Shown here: positions 1 to 64,000 of the stretch, piece after piece
Position numbering within the stretch: position 1 is the first letter of the stretch
How the letters are laid out: each line of letters starts with the position of its first letter
The notes under the pieces: model-generated
The model's database searches: none
What the model saw: only the letters and a program-made list of their open reading frames with translations
What the model was told of the DNA's origin: nothing
Position numbers and translations under genes: made by a program
Source of the DNA: Brevibacterium moorei
GTDB lineage: Bacteria > Actinomycetota > Actinomycetes > Actinomycetales > Brevibacteriaceae
Reading direction: 5' to 3'
NCBI RefSeq assembly: GCF_024580735.1
Contig: NZ_JANIJX010000017.1
Span: 24,079 to 88,078 of the forward strand
Length of the DNA: 64,000 nucleotides

Positions 1-9
1 GGAAACACC

Positions 10-1587
10 ATGACGTCATCCCTTCCCACACGCGAGGACGTGCTCGCCCTGGCACAGGCCGGCCTGACCGGCTGCGGGCTCGACTTCGAGGCCCTGCTGG
101 GTGCGGATTCCGGCGCCGCCGGCGCTTCCGCTTCTGCGGATTCCGGCACGGCCCCCACCATTCCCGCGCGCTCGCCGCTGACCGGCGATGTGCTCGGCCA
201 ACTGGCCGCCGACACCCCGGACACGGCCTCGGCGAAACTGGACCGGGCCCGCGCCGCCTTCGAGACCTGGCGCGATGTGCCGGCCCCCGTGCGCGGCAAG
301 GTGGTGCAGCGCTGGGGCGAGCTGCTGCGCGAGCATAAGGCGGATCTGGGCAAGTTGGTCACCGTGGAGGCCGGCAAGACCCCTTCGGAGGCCGAGGGCG
401 AGGTCCAGGAGATGATCGATATCTGCGAGTTGGCCCTGGGCCAGTCGCGCCAGCTCTTCGGCAAGACCCTGGCCAGCGAGCGCCCCGGCCACCGGCTGAT
501 GGAGACCTGGCATCCGCTGGGCGTGGTTGGCATCATCTCGGCGTTCAACTTCCCGGTGGCACCCTATGCATGGAACACGGCCCTGGCCATCGTGTGCGGC
601 GATCCCGTCGTCTGGAAGCCCTCGGAGGTTGCGACGCTGTCCGCGGTGGCCGCCACGGCTCTGCTGACGCGCGCCGCTGCGGAACTCGGGGCGCCCGCGG
701 ACCTGGCACAGGTGCTCGTGGGCGACCGCACTGTCGGCCAGGTGCTGGTCGACGACGCCAGGGTGGACCTGGTGTCGGCCACCGGTTCGGTCCGGATGGG
801 CAGGGAGATCGGTCCGGCCGTGGCGCGCCGGTTCGGCCAGTCCCTGCTGGAACTCGGCGGCAACAACGCCGCGATCGTGGCTCCCAGTGCGGATCAGGAC
901 CTGGCGATCCGCGGTTCGGTGTTCGCCGCCGCCGGCACCGCCGGCCAGCGCTGCACCACACTGCGTCGGCTGATCGTGCACTCGTCGATCGCCGAGGACT
1001 TCACGGCTGCGCTGGTCGCGGCCTATGACACCCTGGCGATCGGATCGCCCACGACTCCCGGTGTGCTGGTGGGCCCGCTGATCTCGAAGCCTGCCTATGA
1101 GGCGATGCAGGCGGCCCTGGCCGCCGCCGTCGAGCAGGGCGGCCAGGTGCTCACCGGGGGTGAGCGGGTGCTGGTCGAGCAGGCCCCCGACGCCTACTAC
1201 GTGAAGCCCGCCGTGGTGAAGATGCCGGCTCAGACGCAGATCGTCACGGAGGAGACCTTCGCCCCGATCCTCTACGTGATGGAGTACGAGGACTTCGATG
1301 CCGCGATCGCGATGAACAACGCGGTGCCGCAGGGCCTGTCCTCGGCGGTGTTCACCACCGAGCTCAAGGAGGCCGAGCGCTTCATCGCGCGCAGTGACGC
1401 CGGGATCGCCAACGTCAACATCGGGACCTCGGGCGCGGAGATCGGCGGGGCCTTCGGCGGGAACAAGGAGACCGGTTGGGGTCGCGAATCCGGCACGGAC
1501 TCCTGGCACGCATACATGCGGCAGGCGACGAACACCGTCAACTACTCCGATGAGCTGCCGCTGGCCCAGGGAGTCGAGTTCCTGTGA
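10..1587 (+). CDS. ALDH7-family semialdehyde dehydrogenase (probable L-2-aminoadipate-6-semialdehyde dehydrogenase)
   Basis: This is a 525-residue NAD(P)+-dependent aldehyde dehydrogenase, close to the usual family length. The sequence shows the ALDH fold signatures: the NAD-binding stretch VVWKPSEVA, the ELGGNNAAIV block with the general-base Glu, and the catalytic Cys in GTAGQRCTTLRR. The GQRCTT and GNNA combination is typical of the antiquitin/ALDH7 (AmaB/Pcd) branch, which oxidises the semialdehyde of the lysine pathway to 2-aminoadipate. The ATG follows GGAAAC at a short distance. The stop overlaps the GTG start of the next gene (GTGA), so the two are likely co-translated. The extra A/S-rich segment around residues 35-55 is an actinobacterial-looking insertion. 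Substrate is inferred from family only. Confidence 0.85.
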   Translation: MTSSLPTREDVLALAQAGLTGCGLDFEALLGADSGAAGASASADSGTAPTIPARSPLTGDVLGQLAADTPDTASAKLDRARAAFETWRDVPAPVRGKVVQRWGELLREHKADLGKLVTVEAGKTPSEAEGEVQEMIDICELALGQSRQLFGKTLASERPGHRLMETWHPLGVVGIISAFNFPVAPYAWNTALAIVCGDPVVWKPSEVATLSAVAATALLTRAAAELGAPADLAQVLVGDRTVGQVLVDDARVDLVSATGSVRMGREIGPAVARRFGQSLLELGGNNAAIVAPSADQDLAIRGSVFAAAGTAGQRCTTLRRLIVHSSIAEDFTAALVAAYDTLAIGSPTTPGVLVGPLISKPAYEAMQAALAAAVEQGGQVLTGGERVLVEQAPDAYYVKPAVVKMPAQTQIVTEETFAPILYVMEYEDFDAAIAMNNAVPQGLSSAVFTTELKEAERFIARSDAGIANVNIGTSGAEIGGAFGGNKETGWGRESGTDSWHAYMRQATNTVNYSDELPLAQGVEFL

Positions 1588-3389
1588 CGCACGGTGAGGC
1601 CTGGGTGAGCGAGGCCCCGACCGGGGCGGGTGCGCCCACGGCGGCCGAGGCCTCGGCCGTCGACGCTGCGGTCGCACCCGACCCGGCTGCACCCGGTTCG
1701 GCTTCCCCCACCGCTGCCGAGCGCTCGGCCGGGCACGCGATCGTCGAGCAGCTGCTGGCCTTCGGCATCGAGCGCGTGTTCGCCGTGCCCGGCGAGAGCT
1801 ATCTGGACGTGCTCGACGGGCTGTACGAGCACCGCGAGTCCATCGACCTGGTGATCACCCGCCAGGAAGGGGGCGCTGCGATGATGGCGGCGGCCCACGG
1901 GCAGCTCACGGGAAGCCCGGGGATCTGCATGGTCACGCGCGGGCCCGGCGCCACGAACGCCTCGATCGGGGTGCATGTGGCGGGTCAGGACGCCAGCCCC
2001 ATGGTGCTGTTCATCGGCCAGGTGCCCACGGCCGTCAACGGCCGGCGGGCCTTCCAGGAGGTTGACTACCGGCTCATGTTCGCAGGGCTGGCCAAGGAGG
2101 TCGTGGTCATCGACCGCCCGGAGCGGGCCCCGGAGCTCACCGCCTACGCCCTGACCCTGGCGGTTTCGGGGGAGCCGGGCCCGGTGGTGGTCGTGCTGCC
2201 AGAGGACACCCTGGTCGAACCGACCAGCGCGCCCGTGGTGCCCCGCCTGCCGCGCCCCGATCCGCAGCCGGCCATCCACGAGTTGGAGCGCGCAGCGGCC
2301 CTGTTGGCACAGGCCCACCGGCCCCTGGTGATCGCCGGTTCGGACCATTGGGATGTCGGGACGGCGCGCCTGCTGGCCGAGTTCGGCGAGTCCTCCGGCA
2401 TCCCGGTGGCCACCGTGGTGCGCCGTCAGCACGCGCTCGACAACGACTCGGAAGCCTATGTGGGCACCCTGGGCCTGAACACCACGGCGGGCCTGGACGC
2501 CCTGATCCAGCGGGCGGACGTGGTGTTGCTGCTGGGCGCCAGGCCCGATGGCCTGTCGGTGGCGAATGCTGATCTGCTGTTCGCCTCCGACCCGGGCAGG
2601 CGGTTCATCCACGTCTACCCGTCATCTGATGTGATCGGCCGGATCTACCCTGCACATGTCGGTGTCGTGGCGAAGCCGGGAGCCTTCCTCGAGGGGCTTG
2701 CGAACCTGGCCGGGCCCGAGGCCGCCGGCGGGCAGGCGCCCGGTGAGCAGACGCCGGGTGGCGCAGTGCCCGAGGCCGCGGCCTCGGCGGCGGAGCGGGC
2801 TGCATGGCTGGCCGAACTGCGCGCGAACTACCTGGCGGTCTCCCGCCCGGACCCGGCGGCCCCGGAGACGCCGGCCGCAGCGGTCTACATGGACGTGTTC
2901 AATCGGCACTTCGACGCCGACACCGTGATGACCGTGGGTGCCGGTGACTACGCCGCCTTCCCCCAGCGCTACCACCGGTACCGCGCCTATCCCAGCCAGG
3001 TGGCAAGTCAGTCGGGGTCCATGGGGTTCGGCGTGCCGGCCGCCACCGCGGCGGCACTGGCCCTGCCAGGGCGGCAGGTGGTGTGCTTCGCCGGCGATGG
3101 CTGCCTGCTGATGAACGGGCAGGAATTGGCGACGATCGCGCGCTACGGGCTCAACGTGCTGGTGGTGCTGGTGAATAACTCGCGCTTCGGCACGATCCGC
3201 CGGCACCAGGACGGGCGGTATCCGGGCCGGGTGTCCGGCACGGATCTGGTCAACCCGGACTTCATCGCCTACGCCGGGTCCTTCGGCGCGCGCACCGCCA
3301 GGGTGGGCACGCCCGAGGAGTTCGACGCGGCGCTGGCCGAATTGGCCACCGTCCCCGGCCTGCGCTTCGTGGAGGTCGTCACCGCCTGA
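1584..3389 (+). CDS. Thiamine-diphosphate-dependent enzyme, acetolactate-synthase-like
   Basis: This 601-residue protein has the three-domain architecture of the acetohydroxyacid synthase superfamily. The N-terminal PYR domain carries FAVPGESYLDVLDGL and the catalytic Glu in RQEGGAAMMAA. The central domain follows, and the C-terminal PP domain has the ThDP/Mg motif GDGCLLMNGQE...VNNSRFG. The first 45 residues are an A/P-rich extension. No regulatory small subunit lies nearby, so it is more likely a catabolic decarboxylase or ligase than the biosynthetic IlvB. It starts at the GTG that overlaps the ALDH stop, so the pair probably acts in one pathway, with the ThDP enzyme producing or consuming an aldehyde. 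The exact reaction cannot be read from the sequence. Confidence 0.8.
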   Translation: MTHGEAWVSEAPTGAGAPTAAEASAVDAAVAPDPAAPGSASPTAAERSAGHAIVEQLLAFGIERVFAVPGESYLDVLDGLYEHRESIDLVITRQEGGAAMMAAAHGQLTGSPGICMVTRGPGATNASIGVHVAGQDASPMVLFIGQVPTAVNGRRAFQEVDYRLMFAGLAKEVVVIDRPERAPELTAYALTLAVSGEPGPVVVVLPEDTLVEPTSAPVVPRLPRPDPQPAIHELERAAALLAQAHRPLVIAGSDHWDVGTARLLAEFGESSGIPVATVVRRQHALDNDSEAYVGTLGLNTTAGLDALIQRADVVLLLGARPDGLSVANADLLFASDPGRRFIHVYPSSDVIGRIYPAHVGVVAKPGAFLEGLANLAGPEAAGGQAPGEQTPGGAVPEAAASAAERAAWLAELRANYLAVSRPDPAAPETPAAAVYMDVFNRHFDADTVMTVGAGDYAAFPQRYHRYRAYPSQVASQSGSMGFGVPAATAAALALPGRQVVCFAGDGCLLMNGQELATIARYGLNVLVVLVNNSRFGTIRRHQDGRYPGRVSGTDLVNPDFIAYAGSFGARTARVGTPEEFDAALAELATVPGLRFVEVVTA

Positions 3390-3415
3390 GGTGATGCGCA
3401 GGCCGGGGCGGGCCG

Positions 3416-3453
3416 GCTCAGTCCGGCAGGCCCTGCTCAGTCCGGCAGGCCCT
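3416..3453. repeat. Tandem 19-bp duplication at permease 3' end
   Basis: A 19-bp unit occurs twice in a row. The second copy contains the last codons and stop (TGA, 3439-3437 on the minus strand) of the downstream permease, and the first copy lies just beyond it. A replication-slippage duplication is the simplest reading. Confidence 0.8.
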
Positions 3454-4963
3454 GCTCCCGACGCACGTCCATCGCCGGACGGGTGTCGACTCCGCGCTTG
3501 GCCAGGGTGGACTTGACCGCAGGCCACAGTGCGAACAGTGCTGCGGTCAGGATCAGGCTGGTCCACACCTGGATCCGGGTGCCGCCGTCATTCGGATCGA
3601 TGATCATGATGACGACGATAACCAGCACCAGCGCGATCACCAGGATGTTCAGGTACGGGGTGAGCCAGGAGCGGATCTTCAGGCCCTTGCGCTGTTCGGG
3701 TGTGAGCTTCAGGCGCATCCGCCACTGCGCCAGGGCGATGAACACGTAGATGAACAGGGCGACCAGACCGCCGGAGTTCATGATGAAGTCGAAGATCACG
3801 GTGCCCTTGTCGCCGGCGTAGTTCGCGATGATCGCGATGAGCGCCGCCACACAGGAGGCGAACAGGGCCACCACCGGGGTGCCGTAGCGCGAGCGCTTGG
3901 CCACGAACCTCGGGGCGAAGCCCTTGTCGGCCAGAGCGGCCATCATCCGCGGGGCCGAATACAGACCCGAGTTCAACACGGAGATGACGGCCGTGAACAG
4001 GACGATCTCCATAATCGTCGAGGCCCCCGGCAGGCCGAACATGCCGAAGATGTAGGCGAACGGCGCGGTGATGGAGGGATCGGGCAGTTCGTCCCACGGC
4101 ACGGCCATGACGATGATGAGCACGCCGCCGACGAAGAACAGCAGGATGCGCCAGATGACGGTCTTCGTCGCCTGGTTGATACCGCGGGCGGGGTCGACGG
4201 ATTCGGCCGAGGCCATCACGGCGATCTCGGTGCCGAAGTAGCTGAAGATGACGGTGGCGATCGCGATGAAGATCGCGGGCACGCCCATCGGGGCGAAACC
4301 GTCATGGGCCCACAGATTGGAGATGCCGGGATCGTGGTCTGCGGCGGTGGGCCACAGGTGCAGGACGAACAGGGCGCCGACGACCAAGAACACGATGATC
4401 GTGACGACCTTGATGCTGGCCAGCCAGAACTCGATCTCGCCGAAGATCCGCACCGAGAACAGATTGGTCATGATGAACACGGCCACCAGCAGGATCGACC
4501 ACGCCCAGGTGGGGACCGCGGGGAACCAGCCGTTGAGCAGCCCGCCGCCGATCACCGCCTCGTAGGCGATGATGCCGGCCCAGTAATACCAGTACAGCCA
4601 ACCGGTCAGGTACGAGGCGTAGCCGCCCATGGACTCATTCGCGTACTCCATGAAGGAGCCGACGGCGGGCTTGCGGGCGGCCATCTCGCCGAGCATCCGC
4701 ATGGCCAGGAAGACCAGGAGGCCGCCGATCAGATAGGCGATGATGGCCGCCGGGCCCACTGCGCGCACCACATTGCCAGAACCTACGAACAGGCTGGCGC
4801 CGATGATGCCGCCCAGGGTGATCATGGTGATGTGGCGGTTGGCCAGTTTTCCCTTGTCGCGTACGACGATATCGTCGATGCGCTCGCCGAGTTCGGCACC
4901 GCCGTCCTTACCGGTGCCCTGGTTGCGGGCATCGCCGTGCTGGGGTCTGTTTTCAGATTTCAT
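3437..4963 (-). CDS. APC-family amino-acid permease (GabP-like), copy 1
   Basis: About 508 residues with twelve predicted membrane helices of the amino acid-polyamine-organocation family. The first helix carries the APC signature GGIIGASLFVGSG, and the conserved loop SAESVDPARGI precedes helix 7. I chose the ATG at 4963 because AGGAA stands 8 nt upstream and the encoded start (MKSENR) matches the start of the neighbouring paralogue (MKSSDS). An upstream in-frame extension to 5056 lacks this support. It lies convergent to the ThDP gene. The two permeases share long identical stretches (for example WRILLFFVGGVLIIVMAVPW), so they arose by tandem duplication. The substrate is probably an amino acid or GABA-like compound, an inference from family. 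Confidence 0.85.
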   Translation of the reverse strand: MKSENRPQHGDARNQGTGKDGGAELGERIDDIVVRDKGKLANRHITMITLGGIIGASLFVGSGNVVRAVGPAAIIAYLIGGLLVFLAMRMLGEMAARKPAVGSFMEYANESMGGYASYLTGWLYWYYWAGIIAYEAVIGGGLLNGWFPAVPTWAWSILLVAVFIMTNLFSVRIFGEIEFWLASIKVVTIIVFLVVGALFVLHLWPTAADHDPGISNLWAHDGFAPMGVPAIFIAIATVIFSYFGTEIAVMASAESVDPARGINQATKTVIWRILLFFVGGVLIIVMAVPWDELPDPSITAPFAYIFGMFGLPGASTIMEIVLFTAVISVLNSGLYSAPRMMAALADKGFAPRFVAKRSRYGTPVVALFASCVAALIAIIANYAGDKGTVIFDFIMNSGGLVALFIYVFIALAQWRMRLKLTPEQRKGLKIRSWLTPYLNILVIALVLVIVVIMIIDPNDGGTRIQVWTSLILTAALFALWPAVKSTLAKRGVDTRPAMDVRREQGLPD

Positions 4964-5203
4964 CAAGAGTTTCCTGTATCGGTCTTTCTGTCGGGGATAC
5001 TGCGTCGCGCGGTTGCGCGCACACGTGGGCCGTGCGGCAGAAGTGGCTCCAGGCATATGGAGTGTTCCAAAGCACAGGTCAGTCTACTGAATGTTTGTTT
5101 CAGAAAGAGCCGCCGGACACGGAAGTGGCCGAGGACACACCCGGGTGGGTGTGGCCTCGGCCAGGGTTGCGGCGGCCGGTTCGCCCCGGCCCGCGCGCGG
5201 CGG

Positions 5204-6703
5204 TCAGCGAGCGCTCGGCTCCTTTCCGGCCGCCTCGGTTTCGGCGCGGATGTCCATGGCGGGGCGGGTGTCGATCCCGCGCCGGTGCAGGGTCCGTGAC
5301 ACCAGCGGCCACAGCACGACCAGTACGGCGGTGGCCAGCAGGCTGGTGAACACCTGGGCGCGGCCGCCCGGGGTGAGCAGCATGATGATGATGACGGCGA
5401 TGACGGCGGCGAAGACCACGAGGTTGAGCCAGGGGACGAACGCGACCTTCAGTGGCAGCTCGGCGCGTTCGGCGGGGGAGAGCTTCATGCGCATGCGCAG
5501 CTGGGCCCAGGCGATGCAGACGTAGACGAACAGGGCGACCAGACCGCCGGAGTTCATGATGAACGTGTAGATGTTCTCCGCCCCCGCGAAGTTCGCCACG
5601 ATCGCGGCCAGCGCGCCCACGCACGACAGCAGCAGGGCTCCGATCGGGGCGCCGGACTTGGTGCGGCGGCCGATCCACGTGAAGGCGAAGCCCTTGTCCG
5701 ACAGGCTGGCCAGCATGCGCGGGGCCGAATACAGCCCGGAGTTGAGCACGGAGATCGCCGCGGTGAACAGCACCAGGTTCATGATGAGTTTGGCCTGGGG
5801 CAGGCCCAGCATCTCGAAGACGTAGGCGAAGGGTGCGGCGACATCGGTGGGCGGCAGTTCGTTCCACGGCACGGCCATGACGATGATGAGCACGCCGCCG
5901 ACGAAGAACAGCAGGATGCGCCAGACGACGGTGCGGGTGGCCAGTTTGATGCCGCGGGCGGGGTCGACGGACTCCGCTGCCGCCATGACGGCGATTTCGG
6001 TGCCGAAGTAGCTGAAGATGACGGTGGCGACCGCGACGATTGCGGTGCCGGCCCCCTCGGGCATGAAGCCGCCGTGGCTCCACAGATTGGAGATGGCCGG
6101 ATCGTGGGCGCCCGAGGTGGGCCACAGGTGCAGGACGAACAGGGCGCCGGCGACGAGGAAGACGATGATGGTGATGACCTTGATGCTGGCCAGCCAGAAT
6201 TCGATCTCGCCGAAGATGCGGACCGAGAACAGGTTGGTCAGCAGGAAGATGACGACCAGCAGCGAGGTCCAGGCCCAGCTGGGCACTGCGGGGAACCAGC
6301 CGAAGAGGGTGTTGCCGCCGACCACGGACTCATAGGCGATGATGCCGACCCAGAAGTACCAGTACAGCCAGCCGGACAGATAGGCGGCCCAGCCGCCCAG
6401 TGATTCGTCGGCGTACTCCATGAAGGAGCCGACGGCGGGCCGGCGGGCGGCCATTTCGCCGAGCATCTGCATGGTCAGCCAGACCAGCAGGCCGCCGATC
6501 AGATAGGAGATGATGGCGGCGGGGCCCACCGAGCGGATGACGTCGCCGGAGCCCACGAACAGGCTGGCGCCGATGATGCCGCCCAGCGTGATCATGGTGA
6601 CGTGGCGATTGGCCAGTTTGCCGCGGTCGCGTACGACGACCTCGTCAGTGGCGGGGGAATCGGGGGTGGCGCCCGCTGGGGCACCGGAATCCGAGGATTT
6701 CAT
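5204..6703 (-). CDS. APC-family amino-acid permease (GabP-like), copy 2
   Basis: A 499-residue twelve-helix permease, the tandem paralogue of the 3437-4963 gene. It keeps GGIIGASLFVGSG in helix 1 and AESVDPARGI in the cytoplasmic loop. The ATG at 6703 has AGGAA four bases upstream, so I prefer it to the GTG at 6715. Helix sequences are nearly the same in both copies, while the N-terminal tail, the helix 5-6 loop and the C-terminal tail have diverged, which suggests different regulation or slightly different substrates. About 240 bp separate the two genes, with no clear terminator. The gene is transcribed divergently from the NmrA-like gene. Confidence 0.85.
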   Translation of the reverse strand: MKSSDSGAPAGATPDSPATDEVVVRDRGKLANRHVTMITLGGIIGASLFVGSGDVIRSVGPAAIISYLIGGLLVWLTMQMLGEMAARRPAVGSFMEYADESLGGWAAYLSGWLYWYFWVGIIAYESVVGGNTLFGWFPAVPSWAWTSLLVVIFLLTNLFSVRIFGEIEFWLASIKVITIIVFLVAGALFVLHLWPTSGAHDPAISNLWSHGGFMPEGAGTAIVAVATVIFSYFGTEIAVMAAAESVDPARGIKLATRTVVWRILLFFVGGVLIIVMAVPWNELPPTDVAAPFAYVFEMLGLPQAKLIMNLVLFTAAISVLNSGLYSAPRMLASLSDKGFAFTWIGRRTKSGAPIGALLLSCVGALAAIVANFAGAENIYTFIMNSGGLVALFVYVCIAWAQLRMRMKLSPAERAELPLKVAFVPWLNLVVFAAVIAVIIIMLLTPGGRAQVFTSLLATAVLVVLWPLVSRTLHRRGIDTRPAMDIRAETEAAGKEPSAR

Positions 6704-6932
6704 AGCTTCCTTCACGACGGCTCGATGACGGCTCTTCGGGGCCGGAGTCCGCCATTGTGCAGTGTAAGCACGTAAAAGTTGGTGTGCATAGTTTTGAGGG
6801 CTGGGTCACTTGGCGGATAGGATCGCGGCGAGACGGATTGGCGGCGGCGAGGCGGGGCAAAGGAGCCCCGGCACAGCGCGGGAACGGCGCAGCGCGGGAA
6901 CGCACAGCACAGAAGCGGAAGAGGAGTGGAGC

Positions 6933-7778
6933 ATGGGTAGGGACCGAGGGACGATCGCGGTGATCGGCGGGCACGGCAAGACGGGTCGTGCGGTGATCGG
7001 CGGCCTGAAACGGCTGGATCAGGAGTCCGTGGCCGTGGGCAGGGCCCAGCTGGCGGACCCGGGCACAGCGCTGTCAGAGGCCGCGGCCATCTACCTCATC
7101 GCCCCGAATATGTGCGCCGACGAATCGGGATTCGTCGACACCTGGCTATCCGCCGCGGCCGAGGCCGGGGTCGAGCGGGTGGTCTACCATTCCGTGGCAG
7201 CCCCCTACGCCCCACAGATGCCGCACCACCTGCACAAGGCGATGAGCGAGGACCTGGTGCGCCGCAGCGGCCTGGACTGGACGATCCTGCAGCCGTGCGC
7301 CTATGCGGAGAACCTGCTGCCGGGCCTGCGCGAACCCCAGCCGCAGATCCGGATCGCCTACAGTCCGGACACACCCTTCGGGCTGATCGGCCTGGACGAT
7401 GTGGGCGCGATCGCGGCCCGGGTGCTCCTGGAGTCCGGGCACACCGGCGCGAGCTACGAACTGGGCGGCCCGGAGCTGGTGACGGTGCGCCAGGTGGCGC
7501 GGATCGCCGAGGCGGCACTGGGCAGACCGGTCGATCTGCGGGTGGAGTCGGTCGACGACTGGGCAGCCGGCCCCGGCGCCGGACTCGAGGCCAGGGAGCG
7601 GGACTGGCTGGCGGCCATGTTCGCCTATTACGACGCCCACGGCCTACCCGTCGGAGGCAGGGTCGCGCAGATGCTCCTGGGACGTCGCCCCGAGTCCATG
7701 GAGCGGCTGCTGCGCCGTGCCCTGGTGCCCGAGGCCGAGGCGGCGGACCAGGGAGGCCGGCGGGAACGGGATTCCTAG
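6933..7778 (+). CDS. NmrA/SDR-like NAD(P)-binding protein
   Basis: A 281-residue atypical short-chain dehydrogenase. The N-terminal dinucleotide loop reads VIGGHGKTGRAVIGGL, and the protein continues with the NmrA-like DWTILQPCAYAENLLP and ALGRPVDL segments. Such proteins are redox sensors or quinone/flavonoid-type reductases, and no specific substrate is visible. The ATG at 6933 is preceded by GAGGAGT, whereas an in-frame upstream start at 6810 would add a low-complexity tail. The stop codon overlaps by 4 bp with the stop of the convergent moeB gene. A TAGGAT box near 6822 may be its -10 element. Confidence 0.75.
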   Translation: MGRDRGTIAVIGGHGKTGRAVIGGLKRLDQESVAVGRAQLADPGTALSEAAAIYLIAPNMCADESGFVDTWLSAAAEAGVERVVYHSVAAPYAPQMPHHLHKAMSEDLVRRSGLDWTILQPCAYAENLLPGLREPQPQIRIAYSPDTPFGLIGLDDVGAIAARVLLESGHTGASYELGGPELVTVRQVARIAEAALGRPVDLRVESVDDWAAGPGAGLEARERDWLAAMFAYYDAHGLPVGGRVAQMLLGRRPESMERLLRRALVPEAEAADQGGRRERDS

Positions 7779-8932
7779 GTGGACCGGGATTCCAGGGCGC
7801 GCCAGGCGCGCATCCCGCCGGTCACGTCGATGGGTTGCAGGCCGGGTGTCCCTCCCAGGAGGCGCACGGCGTGGGCCGACCTGGTGCCCGACTCGCAGTA
7901 GACATAGCACCGGCGCGGTGCGCCCGCGCCGGGTTCCCCGCCGAGTTCCATCAGGCGGGCCACGGCCCCGACGGGGTCCGCGGCGATGTCCTCGACCGGC
8001 AGGTTGATCGATCCCGGGATGGCGTCGGCGGCGTGTTCGGCCGGGGTGCGGACGTCGACCACCGGCACTGCCGTCCCCGTGGTGCCGGTCCCGGTAGCAG
8101 CCTCGGGCGCAGCGTGCCCCGTCCCTGCCAGGAGCCGGTGCAGTTCGCCCGCGCTCACCGCGGGGGCCAGGCCCTGGCCGATCTGGTCGGGGCCGGCCGG
8201 TCGGAGCGTCGATTCCCGGGCCGCGAGGTCGATGAACTCCCACTGCGCGGTGCGCATATCGTAGACGCCCACCCGGCCGCGCAGCACAGTGCCGATCCCG
8301 GTGATCAGCTTGATCGCCTCGGCGGCCAGGGCGGTGCCCATGATGCCGGGGAGTACGCCGAGGACCCCGGCCTGCACGCAGCTGGGCACCGACCCTGGCG
8401 CTGGAATCCGCGGGAAGAGATCACGGTAGGTGGGACCCGTGACCGGATCGAAGACGCTGAGCTGTCCGCCGTAGCCCAGGACCGCCGCCCACAGGTGGGG
8501 GATGCCCAGCAGGGTCGTGGCATCGGAGACGATATAGCGGGTGGCGAAGGAGTCGCTGCCGTCGATCACCAGGTCCCAGCCGTCCACGAGTTCCACCGCG
8601 TCGGCGGCGTCCAGTCTGCGGTCGATCGGCACGATCCGGACATCCGGGTTCAGGGCGCGCAGCGTGCGGGCGGCCGAATCGACCTTCTTCAGCCCCACAT
8701 CCGCGGTGGTGTGCAGGGGCTGACGGTGCAGATTCGACAGTTCGACCCGATCGTCGTCGATCAACCCCAGCGTGCCGACGCCGGCGGTGGCCAGGTAGAT
8801 CGCGGCGGGGGAGCCCAGGCCGCCGGCGCCGATGCACAGCACCCGGGCCCGCGCCAGAGCCTCCTGGCCGCGGGAGCCGAAGCCGGGCAGGCTGATCTGC
8901 CTGGCATAGCGGTCATCGGGCTCAGTGCCCAT
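7775..8932 (-). CDS. moeB: MoeB/ThiF-family adenylyltransferase with C-terminal rhodanese domain
   Basis: A 385-residue E1-like enzyme. The N-terminal ~250 residues form the ThiF/MoeB domain with the nucleotide loop GAGGLGSPAAIYLA, the DDDRVELSNLHRQ motif and GLKKVDSA. The C-terminal domain is a rhodanese with active-site Cys in YCESGTRS. Proteins of this layout (MoeZ/MoeBR) adenylate the MoaD C-terminal Gly-Gly and supply sulfur for molybdopterin dithiolene formation. The two CxxC zinc pairs of E. coli MoeB are absent: the first reads TYRD in place of CYRC and the second is missing. The ATG at 8932 overlaps the end of the mogA-moaE gene by 11 bp, giving translational coupling. Confidence 0.87.
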   Translation of the reverse strand: MGTEPDDRYARQISLPGFGSRGQEALARARVLCIGAGGLGSPAAIYLATAGVGTLGLIDDDRVELSNLHRQPLHTTADVGLKKVDSAARTLRALNPDVRIVPIDRRLDAADAVELVDGWDLVIDGSDSFATRYIVSDATTLLGIPHLWAAVLGYGGQLSVFDPVTGPTYRDLFPRIPAPGSVPSCVQAGVLGVLPGIMGTALAAEAIKLITGIGTVLRGRVGVYDMRTAQWEFIDLAARESTLRPAGPDQIGQGLAPAVSAGELHRLLAGTGHAAPEAATGTGTTGTAVPVVDVRTPAEHAADAIPGSINLPVEDIAADPVGAVARLMELGGEPGAGAPRRCYVYCESGTRSAHAVRLLGGTPGLQPIDVTGGMRAWRALESRST

Positions 8933-9983
8933 CGATGCCCACCCAGGTGTGCTCGCCGGTGGCATAGCTCTGGCGCTTCCAGATCGGCACCGTGGCCTTG
9001 ACGGCATCGACGACCGCAGCGCAGCAGGCGAAGGCCTCGCCGCGGTGCGGGGCCGAAACCGCGACGACGATCGCGTCATCGCCGACGGCCAGCCGGCCGG
9101 TCCGGTGCGTGCAGTGGATCCGGGCCTCCGGGAAGTCCGCGGCGATCCGGGCCACGGTGCGCTGCATGATCGCGGCTGCATCCGGGTGGGACGAATACTC
9201 CAGCCCGGTGACATCGGAGCGCCCGGAATCCGTATTGCGCACGGTGCCGACGAAGTCGACGGTGGCCCCCGCTCCGGCACGAGACACCGCGCGGCGGGCC
9301 GAGGCCGGGTCCAGTGGGAGCTCGCTGAGCCCGGTGACAACGGCCGGGACCGCTTCGGCTGTGCCGGCTGCTTCGGCTGTGCCGGGTGCACCGGTCGCAT
9401 CGGGTGTCGCCGCGCCCGCGGCGGACTCCGCCGGGTCTCCGGCCGAGGGCGCGGCCTCGGCCGGGGCCTCGGGAGTGTGGGTGCGGATGTCGCGGACCTG
9501 GGCCAGCAGGTGCCCGAGCAGCGGGGAGAGGACCGCGATCGCATCGCGCGCCGCGCCGAGGGAGCCGGGCAGGTTGATGAGCACGGTGCTCCCGGCGATC
9601 CCCGCACGCCCGCGGGACAGTGCCGCCAGCGGAGTGGATTCCCGCCCTCCGGCCAGCAGTGCGTGCACGATCCCCGGCAGCTCGCGGTCGATGTAGCGGG
9701 CCGTCTGTTCGGGTGTCAGATCGTCCGGGGTGGCGCCGGTGCCGCCGGAGGTCAGGATCAGATCGGGCCGCGCGCCCGCCGGTGCGGACAGTCGTTCGCC
9801 CAGCAGGTGGCCCACGGGGGCGCCGTCGGCGACCACCAGGGGGCCGGTGACGGCGAAGCCGGCCTGTGCGAGCCAGTCGACCAACACGGGGCCCGACCGG
9901 TCCTGGGCCCTGCCATGGGCCGCCGAGGTGGAGGCGACGATGACGGTGGCGCGGGGCTGTGGGTCGAGGGTGACGTCGGTCAT
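8922..9983 (-). CDS. MogA-MoaE fusion: molybdopterin adenylyltransferase / molybdopterin synthase large subunit
   Basis: This 353-residue protein joins two Moco enzymes. Residues about 1-165 are MogA/MoaB-like, with TSGGTGATPDD (molybdopterin binding) and LINLPGS. Residues about 166-215 are an A/P/T-rich linker with GTAEA repeats. Residues about 216-353 are MoaE, with DFVGTVRN, HRTGRLAVGDDAIVVAVSA and the catalytic lysine region VDAVKATVPIWKR. MoaE with MoaD makes molybdopterin, and MogA adenylates it for Mo insertion by MoeA, so the fusion links consecutive steps around molybdopterin release. The ATG at 9983 matches the usual MogA start. A longer in-frame extension to 11666 is the antisense shadow of moaA. 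Confidence 0.88.
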   Translation of the reverse strand: MTDVTLDPQPRATVIVASTSAAHGRAQDRSGPVLVDWLAQAGFAVTGPLVVADGAPVGHLLGERLSAPAGARPDLILTSGGTGATPDDLTPEQTARYIDRELPGIVHALLAGGRESTPLAALSRGRAGIAGSTVLINLPGSLGAARDAIAVLSPLLGHLLAQVRDIRTHTPEAPAEAAPSAGDPAESAAGAATPDATGAPGTAEAAGTAEAVPAVVTGLSELPLDPASARRAVSRAGAGATVDFVGTVRNTDSGRSDVTGLEYSSHPDAAAIMQRTVARIAADFPEARIHCTHRTGRLAVGDDAIVVAVSAPHRGEAFACCAAVVDAVKATVPIWKRQSYATGEHTWVGIDGH

Positions 9984-10075
9984 GGGGCCAAGACTATCCA
10001 ACCGGGCGCCCGGGCGGACAACGCCGTCCGCCCAAGCGGGCGCGGCCGATGAATGGACTCCGCCGACGCGGTTGG

Positions 10076-10081
10076 TAACAT
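10076..10081 (+). promoter_or_regulatory. Putative -10 box of leaderless moaA transcript
   Basis: TAACAT lies exactly 7 nt before the moaA ATG at 10089, the spacing expected when transcription starts at the A of the start codon. No Shine-Dalgarno sequence is present upstream. A good -35 hexamer is not obvious. Confidence 0.45.
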
Positions 10082-10088
10082 CGGTCAC

Positions 10089-11219
10089 ATGTCTGTGGCG
10101 TTGGGAATGCCGATGGTCCGCGGCGAGGATACGGTCACGGTGGCGCGCAGGCGACTCGTGGAGCGCACGGAGGACTTCCCCGGAGGGCCGGGGCTGGCCG
10201 ACCGGTTCGGCCGGATCGGCGAGGACCTGCGGATATCGGTGATCGACAAGTGCAATCTGCGCTGTGGCTACTGCATGCCCGCGGAGGGGATGCAATGGCT
10301 CCCGCGCGAGGACCTGCTCAGTGCCGCCGAGATCGTGCGGATCGTGCGCATCGGGGTCCGGCTGGGCGTGCGGGAACTGCGCCTGACCGGGGGCGAACCA
10401 CTGGTGCGCCCCGATCTGGAGGAGATCATCGCCGGGGTGCACAGCGCACACCCCGAGCTGCCGATCTCCCTGACGACCAACGGGATAGGCCTGGACAAGC
10501 GCGCCGCCGGCCTGGTGCGCGCCGGCCTGCGGCGGATCAACGTGTCCCTCGACACCGTCGACCCGCAGGTGTTCGCCCGGATGACCCGCCGCGACCGGCT
10601 GCCGCGGGTGCTCGCCGGGATCGCCGCGGCGCGGGCCGCCGGGCTCGACCCGATCAAGGTCAACGCCGTGGTGCTGCACGGACAGAACGACCACACCGTG
10701 CTCGAACTCCTGGACTACTGCCTGGCCCACGGCCTGCAACTGCGCTTCATCGAGCAGATGCCCCTGGACGCCGACCACGGGTGGACGCGCGAGCGGATGG
10801 TCGACGCCGCCTGGCTGCGCACCACCCTGGCCCGGAAATACGTGCTGGAACCGGTGGCCGAACCGCGCGGGGGCGCTCCGGCCGAACTCTACGAGGTCCG
10901 CGCGGCGGACCCTGTGGCGCCCGGGAGGGCCGCCGTGCTGGGCCGGGTCGGGATGATCGCCTCGGTCACGGAGCCGTTCTGCGCTGCCTGCACGCGGACC
11001 CGGATCACCGCAGACGGGCGGGTCCGCTCCTGCCTGTTCTCCCGGGAGGAGTTCGATCTGGCCGGGCTGCTGCGCTCCGGGGCGGGCGACGCCCTCATCG
11101 CCGACACCTGGCAGCGCGCCATGTGGCTCAAGCCCCGCGCCCATGGAATGGACCATGCGGGTCTGGGCGATGCGGACTACGTCCAGCCGGAGCGCAGTAT
11201 GAGCGCGATCGGGGGATGA
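10089..11219 (+). CDS. moaA: MoaA, GTP 3',8-cyclase (radical SAM)
   Basis: A 376-residue radical-SAM enzyme that starts Moco synthesis by converting GTP to 3',8-cyclo-GTP. The N-terminal cluster motif is CNLRCGYC (Cys55, 59, 62), followed by GGEPLVRPDL. The C-terminal second cluster is in CAACTRTRITADGRVRSC. The chain ends in GG, the conserved MoaA tail needed for activity. I chose the ATG at 10089 because MSVALGMPMVRG is the standard actinobacterial MoaA N-terminus and a -10 box sits 7 nt upstream. An in-frame ATG at 10053 is the alternative. It is divergent from mogA-moaE and followed by moaD. Confidence 0.93.
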   Translation: MSVALGMPMVRGEDTVTVARRRLVERTEDFPGGPGLADRFGRIGEDLRISVIDKCNLRCGYCMPAEGMQWLPREDLLSAAEIVRIVRIGVRLGVRELRLTGGEPLVRPDLEEIIAGVHSAHPELPISLTTNGIGLDKRAAGLVRAGLRRINVSLDTVDPQVFARMTRRDRLPRVLAGIAAARAAGLDPIKVNAVVLHGQNDHTVLELLDYCLAHGLQLRFIEQMPLDADHGWTRERMVDAAWLRTTLARKYVLEPVAEPRGGAPAELYEVRAADPVAPGRAAVLGRVGMIASVTEPFCAACTRTRITADGRVRSCLFSREEFDLAGLLRSGAGDALIADTWQRAMWLKPRAHGMDHAGLGDADYVQPERSMSAIGG

Positions 11220-11226
11220 TGGTCCG

Positions 11227-11541
11227 GTGAGACTGGATGAGATGACACGGGATGCCCCCGGCGGGGCCGAGGCCCCTGTCCGGGTGCGGTACTTCGCCGC
11301 GGCCAGGGCGGCCGCCGGCCTGGCCGAGGAGACGGTGGGGCTGCGGGCCGGGGCGCTGGACGCCGCCGGGCTGCGCCGGGAGCTGGGACGGCGGCATCCG
11401 CAGCCGCCCGTCGGCGAACCCGCCCTGCACGAGGTGCTGGAACTGTCGAGCCTGCTGTGCGAGGGCCTGGTGCTCGAACCCGGCGACGAGGTCCCCGCAG
11501 GCGCGGTGGTCGATGTGCTCCCGCCCTTCGCCGGGGGCTGA
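11227..11541 (+). CDS. moaD: MoaD, molybdopterin synthase sulfur carrier
   Basis: A 104-residue ubiquitin-fold sulfur carrier. It has VRVRYFAAARAAAGLAEE near the start and ends in LPPFAGG, the C-terminal Gly-Gly that MoeB adenylates and that then carries the thiocarboxylate. It begins with a GTG 7 bp after moaA, although an ATG at 11242 is also possible. Its partners in the window are the MoaE half of the fusion protein and the MoeB-rhodanese protein. Confidence 0.87.
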   Translation: MRLDEMTRDAPGGAEAPVRVRYFAAARAAAGLAEETVGLRAGALDAAGLRRELGRRHPQPPVGEPALHEVLELSSLLCEGLVLEPGDEVPAGAVVDVLPPFAGG

Positions 11542-11686
11542 GCAGGCCGCCGGTGGAAACACCCCGGTAACCCTTTGTCAGGTTTTGCCGGTGACTGTGT
11601 TTTCGGTTGGCGGAATATGCCGATGGAGTGATGCCCGTCACTTGGAAAAATAGTCTCAGCAGACAAAGCAGCCTGAAGGGACTCAG

Positions 11687-13816
11687 ATGTCGAATCACAG
11701 TTCGCGTATCCGTATCGGTATCGACACCGGCGGTACGTTCACCGATGTCGTCGCATTCAACGAGGCGACCGGGGAATTGACCACCACCAAGACTCCGTCG
11801 ACCCCGTCGAACCCCGCCGACGGTTTCATCAACGGCATCGACAAGGTGCTGGGCATGTTGGGCGCGGACGGCGAGGACATCGTGGCGGTCAGCCACGGCA
11901 CCACGGTGGCCACCAACCAGTTGCTCGAGGGCAAGGTCGGCGACCTGGGCTTCATCACCACCGAGGGCTACGAGTTCGTCCTCGAGATCGCCCGCCAGGC
12001 CGTGCCCGACGGCTACGGCAACTCCTACTTCTGGGTCAAGCCCGACCGCATCGTGCCGGCCGACCTGGTCAAGACCGTGGGCGGCCGGATGGACTTCGAG
12101 GGCAATGAGGTCCGCCCCTTCGACGAGGACGCCGCCCGCACGGTGGCGCGCTGGTTCAAGGACAAGGGCATCACCACCCTGGGCGTGAACTTCCTGCACG
12201 CCTACGCCAACCCCGCGCACGAACAGCGGATGCGGCAGATCCTGCACGAGGAGCACCCCGGGGCCATCGTCTCCCTGAGCTCCGAGGTGCTGCGCGAATA
12301 CCGCGAATACGAACGCTCCATGACCACCCTGGTCGACGCGGCCGTCAAGCCCAAGGTGTCGAAGTACGTGGCGAACATCCACGACCGCCTCGACCAGTAC
12401 ACCGGCACCGCAGCCGGCAAGCGCGCCGCGATCCCCTTCTACATCATGAAGTCCAACGGCGGCGTGCTCTCCGCCGACGAGGTCGTCAACCAGCCCATCA
12501 CCCCCGTGCTCTCGGGACCCGCCGCCGGCGCCCTGGGCGCCGGGCTGATCGCCCGCGAAGCCGGCTTCGACAAGGTCCTGACCTGCGACGGCGGCGGCAC
12601 CTCGACCGATGTGACCGTGGTGCTCGACGGCGACCCGGCGCTGACCACCGAGGGCTCCGTTGGCGTCTACCCCTCGAAGATCCCGATGATCGACGTGGTC
12701 ACGGTGGGCGCCGGCGGCGGCTCGATCGCCTGGACCACCCCGGAGGGCCAGCTCAAGGTCGGCCCGCAGTCGGCCGGCGCCGACCCCGGCCCCATCTGCT
12801 ACGGCAACGGCGGGACCGAGCCCACCATCACCGACGCCCACGTGTACCTGGGCCGGATCCCCGCGCACCTGCTCGGCGGGGAGATCCCGCTGGACGCGGA
12901 CGCCGCCCGCTCCGGCATCGCGCAGATCGCCGCGAAGCTGGGCCTGTCCACGGAGAAGGCCGCCACCGGCATCCTGGAGATCAGCGCCTGGAACCAGGCG
13001 AACGCCCTGAGCCAGATCTCCGTCAAGCGCGGCCTGGACGTGCGCGACTTCATGCTCGCGACCTTCGGCGGCTCCGGCTCGCTGCTGGCCTGCCGCCTGG
13101 TCGACATCCTCAACCTGGCCGGCGTGGTCGTGCCGCTGAACCCCGGCAACGTCTCCGCCTTCGGCCTGCTGACCGTGGACGTGAAGAACGACTACGTGCA
13201 GACCCACGTGGCCAAGGACATCGGCCTGGACATCGACACGATCGCCGGGATCTTCGACGAACTGCAGACCAAGGCCACCGCAGCGCTGGACAACGAGGGC
13301 TTCGCCGCCGCCGACCACCGCTTCGACCGCTCGGTCGACCTGCGCTACTTCGGCCAGGCCTTCGAGGTCAGGGTGCCGGCCCCCTCCGGCGCGATCACCC
13401 GCGACTGGGCGGACGAGGTGACCCACGCCTTCCACGCCGAACACCGCCGGCTCTACGGCTACGACTTCGAGGGCAATGCCGATCAGCAAGTCGAATGGGT
13501 CAACGTCCGGGTCTCCGGCATCGGCCCGATCACCCGCCCGCAGATCAAGCAGATCGCCTCGGCGACCGGGGCCGCGGCCCTCGACGAGCGGGCCCGCACC
13601 GGAGAACGCGGCGTGTGCTTCGACGCGGAGGCCGGCTTCGTGGAAGCGCCCATCTACTGGCGCCCCGAACTGCTGGCCGGCGATGTCATCACCGGCCCCG
13701 CCATCATCGAGGAATTCGGCTCGACCGTGCCCCTGCACCCGGGCTTCACCGCCCGGATCGACCAGGCGGCGAACATCATCATCACCCGCAGCGCAAACCA
13801 GGAGGCAGCCAAGTGA
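11687..13816 (+). CDS. hyuA: HyuA, ATP-dependent hydantoinase/oxoprolinase family subunit A
   Basis: A 709-residue protein of the hydantoinase A/oxoprolinase family, whose members hydrolyse a cyclic amide with ATP through an acyl-phosphate intermediate. The ASKHA-type phosphate loop IGIDTGGTFTDVVAF is at the N-terminus, SHGTTVATNQLLEG follows near residue 70, and the second ATPase block is LTCDGGGTSTDVTVV. The ATG has GAAGGGA at a good distance. The stop overlaps the HyuB start. Substrate candidates are N-methylhydantoin, hydantoin or a related five-membered ring. The neighbouring carbamate kinase and AllFGH genes suggest a ureide-like compound, which is inference. The 145-bp upstream region is gene-free and should hold the promoter. 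Confidence 0.88.
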   Translation: MSNHSSRIRIGIDTGGTFTDVVAFNEATGELTTTKTPSTPSNPADGFINGIDKVLGMLGADGEDIVAVSHGTTVATNQLLEGKVGDLGFITTEGYEFVLEIARQAVPDGYGNSYFWVKPDRIVPADLVKTVGGRMDFEGNEVRPFDEDAARTVARWFKDKGITTLGVNFLHAYANPAHEQRMRQILHEEHPGAIVSLSSEVLREYREYERSMTTLVDAAVKPKVSKYVANIHDRLDQYTGTAAGKRAAIPFYIMKSNGGVLSADEVVNQPITPVLSGPAAGALGAGLIAREAGFDKVLTCDGGGTSTDVTVVLDGDPALTTEGSVGVYPSKIPMIDVVTVGAGGGSIAWTTPEGQLKVGPQSAGADPGPICYGNGGTEPTITDAHVYLGRIPAHLLGGEIPLDADAARSGIAQIAAKLGLSTEKAATGILEISAWNQANALSQISVKRGLDVRDFMLATFGGSGSLLACRLVDILNLAGVVVPLNPGNVSAFGLLTVDVKNDYVQTHVAKDIGLDIDTIAGIFDELQTKATAALDNEGFAAADHRFDRSVDLRYFGQAFEVRVPAPSGAITRDWADEVTHAFHAEHRRLYGYDFEGNADQQVEWVNVRVSGIGPITRPQIKQIASATGAAALDERARTGERGVCFDAEAGFVEAPIYWRPELLAGDVITGPAIIEEFGSTVPLHPGFTARIDQAANIIITRSANQEAAK

Positions 13817-15846
13817 CGCAGGCAGCGCAGAACACCGTGCAGACCCCCACCGACTCCGGATCCATGCTGGGCCTTGAACCACTGACCGGCCAGGCCCTGC
13901 AGGACTACATCGAGGCCCAACCGATCAACCCCGCCGGCCTGCCGACGCCGTACGAACACGGCGAACGGCTGACCCCGGAGGGGACCTCGGTCGACCCGAT
14001 CGTCGTCGAAATCGTCGAGGGCACCCTGGCCAGCGTGGAGATGGAGGTGGAGACCGCCATCGCCAGGACCTCGCGCTCGCCGATGATCCGCGACGCCCAC
14101 GACTTCCGCGCCGGCATCCACGACCGGCAGCTGCGCAAGCTGACCGGCCGATCGTACTCCGCCCTGGTCCACCCCGTGGTGCGTGACTACCCCATCGACC
14201 AGATGAAGGAAGGCGACGTCTTCTTCCACAACGACGTCTACGAATCCGAAGGCGGCATCGGCCACCTGCCGGACATGTGCGTGACCGTCCCCGTGTTCGC
14301 CGACGGCAAGGTCGTGTGCTTCGTGCAGGCCTTCGGCCACCACGACGACATCGGCGGCGCGACACCGGGCTCCATGCCCTCGGCCGCGACCAGCGTGTTC
14401 GAGGAGGGCCTGATGATCCCCCCGATCAAGCTGTGGGACCAGGGCGTGCCGAACAAGTCCGCCCAGCGCATCATGACGCGCAACTCCCGGATGCCCGACT
14501 CCATCGCGGCGGACCTGGACGCGGAGTGCTCCGCCTGCCTGATGGGCGCCCGCCGGCTGTCCGAGCTGTTCACCCGCTACGGCGTGGACACCGTGGAGGC
14601 CGCCTTCGACACGATCCTGGACAATACGACGGAGATCTACCGGCGCGAGATCCTCTCGAAGATCCCCGACGGACAGTACGTGTGGGAGGACTACGCAGAA
14701 CACGACGGGGTCTCCGATCCGATGCTGCACACCCAGCGGATCACCCTGACGAAGACCTCGACGGGCGGCCCGGGCGATGGCCCGCGCCTCATCATCGACT
14801 TCACCGGCACTGCGGCCCAGGCTGTGGGCCCGATCAACCACTGCGGCGACTACGTGGGCGGGAACTTCCTGAAGAAGTGGCTGGCGCCGATCCTGCGCAA
14901 CCTGGCAGACACCCCGGAGCGGATGGCCGAACTGGACGTCAACGAGGGCATCGTGCCGCTCATCGAGATGCGCTTCCCCGAGAAGGGCACGCTGCTCACC
15001 CCCGTGTTCCCCGGGCCCACGAACGCCCGCACCTTCGTCATCCTGCGCCTGCTGGGCGTGCTGGCCGGCGTGGTCGCCAAGGCCGTGGACGGACAGATGC
15101 CGGCGGACCAGGAGACGATCCGCTACACCGGCGTCTACGGCAAGGACCGCGACGGCAACGACTATCTGATGCGCGAAGTGCTCGGCGGCGGCTCCGGCGG
15201 GCGCTACTACTCCGACGGCGAGGACACCATCCACGTGGTGCCCGACTCCCGCAACCTGCCCACCGAGTTCACCGAGTCCCGCTTCCCCTTCCTAGTGGAG
15301 CGCCTGGGCCTGGCCCAGGATTCCGGCGGTGCCGGCCGCTACCGCGGCGGGCTGGGCTATGAGAAGCACATCCGGATGCTCAAGGACGGACACTTCATGT
15401 CGATCGCCGACAGGTCCATCCTGGCCTGCTGGGGTGTCAAGGGCGGTCTGGCGGGCAAGCCCTTCCAGGTCACCATCGACCCGGGCGGCCCGGAGGAGCG
15501 CGAAGTTGAGGCGCTGGCCGACGACGAGCCGATCAGGGCCGGCCAGGTGGTGCGCATCCGCACCACCGGCGGCGGCGGCTGGGGCGACCCGCTGGAGCGG
15601 CCCTATGACGAGGTGCTGCGCGATGTCCGCTGGGCCAAGGTGTCCGTGGCCGGGGCGCACGACTCCTACGGCGTCGTGATCACCGGCACCGGCGACGATG
15701 TCGCGGTGGACGTCGCGGCCTCGGACGCGCTGCGCGCCGAAATGCGAGCCGGACGCACCGGCGAGGAGCCGTTCTTCGACCGCGGGCCCGGCTTCGCGGC
15801 CCTGGCCGGCGACGGGTCCCAGGCGCCGTCCGTGGACTGGCTGTGA
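13813..15846 (+). CDS. hyuB: HyuB, hydantoinase/oxoprolinase family subunit B
   Basis: A 677-residue B subunit, the partner of HyuA that carries out ring opening. It shows DPIVVEIVEGTLASVEMEVETAI at the start of the conserved region, HNDVYESEGGIGHLPDM, GHHDDIGG (metal-binding His/Asp) and the Gly-rich C-terminal GGGWGDPLERP. It starts at a GTG with GGAGG eight bases upstream, within the HyuA stop (GTGA overlap), so the subunits are made in step. An A/T/Q-rich N-terminal tail of about 50 residues precedes the conserved domain. The carbamate kinase gene starts only 4 nt downstream, so the three form one operon. Confidence 0.88.
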   Translation: MTQAAQNTVQTPTDSGSMLGLEPLTGQALQDYIEAQPINPAGLPTPYEHGERLTPEGTSVDPIVVEIVEGTLASVEMEVETAIARTSRSPMIRDAHDFRAGIHDRQLRKLTGRSYSALVHPVVRDYPIDQMKEGDVFFHNDVYESEGGIGHLPDMCVTVPVFADGKVVCFVQAFGHHDDIGGATPGSMPSAATSVFEEGLMIPPIKLWDQGVPNKSAQRIMTRNSRMPDSIAADLDAECSACLMGARRLSELFTRYGVDTVEAAFDTILDNTTEIYRREILSKIPDGQYVWEDYAEHDGVSDPMLHTQRITLTKTSTGGPGDGPRLIIDFTGTAAQAVGPINHCGDYVGGNFLKKWLAPILRNLADTPERMAELDVNEGIVPLIEMRFPEKGTLLTPVFPGPTNARTFVILRLLGVLAGVVAKAVDGQMPADQETIRYTGVYGKDRDGNDYLMREVLGGGSGGRYYSDGEDTIHVVPDSRNLPTEFTESRFPFLVERLGLAQDSGGAGRYRGGLGYEKHIRMLKDGHFMSIADRSILACWGVKGGLAGKPFQVTIDPGGPEEREVEALADDEPIRAGQVVRIRTTGGGGWGDPLERPYDEVLRDVRWAKVSVAGAHDSYGVVITGTGDDVAVDVAASDALRAEMRAGRTGEEPFFDRGPGFAALAGDGSQAPSVDWL

Positions 15847-15850
15847 CGCG

Positions 15851-16780
15851 ATGAGGGTACTGGTGGCCCTGGGCGGCAACGCCATGACCGGGCCGGACGG
15901 GGACGCCTCACCGGACGCCCAGCGGCGCGCGATCGCCCGGGCCGCCGTGCACCTGGCCGATCTGGTGGCGGCCGGCCACGAGGTGGTCGTCACCCACGGC
16001 AACGGCCCGCAGGTCGGCAACATCATGCGCAAGAACGAGCTGGCATCGGTCGAGCTCCCACCGGTCAGCCTGGACTGGTGCGGGGCGCAGACCCAGGGCA
16101 CCCTGGGCTTCACGATCGTCAACCGGATCGAGAAGGAACTGGGTGCCCGCGGGATCGACAAGCACGTCACCGCGCTCGTCACCCGCACCGTGGTGGACCC
16201 GGACGATCCGGCCTTCGACGATCCGGTCAAGCCGATCGGGTCCTACCAGGACGCGGCCCACGCCGCGCGGATGAGCGCGCTGGGCCAGGTCTGGAAGGAC
16301 TTCGGGGCCAAGGGCTGGCGGCGCGTCGTGCCCTCGCCGGATCCGCAGGAGATCCTGGAGACGCCCACCGTGACCCATCTGGTGGACGCCGGCTGGATCG
16401 TGGTGGCCGCCGGTGGCGGCGGCATCCCCGTGGTGCCCGACGGTACCGGCTACAACGGGGCCTCGGCCGTGATCGACAAGGACCTCAGCGCGGCCAGGCT
16501 GGCGCTGTCGGTGGGCGCGGACCGGCTGGTCATCGCCACCGATGTGCCCTATGCGGTCGCGGGCTTCGGCACGCCGGAGGCACGCGATATCGAACAGGTG
16601 GACGTGGCCGGACTGCGCGCGATCGCAGCCCAGGGCACCTTCGCTTCCGGGTCCATGGGCCCCAAGGTCGAGGCGGTCCTGCGCTTCGTCGAGGGCGGCG
16701 GGCCGATGGGCGTGATCGCCTCCTTGGACGCCCTGCCCGAGGCCGTGGCCGGCACCGCGGGCACGGTGGTGACGGCGTAG
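15851..16780 (+). CDS. Carbamate kinase (ArcC/AllK type)
   Basis: A 309-residue amino-acid kinase-fold enzyme that makes ATP from carbamoyl phosphate and ADP. Visible motifs are VALGGNAM, THGNGPQVGNIM, CGAQTQGTLGF, GGGGIPVV with GYNGASAVIDKDLSAARLA, and GSMGPKVEAVLRFVE at the C-terminus, all standard for carbamate kinases. No arginine deiminase or ornithine carbamoyltransferase is in the window, whereas the oxamate carbamoyltransferase genes allH and allFG are 4-9 kb downstream. It therefore probably serves ureide rather than arginine fermentation, like E. coli AllK (YbcF). It lies 4 nt after hyuB, which suggests that carbamoyl phosphate metabolism and hydantoin-ring opening are co-expressed. 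Confidence 0.9.
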   Translation: MRVLVALGGNAMTGPDGDASPDAQRRAIARAAVHLADLVAAGHEVVVTHGNGPQVGNIMRKNELASVELPPVSLDWCGAQTQGTLGFTIVNRIEKELGARGIDKHVTALVTRTVVDPDDPAFDDPVKPIGSYQDAAHAARMSALGQVWKDFGAKGWRRVVPSPDPQEILETPTVTHLVDAGWIVVAAGGGGIPVVPDGTGYNGASAVIDKDLSAARLALSVGADRLVIATDVPYAVAGFGTPEARDIEQVDVAGLRAIAAQGTFASGSMGPKVEAVLRFVEGGGPMGVIASLDALPEAVAGTAGTVVTA

Positions 16781-16836
16781 CGGCGGACGCCGGGCCCGGT
16801 CGGTGGCGCTCGACCCCCTCCACCAGCTGCGCCGCT

Positions 16837-16842
16837 TAGGAT
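16837..16842 (+). promoter_or_regulatory. Putative -10 box of leaderless mocA transcript
   Basis: TAGGAT ends 7 nt before the ATG at 16850. This favours 16850 over the in-frame ATG at 16841, which overlaps the box itself. The 56 bp between the kinase stop and the box contain nothing else recognisable. Confidence 0.45.
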
Positions 16843-16849
16843 GGAGGCG

Positions 16850-17563
16850 ATGGTCACACCGAAGAATCCACAGATCCCCGTGGTCCTGTTGGCCGCGGGC
16901 CGGGGCCGCCGCATGGGTGGGCCCAAGGGCCTGTTGCGCGACGACAGGGGCCGGTCCCTGGTGGCCTGCCAGGTGGAGTCGATCCGCCGGGCCGCCGCCC
17001 TGGAACCGCACCTGGATCCAGATCCGATCGTGGTGCTCGGCGCCGCCGCGCAGCGGGTGGAGCACCTGGTGCCCGCCGGTGCGCGGATCGTCCACAACCC
17101 CGACTGGGCCTCCGGGATGGGCGGCTCGCTGGCCGCCGGCCTGCGCGCCGTGCCGGCGGATGCGCCAGGGGCCCTGGTGATGTTGCTCGACCTGCCCCAC
17201 GTCCCGGCCGAGGCCCTGGCCCGCCTGGCCGCACAGACGGACCCCGGGCAGCTGGCCCGGGCGCTGTGGAACGGCGTGCCCGGACACCCCGTGGCCATCG
17301 GCGCAGCGCACATCCCGGCGGCCATCACCGCCTGCCACGGCGATGCCGGCGCGCGCGGATTGTTCGCCGCCGCGGAACCCGCCGCCGTGAACCTGGTCGA
17401 ATGCGCCGATCTGCTGGCGCCCGGCGTGCACGGGGACGCCGATATCGACACACCGGAACAGGCGGCTGCCGCAGGGTTGCGGCTGCCCGCAGCGCTGCCC
17501 GCCCAGGGACATGGGGCCGACACGCGCGAGGATGCCGGACGGGCCAGAGGAGAGCGCGCATGA
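16850..17563 (+). CDS. mocA: MocA-like molybdenum cofactor nucleotidyltransferase
   Basis: A protein of about 237 residues with the MobA-like NTP-transferase signature LLAAGRGRRMGGPKGLLR at its N-terminus, then NPDWASGMGGSL and MLLDLPHVPAEAL (metal-binding Asp), and GVPGHPVAIG. MocA transfers CMP to Mo-molybdopterin to make the cytosine dinucleotide form used by CO-dehydrogenase/xanthine-oxidase-family enzymes. That fits the CoxL-type hydroxylase 14 kb downstream. The C-terminal 20 residues are polar and poorly conserved. The stop overlaps coxD by ATGA. The start is uncertain between 16841 and 16850. Confidence 0.8.
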   Translation: MVTPKNPQIPVVLLAAGRGRRMGGPKGLLRDDRGRSLVACQVESIRRAAALEPHLDPDPIVVLGAAAQRVEHLVPAGARIVHNPDWASGMGGSLAAGLRAVPADAPGALVMLLDLPHVPAEALARLAAQTDPGQLARALWNGVPGHPVAIGAAHIPAAITACHGDAGARGLFAAAEPAAVNLVECADLLAPGVHGDADIDTPEQAAAAGLRLPAALPAQGHGADTREDAGRARGERA

Positions 17564-18495
17564 CGGAACGATCAGAACACATCCCGCTCGACGGTCCCGA
17601 ATCCTGCCGCCGGGCGCTGGCGGCCGCCGGCTACATCGCCGACGACGCGGTGGCCACCGCCTGCTTCCTGGCGCTGGAACTGGACCGGCCCCTGCTGTGC
17701 GAGGGCGTGCCGGGGGTGGGCAAGACCAGCCTGGCCCGGGCCCTGGCCCAGGTTCTGGGCGGACCGCTGATCCGCCTGCAGTGCTACGAGGGCCTCGACT
17801 CCACCCACGCCCTCTACGATTGGGACTTCGCCGCGCAGATCCTGCACGTGCGCACCCTGGAGGCCCAGGCCACGAGCACGGGGACCGCACTGGCGGCCGC
17901 CGGCATCGAAGACGAACTGCACCGCGAGCGCTTCCTGGTCGCCCGGCCCATCCTCAAGGCCCTGCAGGCCGGCGCGCCCGTGGCTGCCGGCGCCGCGGGC
18001 GGGCGGGCGGTGCTGCTGATCGACGAACTGGACCGGGCGGACGACGAATTCGACGCCCTGCTGCTCGAAGTGCTCTCCGACTGGTCCCTGACGATCCCGG
18101 AACTGGGCACCGTGCGCGCCGCGGTGCCGCCGGTGGTGATCCTGACCTCGAACCGGACCAGGGACGTCCACGATGCGCTCAAGCGCCGCTGCCTCTACCA
18201 CTGGTTCGACCAGCCGGGCCCCGAGCGGGAACGCGAGGTGCTGGCCCTGCACGTCCCACATGCCGCGAGCGGGCTGCGCGGTGCCGTGGTCGCCGCCGCC
18301 GGGCGCCTGCGGGCGGCCGATCTGCTCAAACCGCCGGGGACCTCGGAGACGATCGACTGGTTGCGCGCCCTGCACGCCCTGCGGGTGGACGAACTGGACG
18401 AGCCGGCGCTGCGGGCGAGTCTGTCCGCGGTGGTCAAGGACGCCGCAGACATCCCCGTGGCGCGCGAGGTCCTGGGCGTGACCGGCGGTGCCTGA
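17560..18495 (+). CDS. CoxD-like MoxR AAA+ ATPase
   Basis: A 311-residue AAA+ ATPase. The Walker A is CEGVPGVGKTSLARAL, the Walker B is VLLIDELDRADDEFDALLLE, and sensor 1 is VVILTSNRTRDVHDALKRR. The C-terminal lid helps mediate substrate remodelling. CoxD of carbon monoxide dehydrogenase belongs to this MoxR group and helps mature the Mo active site. Together with the VWA protein encoded next (8-bp overlap) it forms the usual MoxR-VWA chaperone pair. Start and stop overlaps with mocA and coxE indicate one transcript, mocA-coxD-coxE-xdhC. Confidence 0.88.
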   Translation: MTERSEHIPLDGPESCRRALAAAGYIADDAVATACFLALELDRPLLCEGVPGVGKTSLARALAQVLGGPLIRLQCYEGLDSTHALYDWDFAAQILHVRTLEAQATSTGTALAAAGIEDELHRERFLVARPILKALQAGAPVAAGAAGGRAVLLIDELDRADDEFDALLLEVLSDWSLTIPELGTVRAAVPPVVILTSNRTRDVHDALKRRCLYHWFDQPGPEREREVLALHVPHAASGLRGAVVAAAGRLRAADLLKPPGTSETIDWLRALHALRVDELDEPALRASLSAVVKDAADIPVAREVLGVTGGA

Positions 18496-19570
18496 ACTGG
18501 CCCGGGTGCTCACGGACTTCGCCGCAGCGCTGCGCGCCCAGGGGCTCGCCGCCGACCCCACCAGAGTGGGCCTGTTGCTGCGCGCTGTGGCATTGGTGGA
18601 CCCGCTGGACGTGGCGCAGGTGCGCGCCGCGTCCCGGACGATCATGTGCTCACAGCGGGAGCACCCGGCCGTACACGACCGCGTCTTCGACCGCTACTTC
18701 GGCCTGGCCGGCCGCCGGCTGCCGCGTTCGACCCCGGACGAGGTCCGGGTCCCCACGGCACAGGAGGGCGCCGGCGGGCAGGACGGGGAGGAGGGCGCGG
18801 GGCCCATCGTGCCGCAGGCCAGGGCGGCGCGCACCGAACTGCTGCGCCACGTCGACCTGGGCGCCTCCGAACTGGCCGGCGAGGCGCTGGCCCTGATGGA
18901 GCGGCTGGAGCTGCGCAGTCCCCGGCGGCGCTCGCACCGCGTCCGCCCTGCGCCGCGGGGCACGCCGGATGAGCGGCGGACCCTGCGGCTGCTGGCCCGC
19001 GGACGCGAACTGGACCGACTGCCCACCGCCCGGCCCCGGGTCCGGCGCCGCCCGGTGATCGTGGTCGCCGATGTCTCCGCTTCGATGGACGAATGGCTGC
19101 CGGCGCTGTTGCGCTTCATGCAGCGGGCCGTGGTGGAGATCGACGCGCGCGCCTTCGCCCTTGGCACCCGGCTGACGCACCTGAGCCCGCGGCTGACCGG
19201 GCCGGGCGGGGTGGCGGCGGCTCAGCGCGCCATCCCGGATCTGGCCTCGGGCACCCGGCTGGGCGACGGGCTGCACGAGCTGGTGGACTCCCGGTGGCGC
19301 GAGGCCGTGCGCGGCAGCGTGTTCGTCCTCATCAGCGACGGCTGGGAGCGCGGGGACTGCGCCGGGCTGGAGGCGGCGGCGGGCCGGATCGGCCGGCTGG
19401 CGCGGCACTTCGTGTGGATCAACCCGCGGGCCGGGCGCACCGGCTTCGCCCCCGAGATCCGCGGGATGCGGATCGCCCAGCGCTACAGCGATGCGCTGAT
19501 ACCCGCGACCACGGTGGCCGATTGGCAGCGGGCCTGCACCCATATCGCGATGGAGAGGGAGATGCGATGA
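18488..19570 (+). CDS. CoxE-like VWA-domain protein
   Basis: A 360-residue protein. The N-terminal half is helical and conserved in the CoxE family. The C-terminal half is a von Willebrand A domain with the MIDAS motif DVSASMDEW and a later metal-site segment FVLISDGWERGD. CoxE acts with the MoxR ATPase in maturing Mo hydroxylases. A charged insert near residue 95 (about GAGGQDGEEGAG) separates the two parts. It starts with a GTG inside the coxD end and its stop overlaps the xdhC start, so stoichiometric translation is expected. Confidence 0.85.
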   Translation: MPELARVLTDFAAALRAQGLAADPTRVGLLLRAVALVDPLDVAQVRAASRTIMCSQREHPAVHDRVFDRYFGLAGRRLPRSTPDEVRVPTAQEGAGGQDGEEGAGPIVPQARAARTELLRHVDLGASELAGEALALMERLELRSPRRRSHRVRPAPRGTPDERRTLRLLARGRELDRLPTARPRVRRRPVIVVADVSASMDEWLPALLRFMQRAVVEIDARAFALGTRLTHLSPRLTGPGGVAAAQRAIPDLASGTRLGDGLHELVDSRWREAVRGSVFVLISDGWERGDCAGLEAAAGRIGRLARHFVWINPRAGRTGFAPEIRGMRIAQRYSDALIPATTVADWQRACTHIAMEREMR

Positions 19571-20781
19571 GCACTGCGAACCCACCGGGGACTGCTCCGG
19601 GGGCTGCCCCGGGCGGCGAAGCGGGTCCGAGCACGGATCCGAGCACAGCCGAACTCGCCGGCACCCTGCTCGACTGGCTGCACACGGACCGGCCCTTCGC
19701 CCTGGCCCTGGTCGTGCAGACCTGGTCCTCGGCACCGCGGCCGGCCGGGGCGCTGATGGCCGTGGCCGCCGACGGGCAGGTGGTCGGCAGCCTGTCGGGC
19801 GGCTGCGTGGAGGGCGCGGTGCACGAGCTGGCGCTCGACGTCCAGCGCACAGGAGGCGCTGCCCTGGCCCATTACGGGGTCAGCGACGACGATGCCTTCG
19901 CGGTGGGCCTGGCCTGCGGCGGCAAGCTCGACGTGCTCGTCACCGCGCTGGGCCCCGGCGACCGGGAGGCCCTGGCAGCCCATCTGGCGGCCGGCCGGGC
20001 GGGCGGCCCGAGCGCCCTGGCGGTGCGGCTGCCGGCCGGGCCCGGTGAGCCCGATCCGGCGGGGCCGCACCTCATGCGGATCGGGCCCGGTGGTGCGCCC
20101 GGGGCCGCGGACAGTTCCGCGAGTCCAGGCGCCGCCGCAGGGACCCTGGGGGACTCGGGGCTCGACGCCCGGATCGGGACTCTGGCCACTGACCTGATCG
20201 GCACCGGCGCCACCCGGGTCCTGCAGCCCGCGGACGGACCGCGGGTGCTGGTCACGGCCTCGGCGGCACAGCCGCGGCTCATCGTCTTCGGCGCGATCGA
20301 CTACGCCGCCGCCCTGGCCGAACTGGGCCGGTTCCTGGGCTACCGGGTGACCGTCTGCGACGCCCGCGCGGTGTTCGCCACCGCCGCGCGCTTCCCCGCC
20401 GCCCACGAGGTCGTCGTGGCCTGGCCGCACCGCTATCTGGCAGCCGAGGTGGACGCCGGGCGGGTCGCGGCCTCGACCGTGGTGGCGGTGCTCACCCACG
20501 ACCTGAAGTTCGATGTGCCCGTGCTGGCCCAGGCCCTGGCATCGCCCGCGGCGTACATCGGCGCGCTGGGCAGCCGGCGCACGCACGCCCTGCGCGTTCA
20601 GGCCCTGGCCGAGGCCGGGGTGGCCGCCGAGGACATCGCCCGGATCCACGCGCCGATCGGCCTGGACCTGGGTGCGCGCACCCCGCAGGCCACGGCCGTG
20701 TCGATCTTCGCCGAGGTGATCGGCGCGGCAGCCGGCCACACCGGTGGGAGCCTGAAGGATTCCGTCGGCCCGATCCACTGA
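19567..20781 (+). CDS. XdhC/CoxF-family Mo-cofactor insertion protein
   Basis: A 404-residue protein of the XdhC/CoxI/CoxF family, which binds Moco and hands the sulfurated form to the apo-hydroxylase. The N-terminal XdhC domain has TWSSAPRPAGALMAV and GSLSGGCVEGAVHE. The C-terminal Rossmann-like domain has LIVFGAIDYAAALAELGRFLG, VCDARAVFATAARFP and AAYIGALGSRRTH. Between them lies a G/P/A-rich insert (about residues 155-205). It is the last gene of the mocA-coxD-coxE-xdhC operon and converges on allFG, with a GC-rich hairpin between them. Confidence 0.87.
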   Translation: MSTANPPGTAPGAAPGGEAGPSTDPSTAELAGTLLDWLHTDRPFALALVVQTWSSAPRPAGALMAVAADGQVVGSLSGGCVEGAVHELALDVQRTGGAALAHYGVSDDDAFAVGLACGGKLDVLVTALGPGDREALAAHLAAGRAGGPSALAVRLPAGPGEPDPAGPHLMRIGPGGAPGAADSSASPGAAAGTLGDSGLDARIGTLATDLIGTGATRVLQPADGPRVLVTASAAQPRLIVFGAIDYAAALAELGRFLGYRVTVCDARAVFATAARFPAAHEVVVAWPHRYLAAEVDAGRVAASTVVAVLTHDLKFDVPVLAQALASPAAYIGALGSRRTHALRVQALAEAGVAAEDIARIHAPIGLDLGARTPQATAVSIFAEVIGAAAGHTGGSLKDSVGPIH

Positions 20782-20794
20782 CCGGGCCGGCGAC

Positions 20795-20825
20795 CCCGGG
20801 GCCGGGCCGGAAACCCGACCCCGGG
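20795..20825. terminator. GC-rich hairpin between convergent xdhC and allFG
   Basis: An inverted repeat with 11-bp arms (one mismatch, 20796-20806 and 20814-20824) lies in the 51-bp gap between the two converging stop codons. There is no T-tract on either side, so it may serve as a bidirectional stem-type terminator. Confidence 0.5.
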
Positions 20826-20832
20826 CGCTGGC

Positions 20833-23817
20833 TCAGGCCCGCTGGGCCAGGGTCTCGATGCCGGTGGTGAAGCACTCGCGCGGGGGATTGACCAGCCCGG
20901 CGCCCACCTGGCCCACACCTGCGACCCGGCCGGCCATGCCCGTGTTGATCTGCGGCAGCACGTTCGTGCGCAGCACCTTGACGATGTCGATGCCGGAGGG
21001 CACGCCGCGGAACTCCAGGATCGGGATCTGGTGGACCGGGTGCTCGCCCAGGGTGATCTCGTACATCCGCTGCGTGGTCTCCACGGCGAAGGGCACGTCC
21101 CCGCCCACCAGGCGCACTACGGCCGGTGCCGCGGCCATGGCCAGGCCGCCGATCCCGGCGGTCTCCGTGATGGCGGAGTCGCCGATGTCCGGGTTCGCGT
21201 CCTCGGGTCCGTAGGAGCCCAGGAACAGGCCCTCGGCGATCTGCGCGGGACCGGTGTACCAGGTGTCACCGGTGCCGGCCAGCTGCACGCCGAACTCCGT
21301 GCCGTTGCGCGCCATGGTCACGACCATGGACGAACCGGCCACGCCCTTGGCCGCGTGCATCGCGAGCTTGCAGGTGGGCATCACCAGGTTGAGCGCGAAG
21401 TAGTCATTGGCGCCCAGGAAGCGGCAGACCTCGGCCAGATCGGAGGACTCCCAGCCGTCCAGGTTCAGCAGATCGGGCATCAGATCGCGCAGGAACAGCA
21501 GGGTCGCCGTGCGGTTGCGGTTGTGCCCCTCATCGCCGGACTGCAGCATCTGGGAGACATAGTATTTCGTGTCGATCGGACCGTGCGCGGCCACCGCCGC
21601 GCCCAACACAGGGCCCAGCACATCGCGCATCCAGCGCAGCCGGGTGAGCACCTCGTCGTTGTTCGCGCCGTAGCGCAGCACTTTGCCCAGGCCCTCGTTG
21701 AGCGAACAGTAGGCGCGGCCGCCGTAGACCGGGTCGCGCAGCTCGAACATCCACATCGAGGGGCTGACCACGCCGGCCATCGGGCCCACCGCATCGCGCG
21801 AATGGCACGGGGCCATGGTGAAGCGGCCGTCGGCCAGGCCGGCCTCGGCCTCCTCGAGGGTATCGGCCAGGCCCTCGAAGACCACTGCGCCGGCCAGCGC
21901 GCCGCGCATCGGGCCCGAGGCGTTCTCCCACTGCAGCGGCGGGCCCGAGTGCAGGAACTCGTTGTCCGCCAGGCCCAGGCATTCGCGGGCGGGCCGTAGA
22001 CCCACCAGTTCCGCTCCGGCATTCAGGATCCGCTCGAGCGCCTCCTGGTTCGCCGCCAGTCTCCGGGGATCGGACATCACCCGGTAGATCGCGGCGGCAT
22101 CGCCCAGCGGCGGCTGCCAGGGGACCTCGGTGACGTCGACGGCCTGGGCGCGCAGGGCATCGGCGAACAGCGCCACGCCCACGGTGGCGACCGTGGGCTC
22201 CCCGTCGAGCAGGCCGTGCAGCGCCGGGCCGGCGGCCTCGGCCGCGGCGGTCAGGGCGGACTCCGCACCGGCGGCAGCCGGCGCAGACCCGGCCGGCGCG
22301 GCTGCGGCCGGCTGCGCGGACGCGACGCCCAGCAGTTCCAGCGCCCGACGCACGGCCTGTGCATTGGAGGCGTAGACCTCGGCCCCGGCGGCCACCAGCG
22401 TCTGCGCCGTGGCGGCGAGGTCCTGCGGATCGGCGGGCGTGCCCAACAGGCTCACGACCACCGGCAGGTTCCGGCCGGAGTCCGCCGCGGCGGCCCTGGC
22501 GTCCGAGATCGCCGCGGCCAGATCAGCCGCCGGGTCCTGATGGGCGCCATGGCCCAGCACCAGATCCAGCACCAGGACGCCGGCGTGTTCGGCCTGGGCG
22601 CGGATCGCCTCGAGGCGCAGGCCCGGATCGATCATCGGGTGGGCGCGCCCCTGGGTCATGGCGTCGTCGCCGAAGTCCACCACGGCATGACCGGTGGCCG
22701 GAATCCGCGCGCCGTCGATGCGCGGGGCGCCGGCCAGCGGGATGTTCGAGGGAATGGGGCCCAGCCCGGCCGCGGCGATCAGCATGGCCTCATCGGCCAG
22801 GGTGCCGCCGCAGAACAGACCGCGCAGCGGGCCGGCGACGTCTCCGGCCGCAGTGGTGCTCTCCGGCAGCCAGCGCGGCCACCGGGGTGCGGGGTGTCCG
22901 GCCGCGGCCAGGGCGTGCTCGACGCCGGCCGTCAGATCGGGGGAGTCCGGGCCCAAGACGGCCCAGCTGACCGCCAGGCCCAGCTCGGCGGCCAGGGATT
23001 CGACCTTGGCCACGACCTGCGGATCGGCCGGTTTGGACACGACGACGACGTGCTCGGTGGCGGGATCGGCGGCCAGGGCGCGCAGCGCCTGCTTGGTCGT
23101 CAGACCGCCGACCTGCGCGCTCAGATCGCGTCCGCCTGTGCCGATCAGATGACTCACACCCACACCGGCCGCGTCGAGCAGCGTCGAGACCTGCTGGGAC
23201 CCGGTGCCAGAGGCCCCGACGATGCCGAAGGAGCCGGCGGCGACCCGGTTGGCGAAGCCCAGACCCGCGCCGCCGATGATCGCGGTGCCGCAATCGGGGC
23301 CCATCAGCAGCAGATCGCGCTCGCCGGCGTAGCGCTTGAGTTCGACCTCGGTGGCGACGTCGACATTGTCGCTGAACAGCAGGACGGAACTGCCGGCGTC
23401 CAGGGCGGCCCTGGCCTCGATCCCGGCGTAGGCGCCGGGCACGGATACCACGGTGAGGTTGGCGCCGGCCCGGTCCACCGCGGACTCGACCGTCAGCGGG
23501 GGCTGGACGCCCGCGCCGAGGCCGCCGGCGGACTTCGCCGCGGCGGTCAGTTCCGCGAAGGCCGAGTCGACGGCGGTGCGCCCGGCGGCCAGGGTGTCCT
23601 CGTCGGTGGCGCGCAGGGCGATGACCAGGTCGTTCGGGGTGACGTCGGCGGGTACCGGGAAGCCCACCCCGCGCATCAGTTCCAGGTTGAGTTCGGTGCC
23701 CATGCCGATCAGGGCATCGGTGATTCCCTCCGTGGTCTGCTTGACCCGGGTCGAGACTTGCATGAGGGCGACGGAGTCGAAGTAGAGGCCGGCTTTGACG
23801 TCGAGGAGTTCGGGCAC
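20833..23817 (-). CDS. AllF-AllG (FdrA-YlbE) fusion, predicted oxamate carbamoyltransferase subunits
   Basis: A 994-residue fusion of two proteins that are separate in E. coli. Residues about 1-500 match FdrA/AllF, with succinyl-CoA-synthetase-like blocks MGPDCGTAIIGG (172-183), GASGTG, IGTGGRDLS and FCGGTLADEAM. An A/P-rich linker spans about 500-535. Residues about 580-994 match the DUF1116 protein YlbE/AllG, with RAYCSLNEGLGKVLRYGA, LTRLRWMRDVLGPVL, NPDIGDSAITETAGIGG and the C-terminal GVGQVGAGLVNPP. AllF, AllG and AllH together form oxamic transcarbamylase, which splits oxalurate phosphorolytically into oxamate and carbamoyl phosphate. I start it at the GTG 23817, preceded by AAAGGGA, where the FdrA homology begins. 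It lies 68 bp after allH in the same operon. Confidence 0.88.
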   Translation of the reverse strand: MPELLDVKAGLYFDSVALMQVSTRVKQTTEGITDALIGMGTELNLELMRGVGFPVPADVTPNDLVIALRATDEDTLAAGRTAVDSAFAELTAAAKSAGGLGAGVQPPLTVESAVDRAGANLTVVSVPGAYAGIEARAALDAGSSVLLFSDNVDVATEVELKRYAGERDLLLMGPDCGTAIIGGAGLGFANRVAAGSFGIVGASGTGSQQVSTLLDAAGVGVSHLIGTGGRDLSAQVGGLTTKQALRALAADPATEHVVVVSKPADPQVVAKVESLAAELGLAVSWAVLGPDSPDLTAGVEHALAAAGHPAPRWPRWLPESTTAAGDVAGPLRGLFCGGTLADEAMLIAAAGLGPIPSNIPLAGAPRIDGARIPATGHAVVDFGDDAMTQGRAHPMIDPGLRLEAIRAQAEHAGVLVLDLVLGHGAHQDPAADLAAAISDARAAAADSGRNLPVVVSLLGTPADPQDLAATAQTLVAAGAEVYASNAQAVRRALELLGVASAQPAAAAPAGSAPAAAGAESALTAAAEAAGPALHGLLDGEPTVATVGVALFADALRAQAVDVTEVPWQPPLGDAAAIYRVMSDPRRLAANQEALERILNAGAELVGLRPARECLGLADNEFLHSGPPLQWENASGPMRGALAGAVVFEGLADTLEEAEAGLADGRFTMAPCHSRDAVGPMAGVVSPSMWMFELRDPVYGGRAYCSLNEGLGKVLRYGANNDEVLTRLRWMRDVLGPVLGAAVAAHGPIDTKYYVSQMLQSGDEGHNRNRTATLLFLRDLMPDLLNLDGWESSDLAEVCRFLGANDYFALNLVMPTCKLAMHAAKGVAGSSMVVTMARNGTEFGVQLAGTGDTWYTGPAQIAEGLFLGSYGPEDANPDIGDSAITETAGIGGLAMAAAPAVVRLVGGDVPFAVETTQRMYEITLGEHPVHQIPILEFRGVPSGIDIVKVLRTNVLPQINTGMAGRVAGVGQVGAGLVNPPRECFTTGIETLAQRA

Positions 23818-23885
23818 GGGCTTGTCCCTTTCGATCGGGGTGGATGGACGTGGACGTTTGGTAGTGCAGGATGCGCTGGTGCGGT

Positions 23886-24863
23886 TCACGGGGCGGCGCG
23901 CGCGGTCGCGGTGGCCGGGTCCGCCGGAGCCTCCGGTGCGCCGCGGGCCCGGTGGGCCAGGGCCGCTCCCAGCAGCAGGTCGTATCCGGAACTGTGGCCG
24001 ATCCCGGAGACCAGTTGCAGGGCCGGTTCCGGGTCGGTGAGATCCGCGAGCGAGGCGATCGCGCGGGCCGTCTGCGGCAGGCAGTAGCCGGCCAGGGCGG
24101 CTTCGATCAGCGAGGCCGACAGCGCCGGGGTGCGCGCGTAGAGCAGGGGGCCGGGCAGGTGTTCGCGCAGGAGCGCCAGCGCGCTGTCCTGCCCGCCGGC
24201 GCGCAGGGCCAGGGCGACACCGCAGAGCAGATCGTCGCCCGAGGGCGTGCTGCCGGGGCCGAAGCCCAGCAGGTGGTGCACGGCGGAGGTCAGGGCAGGG
24301 GACCGCTCGGTCAGGGCGGCCAGCAGTTCCCGGCCCCGGCGGGCCAGGTCGGAGTGCCCGGTGTGTGCGGCGATCGTCGCGAGCACTTCGGCGGCCCCGC
24401 CGGCTGCGGCCCGTGGCGCCGCGGCGGGCGAAGGGCGGGCGGCCACCGGCTGTACCCGCCGACGGGCGATCCTGGTGGGCCGCCAGGTGCGGGCCGCGCG
24501 CAGCTGCAGGCCGTCGGTCTCCAACGCCCGCACGAGCCCTGTCCGGTCGGTGTGGACCAGGACCGGATCGCCGGTGGAGATTCCGGCCAGGTGCCGGTGG
24601 TCCAGTCCGGGGCAGCGCAGTCCGGTTGGCAGCTCGAGGGCGCCGGGGCCCAGGACGGGCAGCACGCGCGGGCACGGTCCGGTGGTGCAGACGTAGAAGC
24701 CGGTGCCGAAGATCTGCAGAACGGCACCCGGCAGCACGGCTTCCGACCGGACCGTGCGGGGCCGGCCGGCAACTGGGGCCCCGGCCACCGGACTCGGGGT
24801 CGGCGGGGTCGAAAAGGGCAGGGGGGAGGCCGCCGCCGGGATGATAAGTGATCTGGACCTCAC
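23886..24863 (-). CDS. allH: AllH (YlbF, DUF2877), predicted oxamate carbamoyltransferase subunit
   Basis: Up to 325 residues. The DUF2877 signature LGFGPGSTPSGDDLLCG sits around residue 205 and GIGHSSGYDLLLGA near residue 300. This family includes E. coli YlbF, renamed AllH, the third subunit of oxamic transcarbamylase. It is the first gene of the reverse-strand operon and is divergent from pucR. The GTG at 24863 leaves only 35 bp between the two genes. An internal GTG at about 24735, next to the conserved VLPGAVLQIF segment, is a reasonable alternative start. The A/P/R-rich N-terminal and mid-protein inserts are typical of G+C-rich genomes. Confidence 0.82.
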   Translation of the reverse strand: MRSRSLIIPAAASPLPFSTPPTPSPVAGAPVAGRPRTVRSEAVLPGAVLQIFGTGFYVCTTGPCPRVLPVLGPGALELPTGLRCPGLDHRHLAGISTGDPVLVHTDRTGLVRALETDGLQLRAARTWRPTRIARRRVQPVAARPSPAAAPRAAAGGAAEVLATIAAHTGHSDLARRGRELLAALTERSPALTSAVHHLLGFGPGSTPSGDDLLCGVALALRAGGQDSALALLREHLPGPLLYARTPALSASLIEAALAGYCLPQTARAIASLADLTDPEPALQLVSGIGHSSGYDLLLGAALAHRARGAPEAPADPATATARAAP

Positions 24864-24886
24864 TTTCCCAGGTTATCGCGGGCTGC

Positions 24887-24892
24887 TAGGGT
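24887..24892 (+). promoter_or_regulatory. Putative -10 box of leaderless pucR transcript
   Basis: TAGGGT lies 6 nt before the pucR ATG at 24899, and no ribosome-binding site is visible. The short divergent spacer means that regulator binding here would affect pucR and allH together. Confidence 0.45.
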
Positions 24893-24898
24893 CCAAGC

Positions 24899-26584
24899 AT
24901 GTCAAACGATGCCAAGAAGAGGCCCGATTTGCAGCAAGAAATGCTACTCGAGCTCGAGGGTGTCGAAACGGTGGCGCTGACGGTCCGCGAAGTGCTTCAG
25001 CTGCCCAGCATGCGGGGCTGCACCGTGGTCGCCGGTCGCGCGGGGCTGGACCGGCTGGTCGAGAAGACCAATGTCATGGAGGTCCCCGACATCCTCCCCT
25101 GGGTCAAACCGCGCGAACTCCTGTTGACCACCGGATATCCGCTGCGGGAGGCCCCCGACGCCCTGGTGGAGTTGCTGGGCCGCGTCGAAGCGGCGGGGGT
25201 CTCTGCCCTGTGCATCAAACCGGGTCGCTATATCGACCGGATCCCACCGCAGGCGCTGGCCGAGGCCGAACGCCTGTCCCTGCCCATTCTGGAGCTGGGC
25301 GAGGGCGTGGGATTCGACGAGATCATGCACGAGGTGCTCTCCTCGAGCCTGAGCCGGGGCGTAGCCATGATCCGGCTGGCCGAACACACCATGCGGGAAC
25401 TGGTCAACGTGGTCGTCGGCGGTGGCGACCTGACGGACGTGTGCCGGATGCTCATCGAGCGCATCGGCTTCGCCGCGGCCGTCACCACCCTGGACGGCCG
25501 CCTCAAGGCGATGGTGGCCGAATCAGATGCCGAACGCGAACGCCTGCTGGGCCTGAGCTGCTTCGACGAATCCGGCAGGTTCATCGTCGAGGACGAGCCG
25601 GCCAGGGCGGCCAGGTCCCAGGGGCAGGTGTTCTGGGGCAACTGTCAGATCCTCGATGACGAGCGGACGCTGGGCCGGATCGTGGCGTTCTCCGACCGGA
25701 CCCCGGGGGACGTCGAATTCCGGGTGCTGGAGCAGGCGGCCGCGGCCGCCGCCCTGGTGCTGGCCCGCGAGCAGTCGGTGGCGGCGGTGGAGAGCAAGTA
25801 CCGCAGCGACTTCGTGCTCGAAGTGCTGCGCGGGCACATTGCATCCCCGGAGCGCACGGTGTCACATGCGAAGTCCCTGGGATGGGACCTGGACCGTGAA
25901 CTCAACGTGGTCGTCGCCGAGGCCGATCCCAGCGATGACAGCGTGGCCGCCGACGATCTGTCCCAGTTGCAGACGCTGTTCGCCCGCGCCTGGTCCTCTG
26001 TGGTCTCCGCCGACGATCCCCATGCGGCGGTCGTCGGGTCGGGCGATCAGGTGATCCTGCTGCTGGCGGCGGCCGACCGCGACGAGATCGTCGAGCGGGT
26101 GCGCGCCTACGCCACCGCGGTGCGGGGGCGCGGCGGCGGTGGCCGGAGGGAGTTCTCCGTGGGGATCTCGCGGCCCACCGCGGACGTCGTCGACCTGGCC
26201 GATGCCTATCAGCAGGCGACCAGGGCCCTGGACGTGGGGCGTCAGCTGGGGGCCGGCCACAACTTCAGCCACTTCGACGGACTGGGCGTCTACCGGTTGC
26301 TGCTGCACGTGGGGCAGAAGGAGGAACTGCGCGCCTTCGCCCAGGAGACCTTGGGCGTGCTGGCCGGCGATGACAAACCGGAATACGCGGACCTGCGGGA
26401 GACCCTGCAGGCCCTGCTCGACCACAATCTCAACGTCGCGGAGACGGCACGGGCGCTGTTCTTCCACTACAACACGCTGCGCTATCGGATCACCAAACTC
26501 GAACGCATGATCGGTCCATTCACCCGTGATCCGCACCTGCGGCTCGCCGTCGAACTCGCCCTGCAGATCGTCAAACTTCCATAG
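24899..26584 (+). CDS. PucR-family transcriptional regulator
   Basis: A 561-residue regulator. The N-terminal PucR ligand-binding domain spans about residues 25-145 (TVREVLQLPSMRGCTVVAG, EVPDILPWVKPRELLLTTGYPL). A central GGDEF-like/CdaR-type region follows, and the C-terminal HTH_30 domain reads DHNLNVAETARALFFHYNTLRYRITKLERMIG. PucR proteins activate purine and ureide catabolic genes in Bacillus and actinobacteria. Its position between the allH-allFG operon and two NCS2 permeases makes it the likely regulator of both. Its own effector cannot be read from the sequence, though a ureide such as allantoin is expected by family precedent. Confidence 0.88.
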   Translation: MSNDAKKRPDLQQEMLLELEGVETVALTVREVLQLPSMRGCTVVAGRAGLDRLVEKTNVMEVPDILPWVKPRELLLTTGYPLREAPDALVELLGRVEAAGVSALCIKPGRYIDRIPPQALAEAERLSLPILELGEGVGFDEIMHEVLSSSLSRGVAMIRLAEHTMRELVNVVVGGGDLTDVCRMLIERIGFAAAVTTLDGRLKAMVAESDAERERLLGLSCFDESGRFIVEDEPARAARSQGQVFWGNCQILDDERTLGRIVAFSDRTPGDVEFRVLEQAAAAAALVLAREQSVAAVESKYRSDFVLEVLRGHIASPERTVSHAKSLGWDLDRELNVVVAEADPSDDSVAADDLSQLQTLFARAWSSVVSADDPHAAVVGSGDQVILLLAAADRDEIVERVRAYATAVRGRGGGGRREFSVGISRPTADVVDLADAYQQATRALDVGRQLGAGHNFSHFDGLGVYRLLLHVGQKEELRAFAQETLGVLAGDDKPEYADLRETLQALLDHNLNVAETARALFFHYNTLRYRITKLERMIGPFTRDPHLRLAVELALQIVKLP

Positions 26585-26596
26585 GGCCGACCGGGC

Positions 26597-26616
26597 CGTC
26601 TTTGGCAGAATCTGTG
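26597..26616 (+). promoter_or_regulatory. Shared motif upstream of NCS2 permease 1 (possible PucR site)
   Basis: The 11-nt CGTCTTTGGCA followed by ATCTGTG recurs upstream of the second NCS2 gene (28146-28168) at a similar distance from a TANNNT box, here TAGCCT at 26641-26646. The core CNTTGG resembles the published Bacillus PucR box. Assignment to PucR is inference. Confidence 0.4.
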
Positions 26617-26698
26617 GGTTCGGCAGTGGTTCACACCACATAGCCTGGGGTATGAGACCTTCGTTCGATCAATGGTGATGAAGAACCCGGGAGCATTC

Positions 26699-28102
26699 GT
26701 GGCGATATTCGGTTGGACCGTCCATGGCGATGGCAAGCATGTGAAACAGGGTGAGGTCGTCAAGACCTATGAGCGCCTCACCTGGCCGCGGACCATCGGC
26801 TTCGGAGCGCAGCACGTGGTGGCGATGTTCGGCTCCACGTTCATCTTCCCCATCGTCATGGGGCTCAACCCGCAGCTGGCGGTGATGATGAGCGGGGTCG
26901 CCACCATCATCTTCCTGCTCATCGTCAAGGGCCGGATCCCCAGCTATCTGGGAACGTCCGCGGCCTTCGTCGGAGGCGTCGCGGCGGTCCACGCCCAGGG
27001 CGGGACGCCGCAGGAGGTGACCGGTGCGATCATGGTCGCCGGCATCGTCCTGGCCCTTGCCGGCGTCTTCATCCACCTGGTCGGCGCGCAGTTCCTGACC
27101 AAGGTCCTGCCACCTGTGGTGGTGGGCGGGGTCGTCATGCTCATCGGTTTCAACCTGGCGCCCGTGGTGGCCAGGACCTACTGGCCCCAGGACCAGTGGA
27201 TCGCCCTCATCGTCATGCTCTTCACCATCGTCATCGCCGTCGTGGCCAAGGGATTCCTGGGCCGGATGGCGGTCCTCCTGGGCCTGGTCTTCGGATACCT
27301 GCTGTCGTGGGTGTTCGACCGTGCGTTCGGCCAGATCACCTCCTTCAGCTCCTCCGCAGGAGAGGCGACGACGCACTGGCGGGTCGATTGGTCCTCCGTG
27401 TACGCGGCCGACTGGTTGGGGCTGCCCCCGATGACGGATGCCGCGGCCGGGGTCGTGGGCTTCCACCTGCCGGTCTTCAACGCGGCGGCGATCATCGTCA
27501 TGCTGCCGGGGGTGATCGCCCTGGTGGCGGAGAACGTCGGACACGTCAAAGCGGTCGAGGAGATGATGGGGGAGCCGCTGGACAAGTACGTCGGGCGGGC
27601 GGTCGTCGGCGACGGGGTGGCGACCGCCGTCGTCACCATGGTCGGCGGTTCCCCGACGACGACCCATGCGGAGAACATCGGTGTGATGGCCGCGACCAGG
27701 GTCTACTCCACCGCCGCCTACTGGGCGGCGGCCGGTATCGCGATCCTCTTCGGGTTCTCCCCGAAGTTCGGCGCGCTCATCTCATCGGTGCCCGGCGGCG
27801 TGCTGGGCGGGATCATGGTCGTCCTGTACGGCATGATCGGGCTGCTGGGGGCCAAGATCTGGATCGAGAACAAGGTCGACTTCGCGCGGCCGGTCAATAT
27901 GGTGCCGCTCGCCGCGGGCGTCATCATCGCCATCGGCGATGTCAGCCTGAAGTTCTCGGAGACATTCACCCTGTCCGGGATCACCCTGGGCACCATCGTC
28001 GTGCTGGTGATGTACCACCTGGGCCGCTGGCTGACGGACCGGTCGGCCGGCAGGGCCGGTGCGGCCGCCGACCCCGGCGTTCGCAATGTTAAGCGCGAGT
28101 AA
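26699..28102 (+). CDS. NCS2-family xanthine/uracil-type permease, copy 1
   Basis: A nucleobase:cation symporter-2 (NAT) permease of about 467 residues with 12-14 membrane helices. Conserved features are FPIVMGLNPQLAVMMSG, LIVKGRIPSYLGTSAAF, the helix-8 stretch IALVAENVGHVKAVEEM and the NAT signature region GVATAVVTMVGGSPTTTHAENIG. I prefer the GTG at 26699, because GGGAG stands 5 nt upstream and the resulting start VAIFGWTVHGDGK matches its paralogue's MAIFGWKLHGDGK. The in-frame ATG at 26672 lacks this. It probably imports xanthine, uracil or a related base for the downstream Mo hydroxylase. The gene lies 114 bp after pucR on the same strand. Confidence 0.87.
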   Translation: MAIFGWTVHGDGKHVKQGEVVKTYERLTWPRTIGFGAQHVVAMFGSTFIFPIVMGLNPQLAVMMSGVATIIFLLIVKGRIPSYLGTSAAFVGGVAAVHAQGGTPQEVTGAIMVAGIVLALAGVFIHLVGAQFLTKVLPPVVVGGVVMLIGFNLAPVVARTYWPQDQWIALIVMLFTIVIAVVAKGFLGRMAVLLGLVFGYLLSWVFDRAFGQITSFSSSAGEATTHWRVDWSSVYAADWLGLPPMTDAAAGVVGFHLPVFNAAAIIVMLPGVIALVAENVGHVKAVEEMMGEPLDKYVGRAVVGDGVATAVVTMVGGSPTTTHAENIGVMAATRVYSTAAYWAAAGIAILFGFSPKFGALISSVPGGVLGGIMVVLYGMIGLLGAKIWIENKVDFARPVNMVPLAAGVIIAIGDVSLKFSETFTLSGITLGTIVVLVMYHLGRWLTDRSAGRAGAAADPGVRNVKRE

Positions 28103-28145
28103 ATGACCGCGCTCGTATGAGCAAACCTTGCCTGCGGACACCATT

Positions 28146-28168
28146 CGTCTTTGGCATATCTATCTGTG
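28146..28168 (+). promoter_or_regulatory. Shared motif upstream of NCS2 permease 2 (possible PucR site)
   Basis: This is the second copy of CGTCTTTGGCA...ATCTGTG. A TAGAGT box at 28190-28195 follows 21 nt later, so the motif would cover the -35 region. The rest of the two upstream regions is not obviously alike. Confidence 0.4.
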
Positions 28169-28262
28169 ACCTGCGCCTCACGGCTGTCCTAGAGTGTGGG
28201 ATACGGCGCGGCCTGTCAATCACGGAACCCCCACCTCGGCGCCACCGGCTAAGGAGCACAGC

Positions 28263-29717
28263 ATGGCGATATTCGGTTGGAAACTACACGGCGACGGCAA
28301 GACGATCGCCCCCGGCGACGCGGTCGCCCCCAGTGAGCGGCTGACGTGGCCGCGCACGATCGGACTGGGCTTCCAGCACGTGTTCGCGATGTTCGGCGCG
28401 ACCTTCGTGTTCCCGGTCATCATGGGGCTGAACCCGCAGCTGGCCGTGATGATGTCCGGCTTCGGCACGATCATCTTCCTGCTCATCGTCTCCGGGAAGG
28501 TCCCCAGCTACGTCGGCACCTCGGCTGCCTTCGTGGGCGGCACCGCCACTGTCACCGCTCAGGGTGGCAGCCCGGCACAGGTGACCGGCGCGATCCTGGT
28601 CTCCGGCGCCGTCCTGACCCTGGTGGGCGCCTTCATCCACTGGATCGGCGCCAGCGCCCTGACCCGGGTCCTGCCTGCGGTCGTCACCGGCGGCGTGGTC
28701 ATGCTCATCGGCTTCAACCTCGCGCCCGTGGTGGCCAACACCTACTGGCCCCAGGACCAGTGGGTCGCCCTGCTGGTGATGGCGTTCATCATCCTGTTCT
28801 CCGTGTGCATCAAGGGATTCATCGGCAGGGTCGCGGTGTTCCTCGGCCTGATCTTCGGCTACCTGCTCTCCTGGCTGTTCGACACGGTGTTCGGCAAGAT
28901 CACCTCCTTCGACGCGGGCGCCGGCGAGGTCACCGAGCACTTCCGCATCGACTGGTCCGGCGTGCAGTCCGCGCCCTGGATCGGCCTGCCCCCGGTATCG
29001 GATGAGGCGGCCGGCGTGGTGGGCCTCCACCTCCCCGAATTCAACGCCGCCGCCATCGTCGTCATGCTGCCGGCGATCATCGCCCTGGTCGCGGAGAACG
29101 TCGGCCACGTCAAGGCGGTCGAGGAGATGACCGGCGAGAAGCTGGACAAGTACACAGGCCGAGCGGTGATGGGCGACGGCGTGGCCACCATGGTGGCCAC
29201 CGGCGTCGGCGGTTCGCCCACCACCACCTACGCGGAGAACATCGGCGTGATGGCCGCGACCAAGGTCTACTCCACCGCCGCCTACTGGGTGGCCGCGATC
29301 GTGGCGATCGTCTTCGGGCTCTCCCCGAAGTTCGGCGCGCTCATCGCGTCCGTGCCCGGCGGTGTGCTGGGCGGGATCACCGTCGTGCTCTACGGCATGA
29401 TCGGCATGCTGGGCGCGAAGATCTGGATCGAGAACAAGGTCGACTTCTCCAGCCCGCTCAACATGGTCCCAGTGGCCGCCGGCATCATCATCGCAATCGG
29501 CGACGTCAGCCTGAAGTTCAGCGAATCGTTCACGCTCTCGGGCATCGCCCTTGGCACCCTTGTGATGCTGGTCATGTACCATGTGGCGCGCTGGCTGGCG
29601 CCCAAGGACATCAGGGAGGCGGCCGAGTCCGATGTCGGTGGAACCGCTATCAGCGTCGGCTCGAAGGGCCTGGAGGAACGGGTTTCCGAGGAACTCCGGC
29701 AGGATCGGAAACACTGA
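28263..29717 (+). CDS. NCS2-family xanthine/uracil-type permease, copy 2
   Basis: A 484-residue NCS2/NAT permease, strongly similar along its whole length to the copy at 26699-28102 (FPVIMGLNPQLAVMMSG, LVAENVGHVKAVEEM, GGSPTTTYAENIG). The ATG follows AAGGAGC at ideal spacing. It has a longer, charged C-terminal tail (about 35 residues after the last helix) than copy 1. The next gene, the FAD subunit of the Mo hydroxylase, starts only 33 bp downstream, which ties this transporter directly to the hydroxylase. The tandem pair may differ in substrate (for example xanthine versus urate) or affinity, which the sequence does not resolve. Confidence 0.88.
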   Translation: MAIFGWKLHGDGKTIAPGDAVAPSERLTWPRTIGLGFQHVFAMFGATFVFPVIMGLNPQLAVMMSGFGTIIFLLIVSGKVPSYVGTSAAFVGGTATVTAQGGSPAQVTGAILVSGAVLTLVGAFIHWIGASALTRVLPAVVTGGVVMLIGFNLAPVVANTYWPQDQWVALLVMAFIILFSVCIKGFIGRVAVFLGLIFGYLLSWLFDTVFGKITSFDAGAGEVTEHFRIDWSGVQSAPWIGLPPVSDEAAGVVGLHLPEFNAAAIVVMLPAIIALVAENVGHVKAVEEMTGEKLDKYTGRAVMGDGVATMVATGVGGSPTTTYAENIGVMAATKVYSTAAYWVAAIVAIVFGLSPKFGALIASVPGGVLGGITVVLYGMIGMLGAKIWIENKVDFSSPLNMVPVAAGIIIAIGDVSLKFSESFTLSGIALGTLVMLVMYHVARWLAPKDIREAAESDVGGTAISVGSKGLEERVSEELRQDRKH

Positions 29718-29750
29718 AGGAAGAAGTCGACGAGGCAAGTGATATAAGGA

Positions 29751-30650
29751 ATGAAGCCGTCCCCATTTACCATCCATCGGCCCACGAGCGTGGAACAGAC
29801 CCTGGAACTGCTGAGCGAGTTCGGCGCCCACGGCAAGATCATCGCCGGCGGCCAGAGCCTGGTCCCCGTGCTCAATATGCGGCTCGCAGCACCCGAACAC
29901 CTCATCGACATCACCGCGGTCAGCGGACTGTCCGACATCGTCGTGCACGATGGCGACGTCGAGGTGGGAGCCCTGGTCAGCCATGCCCGGCTGGAACACG
30001 ATGAGCGCGCCCACGCCGCACAGCCCGTGCTGCGGGCGGCCCTGAAGTGCGTGGCCCACCCCGCGATTCGCAACCGGGGGACCACGGTGGGCTCCCTGGC
30101 CCACGCCGACCCCAACGGGGAGATGCCGATGATCCTGGCGCTGACCGGCGGGCACGTCGACGTGGTGAGCAGCAGGGGGACGCGCAGCCTGGAGGCCGCC
30201 GAACTCAATGTGGGCCCGTTGGAGACCTGTTTGGAATCCGATGAGCTCATCGTCAAGGCGGTGTTCGGCGGTCTGGCCCCCGGCCAGTCGGCGGACTTCG
30301 CCGAACTCACCAGGCGCACCGGCGACTACGCCCTGGCCGGGGTCGGCATGGTCCTGAGCGCCGATCCGGACACCGGCGAGTTGACCGGGCTGCGGGCGGG
30401 CTTCGTGTCCGTGACCGACCTGCCCGACATCCTGGACCTGGGCGGTGTCGTGGCCGGGACCCAGCGGGCCGAGGCCGCCGCCCTGGTGCCCACGATCGCA
30501 CAGGCGGTCGAGGAGTTCGTCGATCCGGTGGGCGACATCCATGCCACTGCGGACTATCGGCGCCACCTGGCCGGGGTGATGGCCGGTCGGGTTTTCACAG
30601 GACTGATCTCCGGGGCCGTCCCCGGAAGGGAAACGGAGGAGGCGGCATGA
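29751..30650 (+). CDS. Mo hydroxylase FAD subunit (CoxM/XdhB type)
   Basis: A 299-residue FAD-binding subunit of the xanthine oxidase/CO dehydrogenase family. It carries both FAD motifs of the family, AGGQSLVPVLNMRLA near residue 35 and the nearby TTVGSLAHADPNGEMP at about residue 105. The C-terminal CO-dehydrogenase flavoprotein domain is present and the length is normal. It passes electrons from the [2Fe-2S] subunit to an acceptor such as NAD+ or a quinone. Its stop overlaps the next gene (ATGA), giving the gene order medium-small-large that is common in CODH-type loci. Confidence 0.9.
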   Translation: MKPSPFTIHRPTSVEQTLELLSEFGAHGKIIAGGQSLVPVLNMRLAAPEHLIDITAVSGLSDIVVHDGDVEVGALVSHARLEHDERAHAAQPVLRAALKCVAHPAIRNRGTTVGSLAHADPNGEMPMILALTGGHVDVVSSRGTRSLEAAELNVGPLETCLESDELIVKAVFGGLAPGQSADFAELTRRTGDYALAGVGMVLSADPDTGELTGLRAGFVSVTDLPDILDLGGVVAGTQRAEAAALVPTIAQAVEEFVDPVGDIHATADYRRHLAGVMAGRVFTGLISGAVPGRETEEAA

Positions 30651-31219
30651 GCGCCGAAACGCTGAACAGGATCCGACTGACCGTCAACGGCGTCGATCAC
30701 GATCTGGACGTCCCCGACCGCAAACTGCTCTCCGATGTGCTGCGCCAGGACCTGGAGCTGACCGGCACCCATGTGGGGTGCGAACACGGGGTGTGCGGGG
30801 CCTGCACGGTCCAATTCGACGGGGTTCCCGTGCGCTCGTGCCTGGTCTTCGCGGCCAGCGCACAGGGCCACGAGGTGACCACGGTCGAGGGCATCGGCAA
30901 CGATCCTGAGCACCCCTCGCCCGTGCAGCAGGCCTTCATCGACTGCCACGGCCTGCAGTGCGGATTCTGCACGCCGGGCTTCATCACCACCATCGACGCC
31001 TTCATCAAGGACAACCCCCACCCAACGGAGGAGGAGTCCCGCGAGGTCGTCTCCGGCAATCTGTGCCGGTGCACCGGCTACCAGAACATCGTCAAGGCGG
31101 TGCAGCGCGCCGCCGAACTGCAGGAACAGGACAAGGCCCTGGCCGCGGGTTCCAGCGCGCCGTCCGGGAGCGGCGGCTGTTGCGGCGGGGGCTGCTGCGG
31201 GGAGGGAAGCGCCGAATGA
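30647..31219 (+). CDS. Mo hydroxylase [2Fe-2S] subunit (CoxS/XdhA type) with Cys-rich tail
   Basis: A 190-residue small subunit. The N-terminal plant-type cluster is ligated by Cys45, 50, 53 and 65 (CEHGVCGAC...C). The C-terminal helical domain has the second cluster at Cys105, 108, 140 and 142 (CGFC...CRC). Typical family members end soon after the second cluster at about 155-165 residues. This one adds a Ser/Gly-rich segment and four more cysteines in CCGGGCCG (178-184). The tail is cut from the same reading frame with no sign of frameshift. It overlaps both flanking genes by 4 bp. Confidence 0.9.
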   Translation: MSAETLNRIRLTVNGVDHDLDVPDRKLLSDVLRQDLELTGTHVGCEHGVCGACTVQFDGVPVRSCLVFAASAQGHEVTTVEGIGNDPEHPSPVQQAFIDCHGLQCGFCTPGFITTIDAFIKDNPHPTEEESREVVSGNLCRCTGYQNIVKAVQRAAELQEQDKALAAGSSAPSGSGGCCGGGCCGEGSAE

Positions 31220-33612
31220 CCACCAGGATGTTCGGGCAGAAGATCAAGCGCCGCGAGGACCCGCGCCTGGTCACCGGGAACGGCCGCTACGTCGACGATT
31301 TGGGCGCCGGCGCCCTGGTCGCGGCCTTCGTCCGCAGCCCCCACGCGCACGCGAGTATCGTCGACATCGATGTCACCGACGCCATCGACGTCGACGGGGT
31401 CGTGGCGATCTGGACCCACGAGGACCTGCCGGGCGATGCCGCGGAACGCCTGCCCATGCTGCTGCCCCACCCCTCCATCGTCAATCCCATGACCGGATAC
31501 GCCCTGGCCCGCGATCACGTGAACTTCGTGGGCGAGCCGGTGGCCATGGTCGTGGCGGAGAACCGCTATATCGCCGAGGACGCGGCCGGGCGGATCTCGG
31601 TCGACTACGAATTCCTGCCCCCGGTGGTGGGAGTCGACCAGGCCCGTGCGGCGCAGACCGCGGTGCACGAGGGCATCGAGGACAATGTCGCGGCCCACTA
31701 CCAGCAGACCGTCGGCGATGCACCCGGTGCCATCGCCTCGGCCCCGCACAGCCTGGAGCTGGAACTGGAGGTGTCCCGTTCGGCCTGCATGCCGATGGAG
31801 GGCAAGGGTGTGGTCGCCAAATGGAACACCGAGGACGGCACCCTGCTGCTGCACTCCTCGACCCAGACGGCATCGGGCCTGCGCGCGGCGATCGCCGCGA
31901 AGCTGGGCCTGCCGCTGACCAAGGTCGAGGTCGTCGCCCCCGACATCGGCGGCGGCTTCGGCGTGAAGATCAACCACCCGTGGCCGGAGGAGCTGGCCTG
32001 TGCCTGCGCCGCGCGCGCCCTGGGCACGACCGTGAAATGGACCGAGGATCGGCGCGAGCACTTCGTGTCATCGGCCCATGAGCGCGGCCAGATCCAGGAA
32101 GTCCACGTGGGCTTCGACGACGAGGGCCGGATCCTGGGCCTGGACGTGAAGTTCTGGCACGACAACGGCGCCTATCTGCCCTATGGCGTGATCGTCCCGC
32201 TCAACACCTCCACCCACATCATGGGTCCCTACGACATCGCGAACTTCAACGTCGAATGGTGGTCGCTCTACACCAACTGCGTGATCGTCACCCCCTATCG
32301 CGGGGCCGGGCGCGTACACGCGACCTTCATGATGGAGCGCACGATGGACGCGATCGCCGATGAGCTGGGCCTGGACCGGGCACAGGTGCGGTTGAACAAC
32401 TTCGTGCGCGAATTCCCGCACCCCATGGGCGTGGTGATGCAGGACGGCGCCGAGGGCTGCCTGGACTCCGGGGACTTCCTGACCTCGCTGGACAAGCTCA
32501 AGGCACTGGTCGGCTGGGACGAATTCGAGGACTACCGGAACCGGGCCAGGGCCGAGGGCCGCCACGTGGGCATCGGAATGGGCGCCTATGTGGAGAGCAC
32601 GGGCGCCGGGCCCTATGAGGGCGGCCATATCGAGATCGAATCCTCCGGCCGGGTCAATGTGTGGACCGGCCTGACCACCCAGGGACAGGCACACGCCACC
32701 GTGTTCGCCCAGATCGTCGCCGATGAACTGGGCGTGCCGATCGACACCGTCCACGTCACCACGGGCGACACCAGGAAGATGCCCTACTCCGTGGGCACCT
32801 GGGGTTCGCGCGGCGGGGTGATGGCGGGCAACGCCCTGCACGTGACGGCGAAGAAGGTCAAGGCCAAGGCGCTGAAGATCGCCGGGGACCTGCTGGAAGT
32901 GTCCCCGGAGGACCTGGAGATCGTCGACGGCACGGTCCAGGTCAAGGGGGACCCGTCGGCCTCGATGCCGCTGGCCTCCGTGGCGGTGCTGTCCAATCCG
33001 CTGCGCTACGCCTTCGACGAGAGCGCCAAACAGGCGACCCAGTTCGCCAAGCCCGCCGATCCGAACACCCCGCCGATCAAGCCGGGGGAGGAGCCGGGCC
33101 TGGAGGAACAGGACTACTTCTCGCCCCTGCGCTCGACCGTGGCCAACGGCATGCACGCCGCGATCGTGGAGACGGACCCGGAGACGGCCGACATCACGAT
33201 CCTCAAGTACTGCGTGGTCCACGACTGCGGCCCGATGATCAACCCGATGGTCGTCGAGGGCCAGGTGCACGGCGGAGTGGCCCAGGGAGTGGGCGGGGCG
33301 CTGTACGAGAAGATGGCCTACGACGCCGACGGCCAGCTGCTCAACGCATCGTTCATGGACTTCCTCATGCCCTTCGCATCGGAGGTCCCGAAGGTCGAGA
33401 CGGACCATCTGGAGACCCCGAGCCCGCTCAACCCCCTGGGGATCAAGGGCGCGGGCGAAGCGGGGGCGATCCCCGTGGTCTCCGTCATCGCCTCGGCCAT
33501 CGAGGACGCCGAGGGCTTCGAGATCCGCAGCATGCCCATCGACCCGTCGACCCTGTGGGAGCTGCGCCGGAAGCACGCCGCCGGCGCCGTTCCCAGTCTG
33601 CACCGGGCCTGA
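31216..33612 (+). CDS. Mo hydroxylase large, molybdopterin-binding subunit (CoxL/XdhC-like, form II type)
   Basis: A 798-residue catalytic subunit. It has the cofactor loop GGGFGVK (245-251), PYRGAGR (360-366), TQGQAH (488-493) and GAGEAG (745-750) with the catalytic Glu748. The PYRGAGR loop corresponds to the AYRGAGR of form II CoxL-like enzymes. The VAYRCSFR loop with selenylatable Cys of true CO dehydrogenase is absent. The enzyme is therefore not expected to oxidise CO efficiently and is better read as a hydroxylase of a purine, N-heterocycle or aldehyde. Two NCS2 permeases and PucR nearby favour a purine. The ATG overlaps the small-subunit stop. Confidence 0.9.
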   Translation: MTTRMFGQKIKRREDPRLVTGNGRYVDDLGAGALVAAFVRSPHAHASIVDIDVTDAIDVDGVVAIWTHEDLPGDAAERLPMLLPHPSIVNPMTGYALARDHVNFVGEPVAMVVAENRYIAEDAAGRISVDYEFLPPVVGVDQARAAQTAVHEGIEDNVAAHYQQTVGDAPGAIASAPHSLELELEVSRSACMPMEGKGVVAKWNTEDGTLLLHSSTQTASGLRAAIAAKLGLPLTKVEVVAPDIGGGFGVKINHPWPEELACACAARALGTTVKWTEDRREHFVSSAHERGQIQEVHVGFDDEGRILGLDVKFWHDNGAYLPYGVIVPLNTSTHIMGPYDIANFNVEWWSLYTNCVIVTPYRGAGRVHATFMMERTMDAIADELGLDRAQVRLNNFVREFPHPMGVVMQDGAEGCLDSGDFLTSLDKLKALVGWDEFEDYRNRARAEGRHVGIGMGAYVESTGAGPYEGGHIEIESSGRVNVWTGLTTQGQAHATVFAQIVADELGVPIDTVHVTTGDTRKMPYSVGTWGSRGGVMAGNALHVTAKKVKAKALKIAGDLLEVSPEDLEIVDGTVQVKGDPSASMPLASVAVLSNPLRYAFDESAKQATQFAKPADPNTPPIKPGEEPGLEEQDYFSPLRSTVANGMHAAIVETDPETADITILKYCVVHDCGPMINPMVVEGQVHGGVAQGVGGALYEKMAYDADGQLLNASFMDFLMPFASEVPKVETDHLETPSPLNPLGIKGAGEAGAIPVVSVIASAIEDAEGFEIRSMPIDPSTLWELRRKHAAGAVPSLHRA

Positions 33613-33734
33613 GCGTCGGGGTCACGCGCTCCGGCTGCGGCGCTCCGGCGCGGTAGCCGCAGCCCGGCTCCCGCAGTCCTCACCGCATCATCACCGTATC
33701 GATCACCGCTTAGAGCACAGAAGGAAATCACACC

Positions 33735-34466
33735 ATGGAGATCACCGCCACTGCCCATATGGAAGCCGATCCGCAGACCGCCTGGGATGCGTTCCACGCG
33801 GAGTGGGTGCTGGCGCGCACGATCCCCGGCGTGGAGTCGCTGACCCCCGCCGGCCCCGGAGCCTATGACGTTGTCATGACCATGGGGGTCGCGGCGATCA
33901 AGGGCACCTACAAGGGCTCGGTCGGCTTCTCCCAGGAGAAGGAACCGGAGTCCTTCGTGATGTCAGCCAAGGGCCAGGGCGGCCCCGGCACGATCGGCGC
34001 GGACGTCACCGTGCAGATGGCCCCCGGCGCGCAGGGCGGCACCGACATCACCTGGAGCGCCGACGCGGTCCTGGGCGGGGCGATCGGCGGAGTGGGCCAG
34101 CGGATGCTCACCGGGGTGGCCAAGCGGATCGCGGCCAAGTTCTTCAAGGACATCGACCAGGCGATCAAGGACGGCCCCGATGCCGGCAAGGCCGCGCCCG
34201 GAGCCGAGGCCGCCGGCGCGGACGGTGCCGCAACCGCCGCAGCCGCCTCCGGCGGCGAGGCCGGTGTCGCCGCGGGACAACCCGCAGCGCCCGCGGGAGC
34301 CGTACCCGCCCCGGTCGCCGGCGGCTATCCCGCCCCGTTCGGCGCCTATCCCGTTGCCGCGGCACCCGCGCGCGGCGGAATGAACGAGTTCTTCGCGGGC
34401 GCCGTGGTGGGCGCTGGCGCCGCACTGCTGGGCACGTGCATCGGCATCCTGGCCGGCCGGAAGTGA
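33735..34466 (+). CDS. CoxG-like SRPBCC protein with C-terminal hydrophobic anchor
   Basis: A 243-residue protein. Residues about 1-145 are the CoxG (SRPBCC) domain (FHAEWVLARTIPGVESLTP, TMGVAAIKGTYKGSVGF, ITWSADAVLGGAIGGVGQRM). An A/P/G-rich linker of about 60 residues follows, then a C-terminal hydrophobic segment (FFAGAVVGAGAALLGTCIGIL). CoxG is needed to attach CO dehydrogenase to the membrane and may carry menaquinone for electron transfer. By analogy it would link this hydroxylase to the respiratory chain. The ATG has AAGGAA upstream. It lies 122 bp after the large subunit and its stop overlaps the amidase start. Confidence 0.85.
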   Translation: MEITATAHMEADPQTAWDAFHAEWVLARTIPGVESLTPAGPGAYDVVMTMGVAAIKGTYKGSVGFSQEKEPESFVMSAKGQGGPGTIGADVTVQMAPGAQGGTDITWSADAVLGGAIGGVGQRMLTGVAKRIAAKFFKDIDQAIKDGPDAGKAAPGAEAAGADGAATAAAASGGEAGVAAGQPAAPAGAVPAPVAGGYPAPFGAYPVAAAPARGGMNEFFAGAVVGAGAALLGTCIGILAGRK

Positions 34467-35956
34467 CGTCCGAACTGGACTACCTGTCCCTGCGCGAACT
34501 GGCGTGCGGATTGCGCTCCGGCGACGTGCGCGCCGGTGAGGCGATGGAGGCCCACCTGGACCGGATCGTCGAGGTCAACCCCGTGCTGGGCGCGGTGGTG
34601 ACCGTGGACGCCGAAGGGTCGATGGCCTCGGCCAGGGCGGCCGAGGCCCGCCTGAACATCGCGCGGCGGCGCGGCGACACCGCCGGGCTGCCGCCCCTGC
34701 TGGGCGTGCCGATGACGCACAAGGACACGCACGATACCGCGGGAATGCGCACCACCTACGGCTCGCCGATCTTCGCGGAGAACGTGCCCCGGCGCGATGC
34801 GCTGATCGTCGCGCGCCTACACGCGGCCGGAGTGATCGGCACGGGCAAGTCGAACGTCCCGGAATTCGCCTGCGGGGCCCACACCTTCAATCCGCTCTTC
34901 GGCACCACCGTCAACCCCTATGACCTGAGCCGGTCAGCGGCCGGCTCCTCCGGCGGCGCGGCGGCCGCGATCGCCGCGGGTGTGCAGGCCGCGGGCGACG
35001 GTTCCGATACCGGCGGCTCCCTGCGGATGCCCGCCTCGTTCAACAATCTGGTGGGGCTGCGGCCGTCCAACGGCTGGATCCCGCACACCCTGCCCGGCAA
35101 TCCCTGGGAGTGGCTGAGTCAGGCGGGCTTCATGGCGCGCACGGTCGGCGACGTCGCCTGGCTGATGGACCTGGTGTCCGGACCGGACCCGCGGGCGGAG
35201 ACGGACCGCCACGAACCGGGCCGATTCGACCTGCCCGAGTACACCCAGCCGGACTTCCAACCGGATCTTGGGGGACGGCGGATCGGGTTCGCCCCCGATC
35301 TGGGCGGCCTGCTGGAGGTCGACGCCGAGGTCGCCGCCATTGTGGGAACCGCTGCCGAGGTGTTCGCCGGGCTGGGCGCTGACCTGGACGGGACGGTCCC
35401 CGACCTATCGTGCGCCGGCGAGGTGTTCGCTGTGGCCCGCGCCTTCGAGTTCGGCCTGAATTACGGGCACCTGCTGGCCGAGCACGCCGATCAGATGAAG
35501 CCGGCGCTGCGGGGGAACATCAGGGCCGGGCTCGAATTGGGCCCCGAACGGATCTTCGCGGCGGTCCACGCCAGGGGCCGCCTCTGGGCGGCCGTGCAGG
35601 ATTACTTCGCCGACCATGCCGCGCTGGTGACCGTGACCAGCCAGGTGCTGCCCTTCGACGCGGAACTGGAATTCCCAGCCGAACTGGCCGGGCATCCGGT
35701 GCGGGACTATCTGTCCTGGATGGACGCGACCACGTTGATCTCGGCCACGGGCTGTCCCGCGGTGAGTGTGCCCGCCGGGTTCAGCGCCTCCGGTCTGCCG
35801 GTGGGCCTGCAGATCATCGGCGCGCCGGGGGATGACGCGGGCGTCCTGCAGATCGCCCACGCCTTCGAAGTCGCGACCGGCTACGGGATGCGCCGGCCAG
35901 GGCCGCTACCCGGCCCGTCGGCGCACAGGCTGCCCGGCGGCGGGCCGGCCGCATAG
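34463..35956 (+). CDS. Amidase-signature hydrolase
   Basis: A 497-residue amidase-signature enzyme. The Ser-cisSer-Lys triad is visible: Lys in MTHKDTHDTAG, cis-Ser in AAGSSGGAAAAI and the nucleophile Ser in GSDTGGSLRMPAS. The C-terminal substrate-binding part carries GCPAVSVPAGFSASGLPVGLQIIG, the usual end of the fold. Its GTG start overlaps the coxG stop, so it belongs to the hydroxylase operon. It could hydrolyse an amide product of the pathway (for example oxamate-like or N-heterocycle ring-opened amides), but the family is too broad to assign a substrate. Confidence 0.87.
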   Translation: MTSELDYLSLRELACGLRSGDVRAGEAMEAHLDRIVEVNPVLGAVVTVDAEGSMASARAAEARLNIARRRGDTAGLPPLLGVPMTHKDTHDTAGMRTTYGSPIFAENVPRRDALIVARLHAAGVIGTGKSNVPEFACGAHTFNPLFGTTVNPYDLSRSAAGSSGGAAAAIAAGVQAAGDGSDTGGSLRMPASFNNLVGLRPSNGWIPHTLPGNPWEWLSQAGFMARTVGDVAWLMDLVSGPDPRAETDRHEPGRFDLPEYTQPDFQPDLGGRRIGFAPDLGGLLEVDAEVAAIVGTAAEVFAGLGADLDGTVPDLSCAGEVFAVARAFEFGLNYGHLLAEHADQMKPALRGNIRAGLELGPERIFAAVHARGRLWAAVQDYFADHAALVTVTSQVLPFDAELEFPAELAGHPVRDYLSWMDATTLISATGCPAVSVPAGFSASGLPVGLQIIGAPGDDAGVLQIAHAFEVATGYGMRRPGPLPGPSAHRLPGGGPAA

Positions 35957-35959
35957 AAT
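35954..35959 (+). promoter_or_regulatory. Putative -10 box of leaderless moeA transcript
   Basis: TAGAAT, which includes the amidase stop codon TAG, ends 6 nt before the moeA ATG at 35966. This gives moeA-moaC and the following genes their own possible promoter inside the cluster. Confidence 0.45.
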
Positions 35960-35965
35960 CGAGCC

Positions 35966-37291
35966 ATGCCACAGACCCCTGCCCCCGCCCTGCGCGTCGA
36001 GGAGTACCGAGCCCGGATCTGGGATCTGGTGCACGTCCTGCGCCGGGTCGAAACCGTGTCGATCGCCGATCTGGCCGCCGCTCCCACCCCCGTGGTGCTG
36101 GCCCATGATGTGCACAGTCCGCTGGCTGTCCCGCCGTTCGACAATTCCCAGATGGACGGTTTCGCGGTGGACAGCTCCTTCGCCGGCGGGGCCCAGTCGG
36201 GCGCAGGGCCCGCCGGCGGGGTGGCGGAGTTGCCGCTCATGCCGATGGTCACCGCGGGCAGCCCGCCCCCGGCCCTGGAACCCGGATATGCGATGCCCGT
36301 GATGACGGGCGGGCGCATCCCCGCCGGGGCGGACTGTGTGGTGCCGGTGGAGGAGACGGAAGCAGGCTTCGCACACCGGGAGAGCGTGCGCCTGCGGGCC
36401 GATGCGCAGCTGAGCCCGGGGCGATTCGTGCGCACGGCGGGCAGCGACACGGCCCCGGGCGCGTTGATCGCCACCGCGGGAACGGTCCTCACGCCCGCCC
36501 TGCTGGGCGTGCTGGCCAGCGTGGGCCTGGCCGAGGTGCCCGTCCTGGCGCCTGTGCGCATCGCCCTGGTCTCCACCGGCGACGAGGTCGTGGCGCCCGG
36601 GCAGGAGCGGGGCCCGGCCCAGATCTACGATGCGAACTCCTTCGCCGCGACCGCCGCACTGAACGCCGCGGGCGCCACGGTCGTCCACGTGCTGCGGGTG
36701 CCAGACGACCCGCGCCTGCTCTTGGACCGGATCGCCGCCATCCGGGCAGACGTCGACCTGGTGGTCTCGATGGGCGGGATCTCCAAGGGAGCCAAGGAAG
36801 TGCTCCGACTGGCCGCGGACCTCGAGGCCGAGCGAGCGGGTGAGCAGGCCGCGGGCGCGGAGCCGGCGGGTGCGGAACCTGCCGAGTGCGGCGAGCTGAC
36901 ATTCGCCTCGGTCGCCATGCAGCCGGGCGGACCCCAGGGCTGTGGCCGACTGGCCGGACTGCCGTGGATCGCAGCCCCCGGCAACCCCGTGTCCACCCTC
37001 ATCACCATCGAGATGTTCATCCGACCCGCACTCCTGGGCATCGCCCCCGGAATCGCGCCCCGGCCGCACATGCGGGCGCGATTGAATGCGGAGTCGGGTG
37101 AGGCCTCGCCTGTGGCGAATACCCAGGTGCGCAGGGCGCTGCTGTGCGAGGACGGCACCGTCACCCTGCAGGGCGGGCCGTCCTCGCACCTGCTGGCGGC
37201 CTATGCGCGGGCCGATGCGCTGGCCATCATCCCGGTGGGCGTCGACCGGGTGGAGCCCGGAGAGGAACTGGACGTGTGGAGGATCGGATGA
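35966..37291 (+). CDS. moeA: MoeA, molybdopterin molybdenumtransferase
   Basis: A 441-residue enzyme that inserts molybdate into adenylated molybdopterin. Visible motifs are NSQMDGFAV in domain I, GRIPAGADCVVPVEE, STGDEVVAPG with the MoCF-fold segment IYDANSFAATAALNAAGA, VVSMGGISKGAKEVL and the C-terminal PGNPVSTLITIEMF. A roughly 45-residue acidic/Ala-rich insert sits between the MoCF core and the PGNPVS motif. It overlaps moaC by ATGA. Together with the MogA half of the fusion protein it completes Mo insertion. Confidence 0.92.
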   Translation: MPQTPAPALRVEEYRARIWDLVHVLRRVETVSIADLAAAPTPVVLAHDVHSPLAVPPFDNSQMDGFAVDSSFAGGAQSGAGPAGGVAELPLMPMVTAGSPPPALEPGYAMPVMTGGRIPAGADCVVPVEETEAGFAHRESVRLRADAQLSPGRFVRTAGSDTAPGALIATAGTVLTPALLGVLASVGLAEVPVLAPVRIALVSTGDEVVAPGQERGPAQIYDANSFAATAALNAAGATVVHVLRVPDDPRLLLDRIAAIRADVDLVVSMGGISKGAKEVLRLAADLEAERAGEQAAGAEPAGAEPAECGELTFASVAMQPGGPQGCGRLAGLPWIAAPGNPVSTLITIEMFIRPALLGIAPGIAPRPHMRARLNAESGEASPVANTQVRRALLCEDGTVTLQGGPSSHLLAAYARADALAIIPVGVDRVEPGEELDVWRIG

Positions 37292-37782
37292 GTGAGGACG
37301 GGGCAGTGAACCTGTCGCATATCGACGAACAGGGCAGGGCGCAGATGGTCGACGTGTCCGCGAAGGCACAGACCAAGCGGGTGGCGCTGGCCACGGGAAC
37401 CGTGCGGACCACGCGGGAGGTCATCGAGCTGATCTCCTCGTGCGGCCTGCCCAAGGGCGAAGCACTGCAGGTGGCCAGGGTCGCGGGCATCATGGGGGCC
37501 AAGCGGACCCCCGAACTCATCCCGCTGTGCCACACCCTGCTGCTCTCCGGAGTCGAGGTCGAATTCGAGCTGGCGGAATCCGCCGTCCACATCAGCGCGC
37601 GCGTCAAGACCTCCGGGCAGACCGGGGTGGAGATGGAGGCGCTGACCGCCGTCAGCGTGGCGGCCCTGACCGTGTTCGACATGATCAAGGCGGTGGACAA
37701 GGCCGCGGTGCTCACCGACATCCGCGTCGAGCACAAGTCCGGCGGCAAGTCGGGGGAGTGGGTGCGCGATGAGCGGAACTGA
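37288..37782 (+). CDS. moaC: MoaC, cyclic pyranopterin monophosphate synthase
   Basis: A 164-residue protein of normal length. It has LSHIDEQGRAQMVDVSAK at the N-terminus with the conserved Lys, IPLCHTLLLSGVEVEFE in the middle, and TGVEMEALTAVSVAALTVFDMIKAVDK near the C-terminus with active-site residues. With MoaA it converts GTP to cyclic pyranopterin monophosphate. It is coupled to moeA by an ATGA overlap, and its end overlaps the next gene by 14 bp. Confidence 0.93.
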   Translation: MSEDGAVNLSHIDEQGRAQMVDVSAKAQTKRVALATGTVRTTREVIELISSCGLPKGEALQVARVAGIMGAKRTPELIPLCHTLLLSGVEVEFELAESAVHISARVKTSGQTGVEMEALTAVSVAALTVFDMIKAVDKAAVLTDIRVEHKSGGKSGEWVRDERN

Positions 37783-38182
37783 CGGGCCCTGTTATCGGAT
37801 CGCACAGGCGGCAGACCTGCTGGGCGTCAGCCCCGATACCGTGCGGCGCTGGATCGCCGCGGGACGCCTGCCGGACGGCAGTGACGAATCGGGGCGGACC
37901 GTGGTCGACGGTGCCGGTCTGGCCCAGCTGGCCCAGGAGCTGAGCACCGCTCCCGAGGGCGTGCACCAGTCCGCGAGTTCGGCCAGGAACCGTTTCGTGG
38001 GCCTGGTGACGGGGATCAAGAAGGACACCGTGATGGCCCAGGTGGACATCCAGGCGGGCCCACACCGGGTGGTCTCCCTGATCTCCCGCGAGGCCCTGGA
38101 CGATCTGGGCCTACAGCTGGGATCTTTGGCAGTCGCCACCGTGAAGGCGACGAATGTCATCGTGGAGAGTCCTGAAAGTTAA
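37769..38182 (+). CDS. HTH-TOBE molybdate-binding protein (possible Mo-responsive regulator)
   Basis: A 137-residue protein with an N-terminal MerR/excisionase-like helix-turn-helix (YRIAQAADLLGVSPDTVRRWIAAGRLP) and a C-terminal TOBE/Mop domain (ARNRFVGLVTGIKKDTVMAQVDI ... VVSLISREALDDLGLQLGSLAVATVKATNVIV). TOBE domains bind molybdate or tungstate as oligomers. Actinobacteria often place this protein just before modA, as here, and it probably reports molybdate supply to the mod genes or stores molybdate. Direct regulation is inferred. Confidence 0.82.
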   Translation: MSGTDGPCYRIAQAADLLGVSPDTVRRWIAAGRLPDGSDESGRTVVDGAGLAQLAQELSTAPEGVHQSASSARNRFVGLVTGIKKDTVMAQVDIQAGPHRVVSLISREALDDLGLQLGSLAVATVKATNVIVESPES

Positions 38183-38388
38183 GGCCCCGATTCGGCAAGT
38201 GCTCATAGAATCCCAGAACTGTCGCCGCAGGTGCGTTCCTGGAGCCGTGATCGAAGACGCATGTGCGAAACTTGATTCCGACTTCTCCCATCGCTGTGCC
38301 AGATGAACGCCGCCAGTGCGGCGTCCTTCGGCCACCGGCGGGAACACTCGATCGGTCCCCACCCGGGACGAACGTAAGGAAGACGGAC
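38183..38388 (+). promoter_or_regulatory. Leader region of modA
   Basis: The 206-bp gap before modA has a TAGAAT box at 38206-38211, which would give a leader of about 170 nt. The leader includes a small GC hairpin (near 38310-38330) and ends in TAAGGAAG before the ATG. I could not match it to the Moco riboswitch or another known RNA by eye. Confidence 0.35.
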
Positions 38389-39177
38389 ATGCGATTCAAC
38401 GGCAAGCGGACTGCGGGCCTGCTGGCGGGACTCGCGGCAGCGGGACTGTTGCTGAGCGCCTGCGGGCAGGGGACCTCGGACGCCAAGGACGGAAATGGTG
38501 AGGAGAAGACCCTGACGGTCTTCGCCGCCGCCAGCCTGACCCAGACCTTCGACGAACTGGGCAAGACCTTCGAGGGCGAGCACCCCGGCGTGAAGGTCCG
38601 CTTCAGCTATGCGGGCTCCTCCGAACTGGTCACCCAGATCCAGGAGGGCGCGCCGGCCGATGTGTTCGCCTCCGCGGACGAGAAGAACATGCAGAAGGCC
38701 ACCGATGCCAAGCTGATGGACGGTACCCCGGTGCCTTTCGCCACGAATGTGCTGACGATCGCCACCGCACCTGACAACCCGAAGAAGATCACGGGGTTCA
38801 AGGACCTGACGAAGGACGGCACGAGCGTCGTGGTGTGCGCCGAGGGAGTGCCGTGCGGCAACGCCACCAAGACGGTGGAGGACAAGACCGGGGTGAAGCT
38901 CAAGCCCGTGAGTGAGGAATCCAAGGTCACCGATGTGCTGGGCAAGGTCCAGTCCGGTCAGGCCGATGCCGGGCTGGTCTACGTGACCGACGCCAAGGGC
39001 GCAGGGGACAAGGTCACCGCCGTGGACTTCCCCGAATCCGACCAGGCCGTCAACACCTACCCGATCGGCGTCGTGAAAGACGCCAAGCAGGCCGACCTGG
39101 CCCGCGAATTCCAGGACATGGTCACCGGCGAACAGGGCCAGAAGGTCCTCGGCGAAGCGGGCTTCGGCAAGCCGTGA
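38389..39177 (+). CDS. modA: ModA, molybdate-binding lipoprotein
   Basis: A 262-residue periplasmic-type binding protein anchored as a lipoprotein, with a basic N-terminus MRFNGKR, a hydrophobic stretch and the lipobox LLSAC. The mature part shows [46 protein letters not shown] and [13 protein letters not shown], which form the molybdate/tungstate pocket of the ModA family. The ATG has AAGGAAG upstream. The stop overlaps the GTG of the fused modBC gene, so binding protein and transporter are made together. Confidence 0.92.
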
Positions 39178-40862
39178 GGTCTGAGCCGGGGGCAGGCGGA
39201 CGTGGACCGGCGGGGGTTCCCCTGCCGCGCTGGCTGTGGGTGCCGGCCGGGCTCGCCGCCCTGCTCGTGCTCCTGCCCCTGGCCGGCCTGCTCAGCCGAG
39301 TCGACTACACCCACTTCTGGTCGCTGGTGACCAGCGAGTCGGCGCTCACCGCGCTGCGCCTGTCACTGCTCACCGCCACGGTCGCGACCCTCATCTGCCT
39401 GCTGCTGGGGGTGCCCTTGGCACTGGTCTTCGCCCGGACGAGGTTTCCCGGACGGTCCGTCCTGCGCTCGCTGACGCTGCTGCCGCTGGTACTGCCGCCC
39501 GTGGTCGGCGGTATCGCCCTGCTCTTCACCTTCGGGCGGATGGGCCTGGTCGGACGGCAGCTGGAAGCCGTGGGCATCCACATCGCATTCTCGACCGTGG
39601 CGGTGATCCTGGCGCAGGCATTCGTCGCCCTGCCCTTCATGGTGATGACCGTCGAGGGGGCGCTCAACAGTCTGGACAGCCGGTTCGAACTGGCGGCCCT
39701 GGCCCTGGGTGCCAAGCCGGGATACGTGCTGCGCCGCGTCACCCTGCCCGTGCTGGGGCCGGCGCTGGTGTCGGGGACGGTGCTGTGCTTCGCCCGGGCG
39801 CTGGGGGAGTTCGGCGCTACCGTGACCTTCGCCGGGTCCCTGCAGGGCACCACCAGGACCCTGCCCCTGGAGATCTACCTGACCCGGGAGACGGATTCGG
39901 ATGCGGCGGTGGCCATGTCGATGATGCTGGTCGTCATCGCGATGGTCATTGTCGTGGGGACCTACGGATGGGCGGATCATCGGAGGCGCGGTGAGACCGC
40001 CGGCAGCGGGGCCGTCGGTGGTAGGGCCAGCGGTGGTAGCGCCCGAGCAAGTGGGTCTGGAACGAGTGGGGCATCCGGGAAATCCGGCCGGGGCACTGGC
40101 GGGGAACCCGTTGCTGCCGGTGCAGGCGAGGAGTCGGGTTCTGCCGGTGCCGGCCTGGAATGCGACTTCGACCTGCCCAGCCGGAGCCTGGACGTGTCGT
40201 TCATCGTTCCCGCTGGGGTGACCTGTGCCCTGATCGGGCCCAATGGTTCGGGCAAGTCCACCACCCTGGATGTGCTCTCGGGCCTGGTGCGCCCGCGAGC
40301 CGTGCGGATTCGATTGGGCTCGGAGCTGCTGACCGACGTCAGTGCCGGGCGTGGAGTGACGGCGGCGCCGTGGAAACGACCCATCGTGCAGCTGAGCCAG
40401 AAGCCCTGGTTGTTCCCGCACCTGAACGTGTTGGACAATGCGGCCTTCGGGCTGCGCGCCAGGGGGCTGGGCAAACGGGAGGCCAGGAACAGGGCGTTCG
40501 ACCTGTTGGACCGTGTGGGAGCGGCCGAACTGGCGGGCCGCCGGCCCATGCAGTTGTCCGGTGGACAGGCCCAGCGGGTGGCCATTGCCCGGGCCCTGGC
40601 CGTGCGCCCGGAGCTGGTACTGCTGGACGAGCCCCTGGCCGCGCTGGACACGGAATCGCAGGAGACGATCCGCGTCCTGTTGCGTGAACTCCTGGCGGGG
40701 ACGAGCACCGTGCTGGTCACCCACGACCAACGGGATCTGGACTTGGCCGACCGGGTGCTGGTGATGGATGCGGGCCGAATCGTCCAAGACGCTCCGCTAC
40801 AGGACTTCCAGGCGGCCCCCGCAACGGAATTCGCCGCCCGCTTCGTCACCCGAACGGTGTGA
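39174..40862 (+). CDS. ModB-ModC fusion: molybdate ABC permease and ATPase
   Basis: A 562-residue single-chain transporter. Residues about 20-270 are the ModB permease with five to six membrane helices and the EAA loop [22 protein letters not shown] Ser/Gly-rich linker spans about 270-325. Residues about 326-562 are the ModC ATPase with Walker [10 protein letters not shown] (355-363), Q-loop [17 protein letters not shown] (461-465), Walker B VLLDEP (482-487) and the VTHDQRD switch. The ATPase half ends at about 235 residues and lacks the C-terminal TOBE domain of classic ModC. That role may be taken by the separate HTH-TOBE protein. Confidence 0.92.
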
Positions 40863-40930
40863 ACCTCGGGGCCTGTGCGGGGAGGGGCGGACTGAGTTCC
40901 ACACCAGTGCAGCGCAAGAGGAACCCTGAC

Positions 40931-41000
40931 GCATGACAAGCGCAGATTCACATCGCGTGCGGACATACCCGCACGCGATGTGAATCTGCGCTTGTCATGC
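40931..41000. repeat. Perfect 32-bp inverted repeat (hairpin) between convergent genes
   Basis: Arms 40931-40962 and 40969-41000 are fully complementary with a 6-nt loop (ACATAC). It lies in the 178-bp gap between the stops of modBC and the MFS gene. There is no T-run on either side. It may stop transcription from both directions or be a small palindromic repeat element. Confidence 0.9.
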
Positions 41001-41040
41001 CGACCGACCGGGGTCGTGGGATCCCGGATGAGTCCGTCGG

Positions 41041-42360
41041 TTAGTTCTTCTGGCTTCTCGAGAACTTCCCACCCCGGTCGGCCAGGGCGCCTGCGATGAC
41101 CAGCAGGCCGCCGAAGGCCATGACCACGCCGACCCAGAAGGTCGAGTTGGTGGGTGATGCCACGACCAGGCTGAGTGCGCCCAAGGGTGCCAGCGCGCCG
41201 GAGATCGCGGTACCGACCTCGCGTCCGATGCCCACACCGCTGCTGCGCACATCGGCGGGGAACTGCCGCGACAGGAATGCGCCCTGGGCGGAGAACATCA
41301 TGGGCGCGATGATCCCGGTGCCGATGCCCAGCGCCACGAACACGCCCCAGGTGGTGCCGTTGGACAGCAGCCAGAGGAAGATGAAGGCGAAGACCGCGGA
41401 GATGACGCCACCGTAGCCGATGACCTTCTTCGAGCCGATTTGGTCACACAGCCAGCCGAAGATCGGCACGACGATGATCGCTATCGCTGCGGCCACTGTC
41501 ACGGAGGCCGAAGCGGTCGAGGCCGAGAACCCCTGGAACTGTTTGACATAGGCAATCGAGAACGTCTTGAAGATATAGCTGACCGCGTTGTAGCCCAGGG
41601 CCACCAGCAGGACGACCAGCAGGCTGGGCCAGTGCTTGGCGAACAGAGTGCGCAAGCGGGTGTCGGCCTGCTCGTTGTTCTTCACACGCTTTTCGAACTC
41701 GGGGGATTCCGGGACGGCGGAGCGAACCCACAGGCCGATCGCCACCAGCACGATGCTGACGAGGAAGCCGATGCGCCAGCCACCGTTGATCAGGAATTCA
41801 TCGCCTTTGAGGCTGAGCAGGTAGACGGCCGCGGAGCTGATGAGCAGACCAATGTTCAGGCCCAGTGCGGGCCACGATCCCTGTGCCCCGCGCTTGTCCG
41901 CCCTGGCGTGCTCATAGGCGTTGACGGCCGAGGACGTGTATTCCGCACCGGCGCCCAGACCCTGCAGGATGCGCAGTACGACGAGCAGGATTGGAGCCCA
42001 GACGCCGGCGGTGTCGTAGCTGGGCAGGCAGCCGATGAGGAAGCTGGCGATGCCCATCAGCGTGAAGGTGATGACCAGGTTCTTCTTCCGCCCGATCCGA
42101 TCGCCCAAGTGGCCGAACAGGAATCCGCCCAGTGGACGTGCGATGAAACCGACGGCGAAGGTCGCGAAGGCCGAAAGGGTTGCGACTTGGGGATCGGACT
42201 TCGGAAAGAAGACGTGGCCGAACACGATTGAGGCCATCGTCGCGTAGAGGTAGAAGTCGTACCATTCGACAGTGGTTCCGACCAGGGTGGCAGTGCGGAC
42301 CCGGGACAGGCGCTTCTTCTCCTGTTCCGGGGTCTCACCGGTGATGACAGAGTTCGTCAT
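41041..42360 (-). CDS. MFS transporter of the metabolite:H+ symporter type
   Basis: A 439-residue twelve-helix transporter. The loop 2-3 motif FGHLGDRIGRKKNLV and the sequence VEWYDFYLYATMASIVFG at helix 1 are typical of the metabolite:H+ symporter (MHS) branch, which takes up dicarboxylates, shikimate, proline and related acids. The ATG follows GGAGC at good spacing. It sits 78 bp downstream of the L-2-hydroxyglutarate oxidase on the same strand, so uptake of 2-hydroxyglutarate or a related hydroxy acid is a reasonable guess. Confidence 0.87.
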   Translation of the reverse strand: MTNSVITGETPEQEKKRLSRVRTATLVGTTVEWYDFYLYATMASIVFGHVFFPKSDPQVATLSAFATFAVGFIARPLGGFLFGHLGDRIGRKKNLVITFTLMGIASFLIGCLPSYDTAGVWAPILLVVLRILQGLGAGAEYTSSAVNAYEHARADKRGAQGSWPALGLNIGLLISSAAVYLLSLKGDEFLINGGWRIGFLVSIVLVAIGLWVRSAVPESPEFEKRVKNNEQADTRLRTLFAKHWPSLLVVLLVALGYNAVSYIFKTFSIAYVKQFQGFSASTASASVTVAAAIAIIVVPIFGWLCDQIGSKKVIGYGGVISAVFAFIFLWLLSNGTTWGVFVALGIGTGIIAPMMFSAQGAFLSRQFPADVRSSGVGIGREVGTAISGALAPLGALSLVVASPTNSTFWVGVVMAFGGLLVIAGALADRGGKFSRSQKN

Positions 42361-42438
42361 TGATGCTCCATATTTATTGATTTATTGGGGGTGGTATTAC
42401 GAGGGGAGTGTCTACTCCCGCGGTTCAGATCTGGGAGA

Positions 42439-43650
42439 TCAGATCCCGTGGCGGTCGGCCAGGCCGTCGACGATGTATTCGGCGATGGCCATCGAGGACG
42501 TGGCGCCCGGCGAGGGGGCGTTGCGGATCAGCGTGACATTGCCCAGGTTCTCGATCGCGAAGTCGTCGACCAGGCCGCCGTCGGCCGCCATCGCCTGGGC
42601 GCGGATGCCGCGGGTGATCGGCGTGGTCTCCACATCGGCCAGAGCCGGAACGTATTCGGCGGCCCCGCGCAGGAAGCTCTTGCGCGATACCACCGACTTG
42701 ATCTCGCGCACCGCGGCCTTCGCGTTCTGGCCGGCGAACTTCCAGAACCCTGGGTTCAGCGCCACGTCGAGGCTGTCCTTGACGCCCAGCTTGTAGCCGG
42801 CGTAGTTCTCCCGGCCGAACGACAGGAAGGCGTTGGGGCCCACCAGCAGTTCGCCGTCGACGCGCTTGGTCACGTGCACGCCCAAGAACGGGTAGGCGGG
42901 GTCCGGCACGGGGTAGACCAGGCCGCGCACCACATCGCGGTGGGACGATTCGACCTGTGAGTACTGGCCGAAGAACGGCACGATCGCCGGGTTCTTGTCC
43001 CCGCCGGCCAGCTTGGCCACACGGTCGGACTGCAGGCCGGCACACGCAACGACATAGGTGAAGGAGTGTTCGCCGTAGGGGGTGCGCACCTTCACCCCGG
43101 AGGCGTTGGGCGTCATGCCGACGACCTCGGTCGCGAAGTGGATGGCGCCGCCGCGGGCGACGAAGTCCTCGGCCAGGGCCTCGGTCAGCGCCCGGTAGTC
43201 CACGATCGCGGTGTGCGGGGAGTGCAGGGCGGTCCGGCCCACGGCGTTCGGTTCGATTTCGCGGATCTGTTCGGGGCCGATCATCGCGACGTCGGGCACG
43301 CCGTTGGCGGTCGCCTTCTCATAGATCGCCTGCAGGCGGGGCTCCTCCTCGGCGTCGAGGGCGACGACGATCTTGCCGCACTCGTCGTAGGGGACCTCGT
43401 GCTCCAGGGCGAAGTCGTGCAGCAGGCCAACGCCGCGCCGGCACAGGCGCGCCTTGAGGCCGCCGGGCTGGTAGTACAGTCCCGCGTGCACGACGCCCGA
43501 ATTGTGGCCGGTCTGGTGGGCGGCCACGTCAGCGGCCTTCTCGAATACGGTGACGTCCGCGCCGGGGTAGCGCAGCAGCAGTTCGCGGGCGGTGGCGATG
43601 CCGATGATCCCGGCGCCGATCACCGCGAACGATGCGGTCTTGTCAGTCAT
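42439..43650 (-). CDS. lhgO: L-2-hydroxyglutarate oxidase/dehydrogenase (LhgO-like)
   Basis: A 403-residue FAD-dependent oxidoreductase of the DAO superfamily. The N-terminal FAD loop is VIGAGIIGIATARELL, followed by HQTGHNSGVVHAGLYYQPGGLKA, a hallmark of the LhgO/L2HGDH group, and GVHVTKRVDGELLVGPNA in the substrate domain. It oxidises L-2-hydroxyglutarate to 2-oxoglutarate and passes electrons to the quinone pool or oxygen. The ATG at 43650 is chosen because the FAD motif follows at once. The upstream in-frame extension is a shadow of gntR. It is divergent from gntR, which probably controls it. Confidence 0.88.
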   Translation of the reverse strand: MTDKTASFAVIGAGIIGIATARELLLRYPGADVTVFEKAADVAAHQTGHNSGVVHAGLYYQPGGLKARLCRRGVGLLHDFALEHEVPYDECGKIVVALDAEEEPRLQAIYEKATANGVPDVAMIGPEQIREIEPNAVGRTALHSPHTAIVDYRALTEALAEDFVARGGAIHFATEVVGMTPNASGVKVRTPYGEHSFTYVVACAGLQSDRVAKLAGGDKNPAIVPFFGQYSQVESSHRDVVRGLVYPVPDPAYPFLGVHVTKRVDGELLVGPNAFLSFGRENYAGYKLGVKDSLDVALNPGFWKFAGQNAKAAVREIKSVVSRKSFLRGAAEYVPALADVETTPITRGIRAQAMAADGGLVDDFAIENLGNVTLIRNAPSPGATSSMAIAEYIVDGLADRHGI

Positions 43651-43774
43651 GTCTGTGTTCCATCCTGGTAGGTGTGCTGAAGGTGGCGGTCGATCGGCGA
43701 CCGGCAGGGCGCCGAGGTGCGGGCGGGCACGGTCCGGCCCGTGGCCTCGGCGCCGGGTAGTGCGGGCGGGCTGA

Positions 43775-43780
43775 GATAAT
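43775..43780 (+). promoter_or_regulatory. Putative -10 box of leaderless gntR transcript
   Basis: GATAAT lies 6 nt before the gntR ATG at 43787 with no Shine-Dalgarno between them. It is the best-matching -10 hexamer of the window. Confidence 0.5.
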
Positions 43781-43786
43781 GCCAGC

Positions 43787-44497
43787 ATGCCCGCATTGCC
43801 CAAACCCGCCACCCTCACGGAAACCGTGACCGCCGAACTCAAGAGCCAGATCATGGGCGGGGCGCTGGTGCCGGACGAACGGTACACCGCCGGGCAGTTG
43901 GCCGAGACGCTCGGCGTATCGCGCACTCCGGTGCGCGAGGCCCTGCTCGAACTCTCGCGGCTGGGCCTGGTCGAGATCGAGAAGAACCGCGGGGTGCGGA
44001 TTCTCAGCTCCAGCCCGTCGACCTTCATCGAGATCTACCAGCTGCGCCTGATGCTGGAGATTCCACTGGCGCGCCGGGCGGTGGCCCTGGCGACCGCGGA
44101 ATCCGTCGCCGAGGTCGATGCCGCCTATGCGAGTTTCTCCCGTGCCGCGCAGGACGGGAACACCGCCGCGCTGCTGCGCGCCGACCGGGACTTCCATGAT
44201 GCGCTGCTGCGGGGTGCGGATAACCGACGGGCCCTGGACATGCTGCGCCAGCAGCGCGATCTGGTGCTGGACACGGGGGTGGGAACGGTGCCGGCCTCGC
44301 GCAGCGCCGCCGAGTGCTTCGCCGACCACGCGGACGTCTACGCGGCCTTCAAAGCCGGGGACCAGGACGCGCTGGCGCGTGCGATGGGTCGTCACATCGT
44401 CAACACCGCGCAGATCCTGATGCGCCAGGAGGCGGGGAAGCGACCCGAATTCGGCACTGTCGACACCCTCGCGGCACTGAGCTGGTTGGTGGATTAG
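43787..44497 (+). CDS. GntR-family (FCD) transcriptional regulator
   Basis: A 236-residue regulator. The N-terminal winged helix has LKSQIMGGALVPDERYTAGQLAETLGVSRTPVREALLELSRLGLVE, and the C-terminal FCD helical domain contains EIYQLRLMLEIPLARRAV and RADRDFHDALLRGADN with the metal/ligand-binding Asp and His residues. Members usually repress an adjacent organic-acid catabolic operon and are released by its substrate. Its divergent neighbours are lhgO and the MHS transporter, so 2-hydroxyglutarate or a related acid is the likely effector. Confidence 0.88.
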   Translation: MPALPKPATLTETVTAELKSQIMGGALVPDERYTAGQLAETLGVSRTPVREALLELSRLGLVEIEKNRGVRILSSSPSTFIEIYQLRLMLEIPLARRAVALATAESVAEVDAAYASFSRAAQDGNTAALLRADRDFHDALLRGADNRRALDMLRQQRDLVLDTGVGTVPASRSAAECFADHADVYAAFKAGDQDALARAMGRHIVNTAQILMRQEAGKRPEFGTVDTLAALSWLVD

Positions 44498-44500
44498 CAC

Positions 44501-44524
44501 CGCGCCGGACGTATGCCGGGCGCG
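44501..44524. terminator. Possible terminator stem after gntR
   Basis: A GC-rich imperfect inverted repeat (CGCGCCGG ... CCGGGCGCG) begins 3 nt after the gntR stop codon, with no T-tract. Confidence 0.35.
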
Positions 44525-44691
44525 GAGGCAGCAGAGTGCCGCGGACACGCGCTGGGGTGCGCTGGCGGCGTGCGGCATGACTGCGTCCTCGAGGTCTGCT
44601 GGGGTTTGTTGTGCTTGGGGGGGCTCTGCTCTGGGCCCGGTTCGCGGGCATCCGTGTGGAGCTCCGTGTGAACTCTAGCACCTTGTTGCAT

Positions 44692-44703
44692 GTTGCATGC
44701 AAC
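44692..44703. promoter_or_regulatory. 12-bp perfect palindrome in gntR-FUSC gap
   Basis: GTTGCATGCAAC is a perfect palindrome in a locally AT-rich stretch and overlaps a direct repeat of TTGCATG. It lies in the 265-bp gap between converging genes, so it is not in a normal promoter position. It could be a regulator site for a small transcript. Nothing else in the gap looks like a gene. Confidence 0.3.
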
Positions 44704-44762
44704 TTAAGTGTGAGGGAGTTGAGACGGTGCTGCGAGGCCTCGCCGGCCCGGGACCAGCCGGC

Positions 44763-45872
44763 CTAGTTCTCTTCTGCCTGCGCGGCCTCGGCGGCGCGGC
44801 GCTCGCGGCCCTCGAGGATCTGCTCCAACACGATCGTCGCAACACCGCAGACCAGGCCGATGACGGTGGCCAGGAGGCGCTCACCCGCGATGTCCACCCC
44901 GGTGCCCGGATGGCTGACGGCGGTCATGGCCAGGGCCTGCACGGTGATGAAGACGATGCCGATCGCATAGTTGCGCAGGACGAACAGCTCGGTCAGGCCC
45001 TGGGCCAGGACCAAGGTGGTGATGGTGGCCCAGACCGGCATGTCCCACAACAGCAGGGGAGTGGCGATGACGGCGCCGATCAGGGTTCCGGTGAACCGGT
45101 GCAGGGCGCGGATCTTCCAATTGGCGCCGTGTGGTCGGGATGCCATGGCGATCGCGGTGACCGTGCCCCAGTAGGCGTGTTCCGGGGTGGCCAGCCAGCC
45201 GAAGAAGCTGCCCGCAAGGGCCGCAATGAGCACGACCAGGGTGGTCTCGGAGAAGAAGGTGCCCCGTAGGCGGTGAGTCTTCGGCGGGAAATCCTGCGTC
45301 AGATTCGGATTGTGGTGGAAGGACTGGAGGAGCGTGAGGACCAGTGCGAAGGCCCCGGTGCCGGCGGCTGCTACGAAAATCGACAGCGCCTTGGACCCGT
45401 CGACGTCTGCCGTATTGGAGAACGCGCCCGCAGCGAAGGCCACGAACAGTCCGGCCGGGGCGCGCCAGACCCTGGACCGGTTGATCGCGTCGATGCACAC
45501 CGCGTAGACCGCGACGACCAGCACGGAGATCAGCGGGCTGGGCGACCAGGCTGCGCAGGCCACGCCGATCATGATGGCCGCGATCACGGTCAGCCCGCCC
45601 TCGGCCTGGGCCCGCATGGCATGTCGCGGCGGGACGTTGCGGGCGAACAGGGCGGAGAATGCGCCGAAGGCGGCGGCGCCGAACAGGTCGGTGCGCTCGA
45701 ATCCGGTGAGGATGAGAAGCGAAACGATGAGGCACAGCATCGCTTTGATGGAGACCTGGACGTCACCGTTGAGTGGCGAGATCCGCGCGAATTCGCGGGC
45801 GAATGCTGCGGTCCTGCCGGTCTTCCCCCTCGGCTGGTCGGGAGTGGGCGATGACGGGGCCGAGGGGCTCAA
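44763..45872 (-). CDS. FUSC-family membrane protein (aromatic-acid exporter-like)
   Basis: A membrane protein of about 369 residues with two groups of hydrophobic helices (about residues 43-180 and 215-355), the pattern of the FUSC/ArAE family of efflux proteins for aromatic or fusaric-type acids. The loop YWGTVTAIAMASRPHGANWKIRALHRFTGTLIG is the FUSC signature region. The apparent start is TTG at 45872 with AGGA 11 nt upstream, and the start is uncertain. No partner membrane-fusion gene is near. It is followed, after 73 bp, by the end of the GmrSD-like gene on the same strand, so the two may be co-transcribed. Confidence 0.78.
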   Translation of the reverse strand: MSPSAPSSPTPDQPRGKTGRTAAFAREFARISPLNGDVQVSIKAMLCLIVSLLILTGFERTDLFGAAAFGAFSALFARNVPPRHAMRAQAEGGLTVIAAIMIGVACAAWSPSPLISVLVVAVYAVCIDAINRSRVWRAPAGLFVAFAAGAFSNTADVDGSKALSIFVAAAGTGAFALVLTLLQSFHHNPNLTQDFPPKTHRLRGTFFSETTLVVLIAALAGSFFGWLATPEHAYWGTVTAIAMASRPHGANWKIRALHRFTGTLIGAVIATPLLLWDMPVWATITTLVLAQGLTELFVLRNYAIGIVFITVQALAMTAVSHPGTGVDIAGERLLATVIGLVCGVATIVLEQILEGRERRAAEAAQAEEN

Positions 45873-45946
45873 AAGAGATGCAGTCCTTCCACGGGGAACA
45901 GGGATGATGAGTCCATTTTATCGTCTGGTGTGCAGTGCCTCCGTTC

Positions 45947-48394
45947 CTATGCAGAGACCGTGGACTCGACGGATGCCAGTCCGCGCAGCGCGGTGAGCAG
46001 GCTGCCGTCGAGGATGGCCCGGTGGACTGCCTGCGGATCGATGCCCAGGTCCTGCGCCTCGTAGGTGGCGGAAATGAAGGTCAGCAGGGTGTCTGCATCA
46101 GCCCGCGCCAGCTGCGAGCGATCGAAGGTCATCCACGGGGTGCCCGCCTGTGCGAGTTTCATGAAGGCGTTGTCCACATGGAATTCCGCCAGAGCGGTAT
46201 GCAGTTCGGTCACCGTGGCCGAGGTCTCGGCCGGCTGGGCGGCGGTACCTTCCAAAGGCTCCAGAACGTCGATGAACTTCGTCAGGTTGGCATAGTGGGA
46301 GTCTTCTAGGATGCCCGGCTGATCAGGCTGTGAGGTCTCAGGGGCCTGGTCCGCGCGCAGAGTGATGAGAAGGTCGTCGGGATCCAACCCCAGATAGGCG
46401 AACGTCCTCCTGAGCTGTACGACCTTCGTCATGGTGTTGGTGTCTGCATATGCCCACAGACCCGGGACTACCTGCCATTCCTTCTTCATATGTACGGGCA
46501 TGCGGTCGGAAGCCACCAGCCAGTCCTGGTCGGTGGCGAACTCGAATACCCGGTCGCGGTAATTCTCGGCAAGGATTGTCAGGACCCGGATGAACAGATC
46601 CCGCCAGCTACGCACGGTCGCCGCTGCGTCCTGATACTCGAATCGCACGGCATCGCGGCCCTTGAAATCCGTGTCGGTTCCCAGCGGTTCGACCGGTAGC
46701 TGGGGCTTGGGCGGGACGAAGGAAGTCTGTGGGTAGTCCCAGTAGGCCAGGGCCTCGCGCACCAGACGTTCGGACCGGGCGCGGAGCTGCTCCACGGTCC
46801 ACACGGGGGATTCCTTCATCTCCTGGTTGAGGCGGTAGGGGGAGTGGGCGAAGCCGTTCTCCGTTGTGCGCTTCTGTTCATAGGGGGAATTGGAGTACGA
46901 GGAGTTATAGCCGGTGACCGTCAGGTTGCCGATCCGGTGCAGCCAGGTTTCATGGATTTCCGTAGCATCCTGGCCGAGCTCGGCCCGCCACGCTTCCGTG
47001 AGTGTCTGCGGCATGATGTGTTCGACGCTCAACGTCCCCTCGGCTAGGCGTCCGGCGATATCGCGCACATCGTTGGAGTCCCCGTTCTCCAAGCACTCGA
47101 ACATGTACTGGCGGCGTTCGGACCGGATCTTGTAGAGGTTGTGGGTGGCGAAGTCCTCGGCGAACCATTGATCGTCTGGGAAGATTCCGCTGCCCTCGCG
47201 GCGGCGCAGGGAGTAAGCCAAGACGTCTGAGAACCTGCTGCCGGGCGTCTGGATGCGGCGCAGTTCCGCGTATAAAGTCGCAAAGACCTTGTTGAGGCCG
47301 TTAGTCGGGATATCGCAGGCGAAGCGGCGGAACATATAGGACTCAATGATGTCGATGACCCGGACGAATTCGCCTTCGGACAGTGCGCCGGCACGGAAGT
47401 CGGCGATCACCGGCATGAAGAACGGCAGGGCCACATCCTGGCGCAGGATGTTCAACTTGCGCAGTTTGGCGTCTGCCGCCTTCGACCCTGTGTCCGCGGC
47501 GCGGACCCGGCGGTAACAATCCGAATAGTCCCGGACCTCGGCCAGGAGAGCGGCGCCACGCAAGCCGGTGTCGGCGGCGAATTTCTTGAAGGATTCGTAT
47601 ACTCGGTCGAAGCGTGGGGTCTTCGAGGTCTTGGCGGTGAGGTACCAGCGCAGGAAGTCATCGGTCTCGTAACCGACATTGACCTCGATGCGGTTCCAGA
47701 AGTCTTCGTAGACGACTTCCTGGTCCTTCGCGGATAGGCCCATCAGCACCAGGTTGCGGATCTTGTCGGCTTCGGACAGAGCCAAACCTGTTGAGTTCAG
47801 GCTTTCGAAGATGCGCTGGGGATCGTCCTCGGGTTCGAGGTCCAAGTGCATGACCTCCAGACGGCAGATGGCGTCCCAGATCTGGTCGGCGTCGAGGCCC
47901 AGCTTGGGGAGCTCGGTGAGGAAGTAACGGTAGTTCGCGGTGACATTGGACCGCTCGATGAATTCGGATTCCGGTCCGAAGAGCCGTCGGTACGCCCGCG
48001 CATCGTTCTTGACCGGTTTGAGCTTGAAACGGGTATCGCCTGTGGCCTGATCCTTGAGTAGGTAATTCCGGCGCAGCCGTTCTCCCAAACCCGGGTCGGG
48101 CGCCTCGATAGCGCCATCGTCGACCAGGCGGGACAGGGCCAACATCAGCAGACTGACCGTGGTCAGACGCTGTTGGCCGTCGATTACGACCCATTCCCAT
48201 GAACTGTCGGGCTTACCCACCACCGCCCCGAAGAAGTGCTTGCGGCGACCGGTTGCAATGAGCTCTGCGAGGTCGTCGAGGAGCTGTCGACAGTTGTCGA
48301 TCTTCCAGTCGTAATTGCGCTGGTAGACGGGGATGACCAGCTCTTTGTCTCGGGAATCATAGATCTTGTAGACCTCGGTAACTTGACCACGCAT
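45947..48394 (-). CDS. DUF262/DUF1524 GmrSD-like nuclease
   Basis: An 815-residue protein of the GmrSD family. The N-terminal DUF262 (ParB-like) domain has IPVYQRNYDW (21-30) and the NTP-binding VIDGQQRLTTVSLL (70-83). The DUF1524 HNH-type nuclease follows near residues 455-510 (VEHIMPQTL ... HRIGNLTVTGYNSSYSN). About 250 further residues form a C-terminal region that I do not recognise. GmrSD proteins are type IV restriction enzymes that cut glucosylated-hydroxymethylcytosine phage DNA. Whether this protein has that specificity is unknown. It appears solitary, with no methyltransferase nearby, and has a markedly less G/C-biased coding sequence than its neighbours, which suggests acquisition. 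Confidence 0.83.
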   Translation of the reverse strand: MRGQVTEVYKIYDSRDKELVIPVYQRNYDWKIDNCRQLLDDLAELIATGRRKHFFGAVVGKPDSSWEWVVIDGQQRLTTVSLLMLALSRLVDDGAIEAPDPGLGERLRRNYLLKDQATGDTRFKLKPVKNDARAYRRLFGPESEFIERSNVTANYRYFLTELPKLGLDADQIWDAICRLEVMHLDLEPEDDPQRIFESLNSTGLALSEADKIRNLVLMGLSAKDQEVVYEDFWNRIEVNVGYETDDFLRWYLTAKTSKTPRFDRVYESFKKFAADTGLRGAALLAEVRDYSDCYRRVRAADTGSKAADAKLRKLNILRQDVALPFFMPVIADFRAGALSEGEFVRVIDIIESYMFRRFACDIPTNGLNKVFATLYAELRRIQTPGSRFSDVLAYSLRRREGSGIFPDDQWFAEDFATHNLYKIRSERRQYMFECLENGDSNDVRDIAGRLAEGTLSVEHIMPQTLTEAWRAELGQDATEIHETWLHRIGNLTVTGYNSSYSNSPYEQKRTTENGFAHSPYRLNQEMKESPVWTVEQLRARSERLVREALAYWDYPQTSFVPPKPQLPVEPLGTDTDFKGRDAVRFEYQDAAATVRSWRDLFIRVLTILAENYRDRVFEFATDQDWLVASDRMPVHMKKEWQVVPGLWAYADTNTMTKVVQLRRTFAYLGLDPDDLLITLRADQAPETSQPDQPGILEDSHYANLTKFIDVLEPLEGTAAQPAETSATVTELHTALAEFHVDNAFMKLAQAGTPWMTFDRSQLARADADTLLTFISATYEAQDLGIDPQAVHRAILDGSLLTALRGLASVESTVSA

Positions 48395-48543
48395 GTCTTG
48401 AGGCTATCGGAACACAGGGCGGAGCTCCCGGTCTTCCATCCCGTGAACGGTCGCGGATTCTGGGAACATCCCACCCTGGTCCGGCAGGGCCCATCCGGCG
48501 TAGGGTGGCCTTATATAAACATTCGCCTATGAAAGGACATGCG

Positions 48544-49593
48544 ATGAAGGCCGTCGTCTTCGAAGAATTCCAGACATTCCCCGTCCTCAAGGACGTGGAC
48601 AAGCCCACCCCCGGACCCGGCGAGGTCCTCCTCAAGGTCGCCGGCGCCGGCTGCTGCCACTCCGACGTCTCCGTGTTCCAGGACTACACGCCGGAAACCG
48701 GCAGCCACACGAAGCCGCCGTTCATCCTCGGCCACGAGACCGCCGGCTGGGTCGAAGAGGTCGGCACCGGCGTGACCGGCTTCGCCAAGGGCGATGCCTA
48801 CCTGGTCTACGGGCCCACCGGCTGCGGCCACTGCCCGCGCTGCGTGGCCGGCCAGGAGAACTACTGCGAGAACGTGGAGACCAACGAATCGCTGGCCATC
48901 GGCCTGGGCCGCGACGGCGGCATGGCCGAGTACATGAAGGTACCCGCCCGCAACCTCGTGCCGCTGGGCGATGCCGACCCGGTCGCCGCCGCACCACTGG
49001 CCGACGCCGCCCTGACCCCCTACCACGCGGTCAAGGCCGCGCTGCCCAAGCTGGCCGGCGGCGGCAAGTACGCACTGGTCATCGGCCTGGGCGGGCTGGG
49101 CCAGATCGCCATCCAGATCCTCAAAGCCCTGACCGGCGCCACCATCATCGCCACCGATATGAAGCCCGAGGCGATGGCCAAGGCCGAGGCCGCCGGTGCC
49201 GTCACCGTGCCCGGCGGCGAGGGCCAGGTCGAGAAGATCCTGGAGCTCACCGGGGGCCGCGGCGTTGACGCCGCCTTCGACTTCGTCGGCATCGCCCCGA
49301 CGATCGCCACGGCCCAGGCCGCCGCCGGGGTCGGTTCGCGCGTGACCGTCGTCGGCATCGCCGGCGGCAAGGCCGAATTCGACTGGTACACCCGCCCCTA
49401 TGAGCAGGAACTGCTGGGCGTCTACTGGGGCTCCATCTCCGAACTGCACGAGGTCGCCGGCATGTACCGTGCGGGCCAGATCAAGCCGGAGATCGAAACC
49501 TATTCGATGGACGACGCGCTGGTGGCCTACCGGAAGCTGGTCGACGGCAAGCTGTCCGCCCGCGCCGTCGTCGTGCCTAACCCGAAGGCCTGA
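48544..49593 (+). CDS. Zinc-dependent alcohol dehydrogenase (MDR family)
   Basis: A 349-residue medium-chain dehydrogenase. The catalytic zinc ligands lie in AGAGCCHSDVS and GHETAG, the structural zinc loop is CGHCPRCVAGQENYC, and the NAD-binding motif is GLGGLGQIA. The ATG at 48544 has AAAGGA six bases upstream. Short in-frame extensions upstream (48505, 48529) lack such a site. A TATATAAA stretch at about 48510 may form the -10 region. Substrate is not evident. It is followed by a hairpin repeat, and its codon use is strongly G/C-biased, in contrast to the divergent nuclease gene. Confidence 0.88.
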   Translation: MKAVVFEEFQTFPVLKDVDKPTPGPGEVLLKVAGAGCCHSDVSVFQDYTPETGSHTKPPFILGHETAGWVEEVGTGVTGFAKGDAYLVYGPTGCGHCPRCVAGQENYCENVETNESLAIGLGRDGGMAEYMKVPARNLVPLGDADPVAAAPLADAALTPYHAVKAALPKLAGGGKYALVIGLGGLGQIAIQILKALTGATIIATDMKPEAMAKAEAAGAVTVPGGEGQVEKILELTGGRGVDAAFDFVGIAPTIATAQAAAGVGSRVTVVGIAGGKAEFDWYTRPYEQELLGVYWGSISELHEVAGMYRAGQIKPEIETYSMDDALVAYRKLVDGKLSARAVVVPNPKA

Positions 49594-49600
49594 GCTTCAT

Positions 49601-49696
49601 CCAGCCAGCTGAGTTCCACTACATCCTGGTTTGTCGAAATTCAGCCCGAAATGCCGATATATCGACAATCCGGGGCGTAGTGGAACCTGTGGCTGG
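49601..49696. repeat. Hairpin repeat element, copy 1 of a related pair
   Basis: Nested imperfect inverted repeats begin 8 nt after the ADH stop: CCAGCCA/TGGCTGG outside, GTTCCACTAC/GTAGTGGAAC (49613-49622 with 49677-49686), and TTGTCGA/TCGACAA inside. The core shares ordered blocks with the element at 51653-51722. Confidence 0.75.
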
Positions 49697-49709
49697 TAGA
49701 CTAATTGGG

Positions 49710-50174
49710 ATGCCGGGCGATACTGTGCCGGCCAGTGGCTGCCAGAACAACGGCGGATACCGTTAGCAGTCCTTCCACTTTTCCGCGCAATCCCTTTTTC
49801 AGCGCGGCGACGAATCGAAGCATATCTTCACCACAGCTCAACCATTTCAATCATCGTCCCTGCCCGCTTCACCCAAGCATCGGCACAACAGGGTCCCCCA
49901 GGACCGTCGTCAGAGCGGCCCCGAGTCATCATTCCTGGCACCGCCCATCGGATCCCCCACCGCCACGCCGACGACGACGTGGCGCAGGGTAGATCACCAT
50001 ACCTTCGCCGGCAATCGCGGCGGAGACTACGCGGGCTACATCTTTAAGGCCGATGGCCGGTACACCTATACCGACCAGGTGGGTCGCTGCATCGGCAGTT
50101 TCCCCGATCTGACCACGGCTATGACTGTCGGCGCGATGGCTGCCGGGCTGGGCCTCCAACCCAGCGCCGCCTGA
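49710..50174 (+). pseudogene. Possible decayed reading frame in a gene-poor 690-bp gap
   Basis: Between the ADH stop and the next gene no intact gene is convincing. One frame opens at ATG 49710 (TAGACT 7 nt upstream), meets TAG at 49764 and is then open to TGA at 50172. Its last 60 codons (from about 49989) show G/C-rich third positions and a protein-like sequence (HTFAGNRGGDYAGYIFKADG, then GRYTYTDQVGRCIGSFPDL). The middle part is low-complexity. It may be the remnant of a small gene or chance. I recognise no family. Confidence 0.3.
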
Positions 50175-50284
50175 GCCTCACCCCGCCGGGCGTGGGCTGC
50201 TGCGGTGGGGCCCATGACCGCGTAGAGTCGTCGAAAAGACCGGACGCACCCGGACCGACCGTCCGCGGCGATTGGGAGGACGCG

Positions 50285-51637
50285 ATGGACAGCAGCACAC
50301 CTGGCACCCAGGACATCTCCGAACTCGGCAGCCCCGAGCGGGCCCTGCTCGACGGCTTCCGCGACTGGCTGCTGGTCCGTGCGGTGGCCGAGGTCGCCTC
50401 GGCCACCGAGGACGCCGCCGGCGACGAGCCCGCCGACGGCCCGGACTCCACCGCACCGTTCGCCGTGGACTCCACGCTATCGCCCGAAATGGCCGCCGAG
50501 GATGCGCGTCAGACGGTGGAATTGGTCGAGCACCTGTTCCGTCTGGCGCCCACCCTGGACGATTCCTACACCCTGGCCCGGCCCGACGAGGAGCTGGTCG
50601 AGGCCCTGCTGTCCGACGCCGAATCGCTGGCGAGCGAACCGCTGGAGGATGCGGTGGACGCCGAACAGCTCGAAGCGCTGCTGGCCGAGAACCCCGACTA
50701 CCTGGAGGAGGTCACACAGGCGCAGGCGCAGTTCCCCACCGTCGTCGCCCTGGCCCTGGACGACTACCTGCAGTACCTCCTCGAACTCGACCGCCCGGAT
50801 GTGCCATCGGCCGAACTGTCCCAGGCCCACGACCTCATCCAGTTCCGGCTGTTCAGCATGGTCGACATCGGCGATCAACTGCTGCTCGACACACCGGGCG
50901 GCGCCGGCGCGGACGGACTGGGCACCGGGGGCCACACGCCCCGCCTGGCCGATGCCTTCGAAGAACCGCCCGCGGACACGGTCCTGGCCGCGACCTCGGC
51001 CATCAAACCGGTGGCCGCGATCGAACGACTGCTGGACTGGCTGGGCGATGGCCGCCCGCTCTCGGGCGCCGGGTCAGTGCAGACCGCCGACATCGAGTCG
51101 CTGGCCGGCCTGCTGGGGATCACCGCGGACGTGCGCGGCGTGCAGTCGGCCTGGGAGGTGCCGCACCTGGCGGTGTGGCTGCACACCCTGGAGACCAGTG
51201 GGGTGCTGGAATACACGGACGAGCGCGTGCTGCCGGGGCCCCGGGCGGAGTCCTTCGGCGCGACGCGCGAGGTGGAGCGGGCCGGCCTGCGCGCGGCGAT
51301 CGTCGCCAACTACGTCGAGGACGTGTTGTCCTATTACACCTACGACGCCGCCGAGGCCGACCCCGCCGGAGCCGGCCGCGCCCTGCCACTGCTGCTGGGG
51401 ACGCTCACGGCCGCGCTGCTCTACGGCGAGCCGGACGCCGACATCGAGGCGGCGGCGCCGGCCGCGGCACAGCTGCCGGCCGTGGCCCGCGAGGTGCTGG
51501 CCCGGTTCGTCTCCGACGGCGTGCTGGTGGCCCATCCCGACACCCCCGAACGCCCCTACGAGGTCCCGGCCGGCATCGCGCACGCCGTCGCCGATGTGGT
51601 CTCGGACGCCACCGAGGCCCTCTGGGAGGACCGCTGA
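50285..51637 (+). CDS. Unknown 450-residue acidic protein
   Basis: I do not recognise this gene. The ATG at 50285 has a strong GGGAGGA five bases upstream, and TAGAGT at 50222-50227 may be its -10 box. The coding sequence is strongly G/C-biased at third positions, so it is a real gene. The product is acidic and helical, with no signal peptide or membrane segment and no obvious catalytic motif. A first conserved-looking part (about 1-235) and a second (about 245-450) are separated by a Gly-rich stretch. The second part resembles a winged-helix-like segment in places (SLAGLLGITADVRGVQSAWEVPHLAVWLHTLETSGVLEY). The gene ends 15 nt before a long hairpin element. Confidence 0.75.
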   Translation: MDSSTPGTQDISELGSPERALLDGFRDWLLVRAVAEVASATEDAAGDEPADGPDSTAPFAVDSTLSPEMAAEDARQTVELVEHLFRLAPTLDDSYTLARPDEELVEALLSDAESLASEPLEDAVDAEQLEALLAENPDYLEEVTQAQAQFPTVVALALDDYLQYLLELDRPDVPSAELSQAHDLIQFRLFSMVDIGDQLLLDTPGGAGADGLGTGGHTPRLADAFEEPPADTVLAATSAIKPVAAIERLLDWLGDGRPLSGAGSVQTADIESLAGLLGITADVRGVQSAWEVPHLAVWLHTLETSGVLEYTDERVLPGPRAESFGATREVERAGLRAAIVANYVEDVLSYYTYDAAEADPAGAGRALPLLLGTLTAALLYGEPDADIEAAAPAAAQLPAVAREVLARFVSDGVLVAHPDTPERPYEVPAGIAHAVADVVSDATEALWEDR

Positions 51638-51652
51638 CCGCACCTCTGGCCG

Positions 51653-51722
51653 TCCACTACGTGACGAAATGTCGAAATCCGGGCTGATTCGCCCAGAAAT
51701 CGACATTTCGTGACGTAGTGGA
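51653..51722. repeat. Hairpin repeat element, copy 2 of a related pair
   Basis: Arms 51653-51674 and 51701-51722 are 22 bp and differ at one position, with an inner GGGC/GCCC stem (51681-51684 and 51691-51694). It fills the gap between the converging stops of the unknown protein gene and glnK. Blocks TCCACTAC, TGTCGAAAT, CGACA and CGTAGTGGAACTG are shared with the element at 49601-49696. Confidence 0.8.
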
Positions 51723-51731
51723 ACTGGAAGG

Positions 51732-52070
51732 TCAGATGGCGTCGGTGCCGGTTTCGCCGGTGCGCACGCGGACCACCCTGGACACCGGGGTGGCCCAGAT
51801 CTTCCCGTCGCCGATCTGACCGGTGTGGGCGGCCTCGGCGATCGCCTGGATCGCGGCGTCCACGGACTCGTCGGCCACGACGATCTCCAGGGAGATCTTC
51901 GGCAGGAATTCCACCCGCACCTTCTGGGAGCGGTAGACCTCGACCTTGCCGGCCTGAGTGCCGTGGCCCTTGGCCTCGTAGACGGTCATGCCGGTGATGC
52001 CGACCTCGTCCAGGGCCGTTTTGACCGGTCCCAGGGCGCTGGGCTGGAGGATTGCGGTGATGAGTTGCAT
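51732..52070 (-). CDS. glnK: PII signal-transduction protein (GlnK/GlnB) lacking Tyr51
   Basis: A 112-residue PII protein of standard length. The N-terminus MQLITAILQPSALGPVKTAL and the C-terminal GDGKIWATPVSRVVRVRTGE (with Lys at the ATP site) are typical. In the T-loop (residues 37-55) Tyr46 is kept but position 51, the uridylylated or adenylylated Tyr of most GlnB/GlnK proteins, is Val. AGGAA stands upstream of the ATG. It lies 46 bp after amtB on the same strand, the usual arrangement for a PII protein that gates the ammonium channel. Signalling here would have to rely on nucleotide and 2-oxoglutarate binding or a different modification. Confidence 0.93.
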   Translation of the reverse strand: MQLITAILQPSALGPVKTALDEVGITGMTVYEAKGHGTQAGKVEVYRSQKVRVEFLPKISLEIVVADESVDAAIQAIAEAAHTGQIGDGKIWATPVSRVVRVRTGETGTDAI

Positions 52071-52116
52071 GGTGCTTCCTTCGTGGTAGTTCTCGGCCGC
52101 GGTGCGGCCCGGCCGA

Positions 52117-53388
52117 TCAGGCGCGGATATCGTCCAGATCGTACGCGGTCTCCGCGTGCAGGGTGGTGTCCAGGCCCGCGGCCTCCGCGGCCCCGTCGAC
52201 TCGCAGGCCCATCGTCTTCTTGATCACCCAGGCGATCAGGCTGGTGACGATGAAGGTGTAGGCGAACACCGCGACGACCGCGATGGCCTCGCGCCCCAGC
52301 AGGGTGAGGTCGCCGCCGTAGAGCAGACCGGCCTCGCCCGCGGGGGAATCGGGGGCGGCCAGGAAGCCGATGGCCAGGGTGCCGAAGATGCCGGGGAACA
52401 TGTGGATCGCCACCGCGTCCAGGGCGTCGTCGTAGCCCAGCCGCTCCTTGAGCCCCAGCGTGGCGAAGGCGATCATCCCGGCGATCAGGCCGATGAGCAC
52501 CGCGCCCAGCGGCGACACCGAGTTCGCCGCCGGCGTGATGCCCACCAGGCCGGCCAGGATGCCGGAGATGGCGCCCAGGGAGGTGGCGAACTTCCGGCGC
52601 AGCCGCTCGACGAACAGCCAGCCCAACAGTCCGGCGCAGGAGGCGATGAGCGTATTGGCCAGGGCCACCCCGGCGCTTTCGTTGATCCCGCCCGAGGAGC
52701 CGCCGTTGAAGCCGTACCAGCCCACCATCAGCAGCCCCGCGCCGATGATCGCCACCGGCAGATTGCCCGGCCGGCCCACCGCGGGGAAGTTCTTGCGCTT
52801 GCCCAGGAAGATCGCCAGCACCAGGGCCGCGACGCCCGCGTTCATGTGCACCGCGGTGCCGCCGGCGAAGTCCAGGGACTGGATCTTATTGGCGATCCAG
52901 CCGCCGGTGACGGATCCGTCCTCGGAGTCGAAGGCGAAGACCCAGTGGGCCACCGGGAAGTAGACCAGAGTGGCCCAGACTCCGGCGAAGACCAGCCAGC
53001 TGGAGAACTTCATCCGGCCCTCGACGGCCCCGCCGATGATGCCGACGGTCAGTCCGGCGAAGATCAGCTGGAAGACCGCGATGAGGATCGCGGGCACAGC
53101 CCCCGGCGCGGTTTCCTCGCCCAGCAGCGAGCCGATGCCGAACAGTCCGGCGGGATTGCCGATCAGGCCCAGCCCGCCGGCGGAATCGCCCAGGGTCAGC
53201 CCGTAGCCGTAGAGGACCCACAGGACGGCGGTGACGGCGAATCCGCCGAACACGATCATGACGGTGTTGAGGATGTTCTTGGTGCGGGACAGGCCCCCGT
53301 AGTACAGGGCCAGGCCGGGCAGCATCAGGGTGACCGCGACGGTCGCCGTGAGCATCCAGCCGGAGTTGATCATCGATTCTGTATCCAT
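52117..53388 (-). CDS. amtB: AmtB ammonium channel
   Basis: A 423-residue channel with eleven predicted helices. It has GLALYYGGLSRTKNILNT at helix 1, DFAGGTAVHMNAGVAALVLA with the first pore His and the essential Asp, and DAVAIHMFPGIFGTLAIGF with the second pore His. The ATG has AAGGAA upstream. It is followed by glnK on the same strand, so ammonium uptake would be regulated by the PII protein. A Met-rich first 10 residues replace the cleavable leader of some enteric AmtB proteins. Upstream lies the amidohydrolase of the next operon, with a 70-bp gap. Confidence 0.93.
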   Translation of the reverse strand: MDTESMINSGWMLTATVAVTLMLPGLALYYGGLSRTKNILNTVMIVFGGFAVTAVLWVLYGYGLTLGDSAGGLGLIGNPAGLFGIGSLLGEETAPGAVPAILIAVFQLIFAGLTVGIIGGAVEGRMKFSSWLVFAGVWATLVYFPVAHWVFAFDSEDGSVTGGWIANKIQSLDFAGGTAVHMNAGVAALVLAIFLGKRKNFPAVGRPGNLPVAIIGAGLLMVGWYGFNGGSSGGINESAGVALANTLIASCAGLLGWLFVERLRRKFATSLGAISGILAGLVGITPAANSVSPLGAVLIGLIAGMIAFATLGLKERLGYDDALDAVAIHMFPGIFGTLAIGFLAAPDSPAGEAGLLYGGDLTLLGREAIAVVAVFAYTFIVTSLIAWVIKKTMGLRVDGAAEAAGLDTTLHAETAYDLDDIRA

Positions 53389-53458
53389 GCTCGTTCCTTG
53401 TCTTCCAACAGGGCGGTCCTTCGAAGGGGACAGCGGGGCGGGGTGGAGCGTTTCGGGG

Positions 53459-54742
53459 TCAGCCGGCCAGGGCCGTGAGCACCCTGGTCAGGGCTGCGAC
53501 GCCGGCTTCGACGTCGACCGGGCGGGCGGATTCCGCCGGGGCGTGTGAGGTCCCCGTCGGGTTGCGCACGAACAGCATCGCGGTGGGCACGGCGGCCGCC
53601 AGGACGCCGGCATCGTGGCCGGCCCCGGTGTCGAGCACCGGGGCGTCGGGCAGCACGGACTGCAGCCGGGCGCGCAGGCCGGCGTCGAAGTCCACAGCGG
53701 GGCTGAAGGACTCCTCTGCGACGGTCACCGTGCAGCCCTCGGCACGGGCCGCCTGCCCGGCTGCGGCCTCGATCGCGGAGACGATCCCGCGGACCGTGGC
53801 GTCGTCGCGGTGGCGCACGTCGAGCCAGGCGTCGACCCGGGAGGCGATGACGTTCGTGCCGCCGGGGGTCACCTGCAGGCGCCCCACGGTGGCGCGCGCC
53901 TCGGGGACCGCGGCGGCCTGGCAGCGCACCGCGCGGATCAGCCCGGCGGCGACGAACACGGGGTCGTGCCGATCGGCCATCCGGGTCGAGCCGGCGTGGT
54001 CGCCGGTGCCGGTGAGCGTGACGTGCCAGCGTCCGTGGGCCAGGATCGCCCCGCCCAGGGCCACCGGCTGGTCCAGGTCGGCGAGCCCCCGGCCCTGCTC
54101 CACGTGGAGCTCGACGAATGCGCCGATGCGGGCCAGGGCAGCCAGGTCGGGGCCGATCGTGGCGGGGTCGAGGACCCCGGACTCTGCGGCGGCCCTGGCG
54201 AAGGAGGCGCCGGAGTCGTCGGACAGGGCGCGCACGGTGTCAGGGTCGGCAGCCCCGGTGGCCAGGCGCGAGCCCAGGCAGGCCAGTCCGAAGCGGGAGC
54301 CCTCCTCCTCGGGCCAGACGGTCACGGCGATCGGCCGGGCCGGACGGAATCCCGCCTCCTGCAGCCGCGCCACGGCCGCCAGGCCCGAGGCCACGCCCAG
54401 TGGTCCGTCGAAGTTGCCGCCGCCCGGCACCGAGTCCAGATGGCTGCCGGTCACCACGGCGTCGGCCCGGTCGCCGGTGTCCCACCAGGCCCAGATCACG
54501 CCGTTGGAATCGGTGTGCACATCCAGGCCCAGGGCCTTGGCATGGCCGGCGAACCAGTCGCGCAAGCGCAGTTCGGCGGGGCCGAATACCGGCCGGGAGT
54601 ACCCGCCGCGGACCTCATCGCACCCGATGCCCGCGATCTCGGCCAGCAGCGCATTGGCATCGCGGACATCGGCCGGCGCCACGTTCTGCTCACTCATGCC
54701 GGGCGTGCCCATCTCGGATGCACTCATCTCGGATGTATTCAT
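53459..54742 (-). CDS. Zn-dependent M20-type amidohydrolase (allantoate / N-carbamoyl-amino-acid hydrolase)
   Basis: A metallohydrolase of about 427 residues of the AllC/HyuC group. The metal ligands are in SHLDSVPGGGNFDGPLG, WPEEEGSRFG, ELHVEQG and DTGAGHDAG, all in the family's order. These enzymes release NH3 and CO2 from allantoate, N-carbamoyl-L-amino acids or beta-ureidopropionate. The start is uncertain. ATG codons occur in frame at 54787, 54742, 54727, 54712 and 54697, in a stretch where the phrase CATCTCGGATG is repeated on the plus strand. I give 54742 because it follows the upstream gene's stop directly. It could feed ureidoglycine into the AllFGH route 30 kb away, or work with the FAD oxidase. 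Confidence 0.85.
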   Translation of the reverse strand: MNTSEMSASEMGTPGMSEQNVAPADVRDANALLAEIAGIGCDEVRGGYSRPVFGPAELRLRDWFAGHAKALGLDVHTDSNGVIWAWWDTGDRADAVVTGSHLDSVPGGGNFDGPLGVASGLAAVARLQEAGFRPARPIAVTVWPEEEGSRFGLACLGSRLATGAADPDTVRALSDDSGASFARAAAESGVLDPATIGPDLAALARIGAFVELHVEQGRGLADLDQPVALGGAILAHGRWHVTLTGTGDHAGSTRMADRHDPVFVAAGLIRAVRCQAAAVPEARATVGRLQVTPGGTNVIASRVDAWLDVRHRDDATVRGIVSAIEAAAGQAARAEGCTVTVAEESFSPAVDFDAGLRARLQSVLPDAPVLDTGAGHDAGVLAAAVPTAMLFVRNPTGTSHAPAESARPVDVEAGVAALTRVLTALAG

Positions 54743-54743
54743 C

Positions 54744-55931
54744 TCAGGCCACCGCGAATCGCTGGTGATCGGCTCTGAACCGCTCATGGGCCACTCCCGA
54801 GGCCACCAGGTCGGCGACCAATTCGCCGAACAGCGGTGCGAACTTCGCGCCCTGTCCCGAGCACGGGCTGATGATCGTGATGCCCTCGGCCCGGTCGATG
54901 ATCATATCGTCGCGCGGCACATTCGTGAACAGGCACGTGGTCTCCGCATAGGGGGTCGTCTCCAGGCCCGGCACGAACTCGCGGACGAAACCGGTGACGC
55001 GCTCGCGGTTGACCGGATCGATCAGCCGGTCCTGGTCGGCCGCGGAGTCGATGGCCTTGCCGCCGTTGTACTCCGCGATCTTCTGCCCGCGGAAGTCGGC
55101 ATCGCGCCCGCCCGGCAGACTGTAGGCCTGGAATGACTCGCCCTTGTAGATGAACGTGGGCCAGCTGGTGGAGCCGCCGGCCGGGGTCTCGCCCGTGGCC
55201 GCGGGGTCGGCATAGGGGAAGTGGTAGGCGTTCTCCTGCTTGACCTCGAACTCCGGCAGCCGGTCGGCGAACCTGGCAGGCAGGTCCAGCCCGCCGAGCA
55301 GCCGGGGCAGCCAGCCGCCGGCGGCGACCATGACCTCGGCGGCGGAGATCGTCTCACCGGTGGCCGAGGTCAGCGTGTAGCCGGCGCGCGGGCCGCGGGT
55401 CACCGAGGCGACCTCCCAATCGGTCTTGAGCGTCGCGCCGGCGGCGCAGGCCAGCTCGACCATCGCGTTGACGGTCGACTCCGCGTCGATCACGCCCGCG
55501 CCGGGGTGCCAGAGCACATCGGTGTCGAAGTCGAGCATGGGCCAGCGCTCCTGCGCCGCCGCAGCGGACAGGAGTTCGTGCTCGACGCCCACGGACTCCA
55601 GGGTCCTGGCCAGGGCGTGCGGATCGCGCACGGCTCCGAAGTCAAGGGAGCCCGACGGGGTGATGAGCCGCCGGCCGGATTCGGCCTCGAGCTTGTCCCA
55701 TGCGGTGCGCGCCTGGACGACCAGGTCCGCGTAGAACGGGTCGGGGTAGGCGTAGCGGAAGATGCGCGCCGAGCCGTGCGAGCTGCCGAGCACGCTGGCC
55801 GGGCGGTCGCGTTCGAGCAGGACGACCTCGGCCCCGGTGCGGGCCAGATGCCAGGCGGCCGAGGCCCCGGCCAGGCCGGCGCCGATGATCGCGTAGGTGG
55901 TGCTGTCGGAAGTGCTTGCGGGGGTTGCCAC
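54744..55931 (-). CDS. SolA-like monomeric sarcosine / N-methyl-amino-acid oxidase
   Basis: A 395-residue FAD oxidase of the monomeric sarcosine oxidase/SolA group. The FAD loop is AIIGAGLAGASAAWHLA (about residues 14-30). SHGSARIFRYAYPDPFYADL is the typical second block. TTCLFTNVPRDDMIID holds Cys333, the counterpart of the covalent FAD ligand in sarcosine oxidase, and CSGQGAKFAPLFGEL closes the fold. It starts at GTG 55931 with AGAGGA upstream. It is 14 bp from the downstream end of the cyclodeaminase gene and directly followed by the amidohydrolase. Together they suggest degradation of N-carbamoyl and N-methyl amino acids (creatinine/sarcosine-like) or another amine. Confidence 0.87.
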   Translation of the reverse strand: MATPASTSDSTTYAIIGAGLAGASAAWHLARTGAEVVLLERDRPASVLGSSHGSARIFRYAYPDPFYADLVVQARTAWDKLEAESGRRLITPSGSLDFGAVRDPHALARTLESVGVEHELLSAAAAQERWPMLDFDTDVLWHPGAGVIDAESTVNAMVELACAAGATLKTDWEVASVTRGPRAGYTLTSATGETISAAEVMVAAGGWLPRLLGGLDLPARFADRLPEFEVKQENAYHFPYADPAATGETPAGGSTSWPTFIYKGESFQAYSLPGGRDADFRGQKIAEYNGGKAIDSAADQDRLIDPVNRERVTGFVREFVPGLETTPYAETTCLFTNVPRDDMIIDRAEGITIISPCSGQGAKFAPLFGELVADLVASGVAHERFRADHQRFAVA

Positions 55932-55945
55932 TGTGCGTCGTCCTC

Positions 55946-57181
55946 TCAGGCCAGATCGGGGGTGTTCCAGACGTTGAGCTTGGTGCCGATGCCCATTTTC
56001 ACCGCGGACTCGTAGACGGTCTTGCCCCAGGCCACGTCCTCGACGCCCATCCCGCCCACGGAGAACAGCACGGGCTGTTCGGGGAATTCGCGGCCCGGTG
56101 CCAGGCCGGCGAACACATCGCCGACGTTGACGACGCGCTCGGGGTCCAATTCGCCCGCATCGATCAGGTCCTGCCAATACAGGCCGATCATCCCGAAGGC
56201 GGTCTCGTGGCTGGGTGCGGGGTATTCCTCCGCCCAGGCCTCGTAGATCTTCTTGGCGTCGCACAGCAGGCGCGCCTTGCCGGAGAGGGTGTACTCCTTG
56301 TCCATCTTGAGGTTCGCCGGCAGGCTGAGGAAGGCGCCGGGCTTGATCCACTCCCCGTCGATGTAGGGGTAGTTCTCGGAGCCGACCAGGCCGGTGACGG
56401 CCTCGGAGACGATATCGCAGTCGCGCACCGCGCCCTCAACGGAATCGACGATCTCGATGGTGGTGAACTGCGGGTAGTTCTCCCTGACGTATTCGGCGAA
56501 GGTCTCGCTGGTGATGCGGCGGCGGCCGTAGATCTTGACGGTGTCGAGGCTGGGGCGGGCCACCGTCATGGAGTGCAGGGCGGACTTGTTCATGGCGCCG
56601 GGGCCGATGATGCCCAGCACCTTCGCGTTCTCCGGGGCCAGTTTGCGGGCGGCGGCGCCGGGGACGGCCGCGGTGCGGTAGGCACTCTCCAGATTGCCGG
56701 ACATGATGGCGAAGGGGGCGCCGGTCTCCTTGTCGTTGAGCACGATCATGTGGATGGACCGGGGCAGGCCCTTCTCCCGGTTGTCGACGTTCGAGCCGTA
56801 CCACTTCACCCCGGCGGTGTCGAAGCGTCCGCCCAGGTAGGCGGCCATGGCCATGAAGCGGCGGTCGGGGGCATCCACGGGCATGGTGGGGAAGGGGCTG
56901 GAGGCGGGGAAGGAGATCTGGGCGCCGTGCGAGTTCGCGGAGTTGCCCGCCATCCGGTAGTCGCCCTGGGCGACGAGGACCATGACCTCCTCCATCACGT
57001 CGATGCACGTGGCCATGTCCTTCATGCCGGCTGCGATGACCTGGGGCTCGTCCAGGTAGAGCAGGTCGATCCTGGTGCCCTGCGGGGCGGTTTCCAGGGC
57101 CTGGATCTGTGCTGGGTCGGTGGAGGGCGCGGAGCCGATCTGGGTGGGGGCCTGGGTGGAGGTGGTGGGTTCTGCCGTCAT
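55946..57181 (-). CDS. Ornithine cyclodeaminase/mu-crystallin-family protein
   Basis: A 411-residue protein of the ornithine cyclodeaminase/mu-crystallin family. The Rossmann loop is VLGIIGPGAMNKSALHSM around residue 185, and the substrate-contact blocks KWYGSNVDNREKGLPRS and FLSLPANLKMDKEY are present. It is longer than bacterial ornithine cyclodeaminase (about 330-350), with a polar T/S/P-rich N-terminus. Some databases label such longer actinobacterial members tyramine oxidase subunit B. That name fits the neighbouring amine oxidase but I cannot test it. The ATG at 57181 has AGGAGACC upstream. It is the first gene of the operon divergent from lysR. Confidence 0.78.
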   Translation of the reverse strand: MTAEPTTSTQAPTQIGSAPSTDPAQIQALETAPQGTRIDLLYLDEPQVIAAGMKDMATCIDVMEEVMVLVAQGDYRMAGNSANSHGAQISFPASSPFPTMPVDAPDRRFMAMAAYLGGRFDTAGVKWYGSNVDNREKGLPRSIHMIVLNDKETGAPFAIMSGNLESAYRTAAVPGAAARKLAPENAKVLGIIGPGAMNKSALHSMTVARPSLDTVKIYGRRRITSETFAEYVRENYPQFTTIEIVDSVEGAVRDCDIVSEAVTGLVGSENYPYIDGEWIKPGAFLSLPANLKMDKEYTLSGKARLLCDAKKIYEAWAEEYPAPSHETAFGMIGLYWQDLIDAGELDPERVVNVGDVFAGLAPGREFPEQPVLFSVGGMGVEDVAWGKTVYESAVKMGIGTKLNVWNTPDLA

Positions 57182-57357
57182 GGTGGTCTCCTCGGGTATC
57201 CGGTCGAGTGATCCGTCTGGGTGATCCGGGTCTCGTTGACGTGTGTCGATGTCAAGCAAACCCCCGGAATCCGACTGTGGTCAAATACCGATTTGGATGC
57301 CGATTGATAGCGTTTGCGTCTTAATATGCCTGTAACACTCCCGTGATCTGTGACACC

Positions 57358-57363
57358 TAATAT
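57358..57363 (+). promoter_or_regulatory. Putative -10 box of leaderless lysR transcript
   Basis: TAATAT lies 7 nt before the lysR ATG at 57371. The 189-bp divergent region to 57182 is AT-richer than its surroundings and includes an ATACCGATTTGGAT stretch (near 57285-57298) that could be a LysR-type T-N11-A site for control of the cyclodeaminase operon. Confidence 0.45.
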
Positions 57364-57370
57364 TCCTCGC

Positions 57371-58300
57371 ATGGAACTTCGTCAGCTGCGCTATTTCATG
57401 GCCGTCGCCCAGGAACTCCACTTCGGCCGGGCCGCCGCGTCGCTGCACATGTCCCAGCCCCCGCTGAGCCTGCAGATCAGCCGGCTGGAGCGCGAACTGG
57501 GGGTCAAACTCTTCGAACGCACCACCCGCCACGTCCAACTGACCGCCGCGGGCAAGCGCTTCCAGGACAGGGTGGCCTCCATCCTCGAAGATCTGGACGA
57601 CAGCGTGGATGAGCTGAGCGAATTCGCCGACGGCTATGCGGGAACGCTGGCCGTCGGATTCGTTTCCTCGGCGAACTACACCGTGCTGCCGGGCGTGGTT
57701 CCCCTGTTCAGGGAATCCCGGCCCAAGGTCGCTCTGAACCTGGCGCCGCTGACCAGTGGGGAACAGCGGACGGAGCTGCTGCGGGGCAAACTGGATGTGG
57801 CGATCATCCGCGATGAGGTCGAGGACGATTCGAGCGAGATCGTCACCGAGGTCGTCTACGCCGAGCGCCTGGTCGCCTGCCTGCCGATCACCCATCCGCT
57901 GGCGCAGCGGAAGCGGGTGTCGGCCAGGGACATCTCCCGGGTGCCGATGATCTCCTATCCACGGGAGAAGATGACCGGCTTCGTCGACCGCGTGGCCCTG
58001 GCGCTGGGACCTTGCGCCGGCCAGGCGAACACCGTCCAGGAGGTCGTCCACCAGGAGACCGCGCTGGGCTTCGTAGCGGCCGGGGTGGGGACCAGCATCC
58101 TGCCGGAGTCGATCCGCCATCTGGTCCCGGCCTCGATCGCGGTCGTGCCCTTGGAGGGGGATCCGACCACCCGACTGCTGGCCGCGACCCTGAAGAACCC
58201 GCGCCAGCCCGCCGCCGACCGCGCCTTCATCGACTGCCTGCACCGGGCCGCCGCGGGGCTGACCGGCGGGGGCGTGTTGGCACCCCGGCTGGCGGGTTAG
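57371..58300 (+). CDS. LysR-family transcriptional regulator
   Basis: A 309-residue LTTR. The N-terminal winged helix has ELRQLRYFMAVAQELHFGRAAASLHMSQPPLSLQISRLERELG, and the effector domain starts about residue 90 with GTLAVGFVSSANYTVLP. The subgroup with LHFGRAAA / QPPLS usually controls aromatic or amino-acid catabolism. It is divergent from the cyclodeaminase/oxidase/amidohydrolase operon, which it probably activates in response to a substrate. The ATG at 57371 is preferred over an in-frame ATG at 57350 because it gives the standard LTTR start and the -10 spacing. Confidence 0.88.
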   Translation: MELRQLRYFMAVAQELHFGRAAASLHMSQPPLSLQISRLERELGVKLFERTTRHVQLTAAGKRFQDRVASILEDLDDSVDELSEFADGYAGTLAVGFVSSANYTVLPGVVPLFRESRPKVALNLAPLTSGEQRTELLRGKLDVAIIRDEVEDDSSEIVTEVVYAERLVACLPITHPLAQRKRVSARDISRVPMISYPREKMTGFVDRVALALGPCAGQANTVQEVVHQETALGFVAAGVGTSILPESIRHLVPASIAVVPLEGDPTTRLLAATLKNPRQPAADRAFIDCLHRAAAGLTGGGVLAPRLAG

Positions 58301-58312
58301 TGTCTTCGCGCA

Positions 58313-58397
58313 CAGACACCACCCTGGCGCATAAACACCACCGTGGCGCGGGAACTACCTGCTATAACAGGTGATTCCCGCGCCAGGGTGGTGTCTG
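58313..58397. repeat. Complex inverted repeat between convergent lysR and surface-protein genes
   Basis: An 18-bp arm (58313-58330) is perfectly complementary to 58380-58397. A second copy of the same core at 58335-58354 is complementary (19 of 20) to 58375-58394, with an inner ACCTG/CAGGT stem. The right arm can thus pair with either of two left arms. It lies between converging stop codons and lacks a T-tract. Confidence 0.85.
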
Positions 58398-58406
58398 GGC
58401 TCCGGC

Positions 58407-61400
58407 TCAGCGCCTTCTACGAGCCCGCGCGACCAACCAGGCGCCGAGGCCCAGCAGCGTCGCACCCAGCAGACCGGCCAGGCCCAGGGCGGCGGGGCCG
58501 GTGACAGGCAGGCTGCCGCCGGGGCGCGCCGCATCCCCGGCAGAGGCCTCGTTAGCACCGTCCGCGTTCCCGGAGGCCCCGGGCCCATCCGACCCCGAAC
58601 CCTCGTCGCCCGGCTCTTCGGGCCCGGACGTGGGCGTCCCCGGTTCGTTCGGCTCGCTCGGCTCTGCGGAGCCGTTGCCGTCCGCGTCCCCGGTATCCCC
58701 GTCAGGGCCGTCCTCGTCCGAACCCTCGCCAGCGCGGACCTCGAGCGTGCGGATATCGGAGAGGAACTCCCCGCCGTTGTCATCGGTCACCCGCACATAC
58801 CAGCTCAGCGGACCGGCCTCGACGTCCTCGAGCTTCGCGGTGACCGTGGAACCGGACTCCACCTTGTCGAACTGTGCCAGCAAAGAGGGATCGGATTCCT
58901 TCGTCTGCGCCAGTGCCCTCTTCTTCCGTCCTGTCGCGCCGGCCTTCTCCCCGGAGTCCCAGGGCATACCGGTGCGCAAGGTGCGCCCGGAGTCGAGCCC
59001 GGCCCCGGCGATATTGCCGCCGAGCACATCGGCGGTGAAGGAATCGGTTGTCAGCGTCTTGTCCTGCGGGTGCAGGCCCAATTCGTCATAGGAGATTGTG
59101 AACTCCTGGTGCTGTTCCTCCAGGGCCGGATCATCCGAGTCGTAGTCGGCCAGATACGGCGAGAAGGTGCGCGAGGTCATCGTCCGGTTCTGGTTGTCGT
59201 AGTGCTGCAGGCGCAGATACGACTGGCCGCCCTCCGGCAGGGCCTGGAAGTCGAACAGGACGGTGTTGACCGTCCGGTCGGGTGTGCCGTCCCCGTTGTC
59301 GTCGAACTGGTCCTTGCGGGTGAAGGCGTCGTGGTAATGCCCCGACTGGACCATCCGCACATTCTTGTTCTTCGCCACGACCTCGTCCATCACCCGCTGC
59401 GGGACGGGGCCCAGGCCTCCGGTGGTCATCATGAACTCGTGCATATTGATGATCGCGGTGCGCTCCGGATACTTCTTGAGCACCTCGTTCATCCACGCGA
59501 TGCCCTCATCGGTGGGATCCCAGCCCATATAGAGCATGAGGAAGTCGTTGCCGCCGGCGGAGATCAGATCGTAGTGACCGCGGTTGTCCTGGAAGGACTC
59601 GCCGTACCAGGGATTGCCCTGGTAACGGTGCGCGCCGAAATAGCGCGCATAGTCCGTGTAGTCACTGGCTTGCTGGTCCACGTCGTGGTTGCCTGCCAAT
59701 ACGCCGTAGGGCAGCTTGGCGTCGTCGAGGCGCTTGTACTCCGGATCCGCGTTCTCCCACTGGTATTCCTGCTTGGACTTGTCCACGATATCGCCGGTGT
59801 GGAACATGTACTGCAGGTTCAGCGGTGCGCGCCGGTCCAGGAAGTACGTGTGGATGTCCTTCTGCCGGGCGGGATAGCTCGCGTTGTAGTACTGCGTATC
59901 GGTCTCCCAGCCCAGCGTGAAGTCGTACTGATCGCGCGGGGTGTCCTCCTTGTGCGCGGGTTTCACCTTGGTGTCGCGATCCGAGAGGTTCTCGCCCGAG
60001 AAACCGACTGAGTGCTGCACCAGGGCGCGGACCACCTGTTTGCCGTCCCGTTCGATCGCATGGCCCTTGACGGGGACCAGGGCCTCCAGGTGCACCTGCC
60101 CGGCCGAGGTCGTGCCGTCCCCGGCCGAGGTCGTGCCGTCCTTGGCCGCGTCGCCTGCGTCGCCCTCACCGTCCTCGGCTGCGGCCAGCTGGGCCGCCAC
60201 CTCGACATAGGCACCCTTGCCCTTGGCCGCCTCGGCGTCCCAGACCAGGAGTCGGACCCGGGCGCCGGGGTTGGCGCGGCCGGCCCAGGCCACGCGCACC
60301 TTGGCAGCGGCGTCGGCGCCCTGGGGGACCTTGACGTCGAAGGAGTTGTAGGGCAGGGAGTCGTCGCTGACAGTCGCCTGGCCGGCCTTGAGTGCCTGTC
60401 CGTCCTCGCGCTCGGCCTGGTCGGCGTCGCGCACACTGCCGGAGGTAGCCGCGATCTTGCCCGCGCCGTCGTTGTCCCGATCGAAGCGCAGGCGCTCGCC
60501 GCGCAGGAACTCCACGCGCAGCTCGTCCTTGGTCGGGTCGGTGACCTTCGCGGACAAGCGCGCGTCCTTGGTCCGGGCGGTGGAGCCGTCGGGGGTCAGG
60601 AGCTCGGCGAAGGGGTTCTCCTCCGGGGTTGAGAACTCGATCTCCCTGCTGCTGGAATTGCCCAGCTCATCGCGGGCGTGCACCGTGAAGGTGTGCTTAC
60701 CGGGCGCCAGGTCCAGGCTGCTGGTGCTGTGCGGCAGTTCGATGTCCTGGCCGTCGAGGGTTGCGTGCACCCCGTCCTGCGCCAGGCCGGAGCCCGCATC
60801 GGTCACCTCGGCGTCCAGGTCGAACTTCCCCTGGTAGAGCTTGCCCTCGGCCAGCTCGGTGGAGATCTGCGGGGCGGTGTTGTCCACGGTGACCTTCCGG
60901 CCGACCTCATTGCCGGAATCGTCCGTGGCGGTCACCGTGTAGTCCCCGTCGCCGGTGCCCGTGGTGTCCCAGACCGCGGCTTGGGCGTGCTCGGCGTCCT
61001 CGGGCAGTTCGAACTGCGCATCGAAGAAGTCCATCTTGCCCGCCGAATCGCCCATCTGCAGTTCGACCGAGGGATCGTCGTAACCGGCCGGGCGCAGGGT
61101 CCGGCCGTCGGGCAGCAGCAGGCGGACATTGCGCACGACGAAGTCGTCGTTGTTCTCATCCGGGTCGATATCGGTCTTGGCCTTGGTTCCCGCGTAGATC
61201 GCCGCCGATAGTTTGCCGTCCTTGATCGCCTCCAAGGGGATGGCGGTTTCGATCGTGCCCCAGTCGGAGTACAGGCCGCGGTCGAAGACGTTGACGACCT
61301 TGCCGTCGACCACGACGCCGTTGCGGAAGTAATCGTCGGTCTGGCTGGCCTCGAAGACGAACATGGGCTCGCGTTCGAGCTCCGATTCCGTCTGCAGATC

Positions 61401-63134
61401 CGTGACCTTGCCATCGGGGGCGGTGACCCTGAGCTTGGCCGTGCCGGGGAAACCGTCGCCGGCGGCCGCTACCCGGGTCGGTCCGGAGACGAACTGGCCG
61501 TCTTCCAGGTTCAGGCGCAGTGGCGCATCGTTCGCGCTGGCGACCTTGGCGGTGCCGGTCTTCTTCGCCTCGTGGGTGCCGTCGCCGGCCGTGAGCTCGT
61601 AGTCGAAGGACCGCTTGCCCCGCAGATCCGCCTTGGGCACGGTGAAGGTGTAGGTCGTGGCCGACCCGCCCGCCGCCGGGCCGCCGTCCTGGCCGCCGGA
61701 CTCCTGGCCGCCGGCGGCCTCGGCGACCAGGTTGTATGCGGTGAAGTCCTGATCGGCGTTCGACTTCAGCCGCAGGGTCGCCTTGCGCGTGAGCACATCG
61801 TCGGTCACGGTGAAGCGGAAGACAGCGTCCTCATCCGCGGCGAATTCCTCCGGGGTCCGATCGTCGATCACAGGGGCCGAGGCGTCGGCCGGCCAGTGCA
61901 GGGGCTCGGTCGGCACCTGCTCGGGTGCGACCCGGGTGGGGGTGGGCGCGGTGCGGCCGATCAGCACGCCGGTGGCGGGCCTGTCCGGATCGTAGGCGTA
62001 TTGGATGCCCTGATTGGCCGCGACGTCGTTTGCACCGTTCATGTTGTAGAAGACCCGGTTGACGGTGGTGCCCGATTTGGTGCGGATCTCCATGCCGCGT
62101 GGGGAGCCGTTGGCCATGCCGCCGGTGGACGTCGTCACCAGATTGATCGAATCGGGGTCCAGATCCGGGATCGGGTCCTCACCCTCGGCGGGTTCGGGCT
62201 TGTGGGAGTTGAAGAAGTCGGTGAAGTCCGTGGTCGTCTTATCGTCGTTGGCGCCGTTCTTGATCCACACGATGAGCGACTGGCCGGCGGGGATCTGGGC
62301 GGCGGGGTCGTCCAGTCGCCAGACGGCCGCCGAATCGATCGTGAAGTCGGCCGCCGGGTAGAGGTAGCGCAGGTCGAAGTCCGCCATGCTCACCGACTGG
62401 TCCGTCGGGTTGTGGATCTCCACGAACTCGTAGCCGTCGGAGCCGTTGACATTGGTGGAGTCGGGCAGCAGTTCGGTGATCTGCAGGAGTCCGTCCAGGG
62501 GGCTGATCGTCTGCTTCGCTGCGGCCCTGGGGGAGTCGAGCTGTGCGACGGACCGCGCTTTGTGTGTCTTCGTCGTCTTCTTCAACTGGGACGCGGTGCG
62601 TGGACCGCCCGCGGCGTCTCGTTCGGCGAACTGGTCGCCGGCGTCCTCCGGTGCGGGCCCCTGCTTGCCCTTGGGGCCGGGGTTGAACACGGGGGCGCCC
62701 GGCTTCGATGTGCCCAGCCCCGGGGTCGCCGGGTCCGCGTCGGCGGTCCGGCGGTCCGCGGAGTCGTCTTCGGTCGGTGGAGCGGCCGGGGCATTGTCCG
62801 CGGGCTGTGTGGTCGCGTCGTCTTCCGTGGACTCGTCGGCCGGGTCCGGTTCTGCAGCGGGAACTGAGGGTGCATCGATGCCGGATGAGGCGTCCGGTTT
62901 CGTCTTCCCCTCGACCTGCCGGTCGGATTCCGGTGCTGTGGTGGCCGGAGTGCTCTGCTGGTCGTGGGAGGCGTCGGGCGGGAGGGCCGCGGCACTGGCC
63001 ATGGCGGGGCTGAGCACCAGGCCGAGGCTGACGGCGGCGGCCAGCAGGGGACGGGGCGCCAGGGGTGAGTGCCGGCGGTAGCGGGGCAGCTGCGAATGCC
63101 GTGCAGGACGGAAGGGGCGGTTTTCGGGCGTCAC
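58407..63134 (-). CDS. Large wall-anchored surface metallophosphoesterase with lamin-tail domain
   Basis: A 1575-residue secreted protein. A signal peptide ends near residue 50 (PAMASAAA). A charged D/E/P-rich region runs to about 200. A lamin-tail domain follows at about 215-345 (LLQITELLPDSTNVNGSDGY...FVEIHNPTDQSVS). Several Ig-like/bacterial repeat modules come next (about 440-560 and 760-870, e.g. TVDNTAPQI). A calcineurin-type phosphoesterase spans about 1070-1285 (TDTQYY, HTGDIVD, LAGNHDVD, INMHEF, SGHYHD). The C-terminal sorting signal is LPVTG (1542-1546), a hydrophobic helix and RRRR. The GTG start has AAAGGAAA upstream. A 21-bp tandem duplication at 60100-60141 encodes repeated GDGTTSA. 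It may release phosphate from nucleotides or other organophosphates outside the cell. Confidence 0.88.
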   Translation of the reverse strand: MTPENRPFRPARHSQLPRYRRHSPLAPRPLLAAAVSLGLVLSPAMASAAALPPDASHDQQSTPATTAPESDRQVEGKTKPDASSGIDAPSVPAAEPDPADESTEDDATTQPADNAPAAPPTEDDSADRRTADADPATPGLGTSKPGAPVFNPGPKGKQGPAPEDAGDQFAERDAAGGPRTASQLKKTTKTHKARSVAQLDSPRAAAKQTISPLDGLLQITELLPDSTNVNGSDGYEFVEIHNPTDQSVSMADFDLRYLYPAADFTIDSAAVWRLDDPAAQIPAGQSLIVWIKNGANDDKTTTDFTDFFNSHKPEPAEGEDPIPDLDPDSINLVTTSTGGMANGSPRGMEIRTKSGTTVNRVFYNMNGANDVAANQGIQYAYDPDRPATGVLIGRTAPTPTRVAPEQVPTEPLHWPADASAPVIDDRTPEEFAADEDAVFRFTVTDDVLTRKATLRLKSNADQDFTAYNLVAEAAGGQESGGQDGGPAAGGSATTYTFTVPKADLRGKRSFDYELTAGDGTHEAKKTGTAKVASANDAPLRLNLEDGQFVSGPTRVAAAGDGFPGTAKLRVTAPDGKVTDLQTESELEREPMFVFEASQTDDYFRNGVVVDGKVVNVFDRGLYSDWGTIETAIPLEAIKDGKLSAAIYAGTKAKTDIDPDENNDDFVVRNVRLLLPDGRTLRPAGYDDPSVELQMGDSAGKMDFFDAQFELPEDAEHAQAAVWDTTGTGDGDYTVTATDDSGNEVGRKVTVDNTAPQISTELAEGKLYQGKFDLDAEVTDAGSGLAQDGVHATLDGQDIELPHSTSSLDLAPGKHTFTVHARDELGNSSSREIEFSTPEENPFAELLTPDGSTARTKDARLSAKVTDPTKDELRVEFLRGERLRFDRDNDGAGKIAATSGSVRDADQAEREDGQALKAGQATVSDDSLPYNSFDVKVPQGADAAAKVRVAWAGRANPGARVRLLVWDAEAAKGKGAYVEVAAQLAAAEDGEGDAGDAAKDGTTSAGDGTTSAGQVHLEALVPVKGHAIERDGKQVVRALVQHSVGFSGENLSDRDTKVKPAHKEDTPRDQYDFTLGWETDTQYYNASYPARQKDIHTYFLDRRAPLNLQYMFHTGDIVDKSKQEYQWENADPEYKRLDDAKLPYGVLAGNHDVDQQASDYTDYARYFGAHRYQGNPWYGESFQDNRGHYDLISAGGNDFLMLYMGWDPTDEGIAWMNEVLKKYPERTAIINMHEFMMTTGGLGPVPQRVMDEVVAKNKNVRMVQSGHYHDAFTRKDQFDDNGDGTPDRTVNTVLFDFQALPEGGQSYLRLQHYDNQNRTMTSRTFSPYLADYDSDDPALEEQHQEFTISYDELGLHPQDKTLTTDSFTADVLGGNIAGAGLDSGRTLRTGMPWDSGEKAGATGRKKRALAQTKESDPSLLAQFDKVESGSTVTAKLEDVEAGPLSWYVRVTDDNGGEFLSDIRTLEVRAGEGSDEDGPDGDTGDADGNGSAEPSEPNEPGTPTSGPEEPGDEGSGSDGPGASGNADGANEASAGDAARPGGSLPVTGPAALGLAGLLGATLLGLGAWLVARARRRR
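60100..60141. repeat. 21-bp in-frame tandem duplication in surface-protein gene
   Basis: Two exact 21-bp units lie head to tail and encode the repeated heptapeptide (GDGTTSA) in a linker just before the phosphoesterase domain. Such in-frame repeats can change length by slippage. Confidence 0.85.
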
Positions 63135-63231
63135 AGAGTTTCCTTTGCGGATGGGGGTGGTTACCGGCCCATCCTCGCCCGGGAAGGTGGCGGCAGGGTT
63201 GCCCGCGGCTGAACCCCGATGAATAAGTCAG

Positions 63232-63527
63232 GTGTTGGGTGTTTACCTGTTGTGGTGGCTGTTACGTTCGACAATGCCATCGACAAGCATTATTAATGCC
63301 GGTCCCGCATTGCCATTTCCGCATAGCAGTAGCGTGAAAGGGGCCGACAAATTACGGGAACTTCGGCCTCGGGGTGGAAGCAGCGTGACTCGGGTACTGT
63401 ATCGCCGAGTCGGTGAGACTTTTGTCGTCGGAGTGTATGGGCCTGAAGCGTAGTTCGACCCCAAAGGTTTTCGAGGGCTTGTCGCGCTGCCAAGAGACGT
63501 CTGAGCGAAGTGGAGGAGTTGAAATGA
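63232..63527 (+). pseudogene. Decayed Gp49/HigB-like toxin gene
   Basis: A frame from about 63262 encodes GPALPFPHSSSVKGADKLRE, then LRPRGG and RVLYRRVGETFVVGVYGPEA. This is the core of phage-derived Gp49-like (HigB/RelE) toxins. It then hits TAG at 63450. The coding trace continues as FDPKGF in the same frame and, after a shift, as AAKRRLSEVEELK, ending in TGA at 63525-63527, which overlaps the antitoxin ATG as in intact pairs. The N-terminal third is missing. An in-frame stop and at least one frameshift make it nonfunctional. The 100 bp before it, back to the surface-protein start, show nothing clear. Confidence 0.65.
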
Positions 63528-63860
63528 AGCTTGCAGATTTGAAGAGCCACGCTGACCTGCAGGATACGAGGCGGGCCAGCGACCCCGGCTATGCGGAGGA
63601 ATCGGATCGAACCTCAGCGGTCGGCGCGGTCAGTGTCGCTGTTGTCCGATTCTGGGCCGAGCCCGATCTGACTCAGCAGGCCTTTGCCGCTTGGCTGGGT
63701 TGGAAGCAGCCGCAGGTCGCCCATCTTGAGCGGGGGATGCCGTGCCCTCGCTGGAAACGCTGCAGGGCTTGCCCGGGCAGGAGTGTTGCGTGTCGAGATC
63801 GGACCTGACTTCCACAATGTTGGGCGATTTCTGGGATTTCGAGATTGTTTGTGCTGGTGA
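63524..63860 (+). pseudogene. Decayed XRE/HigA-like antitoxin gene
   Basis: The ATG at 63524 has GGAGGA upstream and encodes MKLADLKSHADLQ followed by a helix-turn-helix (DLTQQAFAAWLGWKQPQVAHLERG). After about 63737 the frame is lost. The expected antitoxin sequence continues in a second frame (GDAVPSLETLQGL) and then a third (GVLRVEIGPDFHNVG), ending at TGA 63858. Two frameshifts therefore break it. The order toxin then antitoxin with an ATGA overlap is that of HigBA modules. Confidence 0.65.
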
Positions 63861-63913
63861 GAGGCCTACGCTTGGGGGCGTGGGTAACTAACGGGTCGCC
63901 TAAAATGGCCGGT

Positions 63914-64000
63914 ATGAGCCCGTTCGTCCGCCGCGTGCCTTCAAAATCCGGAGCCACTGTTGTGCAGGTCGTGGACAAGACTGGTGGGAAGTACCGGATC
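63914..64000 (+). mobile_element. 5' end of an IS1634-type transposase (cut by window end)
   Basis: The ATG at 63914 begins MSPFVRRVPSKSGATVVQVV followed by DKTGGKYRI, which resembles the N-terminus of IS1634/IS1549-family transposases. The window ends after 29 codons, so completeness is unknown. An in-frame ATG at 63905 is also possible. The IS left end should lie in 63861-63913, but I cannot identify the terminal inverted repeat with only one end visible. Confidence 0.6.

What the first reader, a model, noticed from the sequence alone, without database searches (positions are those of the whole stretch)
15851..24863. Single-chain AllF-AllG with AllH, carbamate kinase and PucR: a predicted oxamate-carbamoyltransferase branch in an actinobacterium
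The 994-residue protein joins homologues of FdrA (AllF) and YlbE (AllG), with a DUF2877 protein (AllH) 68 bp upstream, a divergent PucR regulator and a carbamate kinase 4 kb away. In E. coli the separate AllF, AllG and AllH proteins make oxamic transcarbamylase, and AllK turns carbamoyl phosphate into ATP in anaerobic allantoin use. Finding the set fused, beside a Mo hydroxylase and NCS2 permeases, suggests a purine-to-ATP route in a G+C-rich actinobacterium. The fusion also fixes F:G stoichiometry at 1:1.
Basis: partly seen in the sequence, partly recalled or inferred. Interest (0 to 1): 0.75.

Follow-up and report, generated by a model that had tools for sequence, protein, structure and literature searches.

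The report
Fused transcarbamylase of pyrimidine breakdown
An actinobacterium (likely a Brevibacterium) encodes as one protein two parts that E. coli makes separately for its oxamate-forming carbamoyl transferase, and because most related genomes examined also carry a barbiturase-family gene, usually in the same stretch of DNA, the enzyme is predicted to split an opened pyrimidine ring rather than an allantoin product and would let the cell recover ATP from it.

Summary
In detail: minus-strand ORF 20833-23817 (994 aa) joins AllF/FdrA and AllG; AllH lies 68 bp upstream, PucR is divergent, carbamate kinase is 4 kb away. The fusion is not unique: all 120 listed database hits are fused, as are 18 of 81 loci, needing at least 6 changes on a tree. 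The purine/oxamate reading fits poorly: no uricase hit, only PyrC as a strong allantoinase-profile hit, no urease above cut-off, and a place outside the E. coli AllFG clade. In Actinobacteria the gene travels with a molybdenum hydroxylase, NCS2 permease, HyuAB and, in 30 of 35 genomes, a barbiturase-family gene; the three tested are closest to solved barbiturase. I predict a phosphorolytic oxidative pyrimidine route: barbiturate, ureidomalonate, then malonamate plus carbamoyl phosphate, then ATP. This genome shows no barbiturase, so HyuAB is the predicted ring opener. A plasmid operon with atzF, fdrA, DUF1116, a ring-opening amidohydrolase and carbamate kinase suggests one enzyme family for related acylureas. 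No activity was tested.

The parts
20833..23817 (-). Fused AllF-AllG (FdrA-YlbE) protein, 994 aa, GTG start; low-confidence linker about 504-528
23886..24863 (-). AllH (DUF2877) subunit, 325 aa, GTG start; N-terminus resembles those of two Brevibacterium relatives
24899..26584 (+). PucR-family regulator, divergent from allH
   Evidence: PucR within the flank in 24 of 35 actinobacterial loci
26672..28102 (+). NCS2 nucleobase permease, nearest NCBIfam model RutG (346 bits, cut-off 758)
28194..29717 (+). Second NCS2 permease, nearest RutG (351 bits, cut-off 758)
29751..30650 (+). Mo hydroxylase FAD subunit
30647..31219 (+). Mo hydroxylase 2Fe-2S subunit
31216..33612 (+). Mo hydroxylase large subunit, PYRGAGR in place of the CODH motif; predicted pyrimidine hydroxylase
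33735..34466 (+). CoxG-like Mo-enzyme accessory protein
34436..35956 (+). Amidase, predicted to hydrolyse the amide product (malonamate)
   Evidence: an amidase directly follows F-G in the Ornithinimicrobium stretch
11687..13816 (+). HyuA, hydantoinase/oxoprolinase A subunit; best solved relative N-methylhydantoinase
13813..15846 (+). HyuB, 677 aa from GTG 13813, overlaps the hyuA stop, AGGAGG upstream
15851..16780 (+). Carbamate kinase (ArcC/AllK-like), 309 aa, 39% to E. coli AllK
16841..17563 (+). MocA-like NTP transferase (Mo cofactor)
17560..18495 (+). MoxR-type AAA ATPase (start uncertain)
18488..19570 (+). VWA CoxE-like protein
19567..20781 (+). XdhC-type Mo cofactor insertion protein (start uncertain), convergent with the fusion

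Best explanation
The fused AllF-AllG protein with AllH is predicted to be an acylurea transcarbamylase that likely cleaves ureidomalonate, the ring-opened form of barbiturate, with phosphate into malonamate and carbamoyl phosphate, within a predicted oxidative pyrimidine pathway. Shown by sequence: the fused F-G protein, AllH, carbamate kinase, HyuAB, Mo hydroxylase, NCS2 permeases, amidase and PucR lie in one region. Inferred chain: NCS2 uptake of uracil or thymine; the Mo hydroxylase adds oxygen next to a ring nitrogen to give barbiturate; the ring is opened (by barbiturase in most relatives, by ATP-using HyuAB here); the fusion plus AllH transfers the terminal carbamoyl group to phosphate; carbamate kinase makes ATP, NH3 and CO2; the amidase turns malonamate into malonate and NH3. 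The expected substrates of the wider family share the shape H2N-CO-NH-CO-X-COOH: oxalurate (X absent), ureidomalonate (X = CH2), carboxybiuret (X = NH).
For: HyuB in 35 of 35 actinobacterial F-G genomes examined, on the F-G contig in 25 and within 25 kb in 21. Barbiturase-family PF09663 in 30 of these 35, 0 of 15 other F-G genomes and 0 of 14 controls; on the F-G contig in 20 (2-45 kb) and on the F-G or HyuB contig in 27 of the 30. The three tested (two of them cut by stretch ends) are nearer solved barbiturase 5hwe than cyanurate hydrolases: 461 vs 239, 534 vs 280, 632 vs 332 bits. All three carry Asn where the compared cyanurate hydrolases have Arg (5hwe itself has Asn). Carbamate kinase adjoins barbiturase in three regions read (G421, G423; Embleya). 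Mo large subunit within the flank in 30 of 35 loci. Nearest solved Mo enzyme by sequence is quinoline 2-oxidoreductase; NCS2 nearest RutG. Amidase in one overlapping run with AllH-F-G in Ornithinimicrobium. In this genome: no uricase hit, no strong allantoinase-profile hit but PyrC, one DHO_dh-family hit, no RutA or urease over cut-off. Plasmid run atzF-hypothetical-fdrA-DUF1116-ring-opening amidohydrolase-carbamate kinase. Precedent for phosphorolytic versus hydrolytic variants of one ureido step (PMC12507026, passages).
Against: The window's own genome has no PF09663 hit, nor do its four nearest Brevibacterium relatives among the loci, so the ring opener here rests on HyuAB by inference. HyuAB is also present where barbiturase is, so its role is unclear; none was found in the 37-kb Embleya stretch. 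HyuB alone is common: 6 of the 15 other F-G genomes and 6 of 14 controls have it. NCBIfam's cyanurate hydrolase model NF052395 accepts the Blastococcus barbiturase-like protein (473 bits over 360) and nearly the cut Frankineae one (357.9). Of the 30 PF09663 genomes, G430 has only contig-end fragments and G413 and G415 incomplete or broken matches. A close carbamate kinase is in only 10 of 35 fetched loci. The AllH motif was not found in 6 of 35 loci. 23 of the 49 AllG genomes lack the close Mo subunit, and G181, G192, G297 and G378 have it (50-61%) without AllG. RutG scores are far below cut-off, and NCS2 members also carry xanthine (recalled). The PDB-nearest Mo enzyme does not fix the substrate. 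One paper reports Gln, not Asn, at the barbiturase position (PMC4051656, passages).
Confidence: 0.55

Rival explanations
1. One reading: an oxamate carbamoyltransferase that ends a purine-allantoin-oxalurate branch and feeds carbamate kinase.
For: E. coli AllF-AllG-AllH is the only characterised relative that I saw in print (PMC11326118, parts 1 and 3 of 6 and passages). 114 columns are at least 95-97% conserved in each of three groups of the tree's rows. PucR-family regulator and NCS2 permeases.
Against: No uricase hit; PyrC is the only strong hit of the allantoinase search. The ten-row clade holding E. coli AllFG is separate, with 21 positions fixed differently (at least 94% and 90%) from the actinobacterial clade. 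AllB/AllD-cluster neighbours were seen only in loci of the E. coli clade (7 of its 10 rows, E. coli by its annotation), apart from one Chloroflexota locus (L071) whose cluster hit was not checked further; the clusters were named from one representative, L078. PuuE-type allantoinase, AllC and AllD were not searched genome-wide.
Confidence: 0.15
2. The same module works on another cyclic ureide, for example hydantoin, N-methylhydantoin or a methylated xanthine product, opened by HyuAB; the transcarbamylase then acts on a different N-carbamoyl compound.
For: HyuA is nearest N-methylhydantoinase among solved structures, and HyuB is more constant (35 of 35) than barbiturase (30 of 35). The window clade has HyuAB and no barbiturase hit.
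Against: Barbiturase linkage in most relatives examined, in three regions directly beside carbamate kinase. The permeases are NCS2, not the NCS1 type known for hydantoin (recalled; NCS1 was not searched for).
Confidence: 0.22
3. The FdrA half works as an acyl-CoA synthetase, as databases name it, and no carbamoyl transfer occurs.
Against: The E. coli AllFGH transcarbamylase assay (PMC11326118), the AllH partner and the carbamate kinase nearby.
Confidence: 0.05

Closest known systems
E. coli oxamic transcarbamylase AllF-AllG-AllH with AllK (PMC11326118)
   Same: All three subunit families plus a carbamate kinase; 36% (F) and 44% (G) identity; matches to the solved structures 3dmy and 3clq
   Different: F and G are one chain; the AllH gene comes first; different clade; no allantoin genes nearby; Mo hydroxylase, HyuAB and barbiturase-family neighbours in its clade
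Oxidative pyrimidine pathway with barbiturase and ureidomalonase (PMC3758960, passages)
   Same: Barbiturase-family gene in 30 of 35 related genomes; Mo hydroxylase and nucleobase permease in the same region
   Different: The described route is hydrolytic and yields malonate and urea; here phosphorolysis to carbamoyl phosphate and ATP is predicted, and the window genome itself shows no barbiturase-family hit
Reaction modules with YgeW/UGTCase transcarbamylases, hydantoinase and carbamate kinase in purine breakdown (PMC4016543, parts 1-3 of 7; PMC12507026, passages)
   Same: Logic: ring opener, transcarbamylase, carbamate kinase, Mo enzyme
   Different: The transcarbamylase is AllFGH-type, described as showing no similarity to known transcarbamylases (PMC11326118), and the ring opener is HyuAB or barbiturase
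Klebsiella quasipneumoniae plasmid pKqs_SB610_3 operon
   Same: fdrA and DUF1116 genes next to a ring-opening amidohydrolase and carbamate kinase
   Different: Separate F and G genes, atzF present, no Mo large subunit or AllH motif found in the stretch read; cyanurate-type substrate likely

Membership tests
AllFGH oxamate carbamoyltransferase | All three subunit families present and adjacent | tested here: met
AllFGH oxamate carbamoyltransferase | Groups with the characterised E. coli enzyme | tested here: not met
   Separate actinobacterial clade of 36 rows (SH-aLRT 100) in a quick tree of 82 rows without bootstrap
AllFGH oxamate carbamoyltransferase | AllB-type allantoinase in the genome, as a source of oxalurate | tested here: not met
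   Best hit of TIGR03178 is 236 bits against a 357.85 cut-off and is PyrC beside PyrB by inspection; no uricase hit; PuuE, AllC and AllD not searched
AllFGH oxamate carbamoyltransferase | Oxalurate/oxamate transcarbamylase activity | not testable with these tools
   needs purified protein
Oxidative pyrimidine (barbiturate) pathway | Barbiturase gene in this genome | tested here: not met
   PF09663: 0 of 1; the same search finds it in 30 of 35 related genomes
Oxidative pyrimidine (barbiturate) pathway | Barbiturase linked to the same gene set in relatives | tested here: met
   three proteins compared with solved structures, the others only by family
Oxidative pyrimidine (barbiturate) pathway | Mo hydroxylase oxidises uracil or thymine | not testable with these tools
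   Only homology: nearest solved is quinoline 2-oxidoreductase
Aerobic CO dehydrogenase (NCBIfam name of the large subunit) | AYRCSFR active-site motif (motif recalled) | tested here: not met
   PYRGAGR instead, though NF040766 scores 1413 bits over its 950 cut-off
Carbamate kinase | Scores over a curated carbamate kinase model | tested here: met
   NF009007 284.5 over 266; TIGR00746 332 under 358

The most novel reading that the evidence does not exclude
Actinobacteria hold an undescribed energy-conserving pyrimidine pathway in which an AllFGH-type enzyme phosphorolyses ureidomalonate, and the linked Mo hydroxylase, now named CO dehydrogenase group 5, is the long-known uracil/thymine dehydrogenase activity. 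AllFGH enzymes as a whole are a family of acylurea phosphorolases for oxalurate, ureidomalonate and carboxybiuret, paired each time with its own ring opener (allantoinase, barbiturase or HyuAB, cyanurate hydrolase).
Probability: 0.45. Interest if true: 0.78.

Novelty: new variant of a known kind. Interest (0 to 1): 0.6.

Why it matters
The oxidative pyrimidine route has been described as rare and as ending in malonate and urea (PMC3758960, passages). If the prediction holds, a range of actinobacteria use a version that recovers ATP, the AllFGH family gains a second and perhaps a third substrate, and a Mo enzyme named CO dehydrogenase in databases gets a different job. Each step can be tested by an enzyme assay.

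Tried and rejected
Fusion as a rarity: rejected. Oxamate/allantoin assignment: weakened. Mo enzyme as CO dehydrogenase: rejected on the motif, which is recalled. Barbiturase in this genome: searched, no hit. Reductive and Rut pyrimidine routes here: DHO_dh gives one hit, which I take as PyrD; the strong hit of the allantoinase-type search is PyrC by inspection of its ORF and its PyrB-like neighbour, with no family search of it; RutA gives three hits, none over cut-off. The NCS2 score does not separate uracil from xanthine transport. A cyanurate substrate for the actinobacterial set was set aside because the three tested proteins are nearer solved barbiturase, although NCBIfam's cyanurate hydrolase model accepts one of them; the Lachnospiraceae protein (L067) is nearer cyanurate hydrolase, 434 vs 298 bits. 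AllH matched no solved structure by sequence at E 0.1. Paper searches for AllFGH and its fusions, DUF1116, ureidomalonate/malonamate, and barbiturase with uracil, hydantoinase or carbamate kinase listed no such pathway (open-licence PMC only; listings, not all papers opened).

The 50 genomes searched are 35 of the 36 actinobacterial loci (L088, on a 3.9-kb contig, left out) and 15 of the 44 others. L060 (Gulosibacter) is one of the 35 but lies outside the actinobacterial clade. Flanks were at most 10 kb and some contigs are short, so absences within a locus are weak.

Full report

How common is the fusion. All 120 listed homologues, the window's own included, are fusions of 983-1039 aa, from Brevibacterium and Intrasporangiaceae where named (families of the genera recalled). 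In 80 loci fetched from genome contigs plus E. coli, 18 of 81 are fused: 10 actinobacterial and 8 in spirochaetes, Chloroflexota and lactic-acid-type bacteria. On a quick tree of 82 rows the fused state needs at least six changes. The fusion is therefore recurrent, and compatible with F and G working as a pair.

Not the E. coli pathway. The fusion falls in a clade of 36 actinobacterial rows (SH-aLRT 100, stem 0.82); E. coli AllFG lies in another clade of ten rows, seven of which carry allantoinase- or AllD-cluster genes (clusters named from one representative). 114 columns are at least 95-97% conserved in every group, and 21 are fixed differently between the two clades. In the window's genome there is no uricase hit; the only strong allantoinase-profile hit, below cut-off, is PyrC beside PyrB by inspection; urease alpha gives one hit below cut-off, 21.6 against 23; PF01180 gives one hit; RutA gives none over cut-off.

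What the gene travels with. Within the fetched flanks the Mo large subunit (at least 55% identity) is found in 30 of 35 actinobacterial loci, NCS2 in 33, PucR in 24, the AllH motif in 29, and a close carbamate kinase in 10. Exceptions: G378 has the subunit without AllG, as do G181, G192 and G297 at 50% and G183 as a fragment; 23 of the 49 lack it. HyuB is found in 35 of 35 actinobacterial genomes (in G415 and G418 as pieces), on the F-G contig in 25 and within 25 kb in 21. HyuB alone is common, in 6 of the 15 other genomes and 6 of 14 controls, so the linkage is what counts. Wider stretches from 16 genomes show a recurring order: NCS2, Mo hydroxylase, CoxG, often an amidase or nitrilase, HyuA, HyuB, and in some a CoA-transferase III, an NmrA-like gene or carbamate kinase. 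In Ornithinimicrobium AllH, F, G and an amidase form one overlapping run.

Barbiturase. PF09663 (cyanurate hydrolase/barbiturase family) is present in 30 of the 35 actinobacterial genomes, 0 of 15 others with F-G and 0 of 14 controls; in G430 only as contig-end fragments, in G413 and G415 incomplete or broken. It shares a contig with F-G in 20, with HyuB in 27, and with either in 27 of the 30. Three tested proteins, two of them cut by the stretch ends, are far nearer to solved barbiturase 5hwe than to cyanurate hydrolases; all three carry Asn at a position where the compared cyanurate hydrolases have Arg, as does 5hwe. Against this, NCBIfam's cyanurate hydrolase model accepts the Blastococcus protein (473 over 360), and a paper passage reports Gln at that position for its barbiturase subgroup (PMC4051656). 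In Blastococcus, Frankineae and Embleya regions carbamate kinase adjoins barbiturase. The five genomes without the family are four Brevibacterium and Gulosibacter; those four and the window form one five-row clade. The window genome shows no hit either. In that lineage HyuAB is the only candidate ring opener I found; that step is inference.

Mechanism. The AllFGH reaction known in E. coli is oxalurate + phosphate = oxamate + carbamoyl phosphate (PMC11326118). Ureidomalonate, the barbiturase product, has the same H2N-CO-NH-CO end with one extra CH2. The printed route ends with ureidomalonase, giving malonate and urea (PMC3758960, passages); a genome without a clear urease gains little from urea. 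Phosphorolysis would give malonamate and carbamoyl phosphate, carbamate kinase would give ATP, and the amidase would release the second nitrogen. A hydrolytic/phosphorolytic pair of variants for one ureido step is in print for urate breakdown (PMC12507026, passages). A further lead: a Klebsiella quasipneumoniae plasmid carries atzF, a hypothetical gene, fdrA, DUF1116, a ring-opening amidohydrolase and carbamate kinase in a row, and an Aminobacter plasmid has the same F-G/hydrolase adjacency by coordinates. There carboxybiuret (X = NH) to allophanate would be the matching reaction. I read the family as transcarbamylases for opened cyclic ureides. No step has been assayed.

Verdict. The oxamate branch is replaced by a predicted barbiturate branch, with HyuAB's exact role, the Mo enzyme's substrate and the uracil starting point open.

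Noticed in passing
31216-33612: The Mo large subunit passes NCBI's model for aerobic CO dehydrogenase group 5 but has PYRGAGR and no CODH motif (motif recalled), so the public name is probably wrong.
   Followed up: partly
L151 (NZ_CP084773.1 43883-56854): Klebsiella plasmid run with atzF, fdrA, DUF1116, ring-opening amidohydrolase and carbamate kinase, a likely cyanurate version of the module.
   Followed up: partly
L043, L047, L051, L052 and similar loci: Outside Actinobacteria a PF04199 cyclase-family cluster (one representative annotated) occurs in 20 F-G loci, 13 of them also with a Mo large subunit hit, perhaps in place of HyuAB.
   Followed up: partly
6810-7778: NmrA-like NAD-binding protein; a gene of the same Pfam family sits next to HyuB in several relatives.
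   Followed up: partly
45947-48394: GmrSD-family restriction protein on the minus strand.
   Followed up: no
L099, L100, L102-L104: The five Geodermatophilaceae loci have F and G but no AllH motif in the stretch read; whether a diverged or distant AllH exists is open.
   Followed up: partly
L067, L070: Lachnospiraceae with AllH, F, G, carbamate kinase and amidase clusters; in L067 a cyanurate-hydrolase-type protein lies nearby.
   Followed up: partly
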